This document shows, piece by piece, positions 1 through 34,125 of a stretch of DNA of 34,125 nt (the stretch's first letter is position 1; every line of letters starts with the position of its first letter). The stretch is taken from IMG/VR virus record IMGVR_UViG_3300017971_000569, positions 1-34,125 of that record; one strand, 5' to 3'. The notes under the pieces were generated by a model. That model searched no databases, had not been told where the DNA came from, and was given only the letters and a program-made list of their open reading frames with translations. The stretch is from a virus. The position numbers and the translations under genes were made by a program.

Positions 1-336
1 CATCCGGCCGACTTCCACCGCATCCTGCTTGATGGCGACCTCGTTTCCGCTTACGCGGCGCTCGAGCGCATCGAGGATGACGGAGATCCTGGCTACGGAG
101 TTTGACTGTTGCTGCAAAAGACTCTGTTGTGCCGTGAGCATTGCGCTGAGCTTCCCAATCTCTGCGGTATGGTCAACGACAGCCATGTTGAGCTGTATTC
201 CCCAGACAATCCCGCCAATCATGGCAAGGACTGTCGTTGGATTTACCCACTTATCCCACCAATGAGGAAATCTGCGCTCAGTTCCCTCATATCCGTGATA
301 ACCCTCCTTGTAGTCTATGTCGCTATGCTCTGGCAT
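1..336 (-). CDS. Membrane-anchored coiled-coil phage protein (partial, runs off left edge)
   Basis: An open frame of 112 codons reads from ATG at 336 to the window edge without a stop. GAGG lies 6 nt upstream of the start, and the start follows the stop of the preceding gene by 2 nt. About 35 polar residues (aromatic-rich, PHWWDKW) are followed by a single hydrophobic segment at roughly residues 34-55 (VLAMIGGIVWGIQLNMAVV) and then a Gln-rich, coiled-coil-like stretch that continues to the edge. One membrane span plus a coiled coil is seen in several phage classes, such as holin- or spanin-like proteins and virion accessory proteins; I cannot choose between them. It is the most distal visible gene of the late operon. 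The reading frame is well supported; the function is not. Confidence 0.7.
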   Translation of the reverse strand, partial: MPEHSDIDYKEGYHGYEGTERRFPHWWDKWVNPTTVLAMIGGIVWGIQLNMAVVDHTAEIGKLSAMLTAQQSLLQQQSNSVARISVILDALERRVSGNEVAIKQDAVEVGRM

Positions 337-338
337 GC

Positions 339-692
339 CTACCTCGTTGTCGATTTGTTCAGATAGATTTCACCCTCAGCAATGCGCTCCGGGACTCCGC
401 CGTTTGTTCCCTTGATGTCGTAAACAGCCTCATCGTTTCGCCAAGTGGCCGTATCGGTACCTTCAAGCGTGATGGTGAATTCGCCGTTCGCATCATCCGT
501 GAGAACAATTCCACCCTTCTCTGCATTGTCGAGATCAGCCAGCAGCTCAGAGGACTGCTTGTGCGGACGAACCTGCATCTCAAGCGTGTACCCGGCAAGA
601 GATATCGGGGATCTTGTCGCCTTGTCCCGGTACAGGTACTTGTGGGTGAAGTCCGAGCCCTGGTCGGGGAACAGATTTACCTTCGTCGCCAT
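339..692 (-). CDS. Putative BppU-like / Ig-fold virion protein
   Basis: 117 aa; GAGG precedes the ATG. The N-terminal pattern (DQGSDFTHKYLYRD followed by SLAGYTLEMQVR) and the later GEFTITLEGTDTATW and YDIKGTNG stretches resemble the beta-sandwich domain found at the N terminus of BppU-type baseplate proteins and in many small phage structural proteins. Such domains attach receptor-binding or accessory fibres to the virion. It follows the head-tail adaptor in the late operon, which fits a virion role. The resemblance is by pattern only and the function is inferred. Confidence 0.55.
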   Translation of the reverse strand: MATKVNLFPDQGSDFTHKYLYRDKATRSPISLAGYTLEMQVRPHKQSSELLADLDNAEKGGIVLTDDANGEFTITLEGTDTATWRNDEAVYDIKGTNGGVPERIAEGEIYLNKSTTR

Positions 693-694
693 GC

Positions 695-1420
695 TCAGTC
701 CTCGTCGTAGTCCCAGCTATTCCGGACACTCATCCCGGATCTGCGACCATGATACGCATGTGATTCACCCACCCAACTGACACCGGTCTCTCTCCGCTTG
801 TGAGCCAGGACATCTGCCGACAAGGCAGGGCCGAAGGCAGCGTCGTACTGGGCCATGTAGGTCTTTGCCAGCCCCGTGTCCTTGGTGTCTTCGTCAGGCA
901 GCATGAAGGCTCTGGCTGCCACGTAGTAGCAGAGGTTTTCATGGTGCGCGACCGGGATCTCAGGGACGTCGGTGTTATCGACAAGGGGAACGAGAGGCAG
1001 GCGTGAGGCCCTGATGGTCAGGGTATTGCCGTCCTCTGCTTGGCTCGGGGTGGGAATGAGCCGAATCGTGAGGTCGTTCTGCAGGTAGAACAGCGGCGAC
1101 CCGGGCTCCATCTCGCGCCATGCCGGCATGAGACGGTCAAGCTGATGCTTGGTTGCCTTGGGTATGGTCTGCTGGTTGTAAACCACCCGATCCACGAGAA
1201 CCACCCGTGGATCGAGGGCATACGATGCTGTGTTGACCACCAAGGGGATCTCGGTGATCTCTGCAGTCGTCTCGTCAACAAGAAGCCGCTGCCGCAGGCA
1301 CGCCTCTTCCTGCGCCCGATTCAGCCAGCGCAGGAGTTTTGAGGCACCCCAACGGTACGGGGTCTCTTCGTCGTCGAGAAAATCCCCACGAACGGTGTTC
1401 AGTAGGGCTTCAACGTCCAT
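695..1420 (-). CDS. Head-tail adaptor (connector) protein
   Basis: 241 aa. The start (MDVEALLNTVRGDFLDDEETPYRWGA) with the helical LLRWLNRAQEEACLRQRL, then alternating beta segments (VVLVDRVVYNQQ, LFYLQNDLTIRLIPTP, NTLTIRASRLPL) and a helix HHENLCYYVAARAF, is the layout of phage adaptor proteins that dock under the portal ring (gp6/P22 gp4-like family). It sits downstream of capsid and structural genes, where adaptor genes usually occur. The C-terminal 30 residues are charged and probably flexible. The SD is weak; translation may be coupled to the upstream gene, whose stop is 9 nt before this start. Confidence 0.65.
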   Translation of the reverse strand: MDVEALLNTVRGDFLDDEETPYRWGASKLLRWLNRAQEEACLRQRLLVDETTAEITEIPLVVNTASYALDPRVVLVDRVVYNQQTIPKATKHQLDRLMPAWREMEPGSPLFYLQNDLTIRLIPTPSQAEDGNTLTIRASRLPLVPLVDNTDVPEIPVAHHENLCYYVAARAFMLPDEDTKDTGLAKTYMAQYDAAFGPALSADVLAHKRRETGVSWVGESHAYHGRRSGMSVRNSWDYDED

Positions 1421-1429
1421 GAGACGCTA

Positions 1430-2107
1430 TCAGCCCGCGTACTGCGCAACGCCGCCGAGAGCTTCAGGGCTCGAGCCGTCAGCCTTCATCCAGACCACGA
1501 TCTCGACGGAGCCATCAAGTGTGGTATCAGGGTTGATGGTCCCGCGGACATCTCCGGTGGTTGCCGTTGCCGTTGCAGTAGATGCCTTGACCAGGGTGCT
1601 CGAGGAAAGCTCTTCGGTGTTGTCGGCGAACTGGAACAGGATGTCAGCCGCTGTGACGGCCGGATAAGGCAGGCCCAGGGCATCGGTGTCACCTACAGAA
1701 ATATTGCCGGCACACGCGGCGCTGGAGACGATAGACAGGATGCTCTTGAATGCCTTCTTGCCGGCAACAGTTCCAGCGTTGACACCAGTGATGGTTTCAA
1801 CCATAAGTTGACCGCCAATGTCGTAACCAGTGACCGTGAAAACGACAGCAGTATCAGCGCCGCTCGAGGTAATCGAGATGGCACGAGCAACGTCAAGGTC
1901 GGTTGCGCCAAGGGCCAGGGCGCCTGCTGCCGCATGAGCAGCAGCGGCACGCAAGGTCGTGGTTGCGCCGACAGTCGGGGTTCCAAGGGAAAGCTGCACC
2001 AGATTGCCGATGGGGGCTCCGGATCGGCCATTCATATTGAAGGCGCCGGGGTGATACGCACCCGCAAAAATCTGGGATGCGCGTGAAATTGTGTGTTTCG
2101 TGGTCAT
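1430..2107 (-). CDS. Phage structural protein, Ala/Thr/Gly-rich
   Basis: 225 aa; AGGAG lies about 9 nt upstream of ATG. The protein is rich in Ala, Thr, Gly and Val with repeated beta-strand-like segments (AVVFTVTGYDIGGQLMVETITGV, the glycine-rich LGLPYP and SVEIVVWMKADG) and few charged residues, as is common for capsid-associated beta proteins. It follows the major capsid gene after two terminators, so it may be expressed at a lower level than the capsid. I cannot say whether it is a decoration, fibre or head-completion protein. Confidence 0.55.
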   Translation of the reverse strand: MTTKHTISRASQIFAGAYHPGAFNMNGRSGAPIGNLVQLSLGTPTVGATTTLRAAAAHAAAGALALGATDLDVARAISITSSGADTAVVFTVTGYDIGGQLMVETITGVNAGTVAGKKAFKSILSIVSSAACAGNISVGDTDALGLPYPAVTAADILFQFADNTEELSSSTLVKASTATATATTGDVRGTINPDTTLDGSVEIVVWMKADGSSPEALGGVAQYAG

Positions 2108-2144
2108 GTGAACAAATCTCCTAGATCAGCCTTTCGGCAAGTTC

Positions 2145-2199
2145 AAAAAAGCCCGCCCCGGAGGAACTGGGGGCGGGCCAAAAACCCCCTTATCAGGGG
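2145..2199 (-). terminator. Two tandem intrinsic terminators after the capsid gene
   Basis: Read on the minus strand just after the capsid stop. First, a CCCCT-GATA-AGGGG hairpin (arms 2195-2199 and 2186-2190) followed by GTTTTT. Second, a 9-bp GC stem (arms 2170-2178 and 2151-2159) followed by TTTTTT. Both have the U-tract on the minus strand only. They separate the capsid gene from the next late gene and should raise the relative yield of capsid mRNA. Confidence 0.8.
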
Positions 2200-2207
2200 A
2201 CTACCGA

Positions 2208-3122
2208 TTACGCGGCGCCTTCGGAACCGAAGATGCCCCGCGGGTCAGTCCAGCCGAACGAATAACGCTCGCGGGCCTTGTACCGCAGGTTGCCGGTATC
2301 AAAATCACCCTGCATTCCGCGCTTCATTGCAACGCGGGTCATGTGCTTCAGGCCGTCCGGGCAGTCGGTCAGAATGAACCAAGCATCCGGGTCGGTGAGG
2401 CGGGTAATGGTGGTCGGATCACGAGAGAACACGCCCTTGGACACGATCGCACTGATGTCGTTATCGGCGGTGCCGACACGCATGGTGCTACGGGTCAGTC
2501 GGATCGAGTCGTACTCAAGCTCCGGTGGGACAACCAGCTTCTCAGCCATGAGGCTGATCGGCACCTGACGGTCATCGGTGGTCTTGCGAATCTGGATCAG
2601 AAGATCCTCGATCGCCTGTTCCGACAGGTCGGCAGGGGTTGACAGGCGGTTTGACATCGTGCCGCCGTTCAGCAGCGGGTGGGCAGTATTCAGCAAGCTG
2701 ACGCCGTCGCCGCCAGGGGCGGTTGCCGAGAAGGCCGCATTCAGGATCGCGGCACCCTTGATCTCCTTGGTGTGCTTCATGGCACGAGCCAGAGCCTTGG
2801 AGTATTTCGGGCCGAGACGCTGATACAGGTTGTCCTCGACTGCTTCCTCAGTGATAGCGAAAGCGAGTGCGATGGTCTCGTGGATATAGCGAGCAGTCCA
2901 CCCCTGCATGCCTTCATCAAAGCCGACCGCGGAGCCTTCAGGCTTGACCTGGGCAGCACCGAAACCGGTTTCCAGCACATCTTCTTCAAACGCCTTGTCA
3001 GAGCGTTCCGTGTCGTAGATCGACGTCCACTCATCCGGACGGGCACGATAGGCCATACCGAAATGAGTATTCAGACCTTCTTCAAGGTCTTTCGCGAACG
3101 TATTGCGATTCATAACGCCCAT
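2208..3122 (-). CDS. Major capsid protein (HK97-fold, Mu gpT-like)
   Basis: 304 aa, the usual size for this class. It opens with NRNTFAKDLEEGLNTHFG, contains TARYIHETIALAFAITEEAVEDN, the AHPLLNGG turn, a VPPELEYDSIRLTRS stretch and DAWFILTDCPDGLKHMTR, and ends in the aromatic ARERYSFGWTDPRGIFG. These are features of Mu gpT-type HK97-fold capsid subunits. GGAGG lies 9 nt before ATG 3122. It follows a scaffold-like gene and a putative decoration gene and is bounded downstream by two terminators, as expected for the most abundant virion protein. The family assignment is by pattern. Confidence 0.85.
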   Translation of the reverse strand: MGVMNRNTFAKDLEEGLNTHFGMAYRARPDEWTSIYDTERSDKAFEEDVLETGFGAAQVKPEGSAVGFDEGMQGWTARYIHETIALAFAITEEAVEDNLYQRLGPKYSKALARAMKHTKEIKGAAILNAAFSATAPGGDGVSLLNTAHPLLNGGTMSNRLSTPADLSEQAIEDLLIQIRKTTDDRQVPISLMAEKLVVPPELEYDSIRLTRSTMRVGTADNDISAIVSKGVFSRDPTTITRLTDPDAWFILTDCPDGLKHMTRVAMKRGMQGDFDTGNLRYKARERYSFGWTDPRGIFGSEGAA

Positions 3123-3124
3123 GA

Positions 3125-3700
3125 TTAGTCACCTCCCACGCCGGAGACAACACCGGTCAGAGCATGTTCAGCGAACATGACCTCGACTTCAGCGTAGGCG
3201 CCGTATTCATTACCGACTTCGCGCAACAGACCGTAGATCCGAAGGCTTTTGCCAGTGGTAGCGGTTGCCGAGGCTTGCGCCTGAGCACCAGAACGGCCGG
3301 TTTTGGTATTACCAGTACCTGCCACCCAGTCGCACAAGGCACCAACATCTGCTGCTGCCACGGTGTCTGCCTGGGCACGGAAGATGATGTTCGGGTCATC
3401 GTAGACCAGAGCCTCACAGACAGTGTTTGCCTCGAGCGCCTGCGCAGCAGGCCAGTAAGGCTTGAAGGTTACGCGGCCTTCCCCATCGATGAAATTGCAG
3501 CCGGCGAACACGCCGATTGCGTTGACCGTACCAGCAGGCGCGATCTCGATGTTATTGCCGGTCCCGGTCATCATTACGACATCGCCGGAATAGATGGCGT
3601 TTGCGTAGCCATCGGCGATACTGTAAGCCCCGTTGGCGACAGCGCCGCCTCCGAGTTTCCGGGACGGACGCAACCCATAGGGAGCGTTGTTGTTAGACAT
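3125..3700 (-). CDS. Putative capsid decoration/stabilisation protein
   Basis: 191 aa, directly upstream of the capsid gene in transcription; the stop is 2 nt before the capsid start. The N terminus (NNNAPYGLRPSRKLGGGAVANGAYSIAD) and the repeated small beta segments (SGDVVMMTGTGNNIEIAPAG, IGVFAGCNFI) match a group of phage structural proteins encoded beside Mu-gpT-like capsid genes. An outer-surface role is inferred from position. GAGG lies 9 nt before the start. An alternative is an internal head protein. Confidence 0.55.
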   Translation of the reverse strand: MSNNNAPYGLRPSRKLGGGAVANGAYSIADGYANAIYSGDVVMMTGTGNNIEIAPAGTVNAIGVFAGCNFIDGEGRVTFKPYWPAAQALEANTVCEALVYDDPNIIFRAQADTVAAADVGALCDWVAGTGNTKTGRSGAQAQASATATTGKSLRIYGLLREVGNEYGAYAEVEVMFAEHALTGVVSGVGGD

Positions 3701-3740
3701 AAGTCTAGTCCTCGTCTAAAAGATTGTGATTGGGTTCTTT

Positions 3741-4355
3741 TCAGTCGTCGTCGGAGACAGGTGCCGGCCGATGACCGGTGTCTACGCTAGAACTGTGCGT
3801 CTTATTCACAGGGCCGAAACCTTTCCCGGGCTCCTGTGCTTGAGCAAGAATGCCGTTCACAGCCTCCATCTGACGATTCGCCATTGCAGCGTTGTGCGCA
3901 GCGTGCGACTTATGCAGTTTCTCTGGCCGTTCCATGAGGACGATGCCGTCCATTCCGATGATGTCGCCGAATTGGCGAGTGTTCACGGTAGGGGCAAACG
4001 ATCCCTTTGGCACTGTGTTCGCGTTGCGAGGACGATACCCTTGGTTCATCTTTTGCATCACGTTTTTGGGATCATCCATGCCGCCGAGCTTGGTTCGTAC
4101 CCATCTCTGGACGAACCCCGGTCGTGGTGGGATGTTTTTCGTATCTAGGAGTCCCGATTGAGTCCACTGATCCTGATAGGATTCGTGGATCTCATCCCCT
4201 TCACGCGATTCCATTGCGCGAGAGGTGCGATTGTCTTCGGGGGGCTTTTCGCCGTAGGCCTCTTTCCCCTGGAAGGCATCATCGATCAGGCTGCCAAGTC
4301 CATTCTCTGACGTTACAGAATCATCCTTCGTATTACCAGTGCTTCTTGCGACCAT
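3741..4355 (-). CDS. Unknown head-operon protein
   Basis: 204 aa; AAGGAG lies 7 nt before ATG. The protein is polar, with a Ser/Asp/Asn-rich N-terminal third, a central PRPGFVQRWVRTKLGGMDDPKNVMQKM stretch and the motif GIVLMERPEKLHKSHAAHNAAM. It has no membrane segment or signal peptide. Position between scaffold and decoration genes suggests a minor head or assembly role. I recognise no family. Confidence 0.6.
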   Translation of the reverse strand: MVARSTGNTKDDSVTSENGLGSLIDDAFQGKEAYGEKPPEDNRTSRAMESREGDEIHESYQDQWTQSGLLDTKNIPPRPGFVQRWVRTKLGGMDDPKNVMQKMNQGYRPRNANTVPKGSFAPTVNTRQFGDIIGMDGIVLMERPEKLHKSHAAHNAAMANRQMEAVNGILAQAQEPGKGFGPVNKTHSSSVDTGHRPAPVSDDD

Positions 4356-4365
4356 TATAGTCTCC

Positions 4366-5208
4366 TTAGAGCGGTTTGTTGCGATCGATCCAACCTTTTC
4401 GGTCTGAAGGACTGTTTGGGTCGAGCCCAGCGTTCTTCATCTTCTGAAGGTCAGTACGAGTGAGGGCACCTTGGCGCGAAGCCGGCCGGCGGCTACCCGA
4501 TTCACGGGACACACCGGGAGTTGCTCCACGCCTTGGTTTTTCAACCTCATCGTCAGGATCATCAATCTCAACCTCCTTGTCGTATCCGCCGAGGCGGCGA
4601 TCCAACTCTTCGTAGAGGTCAGGGTCAGTTACCTTGTACCCCTCGCCGATAAGCTGGCGCTCGATCTTGGCCGCGTTTGCCGCCTTCTCTTGGTCTTCAC
4701 CAAGCCAGTCCTCGTTTTCCTCCACCCAGGCGGCCGCTGCCTTGGACAGTCCGGAGGTATTCGTCCGCGGTGCCGGCTCATCCCTCTCGATCTCAACAGG
4801 CTTTTCCGCACGTTGGCGGCGACGATCGCGCATATCCATCCGGATATCCGTCAGTTCGTCGTTCAGCTTGTTGTACTCACCCATCTCGCCGGCCTCGAGT
4901 GCCGCATCACGGCGGGCCTGCAGATCCTTGGCGCGGGTATCCAGCCCCTCGGTCTCGCGTTCCTCGTACTGGCTGAGCCGTTCCTTTGCCTCCTTAAGCT
5001 CGCGAGCGATCCGCTGCGCGTTCGTTTCCGTTTCGGCAAGCCGGTCGGCCAGGGCCTTGCGCTTGCTGACTTCCTTCGCGATGCGCTTGTTAACGCGCTT
5101 ACCATAGGACTCGTCATCGTCCTCGTCATGGTCGATTACCCCAGCCTCCAGTGCCTCACGGGCATCGGGGGTCAGGTCGTCTTCAACTTCATGCTGTTCT
5201 TCGCCCAT
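4366..5208 (-). CDS. Putative capsid scaffolding protein
   Basis: 280 aa, highly charged. The N terminus is acidic (EEQHEVEDDLTPDAREALEAG). A long Arg/Glu-rich coiled coil covers roughly residues 35-115, with an acidic linker after it. The C-terminal tail is basic (residues ~235-280, TRTDLQKMKNAGLDPNSP and WIDRNKPL). Coiled coil plus a basic C-terminal capsid-binding tail is the usual plan of phage scaffolds, and it lies between portal and capsid genes. GGGG precedes the ATG by about 6 nt. A protease domain is not evident. Confidence 0.7.
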   Translation of the reverse strand: MGEEQHEVEDDLTPDAREALEAGVIDHDEDDDESYGKRVNKRIAKEVSKRKALADRLAETETNAQRIARELKEAKERLSQYEERETEGLDTRAKDLQARRDAALEAGEMGEYNKLNDELTDIRMDMRDRRRQRAEKPVEIERDEPAPRTNTSGLSKAAAAWVEENEDWLGEDQEKAANAAKIERQLIGEGYKVTDPDLYEELDRRLGGYDKEVEIDDPDDEVEKPRRGATPGVSRESGSRRPASRQGALTRTDLQKMKNAGLDPNSPSDRKGWIDRNKPL

Positions 5209-5218
5209 TTCGTACCCC

Positions 5219-5623
5219 TTAGCAGTAGATCATCACGGAGTCCGGAGACGGGATAACCGCCAGGACTTCGTCATCATTGATGAGACGCAGTGCAACGTAA
5301 TCGTTACCGTCGCTGTTTCGTACCTGCATCTGCTGCCCGGAGTAGGCGCCGTAGGCAACCATGTCTCCCACGCTGCACCATGGGTCGCAGTCTTGGAACT
5401 TCACGTGCTTGTAGCAGAGCGGCCCCATAGCCACGACCCTGCCAATGTGCCGCAAGTGCTCCTTCGCCTCTTTCGCCCGTTCGGGTAGCACGATCCCACC
5501 CTGGGTCTTTTCCTCGATCTTGATTGGCTCGATAAGTACCCGCCAACCGGCAGGTATCGGGTAGTCCTTCGGGTTCACTTCACCCAAGGGGGATTCTGCG
5601 GCAAGTGCCGTGTTAATCATCAT
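5219..5623 (-). CDS. GroES-like co-chaperonin (Cpn10 fold)
   Basis: 134 aa. The region from residue ~24 reads as a Cpn10 domain: WRVLIEPIKIEEKTQGGIVLP, then a GRVVAMG turn, a GDMVAYGAYSG stretch (cf. GDIVIF in GroES) and EVLAVIP near the end. The mobile-loop anchor Ile-Val-Leu (residues ~44-46), which contacts GroEL in known cochaperonins, is intact. The start is set at ATG 5623 with GAGG 6 nt upstream (ATG 5620 also possible); the ATGATGATTAA junction overlaps the previous stop, showing coupling. Lying beside scaffold and capsid genes, it probably redirects host GroEL to fold capsid proteins, as T4 gp31 does; that role is inferred. A non-GroES Ala/Glu-rich leader of about 20 residues precedes the domain. 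Confidence 0.8.
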   Translation of the reverse strand: MMINTALAAESPLGEVNPKDYPIPAGWRVLIEPIKIEEKTQGGIVLPERAKEAKEHLRHIGRVVAMGPLCYKHVKFQDCDPWCSVGDMVAYGAYSGQQMQVRNSDGNDYVALRLINDDEVLAVIPSPDSVMIYC

Positions 5624-5837
5624 CCTCGTCCTCTTCAAGGTATGTTTTGACCACAGCACTCAAATCATCAAGCACCTGATTGAGCGTTTTAATCCGCTCC
5701 GCCCTGCGCTTGTAGTCCACGAAATCGACCGCTCGGCCGCTCGCAAGAGCTTCAGTCTCGGTGTCGATGCGTTCCCAGAGCTGTTTTTCAATAGCCCCGA
5801 GCAGCGCATCGTGTTGGTGTTTAAGTTTCCGAATCAT
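5613..5837 (-). CDS. Small charged helical protein between portal and GroES-like genes
   Basis: 74 aa, predicted almost wholly helical (IRKLKHQHDALLGAIEKQLWERI and YKRRAERIKTLNQVLDDL) with an acidic tail EEDEDDD. It overlaps the portal stop by 17 nt and the GroES-like start, so it is part of one coupled string. No family recognised; a minor head or chaperone-adaptor role is only suggested by position. Confidence 0.6.
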   Translation of the reverse strand: MIRKLKHQHDALLGAIEKQLWERIDTETEALASGRAVDFVDYKRRAERIKTLNQVLDDLSAVVKTYLEEDEDDD

Positions 5838-8217
5838 TGCCGCGCTCTATCTTGTCCAGCGCAGCTTCCGTCATTGCAGCTTCCTGCTCTGCCTTGCGCT
5901 TCCCTGCTTCTGCTTCGCGGGCAATCTTGGCCTCAGCCTCCGCGTCTTTGCGCTCAATGTCCGAGAGCGCCAGGGCATCCTTGCGGTCAATATCCGCCTG
6001 AGCGGCGCGATCCTTCATCTGGATGTCGGATGCAATCTTCAGTTGCTCGCCGGCACCGTTGTCTCCCTCCCCCTCTACGGCCGCTGCTTCAAGGCCGATG
6101 GTCTGTGGTGCCATGAGTTGCGTCACCTGGGCGGCCTGCTGTGCAATAAAGTTCTGCATGGTCGGGTCTTGCAGGGATTCAGGCGTCAAGCCCAACTGCC
6201 GCAGCATCTGTATGGTGTACCAGTGCGCCATGTGCTCCGCTTGGTGCGCTTTGTAGAAGGGCTCGAGATCGGCCTTCAGGTCGTCGGGCACCATCTGTTC
6301 CCACCACATGCCGTGGGCCGTGATATGGGCCAAGTGATCCTGTTCCGGGAACGCCTTGACTGCCTCGTTCATAAACAGCATCCGGCCCTCGGTGATCGGA
6401 TCGACAGGTTGGGCTTCTTCTGGCGACGGGATCAGCTCATCCACCTTGGCAACCTGCATCGAGGTCAGCATCCGGCGATGCACGGCACGCATGTCGTAGA
6501 TTTCCGGCGCCCGGGATGCCAGCTCAACAACGCCCTGTGCCTGGGCAATCCGCTGGGTGTTTGTGACCACGTTCGGGTCAGAGACAGGAACAACATCCAC
6601 CCGGGCGTCAAAGTCCGTATTCAGGATGACTGACTCAGCCTCTTCCACCATGTAGGGGTACTCGGCCGGCAGGAACTCCGAATACAGATCCGCCATGATC
6701 TTGAATTCTTCCGCGTGCGCCTCGTGAATACGCTTGTGGATCGCGGAGAAAACCTTTAGCCCCTGCTCGATAAGCGCCAGGGTGGTGCCGACTGGACCAT
6801 TGTTGTTGGCATCGCCAACCAGATTCTCCGTTGTTGACGTGAAGCGCCGGCCAACCTGATCGAGATAGCCAAGCATCTCAAACAGGCCCTTTGATGGCTC
6901 CCGGTACTCCATCGGATAGAAGCACTTTGCCAATTCCTCGGCGGTCATGTCTGTGTCGCGCCACTCACCCATGCCAAGCGGTTCGTCCGACTGCAGCTTG
7001 GCATCACGCGACTTGAAGCCGCCCTTCATGTTGGCGAAGCCGGCAGCGTCGAGGTATGCACGCAGGGCGCCGGTCGCCGCTGCCGCAAGACCGCCGATCA
7101 TGTGGACAAAGCCGTAGCCGTAGAAGCCGAACCCGGGCATAAACCGGTAATGGGTGACGTTCAGCCGGCGCTCTTTGCGCTGATCTCCCTCCTTCCAGCC
7201 TCGGCGGATAGCCAGAACCGCTTGGTTCTCCTTCTCCACCGTGACGATGTACGGCAGGGCAATCCCAGTTGGGCGGCCGTCAGGCCCCATATCCTCAAAC
7301 CCCTCGAGATCGAGGAAGCAGTAACACTCGAGCAGGGTGTATCCGGCATTTTCCTCGTAATCGACGGCCTCGCTTCCCTCAATGCGGTCGATCGCATCGT
7401 GAACACTGGTGTTCTCCAGACCAACGCCAGTCGGATCCGCAAAATGCTTGGGCTGCCGGTAGTAGCCCATCTGCACCAGCTTCTTGATGTCGTTTCCAGA
7501 AAAGTTCGGCATCCGGTGCGTGTAGCGGGTGGCTGTCTTCAGCGATGTCGCCTTGTAGGGAACCAAGAAGTCTGCAGCCTCGACGTAATCAGACCGAACC
7601 ATTGCCATCTGTGGATCAAAATACTGCTTCTTGAACGTCGAGCCCGACATCGGGAGACGCATCAGCATCCGATCCTCTTCGTCAAAGCCGCCGTTGACCT
7701 GGGTGTACTGCCAGTTCATAAAGTCTTTGACCCGGGTGGCCTGAGCCTCGACTTCCGGCGTCTTCACACCCATGACAACAGTTTTCACCGGGCCGCCGGC
7801 AGGCCATACCTCGGCAATAGCCCTGGCCTGGAAGTTGGAGCAGGCTTCAGCCAACAGCGGGTGAGTGGCCTCCGTTGCGCCCTTGAACTTGTTCACCGCA
7901 CTCTCGTCGGTGATGAGGCCAAGCAATACCATCCCGCGGCGCTCGCGGTCGTACCACTCCTTGCGACCTGACTCGTCACGATCGCACCACTCATCAACGT
8001 CCTGAGCAATCTCAACGAGAACACCCTCGTCAACGAACTCAGCCAAGTTGGCATAATGCTCGTCAGGGCTCTGCATCTCGGACGCCGGCATCAGCATGTC
8101 GGCCTCTTCGTCCGTCAGGATCTCATCCCCGTACTCGTCAGCCATGAGGCTCAGACGAGCAATCTCTTCGTCGGGGGTCTCGCTCAAAGGGAGCACATCA
8201 GCCATAGAATCCGCCAT
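5821..8217 (-). CDS. Portal protein
   Basis: 798 aa from ATG 8217, which has GGAG 5 nt upstream and overlaps the end of the terminase gene; longer starts lie further inside terL. Recognisable portal features: an acidic N-terminal segment, the KFKGATEATHPLLAEACSNFQARAIAEV helix, the wing/stem region, and RRFTSTTENLVGDANNNGPVGTTLALIEQGLKVFSAIHKRIHEAHAEEFK, typical of large P22-type podovirus/siphovirus portals. Residues ~715-798 form a Lys/Glu/Ala-rich coiled coil, consistent with a barrel-like extension. It forms the dodecameric DNA entry vertex and docks TerL. It is immediately downstream of terL, the classical order. Confidence 0.85.
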   Translation of the reverse strand: MADSMADVLPLSETPDEEIARLSLMADEYGDEILTDEEADMLMPASEMQSPDEHYANLAEFVDEGVLVEIAQDVDEWCDRDESGRKEWYDRERRGMVLLGLITDESAVNKFKGATEATHPLLAEACSNFQARAIAEVWPAGGPVKTVVMGVKTPEVEAQATRVKDFMNWQYTQVNGGFDEEDRMLMRLPMSGSTFKKQYFDPQMAMVRSDYVEAADFLVPYKATSLKTATRYTHRMPNFSGNDIKKLVQMGYYRQPKHFADPTGVGLENTSVHDAIDRIEGSEAVDYEENAGYTLLECYCFLDLEGFEDMGPDGRPTGIALPYIVTVEKENQAVLAIRRGWKEGDQRKERRLNVTHYRFMPGFGFYGYGFVHMIGGLAAAATGALRAYLDAAGFANMKGGFKSRDAKLQSDEPLGMGEWRDTDMTAEELAKCFYPMEYREPSKGLFEMLGYLDQVGRRFTSTTENLVGDANNNGPVGTTLALIEQGLKVFSAIHKRIHEAHAEEFKIMADLYSEFLPAEYPYMVEEAESVILNTDFDARVDVVPVSDPNVVTNTQRIAQAQGVVELASRAPEIYDMRAVHRRMLTSMQVAKVDELIPSPEEAQPVDPITEGRMLFMNEAVKAFPEQDHLAHITAHGMWWEQMVPDDLKADLEPFYKAHQAEHMAHWYTIQMLRQLGLTPESLQDPTMQNFIAQQAAQVTQLMAPQTIGLEAAAVEGEGDNGAGEQLKIASDIQMKDRAAQADIDRKDALALSDIERKDAEAEAKIAREAEAGKRKAEQEAAMTEAALDKIERGNDSET

Positions 8218-9883
8218 ACGATCTCCGTGATTCATCATCATCTTCAGTATCCCAGTTAGGGTCTTCGCCGCCAACCTGCGACTTCTCATCGACATCGTCA
8301 GGATGCTCGATCCACCAGCCCTGCTTGAGATAAAGGATTGCCTGTGTCACCGTGTCGGTGATGTCGGCAGAGGGCGGCGCTCCGTTGGGGAACACACCGC
8401 AGGCGTCTATCGCTTTTTCGGCCCAATGCCGGTTGGGTGCCCAGACCAAACCGGAAGACAGCGGAGAGGTAACGGCATGAGCACGTGATACCTTGTCCCT
8501 GTCAGGCGAATAGGTGCGTAGCCGAACACGCTTCCTGCCGCGGCCGGCGCGGCGCAAGTCCTGTATCAGCGACTGGCCGGATGCCTTCTTCTCGATAAGA
8601 TGCGCGTCAGGCAGGAACTCCAACGTATCGTCCTGGGCCTTCTGCCGCAGATCGGGGTAGGCAAGCTGTTCAGCCCAGCAGTGAAGTAGAATCAACTGGT
8701 ACGCCTGATCTTGCTCATTCCAGAACACACCCCAGGCTGTGCGGGCCGAGAACGATGCTTCCTTCAAGTCTCTCTCCGTGTAGGCCGTATCCCATGAAAG
8801 GAACACGTGCTCACACAACGGGAACGACTTGTCATCAGGCCAGCGGCGCCACCAGCTCTTGCGTAGGATCCCGCCCTCAGAAGGCGCTGGAGTCTGCTGG
8901 AGCTGAGCCGTTGCCCCATACACACCAGAGGTGCGCTCAAGGTCAGACTTCAGCCGGTGAACGGCATCCAGAGGAAACCGCTCAGGCCACAGAAGCTCGC
9001 CCTTCTTTGTGCGAGGGTCGGGAAAACCGATTCGTTTTGCCGGGTTGATCGGCGGCTTGTTCTTCTCGTCAAGCTCATACTGCATCGGCAGTACGAGACT
9101 TACCCACCCCATCTTGTTCCGCTCCGACCAGTCGCCATCCTTCGCCCGGACAACGCCGGCCAAGTCCGCCTCATGCAGGCGCTGCATGATAATGAGGATC
9201 CCACCATTTGCTTGATCGTTGAGGCGCGACGTCACTTTGCCGGTGTACGAGTCAATGACGTTAAGCCGATCGGCATCAGACATAGCCTTCTCAGCATCAT
9301 GCGGGTCGTCTATTAAGATTGTATCGCCACCCTTACCAGTTAGGGATCCCTGTATTGGGCGGCTGTTACGATGTCCGTTCGCCGTGTTGCGGTAGTAACT
9401 CTTCTCGTTCTGACCCTGCGGCACATTCACAAGATCGCCGAACAGCTCAACGAAATCATGGTGCTCCATCAGGTTCCGCGCCTGGACCGCATCGCGCAAC
9501 GCCAGCGGAGAATCGTTCGCCAAGCACAAGAACTGGTGCCAGTTTCCAACAAACTTGGCCGCCCAAGGGTCCGTCTTCGCCAGCCGCTCCCTGTCCTGTA
9601 TCCAGACCCACACCGGGAAGCACACTGACACCAAGGTTGATTTCATCCCTCGAGGGGGGATGTTCACAATGCCGCGATGAAACTTCCTGTAGGCAAACGC
9701 CATCAGGAACCGACAAATCAACTCCACCGACCAGTTCCACTTCAACTCGCGCCCAGGCTCGAGAATATGCCACGCCCACTCAACGAAAGCCGACAACGAA
9801 TCCTGCAATAGCTTGATCTGATTGCGTCGGGCAATCTCCCGGTCAACCTCAAGTTTCCGAATAAGGTCGTCACGGGAAAGCAT
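8198..9883 (-). CDS. terL: Terminase large subunit (ATPase/nuclease)
   Basis: 561 aa. The N-terminal ATPase has a Walker-A-like PPRGMKST at residues 76-83 and Walker B ILIDDPH at ~189-195, followed by an RL-rich coupling region (IIMQRLHEADLAG). The C-terminal RNase-H-like nuclease begins near FLSWDTAYTE with its first acidic residue. The tail is Asp/Glu-rich. The protein cuts concatemers and pumps DNA through the portal. ATG 9883 overlaps the stop of the upstream small gene (TGATG), so translation is probably coupled. TerS is about 5.2 kb away with an opposite-strand island in between, which is unusual. Confidence 0.92.
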   Translation of the reverse strand: MLSRDDLIRKLEVDREIARRNQIKLLQDSLSAFVEWAWHILEPGRELKWNWSVELICRFLMAFAYRKFHRGIVNIPPRGMKSTLVSVCFPVWVWIQDRERLAKTDPWAAKFVGNWHQFLCLANDSPLALRDAVQARNLMEHHDFVELFGDLVNVPQGQNEKSYYRNTANGHRNSRPIQGSLTGKGGDTILIDDPHDAEKAMSDADRLNVIDSYTGKVTSRLNDQANGGILIIMQRLHEADLAGVVRAKDGDWSERNKMGWVSLVLPMQYELDEKNKPPINPAKRIGFPDPRTKKGELLWPERFPLDAVHRLKSDLERTSGVYGATAQLQQTPAPSEGGILRKSWWRRWPDDKSFPLCEHVFLSWDTAYTERDLKEASFSARTAWGVFWNEQDQAYQLILLHCWAEQLAYPDLRQKAQDDTLEFLPDAHLIEKKASGQSLIQDLRRAGRGRKRVRLRTYSPDRDKVSRAHAVTSPLSSGLVWAPNRHWAEKAIDACGVFPNGAPPSADITDTVTQAILYLKQGWWIEHPDDVDEKSQVGGEDPNWDTEDDDESRRSYGGFYG

Positions 9884-10101
9884 CAGTACGTGCCGTCATA
9901 CAGCTTGTTCATTTCTCGCTGCATCTCAAAGGCAATCACCGCACGGTCATGGGTCGTCGTGTGCAAGGTGGTCGATCCATCAGACCGTATGCAAACAATA
10001 ATCGCTTGGTCAATATCATCCTCCTTCGCCAACTCAGACAGAACCTCAGAAGGATCAAGATCAAGCGTCGTCCACCCGTCCCACTTTACGACATCACCTA
10101 T
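9883..10101 (-). CDS. Small phage protein upstream of terL; start codon unclear
   Basis: A 72-codon frame ends at the TGATG junction with terL. The sequence GDVVKWDGWTTLDLDPSEVL, then DQAIIVCIRSDGSTTLHTTT and a helical end, matches a widespread small phage protein pattern (W-DG-T-LD-P--VL then a short beta strand with a polar turn). There is no in-frame ATG or GTG start: the first stop-free codons are AAG ATA GGT GAT. GGAG lies 7 nt before the ATA codon at 10101, so either a rare ATA start is used or a one-base error or frameshift joins it to the overlapping upstream frame. The protein is convincing; its start is not. Confidence 0.55.
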   Translation of the reverse strand: MGDVVKWDGWTTLDLDPSEVLSELAKEDDIDQAIIVCIRSDGSTTLHTTTHDRAVIAFEMQREMNKLYDGTY

Positions 10102-10258
10102 CTTTCAACTCCACAAGCAGGATGAGAGGCCCTGAGCCCACTGTGTAGGCAATTTCACACACTCCGGCAACCGTATTCTTCCCAGCATCGGGTAATTTAT
10201 CCGCAGTCTTCATGCACTCGTCATGCGTTCGGCCGCGGATAAGGATCACCCGTTTCAC
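10094..10258 (-). CDS. Small hypothetical protein (GTG start)
   Basis: 54 aa from GTG 10258, whose GTGA overlaps the stop of the 60-aa gene upstream; AGAGG lies just ahead. The sequence (RVILIRGRTHDECMKTAD, then AGVCEIAYTVGSGPLILLVEL) has the two-strand pattern of a small folded domain. A later in-frame ATG gives 39 aa. It overlaps the next frame by 8 nt. Function unknown. Confidence 0.45.
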   Translation of the reverse strand: MKRVILIRGRTHDECMKTADKLPDAGKNTVAGVCEIAYTVGSGPLILLVELKDR

Positions 10259-10437
10259 TTCCTCTTCCGGCCCTGGGACAGGCCAGACATGATGTCGTCC
10301 ATCTGCGAGCTGCGCTGTGTTCCCCGTCTGGAACCAGCAGACTTGACGTTGTCGGCAGCCTTGCCGGCGGCGCCGCCACCCAGCAACTGACGGGATTCAC
10401 TTTGGGTTCCAGAACGCCTGCTTATCTTCGTCGCCAT
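10255..10437 (-). CDS. Small basic protein, first gene of the late operon
   Basis: 60 aa, with many Arg, Lys, Ser and Gly (SRRSGTQSESRQLLGGGAAG; ends SQGRKRK). It is strongly basic and probably disordered, consistent with nucleic-acid binding or packing in the head. GGAGG sits about 6 nt before ATG. It is the first coding sequence after the leftward control region, so it would be made at the start of late transcription. No family recognised. Confidence 0.55.
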   Translation of the reverse strand: MATKISRRSGTQSESRQLLGGGAAGKAADNVKSAGSRRGTQRSSQMDDIMSGLSQGRKRK

Positions 10438-10451
10438 ACCATCCTCCAGGT

Positions 10452-10464
10452 GCGCTATCAGCGC
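10452..10464. promoter_or_regulatory. Palindrome GCGCT-ATC-AGCGC in late leader
   Basis: A perfect 5-3-5 dyad just upstream of the SD of the first late gene. In mRNA it would be a small hairpin; as DNA it could be an operator. It shares the GCGCTA core with the dyads at 10941-10976 and 30351-30362. Function not shown. Confidence 0.35.
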
Positions 10465-10470
10465 GTTTAT

Positions 10471-10511
10471 GTAACTAAATAGTAACGGAAAAGTAACTCT
10501 CCTAGCGTCAC
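10471..10511 (+). repeat. Iteron-like element, copy 1 (GTAAC x3 at 11-bp spacing, then AGCGTCAC)
   Basis: GTAAC occurs at 10471, 10482 and 10493, exactly 11 bp apart (one helical turn), and AGCGTCAC follows at 10504, again 11 bp on. A second element with the same register is at 14314-14354 (29 of 41 positions identical by eye). Helically phased short repeats are typical of multi-subunit DNA binding. Candidates are TerS packaging sites, an activator array or recombination borders; none is proven. Confidence 0.6.
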
Positions 10512-10512
10512 A

Positions 10513-10555
10513 ACCAAGACAAAAGACCCTCTTTCCTTGAGACTTTTGTCTTGGT
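10513..10555. repeat. Perfect 13-bp inverted repeat in late leader
   Basis: ACCAAGACAAAAG (10513-10525) and its exact reverse complement (10543-10555) are separated by 17 nt. Neither strand has a U-tract, so it is not a standard terminator. In leftward mRNA it forms a long hairpin between the early terminator and the first gene. It may be an RNA control element or a protein site. Confidence 0.6.
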
Positions 10556-10583
10556 CTGGGAACAAGTTTCTCGAATCATAACG

Positions 10584-10614
10584 AAAAAAGCCCCAACCGG
10601 TAAGGAAGGGGCTT
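10584..10614 (-). terminator. Early intrinsic terminator downstream of late promoter
   Basis: On the minus strand: arm AAGCCCC (10614-10608), loop, arm GGGGCTT (10594-10588), then a run of T. It lies roughly 65-95 nt downstream of the predicted leftward start and ahead of all late genes, the same order as lambda pR'-tR'. Read-through would need antitermination. Confidence 0.7.
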
Positions 10615-10685
10615 GACTCGACCCATAGGGCATGGGATTTTAGATGCCAACAGGGCTGGACCCCCTATTGGCGAGCCGCTCACTC

Positions 10686-10715
10686 AGTATATACCAATCC
10701 TCGCTAAAAAGTTAA
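10686..10715 (-). promoter_or_regulatory. Predicted leftward late promoter
   Basis: On the minus strand: -35-like TTAACT (10715-10710), 16-bp spacer, -10 TATATA with extended TGG just upstream (an overlapping TATACT is also present). The predicted start is near 10678. It is the only good sigma-70-like match ahead of the late operon. Predicted from sequence only. Confidence 0.5.
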
Positions 10716-10910
10716 TAGCCGACGCCTATCGGTGTTGTCCATGAAAGTAGGCTATAGGCCCAGGGCATACGAGGGACCACACCGCGCACTGTCCGCCCTG
10801 GCAATTGGAACCATGTGGATTGGGGCAACCTAGTACAGCGACCGGTCTTCCGACCATGCTGGAAAGGGCGGTGGGTATGCCTGGAATCTTGCGATAGCCA
10901 GGATCAATCG
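10716..10910. other. Unassigned non-coding block between divergent control elements
   Basis: No convincing ORF on either strand. Short dyads are present: CCAGGGC (10760-10766) with GCCCTGG (10795-10801), GGTC-TTCC-GACC near 10843, and CCTGG/CCAGG near 10881-10902. GC content is high. It could hold a structured RNA, a packaging site or activator sites. I see nothing that decides. Confidence 0.3.
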
Positions 10911-10933
10911 AACTTCAAATTACGCTTTAAAAA

Positions 10934-10976
10934 TACAATGTAGCGCATTGGCGATCAGTATCGGACTAATGCGCTA
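10934..10976 (+). promoter_or_regulatory. Candidate promoter/operator of the rightward island
   Basis: TACAAT (10934-10939) is a good -10 match; the -35 is poor. Immediately downstream lies a perfect 9-bp inverted repeat, TAGCGCATT (10941-10949) with AATGCGCTA (10968-10976), and nested nearly concentrically within it CGAT-CAGT-ATCG (10952-10963). The dyad would cover the transcription start, as expected for an operator. A weak -35 suggests activator dependence. It precedes the AlpA-like gene, which may be the regulator. Confidence 0.5.
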
Positions 10977-11012
10977 AGATTGAGTCTGGCGAAATAAGGA
11001 AGGGTTTGAAGC

Positions 11013-11246
11013 ATGAAACTTCTCAAGTTGGCTGACGTTTCAAGGATTTTTGGGTTCTCGAGAACATCGATCTACGAACAAATCAGGGACGGAGTATTCA
11101 CGAAGCCCATCAAGGTCGGACCAAAGACATCGCGCTGGCCGGATTTTGAGGTAGAGCAGATCATCAAAGCGCGTATCTCTGGCAAGACAACCAAGCAAAT
11201 CAGAGCCCTCATCACCAGCCTTCACGCCTCGAGGGATAGCCTGTGA
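11013..11246 (+). CDS. AlpA-family transcriptional regulator / excisionase-like HTH
   Basis: 77 aa, the normal AlpA size. MKLLKLADVSRIFGFSRTSIYEQIRDGVFTKPIKVG is a winged MerR/AlpA-type helix-turn-helix: helix (LADVSRIFG), recognition helix (SRTSIYEQIRDG), then the wing with a conserved FxxPIKVG-type strand and SRWPDFEVEQII. Family members activate or repress phage and prophage genes or assist excision. It is the first gene of the plus-strand island and directly follows the operator-like dyad, suggesting self-regulation. No integrase is visible, so an excisionase role is less likely here. Confidence 0.8.
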   Translation: MKLLKLADVSRIFGFSRTSIYEQIRDGVFTKPIKVGPKTSRWPDFEVEQIIKARISGKTTKQIRALITSLHASRDSL

Positions 11247-11413
11247 GGGTCCGGGCAGACAGGAGAAAGGTGGATGAGCCGACGTGGAAAGGTATGGGCA
11301 AACCAATCCTGACCGTTGTCATCGGAGGGACCATCGCGATCATCGCGCTTATGGCTGCCGGCCACCTTGTTGGGCTCGTCTTTGGCGCCATATCAACGTG
11401 GGTGACGCCATGA
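11243..11413 (+). CDS. Small single-span membrane protein
   Basis: 56 aa from GTG 11243, overlapping the previous stop (GTGA), with GAGG upstream; its own stop overlaps the next ATG (ATGA). About 17 charged N-terminal residues precede a hydrophobic segment (residues ~20-50, ILTVVIGGTIAIIALMAAGH and LVGLVFGAI), long enough for one or two passes. The overlap at both ends supports a real gene. Possible roles include superinfection exclusion or host membrane modification; unproven. Confidence 0.6.
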   Translation: MRVRADRRKVDEPTWKGMGKPILTVVIGGTIAIIALMAAGHLVGLVFGAISTWVTP

Positions 11414-11877
11414 GTAGTCACGCAAAAGGGTTCGCTAGCGGATACAAGCGTGACGCAGAGCATGCTGATTTCGAGGAGCGTGTCGAAATAGGCAGGGTGA
11501 GACGCAAGCGCAAACAGGCAAAGCACTTCATTTCAAAATTCATCTGGTTCTGCGTAGTGCGCGAATGCCAACTCTACCGCGGCGAAGAAAAGTACCATCG
11601 TGTCATGGCAATGACCACGAAGGAATTGCGAATGACGAACGCAAAACTGTCGAATCAGTTCTTCACCCGGCTCGCAAAAGATGAAGACACCAGACTCTGG
11701 TATTGGAAAGAAATAGATCCAAAAGGAAATGGGAGGCTCATCGGCAACCTCTACACTCACTTTGAAGATCAAGTGTTCAACAAGTGGGATGTTCTCGAGC
11801 GTTACGCAGTATCTATTGGACTCACAGTGAAACGACACAAAGGAGACGACGATGGACAATCAACACAGAAAGATTGA
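11410..11877 (+). CDS. Unknown basic protein of the rightward island
   Basis: 155 aa from ATG 11410 (ATGA overlap). It is rich in Lys, Arg and aromatics (RRKRKQAKHFISKFIWFCVV, NQFFTRLAKDEDTRLWYWKE, THFEDQVFNKWDVLERYAV). There is no signal peptide; it looks cytoplasmic. It lies directly before the Acb2-like gene and overlaps it by 26 nt. No family recognised. Confidence 0.55.
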   Translation: MSSHAKGFASGYKRDAEHADFEERVEIGRVRRKRKQAKHFISKFIWFCVVRECQLYRGEEKYHRVMAMTTKELRMTNAKLSNQFFTRLAKDEDTRLWYWKEIDPKGNGRLIGNLYTHFEDQVFNKWDVLERYAVSIGLTVKRHKGDDDGQSTQKD

Positions 11878-12076
11878 TGGGTACAGAGAACTGAACGAAA
11901 ACGAGATCGATTGCATGAACGCAATCAAGGATATTGCGAACAAGGTCGGCAACCTCATCATAAACCTTGAGCGCGATATGACGACCGATGGGCGATGGGT
12001 TGCGATCGGCAAGAACGACCTTCAGAAGGGATTCATGGCGCTTGTGCGATCGGTTGCCAAGCCGAACAGTTTCTGA
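11852..12076 (+). CDS. acb2: Acb2-like anti-CBASS protein (cyclic-nucleotide sponge)
   Basis: 74 aa; AAGGAG lies 7 nt before ATG. The helical hairpin reads GYRELNENEIDCMNAIKDIA, a middle helix (VGNLIINLERDM), and DLQKGFMALVRSVAKPNSF at the C terminus. This is the pattern of the Acb2/Tad1 hairpin family: GY-x-T/N-E-E-I, N-x-I-K, and a final helix with A-x-R-A/S-V-x-x-P. T4 Vs.4 shares GYK and NAIKD in the same order. Tyr11 and Lys26 fall on the residues I recall as ligand contacts in Pseudomonas phage PaMx33 Acb2. Known members bind cyclic di- and trinucleotides made by CBASS and stop effector activation. Assignment is from pattern recall, not a search. Confidence 0.8.
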   Translation: MDNQHRKIDGYRELNENEIDCMNAIKDIANKVGNLIINLERDMTTDGRWVAIGKNDLQKGFMALVRSVAKPNSF

Positions 12077-12101
12077 GACCAGAGATCCGCGGAGAGAGTC
12101 G

Positions 12102-12269
12102 ATGACTGAGAAGTTCAAACCATCAGGCGTGTACAACCGAACAAGGCAGGACGGCAGGATCTACGAGGTAACGAAGAACTGCCCGTGCGATGACTGCAAA
12201 TTCAGGGTTGCATGTGTATCTGAGTGTGTGACTTTCACCCAATGGACAAAGAAGGCCGGCCGCAAATGA
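12102..12269 (+). CDS. Small Cys-rich protein, possible zinc knuckle
   Basis: 55 aa from ATG 12102 with GGAG 7 nt upstream. Five Cys in the second half (NCPCDDCKFRVACVSECV) suggest a metal site. Tyr/Arg-rich N terminus, basic C terminus. Its stop overlaps the next start (ATGA). Function unknown. Confidence 0.55.
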   Translation: MTEKFKPSGVYNRTRQDGRIYEVTKNCPCDDCKFRVACVSECVTFTQWTKKAGRK

Positions 12270-12595
12270 AGAAACCAAAAACAGAAGACGTTGAACACCA
12301 AACCATGGATGCCAACACCTTCCATGTTAATGAACCACCAAGGGACTTCCTTGAAATGCTCGAGAAGACCAGGGAGGTGCTCAAGGAAGTCAGGAGTAAG
12401 CAACTCGATGTTGAGTCGGCAAGAGGCTCCAAAGGCGACACGCCGCACTGCAGTCAACCAAGGGACTACGCTACCCAGGAATCACCAGAGCAACCGGCAG
12501 TGAGCATAAGCGTTAAGTGCGGAATCGTCGCACTCGTCTCCCTGTCGTTCGGCGCAATCATCGGTGTGGCTACAACCTACCTCTTCAGACTGTAG
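12266..12595 (+). CDS. C-terminally anchored membrane protein
   Basis: 109 aa from ATG 12266 (ATGA overlap). A polar cytoplasmic part with a short coiled coil (FLEMLEKTREVLKEVRSK) is followed at residues ~78-107 by one hydrophobic span (VKCGIVALVSLSFGAIIGVA then TTYLF) ending two residues before the C terminus. This is a tail-anchored layout. Phage proteins of this shape may alter the host envelope, but no family is recognised. Confidence 0.55.
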   Translation: MKKPKTEDVEHQTMDANTFHVNEPPRDFLEMLEKTREVLKEVRSKQLDVESARGSKGDTPHCSQPRDYATQESPEQPAVSISVKCGIVALVSLSFGAIIGVATTYLFRL

Positions 12596-12624
12596 TGAAT
12601 ATGATCTGAAAGGAAAAAGCTAAG

Positions 12625-12654
12625 ATGACAAAACAAAGGGGAATTGGGAAATGA
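12625..12654 (+). CDS. Possible 9-codon leader ORF
   Basis: ATG 12625 with AAGGA about 10 nt upstream encodes nine residues (MTKQRGIGK) and stops at TGA 12652-12654, overlapping the next start as ATGA. It may couple ribosomes to the following gene. Too short to judge as a product. Confidence 0.25.
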   Translation: MTKQRGIGK

Positions 12655-12983
12655 GTGGAAAAGTTGATTTGGTGGAGTCGATACTCTTTGAACGTGACGG
12701 GCTGAGGGCAGAGATCGAAGAGCTTCGCAAACAACTTCAAGCAAGCTATGAGCAGGAGGTTAATACAAGAGGCCGCACAGAATTACGTGAGGCACGAGAC
12801 CGATGGATGAATCGTGCGCGAATTGCTGAGAAACAAATAGAGGCGCTGAATAAAGCACTGAAACGAATAGCGGATGCTGACGGAAGCTACTCGGCCGTTG
12901 CCTTGCAGAAGGTCGCACGTGAGGCAATCGAGTCCGCTATGGGAGACACCGAATGTGGCCAAAAAGCATTGGGAGGAAGGTGA
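12651..12983 (+). CDS. Coiled-coil protein
   Basis: 110 aa. Heptad-like Leu/Glu/Arg spacing (LVESILFERDGLRAEIEELR, then ARIAEKQIEALNKALKRI) predicts a long coiled coil over residues ~5-80; the end is VAREAIESAMGDTECG. The start overlaps the nine-codon leader. Its last coding stretch (GCTATGGGAGA-ACCGA) is nearly repeated at the end of the next gene, hinting at local duplication. Confidence 0.5.
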   Translation: MSGKVDLVESILFERDGLRAEIEELRKQLQASYEQEVNTRGRTELREARDRWMNRARIAEKQIEALNKALKRIADADGSYSAVALQKVAREAIESAMGDTECGQKALGGR

Positions 12984-13198
12984 TGGAACCTGACCGCGAT
13001 GGGGGACACATGAAACAAACACTGGCCCAAGAATTCCAATGGTCATTAATGGCGGTTCTAGCTCACGCGCAAGATATGTGCAGCGCAGGAAGCTATAAGA
13101 AAAAACAGACGCAGATGCTGCACGAAGACTTAACCAGACAGTGGAGAAAGCTTCGCGATGAGCTAGAAACAGCTATGGGAGAAACCGATGTCAAGTGA
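12983..13198 (+). CDS. Small hypothetical protein
   Basis: 71 aa from ATG 12983 (TGATG overlap; AGGAAGG just upstream). Mostly helical: TLAQEFQWSLMAVLAHAQDM then LTRQWRKLRDELETAMGE. A start ten residues later (MKQT) is also possible. Ends with the same ATGGGAGA-ACCGA stretch as the previous gene. Unknown function. Confidence 0.5.
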   Translation: MEPDRDGGHMKQTLAQEFQWSLMAVLAHAQDMCSAGSYKKKQTQMLHEDLTRQWRKLRDELETAMGETDVK

Positions 13199-13400
13199 TA
13201 TGTATGCGCTGCCCGATAGGTCGGTGACGCCAGATCCTGCAAAAGCGGCGGAGGAGTGGGCTAAAGCGTTTTATCAAGCAAAAGACGCAATTAACAGGAT
13301 CTTGCCAGTACCTTCTATGGTTCTTAACCATCTTCCGGTAAGGGATCTGAGGGAGATTATTGAAGAATGCAAAGAAGTCATTAAGCTTGGAGAAAAATAA
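13188..13400 (+). CDS. Small hypothetical protein
   Basis: 70 aa, GGGAG 7 nt before ATG, overlapping the previous gene by 11 nt. Helical and amphipathic (AAEEWAKAFYQAKDAINRIL; LREIIEECKEVIKLGEK). No family recognised. Confidence 0.5.
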   Translation: MSSDMYALPDRSVTPDPAKAAEEWAKAFYQAKDAINRILPVPSMVLNHLPVRDLREIIEECKEVIKLGEK

Positions 13401-13456
13401 TGGAACATGACCGCAAGAATAAATATGAGGATAACTTAGATGATGAAGCGCTTTGA
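13400..13456 (+). CDS. Possible 18-codon ORF
   Basis: ATG 13400 overlaps the previous stop (TAATG). The 18 residues begin MEHDRKNK, resembling the MEPDRDG start of the gene at 12983, so it may be a remnant or a coupling peptide. It overlaps the next gene by 17 nt. Weak evidence as a functional product. Confidence 0.25.
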   Translation: MEHDRKNKYEDNLDDEAL

Positions 13457-13871
13457 TCCGGTCGATCATGACGACTTTGGCTATGACTGTATGGGTTTTA
13501 TGGCGGAGACAGAGCTTGGGGATTGGGTTAGCTATGAAGACGCTGAGGCAGAGATCGAGGCGCTGAAAGATAAGATTGAAACCATAACCAAACAACGCGA
13601 CCGCATGTACGATGACATGTTGCTGTGGCGAGGTATCGACCGCGACGGCGGAGACACACCATGCAAGGCCTGCTCTGGCGCTGGAGTCCGAGCATACGGC
13701 GATACAGCAACATGGCGAGGTGGCATTGGAGGGCAGGTCATTACAAATGACATTTGCGACAAATGCTGGGGCAGCGGAAAAGCTAAAAAACCGTGGTTAA
13801 ACCTGCGGCGTTTATCGCGCCAACAGCGCAAGGATCGATCGATTCATCGACTGAAGAGGAATCAGGCGTGA
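13440..13871 (+). CDS. Zinc-finger/coiled-coil protein
   Basis: 143 aa; GAGG about 10 nt before ATG. An acidic N-terminal part, a coiled coil (AEAEIEALKDKIETITKQRD), then two DnaJ-type CxxCxGxG-like motifs (CKACSGAG and CDKCWGSG, residues ~75-115) likely binding zinc, and a basic tail. Such fingers occur in phage Q-type antiterminators and in DnaJ; here there is no J domain. A nucleic-acid or protein-binding role is likely. Confidence 0.55.
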   Translation: MMKRFDPVDHDDFGYDCMGFMAETELGDWVSYEDAEAEIEALKDKIETITKQRDRMYDDMLLWRGIDRDGGDTPCKACSGAGVRAYGDTATWRGGIGGQVITNDICDKCWGSGKAKKPWLNLRRLSRQQRKDRSIHRLKRNQA

Positions 13872-14317
13872 AACCAAAAATCAAACTGCTGTCCTGGGAA
13901 ATCCTCATCGCAGCACACGCCGGCTGCATGCGTCAGGTCGAGAACCTGAGAAGCCAGAGGGTGCCAGCATACGGGGCAGGCAAACTCGCAGACTGGCAAC
14001 TCCACATCGAGGGCGTACTGGGCGAGTACGCATTATCCAAGTACCTGAATATCCGCTGGGAAGGAAAAGGAAAACTCAGGGCTCCAGATGTCGGCCCCGT
14101 CGACGTGAGAACCCGAAGCAAACACAACTACGAACTGATCCTGCACAAGGAAGACGAAGACGATCGCCAATTCTGGCTGCTCACCGGAACCAACGGAGAG
14201 TACATCGTCCATGGCTACATCCTCGGCTCAGACGGAAAACGTGAGGAATACTGGAAAGACCCGGCCGGCGGCAGGCCCGCATACTTCGTCCCACAGGATA
14301 AGCTCACCCTCGAGTAA
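13868..14317 (+). CDS. Possible PD-(D/E)XK-like protein, last gene of the island
   Basis: 149 aa from GTG 13868 (GTGA overlap). A helix with Glu (HIEGVLGEYALSKYL) precedes APDVGPVDVRTRSKHNYELI; E...D...DxR resembles the active-site spacing of PD-(D/E)XK nucleases with Arg in place of Lys. The C-terminal half is beta-rich (FWLLTGTNGEYIVHGYI). A nuclease-like fold is a guess. Its stop codon lies inside the second iteron-like element. Confidence 0.45.
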   Translation: MKPKIKLLSWEILIAAHAGCMRQVENLRSQRVPAYGAGKLADWQLHIEGVLGEYALSKYLNIRWEGKGKLRAPDVGPVDVRTRSKHNYELILHKEDEDDRQFWLLTGTNGEYIVHGYILGSDGKREEYWKDPAGGRPAYFVPQDKLTLE

Positions 14318-14354
14318 CACTCGCGTGACGAAAAAGTAACGCACGAAGCGTCAC
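14314..14354 (+). repeat. Iteron-like element, copy 2 (GTAAC-GTGAC-GTAAC at 11 bp, then AGCGTCAC)
   Basis: GTAAC at 14314, GTGAC at 14325, GTAAC at 14336 and AGCGTCAC at 14347, each 11 bp apart: the same register and orientation as copy 1 at 10471-10511. The longest shared blocks are AAAAGTAAC and AGCGTCAC. CGTGACG (14324-14330) and CGTCACG (14349-14355) also form an inverted repeat. The element overlaps the stop of the last island gene. Confidence 0.6.
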
Positions 14355-14362
14355 GGAATATG

Positions 14363-14426
14363 GGTACCCTAATCCAAAAAAAATACTGGGAATAAAAATC
14401 ACCATCGGATGGTACCTAATCCAAAG
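14363..14426 (+). repeat. Pair of GGTACC(C)TAATCCAAA repeats with an adjoining palindrome
   Basis: GGTACCCTAATCCAAA (14363-14378) and GGTACCTAATCCAAA (14411-14425) are 48 bp apart. The palindrome ACCATC-G-GATGGT (14401-14413) adjoins the second copy. The arrangement looks like paired protein sites just past the end of the island. Confidence 0.45.
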
Positions 14427-15082
14427 ATCGATTTTGAAAGAAGGAGAAGTTTTCTGGCGAGGGGCTTTATTACTGGTACCCGGCCGGATGAGGCTCCAAA
14501 CGCCCGCCCGCCCTCTCTCCCGCCCGCCACCCTCCTGCCCCCCCCTACCCCTGCCCCTCATGCTCTCGCGCACCCACACGCCCTCTTTGACCTCCACAGC
14601 GCACGCAATCGCGAAGCTCTGCAAGCTCACAGCTCACGCACTGCGCAATTCCTCCCCTTCTTCACACAGAGTCATGCGCCACCCTCGTCAATATCAAGTG
14701 GGCCTGCGCCTGGGGCTGGGGTTGGTGTGTTGCCTGGGGTGTGGTCATGCCTATTGGCGATGCCATGCTGATAGCCTTGGCCTATTGATGCAGGCCTCCG
14801 GCCCTGCTGCTGCGTGAATCTGGCGGGTGATACCCCTGGCGGATCCCGGTAGCGGCACTCTCCTGCGCGTGTTTCGTCTCGATCTGCCGCTTTGCCGCCG
14901 GACACGGCTTCCCCTGAAACGCGCCGTTTAATTCCCGGATGGGACAGTCCCGCGGTACAACCCCGTGATTCTGGACACTTTCAGCCCGATTCTGGGTCAG
15001 CACCGGATATTCGGCCCTCTGTAAAGCCGCTCACGCCACGATCTCAACCAGGGCAAGGCCTTGGTATGGGGTCAAATGGCCC
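14427..15082. other. Mostly non-coding stretch with C-rich (G4-like) tract
   Basis: Between the end of the plus-strand island and the end of terS. From 14502 to 14559 the plus strand is a run of C-tracts (GCCC, CCCCCCCC, CCCC), so the minus strand has more than four G-runs of three or more with short loops, a G-quadruplex motif. The rest has only low-quality ORFs on both strands. No clear terminator for the island's transcripts is visible. Confidence 0.4.
14782..15003 (-). CDS. Doubtful small ORF downstream of terS
   Basis: 73 aa from GTG 15003, with AGAGGG about 11 nt upstream. Codon third positions are GC-rich like its neighbours. Contains RDCPIRELNGAFQGKPCPAA. An overlapping minus-strand frame at 14672-14905 is equally plausible by composition, so at most one is likely real. 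No family recognised. Confidence 0.3.
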   Translation of the reverse strand: MLTQNRAESVQNHGVVPRDCPIRELNGAFQGKPCPAAKRQIETKHAQESAATGIRQGYHPPDSRSSRAGGLHQ

Positions 15083-15688
15083 TCAGTGGTGACGCTCCTG
15101 CAGCTCAACCCCGTGCAGCTCTGCCTTCTCAGCCTGGGTGGCATGCACCTGGGCAAGCCGCTGGGCCTCCGCCCGCAACTCCGCGTCAGTCATGTCTGCC
15201 AACTTGTGCTCGTAAACGTGCTGGTCCTTGAACATGCCAAGCTCGATGCCCATCATCTTGATCGCCGCCAGCTTGTCGATGAACTTGATCTCGGTCAGCG
15301 TAGCCTTGCCCAACTCGATGGACCGCACCTTGACGCTGCTGATCGCACGCTGAACCGGCTCGGGCATCTCCTTGATTGGCAACAGTTTCCCGTCATTGTC
15401 AAAGGCGTCAGCCGGGTTAAGGATCGCGGAGCACTCCAGCTCCTGCAGCAGGCGGGCATCATCCACGATTTCACGGGCCTCGCGCACCAGGGCCTGGGCC
15501 TCAGTGTTTGCGATTACCTGCGCGACGATCGCCATGATCCTGGGGTCGCTCTTCAGCTTATGTCCCTGTTTCGCTGCGTTTTTTAGGCTGTATCCGGCTT
15601 TTATGGCGGCCTGGGTTGCATTAGATAAGGAAGCGTATTCGCGTGCGAATAGGCGTTGCTGGTCAGTGAGTGGGTATTGTCTAGCCAT
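15083..15688 (-). CDS. terS: Terminase small subunit (Terminase_2-like)
   Basis: 201 aa from ATG 15688. The N terminus PLTDQQRLFAREYASLSNAT, then AAIKAGYSLKNAAKQGHKL and a run of helices, matches the HTH DNA-recognition region of Terminase_2 small subunits. A basic/acidic helical oligomerisation region follows and the C-terminal ~50 residues are charged (ELRAEAQRLAQVHATQAEKAEL). It recognises the packaging start site and regulates TerL. It is separated from terL by about 5.2 kb including an opposite-strand island. The SD is weak. Confidence 0.85.
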   Translation of the reverse strand: MARQYPLTDQQRLFAREYASLSNATQAAIKAGYSLKNAAKQGHKLKSDPRIMAIVAQVIANTEAQALVREAREIVDDARLLQELECSAILNPADAFDNDGKLLPIKEMPEPVQRAISSVKVRSIELGKATLTEIKFIDKLAAIKMMGIELGMFKDQHVYEHKLADMTDAELRAEAQRLAQVHATQAEKAELHGVELQERHH

Positions 15689-15720
15689 TTGGGTGTCTTG
15701 CCTGTTCTGGGTGAGCAAGA

Positions 15721-15745
15721 GAAAGCCCGCGCTGTGGCGGGCTCT
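15721..15745 (-). terminator. Probable intrinsic terminator upstream of terS
   Basis: Minus strand: AGCCCGC (15743-15737), 6-nt loop, GCGGGCT (15730-15724), then TTTCTCTT. It lies between the 43-aa membrane gene and terS, so it would reduce read-through into terS. The U-tract is interrupted by a C, hence moderate strength. Confidence 0.55.
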
Positions 15746-15784
15746 CTGGGTATGGCGAATAGTGTAGGTGTCGTGGGCAGTGGG

Positions 15785-15916
15785 TCAAGTATTCATCAGG
15801 ACGGTGGTGATAGTGCCCACTACGGCTCCGGCGATGAGGGCGAGGAGGATAGCGAGCCTACACGATACTTGCTCATCCACTTCCCATGGTTCTGGGATTC
15901 TCTTGTGCTGTTTCAT
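15785..15916 (-). CDS. 43-aa membrane peptide
   Basis: ATG 15916 with GGAG 6 nt upstream, overlapping the previous stop (ATGA). A polar start MKQHKRIPEPWEVDEQV is followed by one hydrophobic segment (LAILLALIAGAVVGTITTVL). Overlap and SD support expression. It could be a small holin-like or membrane-stress protein; no evidence decides. Confidence 0.6.
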   Translation of the reverse strand: MKQHKRIPEPWEVDEQVSCRLAILLALIAGAVVGTITTVLMNT

Positions 15917-16035
15917 GTTGTCTCCGTGAGTCTTGACCACATTCTTGGTCTTGGTCCCAAGGTCCAGGGCTGCCAGCCGTTATCCATCATCAGCCAGTAG
16001 GCGACTGTCCAGGCGTTGGTGTAGTTGGTCATCAT
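15913..16035 (-). CDS. 40-aa hypothetical peptide
   Basis: ATG 16035 with AGAGG 8 nt upstream. Trp/Met-rich (NAWTVAYWLMMDNGWQPW). Its stop overlaps the next start as ATGA, forming a coupled pair with the membrane peptide gene. Unknown function. Confidence 0.55.
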   Translation of the reverse strand: MMTNYTNAWTVAYWLMMDNGWQPWTLGPRPRMWSRLTETT

Positions 16036-16050
16036 GGGTTTTTCCTCTTG

Positions 16051-16176
16051 TCAGTCGTAGCGGTAGTAGTATGTCCAGCCGCTCCGGCCGAGTTGTCGTC
16101 TCCAGCACCTGGGGTTTGCGAACCCTCCCCGGGCGTAGAAGTCGCGTTTGCTGATCTGCATGCTTCCCTGTCTCAT
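16051..16176 (-). CDS. 41-aa basic protein
   Basis: ATG 16176 overlaps the upstream stop (ATGA); a second start at 16161 has a better AGGG. The sequence MQISKRDFYARGGFANPRCW then GGWTYY-like end (SGWTYYYRYD) follows a pattern I recall from several small phage proteins of unknown role. Confidence 0.55.
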   Translation of the reverse strand: MRQGSMQISKRDFYARGGFANPRCWRRQLGRSGWTYYYRYD

Positions 16177-16472
16177 GGGTTGCTCGCCTTCCAGGCTTTG
16201 GTCATCCACTTCAGGTCTCTGGGTGTTGCGGGGTGGTAGGAACGGGCTTCCCTGATACCCTCTTCGTACCATTCCCTCGTGCCCTCGTTGAAGGAGACAT
16301 CAGCGAACCAGGGCCTTGGGCTGCCCTCGATGCGGTCGCAGTGCTCCAGGGCCTTGACCATCTCCCGGAACGTCGCCTGGGCATTGCCCTCGATGATGCC
16401 TTGATCGTCTGTTGCGCCCAGCTCGACATCCTCGGGGCTCCAACGCTCGTAGCAGTGTGTGTAGCGAATCAT
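16173..16472 (-). CDS. Hypothetical protein
   Basis: 99 aa from ATG 16472; GGGG lies upstream. Contains RYTHCYERWSPEDVELGATD and REWYEEGIREARSYHPATPR. Acidic, soluble. Overlaps the upstream gene (ATGATT inside its end). No family recognised. Confidence 0.5.
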   Translation of the reverse strand: MIRYTHCYERWSPEDVELGATDDQGIIEGNAQATFREMVKALEHCDRIEGSPRPWFADVSFNEGTREWYEEGIREARSYHPATPRDLKWMTKAWKASNP

Positions 16473-16822
16473 GGCTGAATCCCCTCCCGTGCGATGTCCC
16501 GGGCGAGGCAGACAGCTTGGCACAGTGCTTCCCATGCGTCGTCTATGGACATATTGCCAACGTCGATGTTCGCCAAGGTCTGGACGAGGTTCAGCAGGTC
16601 TGGGTGGGAGCCGACAAGCTCATCAGTTATAGGGTAGTAGGTACCGGGGGACCGGCTGAACTCCCCGCACCATGAGCCCGGGTGGACTTCAGGGAATCTG
16701 GTTCTCCAGAGCACAGCACCTTGGTCAACGATGCAATGCACTACGGGTGGGTGGGCTCGGCAGTGGTTTATGCCTTCGTCCAGGGCGTTGAAGTGTTCGC
16801 AGTTGCTGCATCGCTTAGACAT
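16469..16822 (-). CDS. Putative zinc-binding small protein
   Basis: 117 aa from ATG 16822. The N-terminal MSKRCSNCEHFNALDEGINH then CRAHPP, and a later SWCGEF, give a CxxC plus C/H set that could hold zinc, a common arrangement in small phage proteins. The C-terminal half is helical. Function unknown. Confidence 0.55.
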   Translation of the reverse strand: MSKRCSNCEHFNALDEGINHCRAHPPVVHCIVDQGAVLWRTRFPEVHPGSWCGEFSRSPGTYYPITDELVGSHPDLLNLVQTLANIDVGNMSIDDAWEALCQAVCLARDIAREGIQP

Positions 16823-17294
16823 AGTGGCTGGACCCCCGGCCGTTCTCGTAGGCTTCCATGATGCGGTCGCGGTAGGTGGGCTCAAAGTCTGCGGCCTGTT
16901 CCTGGGTAATCATGCTGATGCTGTACGGGCCTTCCGCTGATTCTTCGGTCTGGTCTGTCAGCTCGTCCAGCTCGCCAGCCTCTGGGTGGATCCACACAAC
17001 TCGGTCACTCTCTACGCACTCGCAGTCGCGTGACCACACGTAGACCGGCTGCCCCTTTGTTGGGTGGGCGTGCTTGTCCATGAATGCCTGCGTCTTTGCT
17101 TCCCTGATATCGTTCAGCAGGGTGGACAGCTCCATGGACTCGGCGGCGCCTAGCGTCTTGGGTATCGCGTGCTCCAGGCTGGCGATATGCAGCGACAACA
17201 GCAGTTCGTGGGTCCGCTCCAACAGGGCGGCGTGCTTGTCGCGTTGCTCGATGAGGTATTTCTGCGGGTGATTGATGTGCTTGATGTGTTTCAT
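16815..17294 (-). CDS. Hypothetical protein
   Basis: 159 aa from ATG 17294; the upstream leader holds AGCTTAGGA, a block repeated before other genes of this region. N-terminal helical segment (PQKYLIEQRDKHAALLERTH), middle CECVESDRVVWIHPEAGELD. Acidic C-terminal half. No family recognised. Confidence 0.5.
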   Translation of the reverse strand: MKHIKHINHPQKYLIEQRDKHAALLERTHELLLSLHIASLEHAIPKTLGAAESMELSTLLNDIREAKTQAFMDKHAHPTKGQPVYVWSRDCECVESDRVVWIHPEAGELDELTDQTEESAEGPYSISMITQEQAADFEPTYRDRIMEAYENGRGSSHYV

Positions 17295-17352
17295 GGTCTC
17301 AGTTCCTAAGCTAAGTTGTTGGGTGCATCCGTGCCGTGTCGAGCGTCCAATT

Positions 17353-18045
17353 TCATCCCAGCCGGGGCTCACCGGCCTCGTTCGTCCAGTAATCAGGCCC
17401 GCTGCCGGCGGCGATGGTCTCGCGCTCCATCTGCATGTCGCGGGCATCGTCCATCCCTGCCAGGGACTCGATCAACCCGTCCTCGTATTCGTCGCGCCCC
17501 TCGTCTGCAGCGGCGCGAAGGTGGATCCCGATAGCCTGGGTGGTGATATCCCCGGAAAGAAGGCGCTTGGCGATCGCCGAAACATCCTTGTACTTCAGGA
17601 AGCCGCGAACGGTGGGTTCCAGCTCGTCAGCGACGGCTGCCACCTGGGCGAAGCGGTCAGCGAGGGTTGCCGCAGGACGGGGGTTGTGGTCTTCAGCCCG
17701 GGCGAGGGCGCGGGCGGCCGACTTGCGGAACCCGGAAACCTGGGCGCGGCTGAATTCGTGCCCGTCAAACATCGATGCGTCATCCACCCAACAGTACAGC
17801 GTGGAAAGCGCCATGTTCCACCATGCCTCGTTGCGAGTATGGCGATTCACCACGTCCCAAGTTTCCTCCCTTGGGTAGCACGTGAAGCACGTATCCACGT
17901 TATGGCTGTCGTCGGCGTTGATGATGCACTCATTAAGCACGTATTCGGACACCGGATTAGCGTTGCGCTTCAGTGCCCGCTCTACGGCCTTAAAACGCTC
18001 TTCGTATGTAAGCGGCTTGGCCGCCCCTTTCGTATTTGCTTGCAT
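17353..18045 (-). CDS. Hypothetical protein, first gene of its transcription unit
   Basis: 230 aa; AGGA lies close to the ATG and AGGAG a little further up. Features: LTYEERFKAVERALKRN, then DTCFTCYPREETWDVVNRHT, and a helical C-terminal half (FAQVAAVADELEPTVRGFLK). The first half has three Cys that may be structural. It lies behind a promoter with a dyad over the -10 region. Unknown role. Confidence 0.5.
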   Translation of the reverse strand: MQANTKGAAKPLTYEERFKAVERALKRNANPVSEYVLNECIINADDSHNVDTCFTCYPREETWDVVNRHTRNEAWWNMALSTLYCWVDDASMFDGHEFSRAQVSGFRKSAARALARAEDHNPRPAATLADRFAQVAAVADELEPTVRGFLKYKDVSAIAKRLLSGDITTQAIGIHLRAAADEGRDEYEDGLIESLAGMDDARDMQMERETIAAGSGPDYWTNEAGEPRLG

Positions 18046-18075
18046 GTTCCTAATCTCCTAATTAGCACTCTTTGT

Positions 18076-18091
18076 CCCACCCACGGGTGGG
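18076..18091. repeat. GC-rich hairpin in leader
   Basis: CCCACC-CACG-GGTGGG (6-bp stem, 4-nt loop) lies between the promoter dyad and the SD of the 230-aa gene. No U-tract on either strand, so a leader hairpin rather than a terminator. Confidence 0.4.
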
Positions 18092-18095
18092 CTCA

Positions 18096-18130
18096 CCTCA
18101 GATATTAGTCTGAGGCGGCCTAATGTGCAA
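18096..18130 (-). promoter_or_regulatory. Predicted promoter with operator-like dyad over the -10
   Basis: Minus strand: -35-like TTGCAC (18130-18125), 17-bp spacer, -10 TAATAT (18107-18102). The perfect 7-6-7 dyad CCTCAGA/TCTGAGG (18115-18096) is centred on the -10 box, so a bound dimer would block RNA polymerase. It would drive the 230-aa gene and genes downstream to terS. Predicted only. Confidence 0.5.
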
Positions 18131-18148
18131 GGAGATCAGGAAAGATTC

Positions 18149-18742
18149 TCAGCCGCTCTTCAGTGCCCACTTAACGTCGGGATCGGCGCGGGCCTCCTTC
18201 GGGCGCCGCATTGGCATGACCACACAAAACCCGTCCAAGTCTGCTCCCTGGGCGACGGCACCATTAAGGCCGTCTTGGTAAATCACGTAACTCGCGAACC
18301 CGTTCACCGGGATCCTGTTCCAGACTGCCAAGGCCTTTGCGCTTGCCGCTATGTACTGCGGACTGTAATCGCTCGCCTCTCCTGATGGTGGCTTCTTCGG
18401 TACCACCCGGCGCCAGTCCGGATACTTGGCGTCGATCGGCTTGAATATCGTGCGGCCAAGCCTCCACTCACCATTGGTGAGTCGGGTCAGTGCGATAGTC
18501 TCGTCCTTATGCCCCTTCAGGGCCTGCTCGACGTCTGCCTTGGGGATTATCAGTGTTGTATCCTCCACGGCCTCATCGTGCTCGACACGGGCGGCAAACA
18601 GCCAATGGCCGTTGGTGCCAACCGCAATAATTTGGTGCCCCGTAATCTCCAGACAGACACCGGTCAGATACTCCCGGACATCCTTTGTCGGTACCGCAAG
18701 AACAGCGGCTTTCAGGGCACGGGTTTCAATCTCTATGTGCAT
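18149..18742 (-). CDS. Short DnaN-like (beta clamp-like) protein
   Basis: 197 aa against ~366 for bacterial DnaN. LTGVCLEITGHQIIAVGTNGHWLFAA corresponds to the LRGV-L-x-x-x-x-LR-VATDGHRLA signature, followed by IIPKADVEQAL and KYPDWRRVVPK (the PDYRRVIP signature at the next domain boundary). So it holds roughly one to one-and-a-half clamp repeats. TAGGAG lies 8 nt upstream. It might act as a phage processivity factor by oligomerising, or bind host replication proteins. Homology is by signature only; a complete clamp is not encoded here. Confidence 0.65.
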   Translation of the reverse strand: MHIEIETRALKAAVLAVPTKDVREYLTGVCLEITGHQIIAVGTNGHWLFAARVEHDEAVEDTTLIIPKADVEQALKGHKDETIALTRLTNGEWRLGRTIFKPIDAKYPDWRRVVPKKPPSGEASDYSPQYIAASAKALAVWNRIPVNGFASYVIYQDGLNGAVAQGADLDGFCVVMPMRRPKEARADPDVKWALKSG

Positions 18743-18778
18743 GGTCTTCTCCTAAGCTGTGAACATCGTGAACGTGGT

Positions 18779-19168
18779 TTAGTTGAACTTCAGGGTTACA
18801 TCTATATCCATCCCCTCAATCGTTGATTCAATGACGGCCGACAAGTCGGCACGCGCCAGGGCGGCATCGATGTTGCCGGGACTATCCAGATACTCAGCCA
18901 GGGCTTCGCCGATGGTATCCTCGATGGTGCTGTTTAGCCCGCCCTCCTGGGCAAGCTCGCGAATCTCCTGCTTGAGGTTGAACGCGCTAGGTGCCTTCAT
19001 GGCAATACGCTGGTCAGCAATGCCAATCAGGTAATCGCGTTCAAGGTGTAGCGCGTTACGAACCTGGGACTGCAGGCGCTCTTGAAAATGCAGCTCGATG
19101 CGCTGGTCGATGATCTTCGTCAGTTGAGCCGAAATCATCGCCATCAGGTTGATTGATTCTGAATTCAT
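18779..19168 (-). CDS. Hypothetical helical protein
   Basis: 129 aa from ATG 19168, with AGGAG 9 nt upstream inside the repeated AGGAGTGCA block. Helical N-terminal half (INLMAMISAQLTKIIDQRIE) and acidic C-terminal part (EGMDIDVTLKFN). No family recognised. Confidence 0.5.
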   Translation of the reverse strand: MNSESINLMAMISAQLTKIIDQRIELHFQERLQSQVRNALHLERDYLIGIADQRIAMKAPSAFNLKQEIRELAQEGGLNSTIEDTIGEALAEYLDSPGNIDAALARADLSAVIESTIEGMDIDVTLKFN

Positions 19169-19593
19169 AACTTGCACTCCTGAATAATTGCTTCCAGCCA
19201 AGGGGCTGTGTGATAGTCGCAAAGCCAATCGTCGCCATTCTCGGCGATGACCAGCATTCCGGCACGTTGCTTGCCGTTGACAAAGACAAGCTGGGCTTCT
19301 TCCATCTCCTGCACTGCCATCAGGCATGTTGCAGGGGTAATTGCTTCAAAGTCTCCGTGGTCTCCACCATTGCCCATGTCAATGGCTACCTGAATCCCGG
19401 CCGCCTGGGCGGCGCCAATCAGTTGCGCTAAGCCTGGGCATTTGTGAAGGCGACCAAGAATTCGCCGCTGGGTCATGTACCGCGATGGACGATACATCGG
19501 GAATGCTGGCGACCTCGCGATGATGCGCCGGAGCACGCGGTCTTGGTCTTCTTCGTATCCAGCCAGTGGCACAAAGTCTTGCTTATCGGGCAT
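19165..19593 (-). CDS. Hypothetical protein
   Basis: 142 aa from ATG 19593; AGAGGTG lies upstream. Contains AGYEEDQDRVLRRIIARSPA, a Gly-rich IDMGNGGDHGDFEAITPATC and QLVFVNGKQRAGMLVIAENG. The stop overlaps the next gene. Function unknown. Confidence 0.5.
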   Translation of the reverse strand: MPDKQDFVPLAGYEEDQDRVLRRIIARSPAFPMYRPSRYMTQRRILGRLHKCPGLAQLIGAAQAAGIQVAIDMGNGGDHGDFEAITPATCLMAVQEMEEAQLVFVNGKQRAGMLVIAENGDDWLCDYHTAPWLEAIIQECKL

Positions 19594-19999
19594 CGCGCAC
19601 CTCTCGGTAAATGGTTGTCCCATATGTCCGCGCAATAGCTCCATTGCGCTGGTACCGGTCGATCAAGGCTCGCAACTCAGTGACTTTCAGCCCGCGCTCT
19701 CGCGTCAGCTCGGATCCGTTCTCGCGGGTGACGAATCGCACAGTATCGGTCGGCTTGAGCCCTTGGACAAAATACTGCCACGTGGTGTCATTCTGATGGG
19801 CATACATCAGCGCAAAATCACCCGTGCCGCAGTCAAACCCCACGCTTGCCTCTTGAACCGTCCGGCGGCCGGTCGCTCCTTTGCCGTTGAACTCGATGGT
19901 CTGCCACTTGCCACTCAGGCGAATGACCACCGAATCCCAGTCCTTCATCTTGTTCAGCTCGGCAATCTGTTTGCCGGTGAATCCGTATTGCTCGCTCAT
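19583..19999 (-). CDS. Hypothetical protein
   Basis: 138 aa; SD-like AGGA right before ATG and AAGGAGCTTAGGA further up. FTGKQIAELNKMKDWDSVVI, then QYFVQGLKPTDTVRFVTREN and LRALIDRYQRNG. Mixed alpha/beta, soluble. No family recognised. Confidence 0.5.
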   Translation of the reverse strand: MSEQYGFTGKQIAELNKMKDWDSVVIRLSGKWQTIEFNGKGATGRRTVQEASVGFDCGTGDFALMYAHQNDTTWQYFVQGLKPTDTVRFVTRENGSELTRERGLKVTELRALIDRYQRNGAIARTYGTTIYREVRDAR

Positions 20000-20343
20000 C
20001 GTCCTAAGCTCCTTGCGTCATTGCGCCGCCTACTCTTCGCATCGCGATCAAGCATGTCAGCGCGGGCGGCGCGGTAATCTTGGCGTCTCTGGTTGTCATA
20101 AATCAGGGCGATAAGTGTGTCGATAACATCGCGCTCGGTCGTCTTGATGCTGAACACTGCTGAGACGGTGAGGAAATTCCCCCAAAAATGCCACTCCCCC
20201 ATGCCTTGAGGCATGATGAAGTTGCCGTATTTCTCAAAGCTGGGATCCAAGGGGTAGTTGTGCAGGCGGTCATACAGCACCTCGATGGGGTCGGGCGCCT
20301 GTCCAGCCCACTTGGATCCGTTGCTTTCAACCGTGGTGGTCAT
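19996..20343 (-). CDS. Hypothetical protein
   Basis: 115 aa from ATG 20343 (ATGA overlap, GGAG 9 nt upstream). GQAPDPIEVLYDRLHNYPLD, FWGNFLTVSAVFSIKTTERD, then a basic Arg-rich C terminus (RRQDYRAARADMLDRDAKSR). Possibly nucleic-acid binding through its tail; unknown. Confidence 0.5.
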   Translation of the reverse strand: MTTTVESNGSKWAGQAPDPIEVLYDRLHNYPLDPSFEKYGNFIMPQGMGEWHFWGNFLTVSAVFSIKTTERDVIDTLIALIYDNQRRQDYRAARADMLDRDAKSRRRNDARSLGR

Positions 20344-20606
20344 GCCGACATTCTCCATCCACGCATGTTCCTGATCGGGGTGTGCTCCTGATACACCTCA
20401 TCAAACAGAACCTCATCGCCGCGGGCCTTTAGTGCATCCAGGGCGACACCCGCATCGCAATCCTCTTCTAGAAAAGCGTGCGTTGCGTTTTGGTACGAGA
20501 AAGAAGAAATCTGGTCGGGCTTGATACCCAACTCGCGCAGCAGGCCCTTGGAGACTTCAAGCCAGCCGTGCCCCGGATCAGAGATAAAGCGAAGGGTCAT
20601 TTTCAT
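20340..20606 (-). CDS. Hypothetical protein
   Basis: 88 aa behind the repeated AGGAGTGCA block and a predicted promoter. LRFISDPGHGWLEVSKGLLR is a pattern seen in small plasmid and phage proteins of unknown role ("GHGWLEV"). Acidic middle (EEDCDAGVALDAL). First gene of its unit. Confidence 0.6.
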   Translation of the reverse strand: MKMTLRFISDPGHGWLEVSKGLLRELGIKPDQISSFSYQNATHAFLEEDCDAGVALDALKARGDEVLFDEVYQEHTPIRNMRGWRMSA

Positions 20607-20642
20607 TTGATTGCACTCCTATATGCAGTTGTCCGACAAGTT

Positions 20643-20671
20643 GAGTATAGGCGCTCACGTGACAGAGTGCA
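20643..20671 (-). promoter_or_regulatory. Predicted promoter, repeated block copy A
   Basis: Minus strand: -10 TATACT (20649-20644), 16-bp spacer, weak -35 TGCACT (20671-20666). The plus-strand block GAGTATAGGCGCTCACGT (20643-20660) recurs at 22653-22670 with one change. Drives the 88-aa gene and those after it. Confidence 0.5.
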
Positions 20672-20704
20672 CGCATTTTTCCGCGCCTTTTATCCGAATA
20701 CGGG

Positions 20705-21043
20705 TTATTGACCCTCTTTTGACTCGATCAGCTCCTTCGGGTGTTTCTGGCAGTCGTGGCACCAATACACGTCCGGGTACAGCTCGGCCAACCCCTCGTC
20801 GCCGCGCTCCCCCGTGTTCGGGTTGTCCCAATGCACTATCAGTTCCTCGACGTTCGCCCCGTTACACTTCGGGCATCGCTTCACCACCTGGGTGGGCTCA
20901 GGCACCAAGACGAAGTGAAGCGTCCACTGCTCGTTGCACGACATGCAGTAGCACTCCTGGGTGGCGCCGAATTCCTCGACCTCGACACCCTCGCCGCCTG
21001 TCTCATCGGATCCGCATTTTGGGCAGATATTTGTAGCGTTCAT
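20705..21043 (-). CDS. Zinc-ribbon protein
   Basis: 112 aa from ATG 21043; GGAGG upstream. Three Cys pairs: ICPKCGSDE, CYCMSCNEQW, RCPKCNGANV, and a final WCHDCQKH, consistent with two zinc ribbons. May bind nucleic acid or proteins; no specific family. Confidence 0.6.
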   Translation of the reverse strand: MNATNICPKCGSDETGGEGVEVEEFGATQECYCMSCNEQWTLHFVLVPEPTQVVKRCPKCNGANVEELIVHWDNPNTGERGDEGLAELYPDVYWCHDCQKHPKELIESKEGQ

Positions 21044-21044
21044 T

Positions 21045-21347
21045 TCAGTCCACCTCCCGGACCAAGTGGCACTGCCCGACACGGACATGCCCTGTTTTCA
21101 CGTAGCGATGCGGCGGAACCACGACCCCCCCAGCAACCAGGGCATCCAAAATCCCCTCGTTCTCGCTGTAGTTCTTGATGAATACCTCGTTGGGCGACAG
21201 GTACTCATCCGGGAGATTGACGGTCGCTCGCGCCAGTGGCTCCCCGGTCTGGGCGTCAACCAGTTGAATTGCCGGACGACCGTTCGCATACCGCAGCACC
21301 TGAACCTCGCAGTCCCAGCCCCTGAATTTGATGGTTGGATAAGACAT
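21045..21347 (-). CDS. Hypothetical protein (plasmid/phage DUF4313-like pattern)
   Basis: 100 aa. FRGWDCEVQVLRYANGRPAI, ATVNLPDEYLSPNEVFIKNY and SENEGILDALVAGGVV follow a pattern I recall from small unknown proteins on plasmids and phages (NLP-x(n)-E-x-x-IKNYSENEG). The Pfam label is from memory and may be wrong. Soluble; function unknown. Confidence 0.55.
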   Translation of the reverse strand: MSYPTIKFRGWDCEVQVLRYANGRPAIQLVDAQTGEPLARATVNLPDEYLSPNEVFIKNYSENEGILDALVAGGVVVPPHRYVKTGHVRVGQCHLVREVD

Positions 21348-21595
21348 CAGTAGTAGCCTCCACCCTCTTCCGCGTCGTCCTCGTCGTCCTCGTCGTCATC
21401 ATCGACAGTTGCGGAAGCCTCGCCGACGTAGTTTCCATTCAGGTCGTAGAAGTTCGCTTCCAGGGCGCCGACGTGCTCGCCAGCATCAACCAGCTCGTCC
21501 GCGTAAGCACGCAGGATCCGGGCGACTTCATAGTTGCGATTGCCCTCGGCAAAAGCTGCATTGTCCATCTTCAGGTAAATCTTTAAGTGGCTCAT
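21347..21595 (-). CDS. Hypothetical protein with acidic tail
   Basis: 82 aa from ATG 21595 with GGAG 6 nt upstream (the TGCACTCC block). LKIYLKMDNAAFAEGNRNYE and EVARILRAYADELVDAGEH match a recurrent small phage protein; the C terminus is a run of Asp/Glu then GGGYY. Unknown function. Confidence 0.55.
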   Translation of the reverse strand: MSHLKIYLKMDNAAFAEGNRNYEVARILRAYADELVDAGEHVGALEANFYDLNGNYVGEASATVDDDDEDDEDDAEEGGGYY

Positions 21596-21641
21596 GTTGC
21601 ACTCCATGCCTCGCGCCTGGGCGGCGCGAGGCGGTAAGGGT

Positions 21642-21911
21642 TTAGGCGGCCTGCTCGTCCTGCTCTGGCGGCAGAATCTCTGCCACGTACTTGGCGTGCA
21701 GGGTGAACGAGAAGGAAATCATTCCCGGCATCGAGAGATCAGGGCGCCCGATGGTCACATAGCCCTGACTGTCCACCCGCTCAAACACACCGATGAAGTT
21801 CCGCCGCTCCCAGTCCGCGACCTTGCGCGTATGGTGCTTCGGGGGCTTTGGGAGCCCGTCAGAGATCAAAACGCGGTCACCCTTGGTCAGTTTGTCGATA
21901 TCGATACTCAT
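21642..21911 (-). CDS. Hypothetical protein
   Basis: 89 aa behind the AGGAGTGCA block. KLTKGDRVLISDGLPKPPKH suggests a small beta-barrel; further strands follow (FIGVFERVDSQGYVTIG). Acidic end. No family recognised. Confidence 0.5.
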   Translation of the reverse strand: MSIDIDKLTKGDRVLISDGLPKPPKHHTRKVADWERRNFIGVFERVDSQGYVTIGRPDLSMPGMISFSFTLHAKYVAEILPPEQDEQAA

Positions 21912-22258
21912 GCTGTTGCACTCCTGATGGTTGGCATGATGACCTCCAGCCCGGTAACGTCCCGAAACGTGCTCTGCAGCTCGTCACAGTAGACATTGTG
22001 CCGTTCGTGGATGGTCTTGATTGAGGGGTTGCGACCACCCCTAAAACGCTGAAACGTGAGATCGTATGTATCCCACTCGTTGAGGGTGACGAGCACCCAG
22101 TTGACCCGGTCGCGGGTCAGTGTTCCCGGAATCTTGAACGACAGGCTGCCGTCCGGATGCGCGGTGAAATTCTTCGCTCCAGTCATCCGGGCGAACCGGC
22201 TGCCGCCCAGTTGCGCCAAGATTTCATTGGCGACCGACATTCTCGTGTTATGATCCAT
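21908..22258 (-). CDS. Hypothetical protein
   Basis: 116 aa behind the AGGAGTGCA block; another start (Met7) is possible. Contains DGSLSFKIPGTLTRDRVNWV and TYDLTFQRFRGGRN. Alpha/beta pattern; function unknown. Confidence 0.5.
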   Translation of the reverse strand: MDHNTRMSVANEILAQLGGSRFARMTGAKNFTAHPDGSLSFKIPGTLTRDRVNWVLVTLNEWDTYDLTFQRFRGGRNPSIKTIHERHNVYCDELQSTFRDVTGLEVIMPTIRSATA

Positions 22259-22288
22259 CCCGCTTGCACTCCTAAGCTAAGCACTCTG

Positions 22289-22324
22289 AAAGGCCCGGAA
22301 TGGTTTCAAGCCGACCGGGCCTTT
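22289..22324. terminator. Long perfect hairpin, probable terminator
   Basis: AAAGGCCCGG (22289-22298) and CCGGGCCTTT (22315-22324), 10 bp and perfect, 16-nt loop. The plus strand continues CTTTG and the minus strand CAGAG, so the U-tract is better on the plus strand. Between two minus-strand genes it may act as an attenuator or RNA-stabilising hairpin. Confidence 0.5.
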
Positions 22325-22329
22325 CTTTG

Positions 22330-22620
22330 TCAGTAGTAAACGTAATCCACGAACTCCGCACCCTCGACCTGGGGCGTGAACAGATCAATCTCATAGGGCT
22401 CAGACTTGGGTACCGGCACGCGCCACACCCAGCAAAACGGGACTTTCACGCGCCCGTCAGTCTTATCGGCCCGCCTGATCTTGCTCAGGCACTTGCCCAA
22501 ATCCTCATCCACTGCCCAGTTGGCGGCAGAACTCGCGAAATAATGGAAGGGTTTCGGGTCTTTCCGGTCACTCTCCCCCCACGAGATAGCGGCATCCATG
22601 AACTTGAATTTATCGGTCAC
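22330..22620 (-). CDS. Hypothetical protein (GTG start)
   Basis: 96 aa from GTG 22620, chosen because AAGGAG of the AGGAGTGCA block lies at the right distance; ATG 22599 is the alternative. ISWGESDRKDPKPFHYF then VPFCWVWRVPVPKSEPYEID. First gene after a strong predicted promoter. No family recognised. Confidence 0.5.
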   Translation of the reverse strand: MTDKFKFMDAAISWGESDRKDPKPFHYFASSAANWAVDEDLGKCLSKIRRADKTDGRVKVPFCWVWRVPVPKSEPYEIDLFTPQVEGAEFVDYVYY

Positions 22621-22652
22621 TTCGTTGCACTCCTTTCTGTTTGTCCTGAGCC

Positions 22653-22681
22653 GAGTATAGGCGCACACGTCCCATAGTCAA
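22653..22681 (-). promoter_or_regulatory. Predicted promoter, repeated block copy B
   Basis: Minus strand: -35 TTGACT (22681-22676), 16-bp spacer, -10 TATACT (22659-22654), a strong sigma-70 match. Shares GAGTATAGGCGC-CACGT with the promoter near 20650. Lies directly after a terminator, marking a transcription-unit border. Confidence 0.65.
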
Positions 22682-22694
22682 GGGTTTTTTGCAT

Positions 22695-22732
22695 AAAAAA
22701 TGGGCGGCACCCGGATTTACGAGGTACCGCCC
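22695..22732 (-). terminator. Intrinsic terminator
   Basis: Minus strand: GGGCGGTACC (22732-22723), ~11-nt loop, GGTGCCGCCC (22711-22702; one G-T pair), then ATTTTTTATG. Ends the unit containing the 118-aa gene. Confidence 0.75.
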
Positions 22733-22761
22733 AAGAGTCGGCCAACCAAGCCGCGTGCAGT

Positions 22762-23118
22762 CTACTCAGGCTCGCAGAAGCCGTCCCCATCCAGCAAAGA
22801 CGCGAGCACCTCCCCCTCTTCGCCATACAGGCACGACAGGATATGTCGGCGCATCAATGCCTCGACCTCGCGAGGTACCGGCCGCTCGCCCCGGCGCCAC
22901 TTGCCGTGCAAGTTGGAATCAAACCGGGTGCCACACGCCTCGTTGATCTCGTTCACGACATCGTGCGTCTTCACCTTGCGCTTGGACTTGCGCAGCAGGA
23001 TGTCGTAGACGGCCATCGTCTTGGGGCAGCCTGGGTTCTCATTCTCGACCCACTCAGCCGCTTCGGCATTCAGCGCCCGCAGCAGTTCGGCATCCGTCAG
23101 CCGTCCGCAATTACTCAT
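22762..23118 (-). CDS. Putative small DNA-binding protein
   Basis: 118 aa from ATG 23118 (GGAG 9 nt upstream; ATG 23124 also possible). DVVNEINEACGTRFDSNLHG then KWRRGERPVPREVEALMRRH has the shape of a helix-turn-helix with a basic recognition region, seen in small phage regulators. If so it could regulate nearby promoters. Resemblance is weak. Confidence 0.5.
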   Translation of the reverse strand: MSNCGRLTDAELLRALNAEAAEWVENENPGCPKTMAVYDILLRKSKRKVKTHDVVNEINEACGTRFDSNLHGKWRRGERPVPREVEALMRRHILSCLYGEEGEVLASLLDGDGFCEPE

Positions 23119-23806
23119 TGTCATCGTCTCCAGTGCTCCAGGCCGCTTCCGGGCCGGGATTGCCAGCCGTGGTCTTGATAATCGAGCCATCGGCAGAAAG
23201 TGTTGACCATCCGGCCAAGAGGTTCATGGCGTCATCCGCCAGTTTCAGTTCAGCAACGACCGGCTCAAGGGCAGAATCGGCAGCCAAAGCCGCTGAGCGG
23301 GCCGTGGCGGCGTAATCAGGGGTTACCCCATCCCCTGACATCACCCAGGGGACAGAAAACTCCACAGCTTCGCTCATCACCCAGGAATCTCCATCCCACT
23401 CCCCAGGAACAGAGCATCCGCAGACAATTTCCTGCGCGGCGTCAAGATATTGACTCACCGCCCGCTCTTCCAGCCGCTCGCGTTCGGCTTCCGGCGCCAA
23501 GTCCCAAGGGGTATTCAGGCAGACATCATCACCCGCGAAGGTCTTCATAATGCGAGCCATGCAGGTGATCTTGTCCTCATCGGCAGAAACCAGCTCGATA
23601 CCCTGATCCCCCCAGGGCTCAAGATCGGCATCCTTGCCGGTCATACAGCAATCGATCTTGTCCCACTCCCAGCGGCCTGTGCTCAACGCCTTCAGCTCGG
23701 TTCTCACTTCCGCCAAGTCCAGGCCCCAGTCCTCGGAATCTTGGTTGTAAGGCGCATTCGGATCGTCAGCCGCGCCCGGTGGGTAACTCCATCCGAAGAT
23801 GCTCAT
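23111..23806 (-). CDS. Hypothetical protein
   Basis: 231 aa; GGAGG about 8 nt before ATG. Begins MSIFGWSYPPGAADDPNAPY, a start pattern shared by many plasmid and phage proteins of unknown role. Acidic, many Trp, several Cys (IDCCMTG, EIVCGCSVPGEW). No domain identified. Confidence 0.55.
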   Translation of the reverse strand: MSIFGWSYPPGAADDPNAPYNQDSEDWGLDLAEVRTELKALSTGRWEWDKIDCCMTGKDADLEPWGDQGIELVSADEDKITCMARIMKTFAGDDVCLNTPWDLAPEAERERLEERAVSQYLDAAQEIVCGCSVPGEWDGDSWVMSEAVEFSVPWVMSGDGVTPDYAATARSAALAADSALEPVVAELKLADDAMNLLAGWSTLSADGSIIKTTAGNPGPEAAWSTGDDDNE

Positions 23807-24384
23807 GCCGCACCTCCCCGCTTGATACCCGCGTCTTCGTCAGACACCCAAACCCAGGCAGCCACCCAGGCGCCGCCATCATCCTCGGACTCTGACACCC
23901 TCGCGTCTGCATCGATGTCGGTATCGCCAGTGCCGTCGTAACGACCCTCAGCAGCAGTCCGAAAGGCATCAAGCCGCGCAGTCTCTGCGGTTTCTGCGCG
24001 GATATTGTCAAGGTGCGCCAGGGCTATCTCCGCCTCTACCACACGTCGGTACGAATCCTTCTTCGGCGAACCATTGGCACCGAAATCAACACCGCCCAGG
24101 TGATCGATGGATTCATGCCTGCGATACAGGGTCACGCACCACAACCGGTGCGGCCGCTTCTTCTCGTCGGTTTCAAAATCACTGCTGTCCATGCCCGGAT
24201 CAACAGCCCACTCGTACCGGTAGTTGCTGTTCTTCTGGATCTCCATCTCAGCAACAGCAAGTTCGCGGGCGTGCCGCACTTTGCCTTCATCGGAGGTTTC
24301 TGTCTTCGGGTTGTATGCAAACCCGGCATTGTCGCGGAAAAAAGCGGCAGCCAAGTTCAAGGCCATTTCGGCGGGGGTAGTCAT
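23803..24384 (-). CDS. Hypothetical protein
   Basis: 193 aa from ATG 24384, behind the AGGAGTGCA block. FFRDNAGFAYNPKTETSDEG, NYRYEWAVDPGMDSSDFETD and a Trp-rich, acidic C-terminal part. Overlaps the next gene by 4 nt. First gene of its unit; function unknown. Confidence 0.55.
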   Translation of the reverse strand: MTTPAEMALNLAAAFFRDNAGFAYNPKTETSDEGKVRHARELAVAEMEIQKNSNYRYEWAVDPGMDSSDFETDEKKRPHRLWCVTLYRRHESIDHLGGVDFGANGSPKKDSYRRVVEAEIALAHLDNIRAETAETARLDAFRTAAEGRYDGTGDTDIDADARVSESEDDGGAWVAAWVWVSDEDAGIKRGGAA

Positions 24385-24404
24385 GTTCTGCACTCCTAAA
24401 TGCT

Positions 24405-24456
24405 CAGGCTTGATTGCCTGTAAATGAATCTTAGGTCAATTTGTGCTAAGTATCAA
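24405..24456 (-). promoter_or_regulatory. Predicted promoter and 5' mRNA hairpin
   Basis: Minus strand: -35 TTGATA (24456-24451), 17-bp spacer, -10 TAAGAT (24433-24428). The start would be near 24421, and the message would begin with the hairpin CAGGC-AATCAA-GCCTG (24420-24405). The promoter overlaps the end of the Q-like gene and drives the 193-aa gene. Confidence 0.55.
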
Positions 24457-25004
24457 TCACCCATTGCACGATTCAGGCGGCGCCTCCCGTAAGACTCCCA
24501 GGAGCCAAGCGATAGAAGGATTCGGTTGTATAGGGAGTCGATCTTCCGGTCTCGCCAAGTATTCTTGTGTATTCCCACCGACTCGGCTTTTTTGCGGCCA
24601 GAGTAGCGGTATCTGCCATTTCCGCCACAAGATGGGCACACCACCGGCCGACGCATACCTTTACGTTCACGCATTACCTCCCCAGTTCCTTTGCAATGCG
24701 AACATCGCCTGTCGTCAAAATGCTCGGCAATGGCCAGCAACATCAGGTCATCGACCTGACAGGCGTCAAGCCGGTACCTCTTGGCGTGTCCTGCCCAACG
24801 AACATGCAGAGCACGAATCAACTCTGGCGTATGCAACCCATGCCCCCCGTACTTCGCCAGCAGCATCTCGACCACGTGCGGCTTCTTTATCCACCCAAGG
24901 CCGATCAGCAAATCCTCGATTACGAAGCGATCGGCACAACCCGCACGATTGCGCGGGCCGCCCCCGGCTGACAGCATCGCCAGCCGCTCAAGGATGTTAC
25001 TCAC
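24453..25004 (-). CDS. Q-like antitermination protein
   Basis: 183 aa from GTG 25004, which overlaps the previous stop; Met at 24977 is an alternative. RRCSHCKGTGEVMRERKG then VVCPSCGGNGRYRYSGRKKA is the paired CxxCxGxG zinc finger of lambda-type Q, followed by a basic helix region (NTWRDRKIDSLYNRILLSLG). Q proteins load on RNA polymerase at the late promoter and suppress terminators. It closes the O-P-nin-like operon, exactly where Q lies in lambda. The target would be the leftward promoter near 10.69 kb with its early terminator. Confidence 0.7.
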   Translation of the reverse strand: MSNILERLAMLSAGGGPRNRAGCADRFVIEDLLIGLGWIKKPHVVEMLLAKYGGHGLHTPELIRALHVRWAGHAKRYRLDACQVDDLMLLAIAEHFDDRRCSHCKGTGEVMRERKGMRRPVVCPSCGGNGRYRYSGRKKAESVGIHKNTWRDRKIDSLYNRILLSLGSWESYGRRRLNRAMGD

Positions 25005-25500
25005 TCGCCCAGCCGGCAACGGTAAGGCCAAACTGCCCGATCAATGCAGCCTCGGCACGATCGGCGTCTTTGATGCGCCGGAACTCATCAGACAAATCGG
25101 GCCACTTCGCCAGGGCCAAAGCCCGAGACGCGGACTTGTCCTTCTTCAGCAGGCCGTGATACTTCTTCCACGTCTGCGGACGAACAAACCGGGTAGTCAG
25201 GTGGTGCGCCCCAATCACGCCACGAATGACACCAAATCCATCCCCAAACTTGAATGCTGCAGGCCGGCTATCAGTTGGCATCGGGCCAACCTGCTCAACC
25301 ACGCACTCGATCTTGTTATCTCCAGCCAGTTCTCGGGCTTCTTCCACGATATCCGCAAGCAGAAAAGGATTCACTTCTCGTCCCTTTCCCTGCGGCCGGT
25401 CGAGCGATGGCATGTCCCAAATCCTCATCGGGTAACCATCGGCAGCAACCAACGCGATTGCTCCATCCAGTCCGGGATCAAACGCCAGTATGACTACCAT
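24997..25500 (-). CDS. RuvC-like Holliday junction resolvase
   Basis: 167 aa from ATG 25500 (AGGTG upstream; overlaps the YbcO-like end). MVVILAFDPGLDGAIAL carries the first catalytic Asp (FDPG); CVVEQVG supplies the second acid; KDADRAEAALIG near the C terminus gives the last Asp pair of RNase-H-fold resolvases. It resolves branched DNA made in replication and recombination, the same role as Rap/RusA in lambdoid nin regions. Confidence 0.75.
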   Translation of the reverse strand: MVVILAFDPGLDGAIALVAADGYPMRIWDMPSLDRPQGKGREVNPFLLADIVEEARELAGDNKIECVVEQVGPMPTDSRPAAFKFGDGFGVIRGVIGAHHLTTRFVRPQTWKKYHGLLKKDKSASRALALAKWPDLSDEFRRIKDADRAEAALIGQFGLTVAGWASE

Positions 25501-25814
25501 ATCTTCACCTTCATCTCCCAAAGCCGGATCAGCGACTTTTTCATTGCTTCGTTGAAGTAGTGCCGAAGGGTTTCCCTGTCGTAAGCGGTCTTCCTCCTTC
25601 CATCTAAAATATCGTGGCACTGGCTACACCCATAACACCCACAGAAGTCATGGCTCTTTGCTCCCATAGAGGGGCCGTCCCCGATGAATGGCGAATGACA
25701 CCAAACCACGGTTGCAGAGTCATGGTTATCAATCCCAGGAAACAGGAGGGTACAGGATTGCCCCCTCGCTGATTCGCGGATCTTGTTGCTACGGTGCGAC
25801 GTCGTTTTCAGCAT
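25494..25814 (-). CDS. YbcO-like (DUF1364) putative nuclease
   Basis: 106 aa from ATG 25814. SHRSNKIRESARGQSCTLLF and PGI, VVWCHSP, then CGCYGCSQCHDILDGRRKTA and YDRETLRHYFNEAM match prophage YbcO: R-x-x-ARG-x-x-C, H, C-x-x-CH-x-x-(I/L)DGR, YDR. The Cys and His suggest an HNH-like metal site. YbcO-type genes are usual in lambdoid nin regions beside resolvases. Exact substrate unknown. Confidence 0.75.
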   Translation of the reverse strand: MLKTTSHRSNKIRESARGQSCTLLFPGIDNHDSATVVWCHSPFIGDGPSMGAKSHDFCGCYGCSQCHDILDGRRKTAYDRETLRHYFNEAMKKSLIRLWEMKVKIW

Positions 25815-26094
25815 CTTCGGCAACCAAATGTTCAACCGACGCAAAACGCGGATTCTCGATATCTACAACAACCCTCAGACCCAGGATGGCGGCAATCGAT
25901 ACGATGTCCTCGATGCTCGTTATTTGAGTGACATCAAGCAGACGCTGGTTCGGCGCCAAAGGCGGGGGCACATACTCTGCCTTTCCATTCCCGTTCATCT
26001 TCACGTCGCCAGTTTCGTTCTGCTCCTTCATTGCCTTGTTGTATGCGTCCTGTGCGCGACGGAGATTCAATTCGGCTTTTTCAATATCGTTCAA
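25789..26094 (-). CDS. Coiled-coil protein with TTG start
   Basis: 101 aa from TTG 26094, preferred because GAGG lies 8 nt upstream and the overlap with the NinB-like gene is then only 14 nt. LNDIEKAELNLRRAQDAYNK is a coiled coil; ITSIEDIVSIAAILGLRVVV and an acidic tail follow. No family recognised. Confidence 0.5.
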   Translation of the reverse strand: MNDIEKAELNLRRAQDAYNKAMKEQNETGDVKMNGNGKAEYVPPPLAPNQRLLDVTQITSIEDIVSIAAILGLRVVVDIENPRFASVEHLVAEDAENDVAP

Positions 26095-26497
26095 AAGTCT
26101 TTCCTCTTTGTGCTTGCTGGGATTCCAGCATCTCGTAATAGTCGTCATGCCCGCTGGGCAGGTTGTAGCCCCATTCGGCAAAATACCGCTGGAGGTGATT
26201 CATAACCTCGGTCATGTCTTCATCGGATATCTCACTGATACCAAGCCCATTCAAAAACGGGCCATTCTTCACATATCGCTCGTAGATTTCCTCCTTCGTG
26301 TCGCCAATATCGGCGGCCAACATTTCCATCCAGATCCAAAACAGCCCGCGCTGCGCATCTGACACAGGCATCGCCAATCGCTCCAACGTAACCACATACT
26401 CCTTATCACGGGGCAGGCAGCGCAGATCATGCAACAGACACCCAATGACATCATCACGCCTTCCACGGAGAACATACTTTTTCCTAAATTTGCTCAT
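26081..26497 (-). CDS. NinB/Orf-like recombination protein
   Basis: 138 aa. YVVTLERLAMPVSDAQRGLF and WIWMEMLAADI, then EEIYERYVKNGPFLNGLGIS and MTEVMNHLQRYFAEWGYNLP follow the NinB order: a basic beta start, then R-x-LFW and a final helix with W/Y-G. Lambda Orf binds single-stranded DNA and helps recombinase loading. It sits in the nin-like cluster. The SD is absent; coupled translation is likely. Confidence 0.6.
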   Translation of the reverse strand: MSKFRKKYVLRGRRDDVIGCLLHDLRCLPRDKEYVVTLERLAMPVSDAQRGLFWIWMEMLAADIGDTKEEIYERYVKNGPFLNGLGISEISDEDMTEVMNHLQRYFAEWGYNLPSGHDDYYEMLESQQAQRGKTFERY

Positions 26498-26699
26498 CAA
26501 ACTGATGGATCGTAATCCAGTTGCGGGAAAGGCAGAATTGTTTCAGCAACAGGGTGAATGTCGCCTGATCGATCTTCTCGATATCCTCATGGTCATCGGC
26601 ATACCAGTCGATCAGTTCCCTCTTTTGCTCCTGCGTCAGTTTCAGCCGGCGCGTAGCCAGCTTGAATTTCATAGCAACGGCTTTGCTCATTTCACTCAT
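26484..26699 (-). CDS. Small helical protein
   Basis: 71 aa, ATGA overlap with the nuclease gene. Basic N terminus (AMKFKLATRRLKLTQEQKRE), acidic middle and hydrophobic TFTLLLKQFCL. No family recognised. Confidence 0.5.
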   Translation of the reverse strand: MSEMSKAVAMKFKLATRRLKLTQEQKRELIDWYADDHEDIEKIDQATFTLLLKQFCLSRNWITIHQFDEQI

Positions 26700-27112
26700 G
26701 TCTTGCCAACCATGTAGGGGCGCCCATGTCCAAGGGCGATCAGCTCAGTGTTCAGGCATACCGGGCGATAGCACCCGTCGAGCACCCACTTCTCAGCGGG
26801 GATGACGAATACCCAGGCCAGCAGCCGGCCGTACTTGCCTTCGGCATCCATGAGGGTCTGCACGATGACAGTCTCGGCTCGCGCAATCATCGACACTACG
26901 TAATTCTTCGCCTCCAGTCCCAGGTTGCGCTCTGAGCCGCGAGTCTCCCAGGCGTTGACGCCATAGAGGCGCAGACGCTTACGGACAAGGATGTTGAAGC
27001 CAACATCAATATCAACATCGATGGTATCGGCATCCACAACCTTCACGACATGCGCCCGGTAAGAATAACCAGGGTCGCGAAGATGGGGAGCAATCAGGTC
27101 ATGCTCTGGCAT
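26696..27112 (-). CDS. Staphylococcal-nuclease-like protein (SNase/TNase)
   Basis: 138 aa from ATG 27112 (AGGTG upstream; TGATATG junction with the previous stop). HVVKVVDADTIDVDIDVGFN carries the VxDGDT-like calcium loop; LRLYGVNAWETRGSER has the first catalytic Arg and Glu; GKYGRLLAWVFV has the second Arg. So R-E-R is intact in an SNase fold of normal size. No signal peptide, so it acts in the cytoplasm, perhaps in host DNA breakdown or recombination. Confidence 0.8.
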   Translation of the reverse strand: MPEHDLIAPHLRDPGYSYRAHVVKVVDADTIDVDIDVGFNILVRKRLRLYGVNAWETRGSERNLGLEAKNYVVSMIARAETVIVQTLMDAEGKYGRLLAWVFVIPAEKWVLDGCYRPVCLNTELIALGHGRPYMVGKT

Positions 27113-27113
27113 A

Positions 27114-27377
27114 TCACACCTCACTTGTGCTTGGAATATGGAGGTGACAGGTTCGGCGGTAACCGTCCTCCTTCGTCGGGGTGCCGCAACTCGCTTCATG
27201 TTGGCACCCTGGTTCATCACAGAGACGGAGGATGTTCTCCGGGGTCTTGCACTTCGGGCAGCCCTCAATCACCTCGTCGCTGTAGACATCAAACGGGTTT
27301 GGTGCCTCAAGCACATCATCTGCAGGGAAGACGTATCCACACTCCCCGCACTTGCACATCTTCTGGAGAATCTTCAT
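27114..27377 (-). CDS. Zinc-ribbon protein
   Basis: 87 aa, ATGA overlap. CKCGECGYVF and GCPKCKTPE form one ribbon; CDEPGCQHEASC and TCHLH form a second Cys/His set. Likely zinc-binding and possibly DNA- or protein-binding. Unknown role. Confidence 0.6.
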   Translation of the reverse strand: MKILQKMCKCGECGYVFPADDVLEAPNPFDVYSDEVIEGCPKCKTPENILRLCDEPGCQHEASCGTPTKEDGYRRTCHLHIPSTSEV

Positions 27378-28069
27378 GCCCTACCCCTGCGGTCGCGCTC
27401 TGCAGGCTGGTTGAGATGAACAGTAACCAGATCAGACAGCTTCACCCGCTTGAACGCCTCATCGGCAGCCTTCAGTATCCCCTCGGCAAACTGCTGTAAC
27501 TCAGGGTTGCGGCGGGCCAATGTAGCAAGACCCTGGATCAACACAGAGTCGTGCGCCTCGCGCTGAGCCTTCTGCAGGCGCAGCCGTTCTATCCGCTCAC
27601 GCATTTCCTCCATTTCCTGCCCATGCCTGATCTGCTCGCAAGGGGTACCAAGCGCAGCATCCTTGAGCATGACGTTCTCGATCTTGACCTTCTTGAAATC
27701 CTCTATGGCGCCAGCCAGGGTGACCTTCGTGTTTTTCAGCACTGACTCCAAGCGATCGACCTTCTCGTACTCAGTGCGCAACTGAGCTATTGCCTCCATC
27801 GCAAGATAGGTCATCGCATCTTGAAAATCAGCATTAAGGGATTCACCATCCTCGATGCTAATTCCAATCCTGTCTGGATCCTCAGTGTGAATCGACAAGA
27901 GCAAAGTCCACTGAAATTCCCACGGGTCTGCATCGGCAGTCACGCAAGCCATCCAATCATCCTGATCTTCAGAATCCATCTGCTCAAACTCGACCGGCTT
28001 GATCGTGAAATAGTCGATCAGGCATTGGGAAAAATCGTTCACCTTCTGGGTGAATGTTTCTTTGTTCAT
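27374..28069 (-). CDS. Coiled-coil protein of the replication cluster
   Basis: 231 aa from ATG 28069 (GGAG 8 nt upstream, AGGAGTGCA block). Acidic N-terminal half, then a long coiled coil (LRTEYEKVDRLESVLKNTKV and EEMRERIERLRLQKAQ, residues ~95-180). The SD block and ATGA overlap show coupling with the P-like gene. Unknown function. Confidence 0.55.
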   Translation of the reverse strand: MNKETFTQKVNDFSQCLIDYFTIKPVEFEQMDSEDQDDWMACVTADADPWEFQWTLLLSIHTEDPDRIGISIEDGESLNADFQDAMTYLAMEAIAQLRTEYEKVDRLESVLKNTKVTLAGAIEDFKKVKIENVMLKDAALGTPCEQIRHGQEMEEMRERIERLRLQKAQREAHDSVLIQGLATLARRNPELQQFAEGILKAADEAFKRVKLSDLVTVHLNQPAERDRRGRA

Positions 28070-28647
28070 TTTTTGCACTCCTGGGTAAAGCCTTCGGCCT
28101 TTCTCTTCTCGTAATCGCCGCCGCGGCCAAAGGCGAACTCATCGGCAGCAACACGTTTCGGTGGGACGTACTCCGGATCCTCCTTCGTGCCCTTGCGGAG
28201 GTTGTGCTTGATGATCGAGATCGCGGCCAGGGCCTTATGCTTGCTCGACTTCGGTTTCGGTAATGCCGGAGGAAATCGCTTGTGCGCTTCCGTTGCTGGC
28301 CTATTCTGCCGGCAAGAGGCACGAAACTGCGGCGCGCTCGGCGGCATATCCGGCAGACGAGTCAAAGCATCGGCTATTTCTTTCGGCTCGACCCCCGCCA
28401 GAACCTTCGCCCAAGCCTGCATTTTGTCTTCAGTGTCACGCTGGCTCGTCGTCTGGGAGTTCCAGACATTGCCGTACAGCTCACCAAACCGCTTGAAGAT
28501 CCCGATGACATAGGCCCGCTCAAGGCCGACCCAGCTCCTTGTCGAGTTCGGCGTTGAGGTAGTCGCTGATCTGCTGGTTATGCTCTCTTGCGCTCGTCTT
28601 GCCAGTGCCCCGGCCGGCTGTGGCTTGCTGTCCCGATCCGTTTCCAC
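28066..28647 (-). CDS. P-like replication protein (helicase loader candidate)
   Basis: 193 aa if translated from GTG 28647, which has GGAG 7 nt upstream but overlaps the O-like gene by 128 nt. The convincing part begins at residue ~41: GLERAYVIGIFKRFGELYGN then WAKVLAGVEPKEIADALTRL and a basic C-terminal half (FPPALPKPKSSKHKALAAIS). This matches phage replication proteins that follow O-like genes and handle the host helicase (lambda P, G40P-loader-like). The N-terminal 40 residues are low-complexity and may not be native. Confidence 0.65.
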   Translation of the reverse strand: METDRDSKPQPAGALARRAQESITSRSATTSTPNSTRSWVGLERAYVIGIFKRFGELYGNVWNSQTTSQRDTEDKMQAWAKVLAGVEPKEIADALTRLPDMPPSAPQFRASCRQNRPATEAHKRFPPALPKPKSSKHKALAAISIIKHNLRKGTKEDPEYVPPKRVAADEFAFGRGGDYEKRKAEGFTQECKK

Positions 28648-29383
28648 GATTTTTCTCCCAAGTGCGGACTGCGGCTTTCCAGTCCTTCATCGTTTGCTTG
28701 TTTGTCAGCACCCAGCCACGTGCCGTGTAGTAATCCACGAAAGCCTCTGGATCCACGGTGTTCCCTCGTTCGGCACAGTAGGCGTGAACTTCAGCGACTG
28801 TTGGTGGCCTTTGCCTTTCGGCGACTTTTTTCTTTGGAACTACCGTAGGTAGTTCTTTCTTTATCTCTTTCTCTTTCTCTTTCTCTGTCGTCACAGAGCG
28901 TCTCACTTCGTCACACTTCGTCACACCTCCTTCGCTCTTGGTCTTTTGTCTGTCTCTCCATGCAGCCGTCCTTTCTTTCCCTTCCTTTGCTGGCTGCTTC
29001 GGAACTTCATTGAAATCATTGAAGAAATCTGGAAAAACAAGACCGTCTTTGGTCTCTTTTGCCCAACCAACACGGCACATTGCACCACCAAATCCTGGGC
29101 AGTTTGTCATAAGGTCAATGAAGGAATCTGTTGCCCCTGGAAGTAGGCAATCACCATTTTCTTGGGGCTCTCCCCGGTGTCTAACAACAGACCATGTGAC
29201 GGCCAATCCACCAATCGTGACGAGGCGTAACACATGATCCGTCACATTTACGTCACCATCGTTACCTTGGGTACAATGGTCATGGAATGAGTCAGACGTT
29301 GACAGCTCAATAATCATGCCCAGAACATTCGGGTGATTGAATAGTGATGAGCGCATTTTTATCCAGTCGTCTTTGCTCGCCAT
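28520..29383 (-). CDS. O-like replication initiator
   Basis: 287 aa from ATG 29383, just after the previous stop. The N-terminal domain (MASKDDWIKMRSSLFNHPNV, VTDHVLRLVTIGGLAVTWSV) is a phage O/DnaD-type winged-helix region. A charged KEKEKEIKKE linker follows, then DPEAFVDYYTARGWVLTNKQ and MKDWKAAVRTWEKN, the DnaD-like domain that recruits the helicase loader. Like lambda O, the gene contains tandem repeats and a low-complexity A/T-rich stretch. Confidence 0.75.
   Translation of the reverse strand: MASKDDWIKMRSSLFNHPNVLGMIIELSTSDSFHDHCTQGNDGDVNVTDHVLRLVTIGGLAVTWSVVRHRGEPQENGDCLLPGATDSFIDLMTNCPGFGGAMCRVGWAKETKDGLVFPDFFNDFNEVPKQPAKEGKERTAAWRDRQKTKSEGGVTKCDEVRRSVTTEKEKEKEIKKELPTVVPKKKVAERQRPPTVAEVHAYCAERGNTVDPEAFVDYYTARGWVLTNKQTMKDWKAAVRTWEKNRGNGSGQQATAGRGTGKTSAREHNQQISDYLNAELDKELGRP
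28837..28926. other. Candidate replication origin inside the O-like gene
   Basis: Four tandem 10-bp units at 28887-28926 (GTCGTCACAG, AGCGTCTCAC, TTCGTCACAC twice) share CGTC-CA. Next to them is a polypyrimidine microsatellite (28856-28886; CTTTCT-type units) and a perfect GAACTACC-GTA-GGTAGTTC palindrome (28837-28855). Iterons followed by a low-complexity, easily melted tract within O is the lambda ori plan. The 10-bp period is not a codon multiple, so protein repetition does not explain it. Confidence 0.55.
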
Positions 29384-29384
29384 A

Positions 29385-29948
29385 TCAATGCACCGTCTTC
29401 GTTTTGGTGTCATCGCTGACGACAATGGCATCTTTTGGGATGATGGGCGCCTCGACATGCTGTATCGGCTGGGCCGTGAATTCGTAGAACTTCCGCGCAT
29501 CGACGTGCGGCTCCATCGCTATGACAACGTCTCGCATCCTTTCGGTGATCGACTTGGTGTTGTCGTCCCGCCACTCAAACTCGGGCTGGCTGAGGGCCTG
29601 AAAGAACGCGGCGGCCAATGGATCGGCGGCCGGATCATGCAGGAATGGGAGCATCTCCGGGCTGTCCGAGGTCTGCTCGACCACTATCAGCATGAACAGC
29701 ACCCGGTCGGTGTAGCTGAACAGACTGGCGTCGAGCCCTCGCAGGCTGAGGTACCGCTGAATGGCGAGGAATCCGTTGATGACAGGCTCAAGGTGGCACT
29801 TGTCCTCCCGGAGCTTGCTCATCATCGGCGAATAGGTGTCCGCATCGTCACGCAGGTACCGGGTCATGCCGGACTGCACCCGTGAGTAGATGGCAAAGCA
29901 CTCGGTAAGGACCGCGGGATCGACCGCGGTCGGCTCATCTTTTCCCAT
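29385..29948 (-). CDS. Hypothetical protein before the O-like gene
   Basis: 187 aa from ATG 29948 (AAGGAG 7 nt upstream). PAVLTECFAIYSRVQSGMTR, then RVLFMLIVVEQTSDSPEMLP, a helical alpha-rich protein. Coupled to the O-like gene (TGATATG). No family recognised. Confidence 0.55.
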   Translation of the reverse strand: MGKDEPTAVDPAVLTECFAIYSRVQSGMTRYLRDDADTYSPMMSKLREDKCHLEPVINGFLAIQRYLSLRGLDASLFSYTDRVLFMLIVVEQTSDSPEMLPFLHDPAADPLAAAFFQALSQPEFEWRDDNTKSITERMRDVVIAMEPHVDARKFYEFTAQPIQHVEAPIIPKDAIVVSDDTKTKTVH

Positions 29949-30111
29949 TGGTTGGCTCCTTTTTGCTGTGCTGTGCGAAGTGGATCGGCGGCGGCACGGG
30001 CTGATACCCGTGCTCGAGACAATGGTCTCTCGCCGGCACAAATGGCACTTGGTAGTTGTATTTCCGGTCTGGGTCAATGACCAGGGGGGCGTCACATTTC
30101 GGGCAATTCAT
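29935..30111 (-). CDS. Small CxxC protein
   Basis: 58 aa from ATG 30111; GAGG just upstream. MNCPKCDAPLVIDPDRKYNY, later ARDHCLEHGYQ, and a basic tail. Probably zinc-binding. The start is inferred from the position of GAGG and from overlap with the preceding gene. Confidence 0.5.
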   Translation of the reverse strand: MNCPKCDAPLVIDPDRKYNYQVPFVPARDHCLEHGYQPVPPPIHFAQHSKKEPTNGKR

Positions 30112-30241
30112 CGTCCTCAGCCTCATCTGAACCAGGGAGGTAGACGAAGGCAGGACAGTCATCCGAGCGAGTATTGGGCCAACCGTCTTCATGCACGGAA
30201 CACCCATAAAATCGGTAATTGGTACAACTCTTGCACGTCAT
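30092..30241 (-). CDS. 49-aa Cys-rich protein, first gene of the leftward early operon
   Basis: ATG 30241 with AAGGAG 6 nt upstream, in a leader like the AGGAGTGCA block (CACACTCCT). MTCKSCTNYRFYGCSVHEDG and DDCPAF hold four to five Cys/His that may bind metal; the end is acidic. It is where lambda has cro, but it has no HTH, so it is not a Cro repressor by sequence. Confidence 0.55.
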   Translation of the reverse strand: MTCKSCTNYRFYGCSVHEDGWPNTRSDDCPAFVYLPGSDEAEDDELPEM

Positions 30242-30264
30242 GTCACACTCCTTCAGCTATCAAG

Positions 30265-30293
30265 ATCATCGGCGTGCGCCGCCTATATGTCAA
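30265..30293 (-). promoter_or_regulatory. Predicted leftward early promoter
   Basis: Minus strand: -35 TTGACA (30293-30288, perfect), 17-bp spacer, -10 GATGAT (30270-30265). The start would be near 30258, a few bases before the SD of the 49-aa gene. Good match to sigma-70. Confidence 0.6.
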
Positions 30294-30331
30294 TCCTAAG
30301 CGACCGAATGCGCTTTAAGATCCCAAAAATT

Positions 30332-30384
30332 ACACTCTATTGCAATAGACCGCTATTTAGCGTAAACATGCAATCTCAGAGTGT
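30332..30384 (+). promoter_or_regulatory. Rightward early control region with nested palindromes
   Basis: Two perfect 12-bp palindromes, CTATTGCAATAG (30337-30348) and CGCTATTTAGCG (30351-30362), lie inside the outer inverted pair ACACTCT (30332-30338) and AGAGTGT (30378-30384). A tentative rightward promoter is TTGCAA (30340-30345), 17 bp, TAAACA (30363-30368); the second palindrome would occupy the spacer. Likely operator sites for an unseen regulator. Confidence 0.45.
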
Positions 30385-30404
30385 CTAATTTTAGGAGAAC
30401 ACGC

Positions 30405-31460
30405 ATGACCAGAGAGCTTGCTGTCTGGGAAAAGGCCATAGTAGCGGCCAAGGATCGTTTTTTGACGATCCATTCCCAGGAAAAGGAACCATTTTCAAAC
30501 TGGGACAAAGAGAGCATCTTTGTAAACCAGCGGATGCGGCAGAACGAAGCACTTCAGAGGTGCCCGCCGCAGTCCATCCAGACCGCAGTCATCAGCGTGG
30601 CGACTGCCGGCCTCTCCCTCGACCCAAACCTCAAGCTGGCATACCTCGTCCCGCGTGACGGGCAATGCACGCTCGACATCAGCTACATGGGCCTTGCCCG
30701 GTTGGCCGAAATGTCCGGGGCAATCGATTACGTCCGGGCTGACGTGGTGCGCAAGGGCGACCGGTTCATCTGGCGCGGCTTGGACGAAAAGCCGATCCAT
30801 GAGATCGAGGATCCATTTGGCGAGGAAGACCGGCCGATTGTCGGGGTCTACTGCTACGTGATGACCAGCAAAGGCGCCTACCTCGCCGGAAAGATGTCCA
30901 AGTCGGAGATCGACAAGGTCAGGCAGGCATCCAAGGCCCCAAATTCCCCGGCCTGGACGAAGTGGTACGGGGAGATGGCGAAGAAGGCGATCATCAAGCG
31001 TGAGTCAAAGCTGTGGCCCCAGGCGGCCCGCGAGAAGGTCGCTGGCGCCCTTGGCGTGCTCGAGGCTACCGAGGGGCTGAAGGACATCACCCCGGAAGAC
31101 ACGCAGCACTATGGCGACGTCAAGCGGCGCTCGGAGGCGGCAAAGGCCGAAGAGAGACCGCAAACTGAGGAACGATCTCAGGAGCGCCCCCCGATCGAGG
31201 GTGAGTTTGAAGAGATGCAGGACACCCAGTCGGGGCCGGAGCCAGAGAAAACGCCGCCAGCGGCCGCTCAGGGCGACAGAGGTGGTCATCTGCCCATGTC
31301 TGAACCCACCAAGCACATCATGCAACGAAAGCTGAAGGCGATGAACCTGCAGGAGGCAGACCTGTTCAATGCAATGGAGATTGACGGTTGGGAAGGTCTG
31401 CAGCAGTCGGATGCACAGGGTTGCATGGACTGGATCTCGAGTCAGGGAGGTGAAGGATGA
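30405..31460 (+). CDS. recT: RecT-family single-strand annealing protein
   Basis: 351 aa from ATG 30405 (AGGAG 8 nt upstream). Core: NEALQRCPPQSIQTAVISVA, TAGLSLDPNLKLAYLVPRDG, CTLDISYMGLARLAEMSGAI, DYVRADVVRKGDRF, then WTKWYGEMAKKAIIKRESKL, all typical RecT/Bet signatures. The C-terminal ~100 residues are Glu/Pro/Gln-rich, as in tail regions that bind partners. With the exonuclease two kilobases on it forms a recombination pair for phage DNA repair and annealing. Confidence 0.9.
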   Translation: MTRELAVWEKAIVAAKDRFLTIHSQEKEPFSNWDKESIFVNQRMRQNEALQRCPPQSIQTAVISVATAGLSLDPNLKLAYLVPRDGQCTLDISYMGLARLAEMSGAIDYVRADVVRKGDRFIWRGLDEKPIHEIEDPFGEEDRPIVGVYCYVMTSKGAYLAGKMSKSEIDKVRQASKAPNSPAWTKWYGEMAKKAIIKRESKLWPQAAREKVAGALGVLEATEGLKDITPEDTQHYGDVKRRSEAAKAEERPQTEERSQERPPIEGEFEEMQDTQSGPEPEKTPPAAAQGDRGGHLPMSEPTKHIMQRKLKAMNLQEADLFNAMEIDGWEGLQQSDAQGCMDWISSQGGEG

Positions 31461-31693
31461 GCGGCCTCACAGAAAAGTACCGCGAGTACCTTGCGGCAAA
31501 GGAACGGCATCAGGCCGCGAAGGACGTAACCAAAGCGGCCTACAGCGAAGAGAACTCAGCTTACAACAAGCTGGTTAATTCGCTGACCACCAGCCAGAGC
31601 AAGAAGATCATCCCGCATGATGGTGGGTTTTTGGTTCTCTGGAAAGATCAATACGGGAAGCTCTATATCGAGACAGCGGAGTTCTCTGAATGA
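31457..31693 (+). CDS. Small coiled-coil protein
   Basis: 78 aa, ATGA overlap with recT. LTEKYREYLAAKERHQAAKD then a beta-rich end (GFLVLWKDQYGKLYIETAEF). Coupled to recT; may assist recombination, but nothing proves it. Confidence 0.55.
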   Translation: MSGLTEKYREYLAAKERHQAAKDVTKAAYSEENSAYNKLVNSLTTSQSKKIIPHDGGFLVLWKDQYGKLYIETAEFSE

Positions 31694-31959
31694 GCAAGAA
31701 ATATCCGCGGTTTGGCGAGGTCTACAAGCACTACTCCATCCAGGCTCGGCAGCAACCGACGCTCCCGAAGTGTGAACTGTGCGGAGACACCACCGTCGCC
31801 GGCATCAACATGCAGGTCGATTACATGCGCGGGAACGATGAGTTTTTCAGGGTGTGTAAGGAGCACCTTGAACTTGCAAAGCTGGATGGCACGGCGTTCT
31901 ACGCAAAATACTGGACCTATAGGGATGAGCAAGAGAAGGGAGATAACAGTGATGGATAG
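31690..31959 (+). CDS. Small CxxC protein
   Basis: 89 aa, ATGA overlap. CELCGDTTV then VCKEHLELAKL give a CxxC...CxxH set that likely binds zinc. No family recognised. Confidence 0.5.
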   Translation: MSKKYPRFGEVYKHYSIQARQQPTLPKCELCGDTTVAGINMQVDYMRGNDEFFRVCKEHLELAKLDGTAFYAKYWTYRDEQEKGDNSDG

Positions 31960-32128
31960 GCGCAACTTCATCAAAGGCTTCGTTGGGCGGGCAATGCGCC
32001 CCGGAGTTATTGAGCAAGCAAGTATCAACCTGCCGTGGTTTCCTGAGAAGAAGATCAACATCAAATTCTCCGACAAGATACTGACTCTGGACAGCACCAT
32101 CAAAATATTCGGGGTAAAGCTGACATGA
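31952..32128 (+). CDS. Small protein with RRNFIK start
   Basis: 58 aa from ATG 31952 (GGAG 10 nt upstream). Starts MDRRNFIKGFVGRAMRPGVI, later FSDKILTLDSTIKIFGVKLT. The RRxFIK start looks like a Tat motif, but there is no hydrophobic segment after it. Unknown function. Confidence 0.45.
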   Translation: MDRRNFIKGFVGRAMRPGVIEQASINLPWFPEKKINIKFSDKILTLDSTIKIFGVKLT

Positions 32129-32472
32129 AAGATTGGAGAAACATGCCTGGGCCCGGAGATCCGGAGACCTGGGGGCCATGTACCAACCACCCGAACGACC
32201 CCCGCACCCCGGATGACACCGTGAGGCTTGAGGAAAAAGAGGCGGAAATTATCCAGGCCCGCCTCATTGATATCGGGTGGTTCCGCGAGGCGATTGCTGA
32301 GGCGGACGATGAGCAGATTGAACAACTGATGAAGCTAGTCGCGGCGAATGTGTGTAAAGAGGGCGCCGACATTGCCAATCACATCAACAGAATCGTGTCT
32401 GAATATGTCGTCCCGAACGACTGGGAAGTTGGAGAGGCGATTGAAATGGAGGAAGAGCCTGATGACGCTTGA
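32125..32472 (+). CDS. Acidic hypothetical protein
   Basis: 115 aa, ATGA overlap. LEEKEAEIIQARLIDIGWFR and EQIEQLMKLVAANVCKEGAD are helical; the N-terminal part is Pro-rich (PGPGDPETWGPCTNHPNDP). Strongly acidic overall. Overlaps the exonuclease gene. No family recognised. Confidence 0.5.
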   Translation: MKDWRNMPGPGDPETWGPCTNHPNDPRTPDDTVRLEEKEAEIIQARLIDIGWFREAIAEADDEQIEQLMKLVAANVCKEGADIANHINRIVSEYVVPNDWEVGEAIEMEEEPDDA

Positions 32473-33055
32473 ATTCAATGAGGAAAGGCATGAGTACACC
32501 AAAGACGGTAAATCAGTCCCATCTGTTACAACTGCTCTCGGGGTACTCGACTCCTACTTCGGAATTCCTGTCGCCGTCTTGCAGAAAGCCAGCGAACGTG
32601 GCACTAAAGTTCACCGAGCGGTTGAGCTTCACCTTCAACGAGACCTCGATGAACTCAGCCTCGACACTGACATCGCAGACTATTTCTATGCCTATATCAA
32701 GTTTGAGCGTGAAACGGGTTTTCGTCCCGCTCACTCCGAGCTGCGTGTCTACTCGGAAAAATTCAAGTACGCGGGGACGCTCGACCTCGCCGGCCCGGAT
32801 CCGAAGGGCAGTAAGCGAGATTCACTCATCGATATCAAGACTTCTGCACAGCTCATGCCTACCGTTGGGCCTCAACTCGCAGGATACGAAAACGCCTATT
32901 TGGAGGAACGGAAATCAAAGAAAAAACTTCTTAGATACGGATTGCTGCTGAAGTCAGACGGCAGCTATGAACTGATGGAATACACAAGCGCTACCGATTT
33001 CTCGGTATTTCTGGCGTGCTTGGCAGTGCGAAACTTTAAGGAGAATTGCAAGTGA
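32462..33055 (+). CDS. PD-(D/E)XK exonuclease (RecB/Cas4-type)
   Basis: 197 aa from ATG 32462. ASERGTKVHRAVELHLQRDL supplies the conserved His; KYAGTLDLAG supplies the first Asp; DSLIDIKTSAQLM has D-x-K; QLAGYENAYLEE has the Q-x-x-x-Y motif. This is a RecB/Cas4-like PD-(D/E)XK nuclease, the usual partner of RecT. It should resect 5' ends so RecT can anneal the tails. Ends in GTGA overlap with the next gene. Confidence 0.85.
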   Translation: MTLEFNEERHEYTKDGKSVPSVTTALGVLDSYFGIPVAVLQKASERGTKVHRAVELHLQRDLDELSLDTDIADYFYAYIKFERETGFRPAHSELRVYSEKFKYAGTLDLAGPDPKGSKRDSLIDIKTSAQLMPTVGPQLAGYENAYLEERKSKKKLLRYGLLLKSDGSYELMEYTSATDFSVFLACLAVRNFKENCK

Positions 33056-33822
33056 ATGAAAAACAAACTGAACTGACTGGCGAACTGATCCCGAAGGGGT
33101 TGCCGGCTACGGCACTGGAACTCATCGACCTTGGTGAGTCAATCGGGAAGGCTCTCTATATTGACGTGGTCACCAACGATGAGGACATGGAGAACATCTC
33201 CACCGCAATGCAGCAATGCGCGGCACACGTGAAGACACTCGAGAATATGCGCAAGGATCATCTCAGGCCGATCAGGGAATACGTCGAGAAGGTCAACGCT
33301 GAATACAAGCGGGCAACGGACGTGATCGATCGCGGGCTTCGCCATGCAAAGGCGGAAGTCAGCTCATATCAGCACCGGGTTCGTGAACAGATCCGCAAAG
33401 AGGCGGCCGCAGAGGCTGCCCGCATCGCCAAGAACGCCGAGAAACGGGCTGAGCGGATCGAGAAGAAGGCGGCAGCGTCAGAGGATACTGCCGCCGCAGC
33501 CGAAGCTGCAGCAGAGGCGGAGAACATCCGCATGCAGGCTGAGGTGAAAGCGCAGCACGCCGCTGCGGCTATCGCCACCCAGGAGGCGCCCAAGGCAAAG
33601 GGCGTCAGCAGCAGCAAGAACTGGAAGATCGAGGTGATCGACAAGAAAGCCTTCATCGGGTCTGTCGCATCCGGAGACGACCCTCGCCTGACGCTCGATA
33701 TGGTCAAGGTGAACCAGCCGGAACTCAACAAGCTCGCGAAAGCCCTGAAAGAAGGATGCCAAGGCATCAAAGGGGCGCGGGTTTACTATGACGAAATCGT
33801 ATCCGTAAGGAGTAGCAAGTGA
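33052..33822 (+). CDS. Coiled-coil protein of the recombination cluster
   Basis: 256 aa from GTG 33052 (AAGGAG 8 nt upstream). Residues ~100-180 are a long Ala/Glu/Lys/Arg coiled coil (RIAKNAEKRAERIEKKAAAS; AAAAEAAAEAENIRMQAEV). The C-terminal part has SKNWKIEVIDKKAFIGSVAS and VKVNQPELNKLAKALKEGC. It resembles DUF1351-like proteins often next to recT. Exact role unknown. Confidence 0.6.
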   Translation: MNEKQTELTGELIPKGLPATALELIDLGESIGKALYIDVVTNDEDMENISTAMQQCAAHVKTLENMRKDHLRPIREYVEKVNAEYKRATDVIDRGLRHAKAEVSSYQHRVREQIRKEAAAEAARIAKNAEKRAERIEKKAAASEDTAAAAEAAAEAENIRMQAEVKAQHAAAAIATQEAPKAKGVSSSKNWKIEVIDKKAFIGSVASGDDPRLTLDMVKVNQPELNKLAKALKEGCQGIKGARVYYDEIVSVRSSK

Positions 33823-34125
33823 TTAAGACTGCATATTTTGACATGCCAGATACCCCGATTACTGAACTGGAAAAGGGGTTGCTGGTGAATGGTGACGTGT
33901 ATCTCTCCGAGAGCAAGTTGCTCATCGTCCACAAGGCTGAAGCGAAGATGCTGTTTGCCATCAAGGGCAAGAAGGTTCGGCGGCGCAAGTTCACCAACCC
34001 TATCTCCACGAAATGGCTTGCCCGTAGGATCAATGGCTTTGCGGAGGACGTCAGGCAGAACGAGCGTGTTGATATGCCTGCCCTCAAGGCGGCAGAGCCG
34101 AAATCAAAGTCTCAGGAGAAGCGTA
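33819..34125 (+). CDS. Truncated hypothetical protein at right edge
   Basis: Open from GTG 33819 (GTGA overlap, AAGGAG about 8 nt upstream) to the window end. 102 codons. Contains TAYFDMPDTPITELEKGLL, YLSESKLLIVHKAEAKMLFA and KVRRRKFTNPISTKWLARRI, with a Lys-rich end. Basic C terminus. No family recognised; the stop is outside the window. Confidence 0.55.
   Translation, partial: MIKTAYFDMPDTPITELEKGLLVNGDVYLSESKLLIVHKAEAKMLFAIKGKKVRRRKFTNPISTKWLARRINGFAEDVRQNERVDMPALKAAEPKSKSQEKR

What the first reader, a model, noticed from the sequence alone, without database searches (positions are those of the whole stretch)
10471..14354. Opposite-strand island between TerS and TerL bordered by matching iteron elements
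Seen: twelve small plus-strand genes interrupt a long minus-strand run and separate terS from terL. At both borders lies a 41-bp element in the same orientation: three GT(A/G)AC units 11 bp apart plus AGCGTCAC in register. The island starts with an AlpA-like regulator and holds an Acb2-like gene and two membrane proteins. It could be a mobile or exchangeable counter-defence module, or the elements could be packaging sites flanking it by chance.
Basis: partly seen in the sequence, partly recalled or inferred. Interest (0 to 1): 0.75.

Follow-up and report, generated by a model that had tools for sequence, protein, structure and literature searches.

The report
Extra origin-type sites beside terminase genes
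In this phage, two copies of the kind of DNA site that its own replication-starting protein probably binds lie far from their usual place, on either side of a swappable set of accessory genes (one an anti-defence gene) between the two DNA-packaging genes, which hints at a second replication start or switch point there.

Summary
The two elements are real and where stated, but they are not ends of a mobile unit and probably not packaging sites. Read in terL direction each is an inverted unit GTNACG, 14 bp, then direct GTNAC units every 11 bp. The same array occurs in 96 viral stretches (reversed-pattern control: 13). Of 91 distinct array contexts, 67 lie inside replication-initiator genes. A matrix from other phages' arrays scores the window's two at 40.0 and 32.7 bits; nothing exceeds 8 in 2.1 Mb of background. 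The window's own initiator gene (28520-29383) holds degenerate versions, 14.9 and 18.7 kb away. So these are ectopic origin-type iteron arrays. Three of four close TerL relatives with upstream sequence carry one (L002, L004, L005; not L003). L004 has one array and Acb2 in terL orientation; the left array lies outside the variable segment. Closest precedent: phage SPP1, with oriL inside its initiator gene and a distant oriR in a moron segment interrupting the late genes. A late origin or fork barrier is my preferred role (inferred); an operator role is the main rival. Binding is untested.

The parts
14314..14354 (-). right (terS-side) ectopic iteron array; inverted unit at the 14354 end; overlaps the stop codon of the last island gene
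   Evidence: matrix score 40.0 bits
14355..14434 (.). AT-rich flank of the right array on its inverted-unit side (64% A+T against 44% for the window); possible unwinding region, weak evidence
   Evidence: no such general asymmetry in 69 other arrays
10471..10511 (-). left (terL-side) ectopic iteron array, 33 bp before the first start codon of the terL operon
   Evidence: matrix score 32.7 bits
28520..29383 (-). replication initiator gene
   Evidence: phrog_2509 7.2e-17, phrog_9474 1.1e-11; its best hit is phrog_15768 of unknown function, 2.2e-20; profile grown from array-bearing genes 2.5e-15 in a one-sequence search
29196..29265 (-). degenerate in-gene array 1 of the initiator gene
28890..28924 (-). 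degenerate in-gene array 2 (three GTGAC units), next to a purine-rich tract
28066..28647 (-). weakly P-like helicase-loader candidate
   Evidence: phrog_109 6.7e-5; better hit phrog_1524 of unknown function 2.6e-7
11013..11246 (+). AlpA-like regulator, first gene of the variable segment
   Evidence: PF05930 7.8e-9
11243..11413 (+). small protein with a hydrophobic stretch
   Evidence: ORF; hydrophobic by eye
11410..11877 (+). 155-aa protein, no family hit
11852..12076 (+). Acb2/Tad1 hairpin protein
   Evidence: PF24729 4.1e-14
12102..12595 (+). two small genes (12102-12269, 12266-12595), the second with a hydrophobic stretch
   Evidence: ORFs; no hit for the second; the first was not searched
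12651..13871 (+). four small genes (12651, 12983, 13188, 13440), no family above a cut-off
13868..14317 (+). phrog_18407 protein (unknown function), last gene of the variable segment
   Evidence: 1.6e-29
15083..15688 (-). TerS
   Evidence: PF03592 1.6e-22
8198..9883 (-). TerL
25000..25620 (-). Holliday-junction resolvase
   Evidence: phrog_1770 5.8e-22
30381..33822 (+). recombination genes: RecT-like annealing protein (30381-31460), exonuclease-like (32348-33055, 33046-33822)
   Evidence: phrog_148, phrog_298, phrog_10477

Best explanation
The two elements are origin-type iteron arrays for the phage's own replication initiator (28520-29383), placed outside that gene, on the terS and terL sides of an exchangeable accessory-gene segment. 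Most likely they work like oriR of phage SPP1: replication starts at the arrays inside the initiator gene; initiator bound at the late-region arrays then acts as a second start site or as a barrier to forks; stalled forks are processed by exonuclease, RecT-like protein and Holliday-junction resolvase into the concatemers that TerS/TerL package. Shown: the array grammar, its frequent place inside initiator genes of other phages, the ectopic copies in this clade, and the recombination genes. Inferred: binding by this initiator, origin or barrier activity, and the switch. Odds: initiator-type arrays 0.85; given that, late-origin or barrier role about 0.5.
For: 96 viral stretches carry the pattern against 13 for the reversed one. 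67 of 91 distinct contexts lie in the initiator frame, and the window's initiator hits the same profile and the same PHROG as an array-bearing initiator. Matrix scores 40.0 and 32.7 in the window, 43.2, 37.6, 33.1 in L004, L005, L002, none above 8 in 2.12 Mb of background. In 35 of 53 arrays all four units share the oriented middle base, shuffle maximum 9, as for a binder that varies between phages. Degenerate arrays in the window's own initiator gene. 8 of 14 named phages with related initiators carry the two-unit dyad in the stretch fetched. SPP1 has the same layout. RecT-like, exonuclease and resolvase genes are present.
Against: No binding or replication data. 6 of 14 named phages with related initiators lack the dyad in the stretch fetched, and 10 of 11 loci found through the window's initiator have no 3-unit cluster. 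19 arrays outside the clade were not placed in an initiator gene. In bacterial and archaeal genomes only 2 of 36 pattern matches lie in initiator frames, and others there score up to 45.5, so a high score alone proves little. The AT-rich side is not a general feature (35 of 69). L003 lacks the arrays. Initiator genes of L002, L004 and L005 are not in their contigs. The initiator's resemblance to SPP1 G38P was not tested (record not held).
Confidence: 0.45

Rival explanations
1. Operator role: initiator bound at the arrays represses or times transcription of the genes just downstream in terL direction (terL operon in the window, L002 and L005; Acb2 module in L004).
For: The left array ends 33 bp before a start codon; arrays of L002, L004 and L005 also end 2 to about 30 bp before ORF starts. 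In Rac 442/2 and vB_EcoS-673R7 one dyad lies 13-15 bp upstream of the initiator gene.
Against: The right array faces the end of convergent genes and precedes no gene in its direction. Four-unit arrays are larger than the two-unit dyads near those starts. No sigma-70 promoter was found next to the right array.
Confidence: 0.27
2. Relics of module exchange: the arrays came along with segments taken from initiator regions of other phages and do nothing now.
For: A 44-45% identical relative of the last island gene lies just before the initiator gene in L129 and L169.
Against: Exact 14-11-11 spacing is kept in window (two), L002, L004 and L005 while spacers diverge, which suggests selection.
Confidence: 0.13
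3. Packaging (TerS-binding) sites.
For: Place between TerS and TerL in the window, L002 and L005 (TerS not seen in the last two) and L004.
Against: In other phages the arrays lie in initiator genes. L003, with both terminase genes, has none.
Confidence: 0.06
4. Ends of a mobile or site-specifically exchanged island.
For: Direct orientation on both sides of the genes; AlpA-like gene.
Against: Left array lies outside the variable segment; unlike flanks; none in L003; one in L004. No integrase among the 11 island genes (two small ones, 11243-11413 and 12102-12269, were not searched).
Confidence: 0.03
5. The right element is an intrinsic terminator between convergent genes.
For: Terminator-like match at 14354-14336; mean 0.6 in shuffles.
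Against: Does not explain the third and fourth units or the 11-bp period; the L002, L004 and L005 arrays have no T run after the dyad. It could be an added function of one copy.
Confidence: 0.03

Closest known systems
Bacillus phage SPP1 oriL/oriR with initiator gp38 (G38P)
   Same: One array region inside the initiator gene and a distant one in the late region, beside moron genes that interrupt the late gene order; recombination genes for concatemer replication (passages of PMC6316719 and PMC3485210).
   Different: Here two distant arrays, either side of the segment; different repeat; Acb2-bearing genes; relation of the initiators untested; no experimental binding.
In-gene iteron arrays of phrog_2509/9474 replication initiators (lambda O-like layout)
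   Same: Same unit and 14-11-11 spacing; the window's initiator belongs to the same PHROGs.
   Different: The window's canonical arrays lie 14.9 and 18.7 kb from the initiator gene; the in-gene ones are degenerate.
Acb2/Tad1 counter-defence genes in phages
   Same: PF24729 domain; relatives in 227 phage records.
   Different: In five mid-size phages viewed Acb2 was not between TerS and TerL, though beside terL or portal in some.

Membership tests
Origin-type iteron arrays of phrog_2509/9474 initiators | Unit and spacing grammar | tested here: met
Origin-type iteron arrays of phrog_2509/9474 initiators | Phage encodes an initiator of that family | tested here: met
   (window only; relatives' contigs are too short)
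Origin-type iteron arrays of phrog_2509/9474 initiators | Location inside the initiator gene | tested here: not met
   The canonical arrays lie 14.9 and 18.7 kb away; hence called ectopic. Degenerate ones are inside.
Origin-type iteron arrays of phrog_2509/9474 initiators | Bound by the initiator | not testable with these tools
   Needs a binding assay
SPP1-type second origin (oriR) | Distant second array with the same repeat as the in-gene array | tested here: met
   in-gene copies are degenerate
SPP1-type second origin (oriR) | AT-rich unwinding region beside the repeats | tested here: inconclusive
   64% and 60% A+T on one side; not a general asymmetry
SPP1-type second origin (oriR) | Initiator homologous to gp38 | not tested
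   SPP1 record not held
SPP1-type second origin (oriR) | Fork stalling or initiation at the site | not testable with these tools
   Needs replication data
Mobile island bounded by the elements | Island-free relative with a single element at the joint of both sides | tested here: not met
   L004: single array on the terS side, with blocks B and C between the accessory genes and terL
Mobile island bounded by the elements | Repeats include matching flanks or a duplicated target | tested here: not met
Packaging (pac) site | Occurs with the terminase genes rather than elsewhere | tested here: not met
   67 of 91 contexts in initiator genes; absent from L003
Acb2/Tad1 hairpin family | Curated Pfam score | tested here: met
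   52.9 bits, cut-off 27

The most novel reading that the evidence does not exclude
This clade has moved its canonical initiator arrays from the initiator gene to both sides of the TerS-TerL accessory segment, so that initiator binding there both triggers the switch to concatemer replication at the packaging locus and gates expression of the counter-defence and terminase genes: one protein coupling replication, packaging and counter-defence.
Probability: 0.15. Interest if true: 0.8.

Novelty: new variant of a known kind. Interest (0 to 1): 0.5.

Why it matters
In what I read, SPP1 is the one studied tailed phage with a second, late-region origin bound by the same initiator. A lineage with another repeat and the same layout would suggest that such arrays recur beside accessory genes in the late region, and would make the theta-to-concatemer switch testable in a new system. 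The array grammar is also a sequence handle for finding origins in environmental phages whose initiator genes are annotated as hypothetical.

Tried and rejected
The 13868-14317 protein by peptide pattern: none confirmed. TerL relatives in bacterial and archaeal genomes: none. Array pattern in bacterial and archaeal genomes: 36 stretches, 2 in initiator frames; I viewed eight high-scoring others and saw no clear initiator or terminase by eye.

Rac oriJ as an experimental anchor: dropped, because the K-12 Rac stretch has no dyad although Rac of strain 442/2 has three. Simple inversion of an L004-like Acb2 module: not favoured; in a 9-sequence tree the window's Acb2 is not sister to L004's (weak). 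L004 homology runs about 35 bp into the 3' end of an L004 ORF, but the protein search gave no window match, so a gene remnant is unproven. Structure of the 13868-14317 protein: mean pLDDT 38, not used. Initiator model: first domain confident, but no PDB match at E <= 0.001; best Z 5.6 over 76 residues to a CRP-type regulator, Rep-type initiators listed at 4.5-4.6: suggestive of a winged helix only. Block B did not fold better than shuffles on either strand.

Choices made by hand: 11 loci dropped before building the matrix (L091, L098 of the window's clade; L088, L103, L115, L116, L134, L135, L141, L160, L173 as repeats or non-initiator contexts), leaving 61 arrays, 53 after near-duplicates; some arrays not placed in an initiator frame stayed in. 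One search was given 30 of the 96 stretches, picked by hand among longer contigs (over 16 kb); others of that length were left out.
Full report
1. Observation. The two elements are present at the stated coordinates, and the full pattern occurs nowhere else in the window. The degenerate patterns gave no match in 200 dinucleotide shuffles. The window is a 34,125-base virus record. The tail AGCGTCAC is the inverted fourth unit: read in terL direction each element is GTGACGC, then GTNAC units at 14, 11 and 11 bp steps. The copies share 29 of 41 bases; flanks are unlike. The variable segment has 11 genes of 55 aa or more, among them an AlpA-like gene, an Acb2/Tad1 gene and a phrog_18407 gene.

2. 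Relatives. TerL relatives in viral contigs: L002 93%, L003 85%, L004 85%, L006 84%, L005 82%, L007 69%, L008 45% identical. Of the six at 69% or more, four hold sequence upstream of terL: L002, L004 and L005 carry the array with 14-11-11 spacing (L005's in reversed orientation), L003 does not; L008 has upstream sequence and no cluster. L003 and L004 span terS to terL. L004 reads TerS, array, Acb2, two small genes, block B, block C, terL operon, all in terL orientation. L003 has a different opposite-strand ORF and no array. Block B (10743-10881) and block C (10584-10715) are shared with L004 and L002, so the left array lies beyond them and the variable segment runs from the right array to about 10.88 kb. 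The elements are therefore not the borders of a mobile unit.

3. What the elements are. The pattern GTNACG-N8-GTNAC-N6-GTNAC-N6-GTNAC finds 96 stretches in viral contigs, the reversed pattern 13. Many lie in a gene whose product begins like MAGDWIK. With a profile grown from one such protein, 67 of 91 distinct contexts lie in a frame of that family; of the other 24, five are those of the window and its TerL relatives, and 19 stayed unplaced (short contigs, divergent genes, repeats or chance). L104's protein is phrog_2509 (9.3e-52) and phrog_9474, 'replication initiation protein'; the window's 28520-29500 product hits both (7.2e-17, 1.1e-11), after a better hit to a family of unknown function, and hits the grown profile at 2.5e-15 in a one-sequence search. 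Inside this gene are two degenerate arrays. A matrix from 53 arrays outside the clade gives 40.0 (right) and 32.7 (left), next best in the window -2.7; 43.2, 37.6 and 33.1 in L004, L005 and L002; none above 8 in 2.12 Mb of background loci on both strands. Against over-reading: among 36 pattern matches in bacterial and archaeal genomes only 2 are in initiator frames, and others score up to 45.5. In 35 of 53 arrays all four units share the oriented middle base (shuffle mean 3.0, maximum 9); relatedness among arrays inflates this.

4. Is the place unusual? In 30 longer array-bearing records, 29 have all matches starting within 277 bp of each other; the exception holds its distant match in a second initiator-like gene. 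The backward control gave 0 in all 30. I did not check each of the 30 clusters against a gene call. In 14 named phage records with related initiators, 2 match the 3-unit pattern, once each and inside the initiator gene; 5 have a cluster of three or more units and 8 have the two-unit dyad in the stretch fetched, 6 have none. In Rac 442/2 and vB_EcoS-673R7 one dyad lies 13-15 bp before the initiator gene. So among what I examined, canonical arrays far from an initiator gene were seen in the window; for L002, L004 and L005 the array lies near terL, but their initiator genes are not in the contigs.

5. Mechanism. SPP1's initiator gp38 binds oriL inside gene 38 and oriR some 12-13 kb away; [quoted passage not shown] oriR and three moron genes form a segment that interrupts the conserved late gene order; gp38 bound at oriR is proposed to stall forks and trigger the switch to concatemers with exonuclease, annealing recombinase and resolvase (passages of PMC6316719; passages of PMC3485210). 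The window has in-gene arrays, distant arrays beside a moron-like segment, a RecT-like protein and exonucleases and a Holliday-junction resolvase. I therefore favour a late origin or fork barrier. The main rival is an operator role, since the left array and those of L002, L004 and L005 precede ORF starts closely. The two can coexist.

6. Limits. Nothing here shows binding. The AT-rich flank is weak evidence. The relatives' contigs are short and the window may be incomplete. Eight searches of the paper library (listings, plus passages of six papers) showed me no report of these arrays; the library lacks most subscription journals, so this does not establish that they are unpublished. That Acb2 is a counter-defence protein and that lambda's origin lies in its O gene are recalled, not tested.

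7. Verdict. Observation confirmed and re-identified; first reading partly supported. New variant of a known kind: an SPP1-like second initiator-binding region built from phrog_2509-type iterons around a TerS-TerL accessory segment.

Noticed in passing
window 10743-10881 (-), L004 3796-3937, L002 8-81: Block B: conserved non-coding stretch with a 7-bp stem of which 4 pairs change on both sides between window and the other two (one event, three sequences); not more stable than shuffles.
   Followed up: partly
window 10584-10715 (-), L004 about 3985-4110, L002 about 195-305: Block C: a TATACT promoter-like site, about 100 nt, then a GC hairpin with a T run, before the terL operon; resembles lambda's late promoter with its short leader RNA (recalled). 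A Q-like antitermination gene is at 24456-25031 (phrog_127, 9.7e-10). The terminator scan itself did not list the hairpin.
   Followed up: partly
window 14466-14504 (-); L003 1388-1426: Block A: 39 bp, 92% identical to L003, non-coding, downstream of terS; candidate packaging site.
   Followed up: no
window 10514-10554: Perfect 12-bp inverted repeat (CCAAGACAAAAG) three bases from the left array.
   Followed up: no
window 10941-10976: Perfect 9-bp inverted repeat (TAGCGCATT) upstream of the AlpA-like gene; possible operator.
   Followed up: no
L169 4686-5171 and L129 9690-10109 with L129 8870-9655: A 44-45% identical relative of the last island gene lies directly before an array-bearing initiator gene.
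   Followed up: partly
window 18152-18742 (-): Conflicting calls: RusA-like resolvase by PHROGs (4.6e-28) but sliding-clamp central domain by Pfam (1.4e-8).
   Followed up: no
L226 1195, 1388, 1595; L236: Rac of strain 442/2 has three dyads in and before ydaU; the K-12 Rac stretch has none: the two ydaU regions differ.
   Followed up: no
L342 (Janthinobacterium sp. SUN073), array at 1545-1585: Intergenic array about 30 bp from the start of an ORF that looks integrase-like by eye.
   Followed up: no
L004 3427-3621: Gene after Acb2 is a crAss001_48-related protein (PF21825, 1.4e-16); L003 has a 70% identical copy without Acb2 beside it.
   Followed up: no
window 2143-2233 (-): Weak Rfam match to anti-hemB RNA (27 bits, gathering 49.5), probably chance.
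   Followed up: no

Follow-up and report, generated by a model that had tools for sequence, protein, structure and literature searches.

Tandem repeats within an O-like initiator gene probably mark a phage replication origin of lambda-like build

The window, i.e. the whole stretch of DNA analysed here, is one virus record of 34,125 bp. On its minus strand it carries an O-like replication initiator gene and, next to it, a gene for a putative helicase loader; two repeat clusters, a purine tract and a palindrome lie within the initiator gene:

28520..29383, minus strand: O-like replication initiator gene, 287 aa, beginning MASKDDWIKMRSSL
28066..28647, minus strand: next gene, putative P-like helicase loader (phrog_109, E 6.7e-5; phrog_1524, 2.6e-7)
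28887..28926, minus strand: linker iteron cluster of four 10-bp units with the core GTGAC(G), unit 3 being degenerate (GTGAGACG)
28854..28886, minus strand: strand-asymmetric tract, purine on the coding strand, encoding EKEKEKEIKKE; proposed DNA-unwinding element
28837..28855, no strand assigned: 8-3-8 palindrome 3' of the tract, GAACTACC-3-GGTAGTTC
29196..29257, minus strand: second cluster, four GTGACG/CGTCAC copies within the coding sequence of the N-terminal domain

The O-like protein could not be assigned to the lambda O family; it matches PHROG families 2509 (4e-17) and 9474 (6e-12), both described as replication initiation protein, as well as 15768 and 28809, and finds no match in Pfam. 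Its N-terminal part matches epsilon15-type replication proteins, and both alignment and tree reveal the DWIKMR N-terminal domain; the start codon of the gene was set at the start of this family. For residues 182-246 in the C-terminal part, on the other hand, identity to sequences of gut phages and of a Ruminococcaceae contig reaches up to 64%. The gene hence looks chimeric, with a DWIKMR-family N-terminal domain joined to a C-terminal domain of other kin near the array. In the structure model, residues 11-120 are of high and most of 156-184 of low confidence, i.e. the N-terminal domain is modelled as folded and the linker as disordered. A sequence search of the PDB with the initiator gave no match, and Foldseek returned only weak winged-helix matches from the PDB (Crp/Fnr winged helices, E about 0.3), such that the predicted DNA-binding role of the N-terminal domain is based mainly on the analogy to lambda and on a repeat core that tracks this domain. 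The neighbouring gene matches the P-like loader family phrog_109 weakly.

Read along the coding strand from 28926 to 28887, the array consists of GTGTGACGAA GTGTGACGAA GTGAGACGCT CTGTGACGAC, which is translated as VTKCDEVRRSVT and represents residues 153-166 between the N- and C-terminal domains, where the linker is modelled as disordered. The adjoining tract of 33 nt is pyrimidine on the plus strand throughout, except for one A, and has an A+T content of 23/33 (70%). The palindrome has perfect arms; as it is one of nine palindromes with perfect 8-bp arms and a loop of up to 10 in the record, it is by itself only modestly unusual. Four tandem units, a purine/pyrimidine tract and an 8-3-8 palindrome had all been reported in a preliminary description of this DNA, and all three were found again, with the qualification that the third unit is degenerate and that the tract contains one exception base.

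For judging the repeats, a count statistic on 7-mers proved too weak (p about 0.3 for the window and about 0.4 for lambda) and its place was taken by an out-of-frame self-alignment score with purine runs masked. The array reaches a score of 32, which is matched by 3/10,000 synonymous shuffles and by 0/5,000 shuffles of codon order, and it is the strongest such region of the record, the next best scoring 22. Since the period is 10 bp, repetition in the protein is excluded as the cause, as had been argued before. In addition, no other 6-mer in the record is as clustered as CGTCAC, of which the O-like gene has seven copies where synonymous shuffling gives 1.75 (p=5e-5), and a mixed 6-mer of any kind becomes as frequent in only 1/400 shuffles. 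The GTNAC count of the window gene alone is borderline and not significant (9 vs 6.6 expected, p=0.06), because Val-Thr always yields GTNAC.

The CGTCAC copies fall into two groups, namely the array and a cluster at 29196-29257, with copies starting at 29196, 29217, 29240 and 29251. In the first 300 nt of the gene, CGTCAC occurs four times compared to 1.0 under synonymous shuffling (p=0.0056). The second cluster is situated upstream in the gene, about 290 bp from the array, and occupies the place within the gene that the GTNAC cluster takes in the relatives. A pair of CGTCAC sites 11 bp apart (29240, 29251) had been noted earlier; the pair is real, but it is no stray pair and instead forms part of this conserved four-copy cluster. 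No meaning can be attached to the recurrence of TTCGTCAC at 14325 that had likewise been pointed out. Its sites number four in the record, two in the array and single ones at 14325 and 19728, and as 1.2 are expected by chance and two of the four copies lie in the array, the copy at 14325 carries no weight. The suggested check by GC skew did yield a cumulative minimum at 29266, but the latter is confounded by gene orientation; third-position GC skew runs through the array without a break, and the GC skew of epsilon15 has no minimum at its initiator gene. GC skew and the copy at 14325 therefore contribute little.

To see the gene among its kin, an O-like ORF was taken from 177 of 180 fetched loci and the set was cut to 117 at 70% identity, the repeats having played no part in the retrieval. 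Out-of-frame repeats at p<=0.01 are found in 42 of the 117 O-like genes, compared to 4 of 200 control ORFs from the same loci, and repeats whose score 0/1,000 shuffles can reach in 28 of 117 compared to 2 of 200; in 64% of the surveyed genes, the self-alignment test finds no out-of-frame repeat that is significant. Among genes with z>4, the shifts peak at 10 bp (16 genes), 11 (19), 20 (13), 22 (10) and 23 (9), while most other out-of-frame shifts are represented by about 1-4 genes each (5 bp, however, by eight and 67 bp by five); in-frame peaks also occur, the largest at 12 bp (11 genes). In the 42 genes, the first three 15-bp bins downstream of the array (45 bp) are higher in A+T by 11-13 points, with no excess upstream, in a sample in which purine tracts are over-represented as the loci were retrieved by conserved peptides including EKE-rich ones. 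The best palindrome arm within 110 bp downstream of the array has a mean of 6.3 compared to 5.0, and no palindrome excess was seen in three other segments. When the 42 genes were searched for further copies of the linker unit outside the array, only a mild excess was obtained (44 vs 31.6), which indicates that two clusters are not a general trait; they are seen in DWIKMR and ydaU-like genes.

A layout of two clusters about 200-310 bp apart was found in three lineages with three different cores, namely the clade of the window (GTNAC), the epsilon15 clade (GTCCGCA) and Rac ydaU together with Xanthomonas phage Olaya (CGTTAC). Of 79 DWIKMR genes, 22, including that of the window, contain 9-19 GTNAC cores in two groups, at about nt 106-186 and 442-524 of the gene, and the other 57 contain 0-4. 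GTNAC encodes Val-Thr in one frame and [RSGC]-[ND] in another, and GTAAC or GTGAC gives a stop in the third; the cores of the clade use frames 0 and 1 about equally. Here the rest of each gene serves as the control, and the z values are inflated, since both cores were chosen on the very sequences that were then tested and since relatives share ancestry. The pooled GTNAC counts of 14 representatives are 79 vs 42.5 (z 13.9) in the N-terminal cluster and 83 vs 50.7 (z 11.6) in the linker cluster, compared to z 2.3 between the clusters and -0.4 in the C-terminal part, and copies outside the Val-Thr frame still give z 13.8 and 12.0 in the N-terminal and linker cluster, respectively; in the 57 genes of the epsilon15 clade, GTCCGCA/TGCGGAC occurs 206 times vs 24.1, with pooled z of 12.1 (N-terminal), 20.6 (linker), -0.7 (between) and 0.7 (C-terminal). 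The N-terminal cluster of the GTNAC clade is housed in an insert in its N-terminal domain. A tree on 95 N-terminal columns, from which insert and linker were excluded, separates the two clades (97/95) and places the window on a long branch within the GTNAC clade (98/88), so that the core follows the N-terminal domain. The 10-bp spacing of the window nevertheless differs from the 5/7-bp pairs of its GTNAC relatives.

The classic system for comparison is ori-lambda, in which four 18-19-bp repeats lie inside gene O next to a 38-49-bp AT-rich, strand-asymmetric part (PMC4488673; PMC3349717); the origins of Stx phages contain six iterons mid-gene O (PMC7466680). In our self-alignment, the O gene of lambda obtains a score of 27 at shift 20, a value reached by 1/1,000 shuffles, and its order of parts is four iterons, a purine tract coding for K/E/R/D and an inverted repeat; the latter is imperfect and is missed by our perfect-arm palindrome test, hence its position after the tract was read from the sequence. 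The proposed origin of the window resembles ori-lambda in its location in the linker of the initiator gene, in its four direct repeats (the third degenerate) followed by an adjacent AT-rich, strand-asymmetric tract and a palindrome, and in the P or putative P-like gene next door. It differs in that its units are 10 bp long and without internal inverted symmetry, unlike the 18-19-bp lambda iterons, which possess such symmetry, in that its core is unrelated and its initiator lacks a match to the lambda O family, and in the extra cluster in the N-terminal coding sequence, which has no counterpart in lambda O, where only the linker bears a cluster.

The initiator gene of epsilon15 (NC_004775, 35179-35856) shares the DWIKMR N-terminal domain, the purine tract and the two in-gene clusters of one core, which in the window are the CGTCAC/GTGACG copies at 29196-29257 and 28887-28926. 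In each epsilon15 cluster, two copies in direct orientation with a spacing of 11 bp precede inverted copies. Its core, GTCCGCA, is however different from the GTNAC of the window clade, and the N-terminal insert is absent. The NC_004775 record bears no origin annotation, and a literature search, mainly among openly available papers, turned up neither a description of an epsilon15 origin nor one of the two-cluster layout. Rac ydaU of E. coli is likewise an initiator-like gene upstream of a loader gene, the DnaC-like ydaV, and has a purine tract and two clusters of CGTTAC/GCGTTA (GCGTTA 7 vs 1.8), as has Olaya with regard to the clusters; compared to the window, its core differs and its N-terminal domain is only distantly related. 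The Rac prophage has an active origin, oriJ (PMC3945230), and the clusters and purine tract of ydaU (L182 1201-1989) represent a candidate for its position.

Repeats that exist at the DNA level in several frames, at a conserved position and with helical spacing, together with the downstream AT tract and palindrome and a core that tracks the N-terminal clade, argue from sequence that these repeats are in all probability a phage replication origin, located inside its own initiator gene and lambda-like in build. An origin-like nature had been proposed before and is now the best supported reading, given the kin of the initiator, the P-like neighbour, the ori-lambda anatomy and the recurrence in O-like genes. 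How the initiator would bind, melt the DNA and load the helicase so that initiation occurs, and what the second cluster would do, we infer from these data and from lambda as follows. The O-like protein would bind the GTNAC-core iterons via its N-terminal domain, and copies of the initiator would fill the linker array, whose units are one helical turn apart. The filled array could then strain or open the adjoining AT-rich purine tract, to whose opened strand the host helicase would be delivered by the C-terminal domain together with the P-like neighbour. The second cluster may be bound by the same initiator and serve looping, handcuffing or autoregulation.

The most serious competing view, albeit an improbable one, is that the repeats are an operator at which the initiator or another regulator controls transcription of the gene, with the origin elsewhere. 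It is true that the N-terminal cluster lies 60-190 bp past the gene start in the family and that operators of iteron plasmids commonly resemble their iterons. Its AT-rich tract and palindrome, however, make the linker cluster origin-like, it lies deep in the gene, and the same order of parts is a proven origin in lambda (PMC4488673; PMC3349717). An operator role of the N-terminal cluster alone would be compatible with the origin reading as well. That the repeats stem from low-complexity slippage or from the codons chosen in a charged linker, and have no function of their own, appears less probable still: charged linkers are common and [GAAAGA]n is a microsatellite tract, but purine runs were masked, the repeats lie in different frames and exceed synonymous shuffles, helical-turn spacings are favoured, and the same core occurs at two fixed places in the clade and not between them.

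About as improbable as slippage, or marginally more so, is an antisense intrinsic terminator on the plus strand made up of palindrome and pyrimidine tract. A terminator scan did list 28836-28856 with the tail TTCTTTATCT; this tail is weak, though, the pattern is one of eight in 2.6 kb (2.7 expected), and the iterons would be left unexplained. Terminator and origin function could also coexist. Sites for host proteins such as CRP or DnaA are hardly credible. TGTGA resembles a CRP half-site and the weak PDB fold matches are Crp/Fnr winged helices, but neither cluster contains a CRP-like TGTGA-N6-TCACA (up to 2 mismatches) or a DnaA box (up to 1 mismatch), and the core varies with the phage N-terminal domain instead of keeping a fixed consensus.

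Going beyond the origin as such, one could speculate, as a proposal that we hold with somewhat more doubt than confidence, that DWIKMR-type initiators possess a bipartite in-gene origin, in which the DNA site of the protein occurs twice in its own gene, once in the linker and once in the sequence coding for the predicted DNA-binding domain, and in which the initiator bridges both to control initiation. If true, the origins of many uncharacterised phages could be read from the initiator gene by synonymous shuffling, and the same gene would allow the cognate DNA site to be predicted. A DNA site and a protein-coding sequence that overlap twice per gene would further provide a clean system for following the joint change of site and domain, and epsilon15 and Rac render the idea of a bipartite origin testable in strains kept in the laboratory.

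Elsewhere in the record, a block of small plus-strand genes at about 10500-14300, which includes an AlpA/excisionase-like gene (11013-11246), has a G+C content of 0.48-0.53, below that of its surroundings. Lastly, a RecT-like gene (phrog_148) lies on the plus strand at 30381-31460, and a stretch of 116 bp in this region shows 73.5% identity to phi80 rec.
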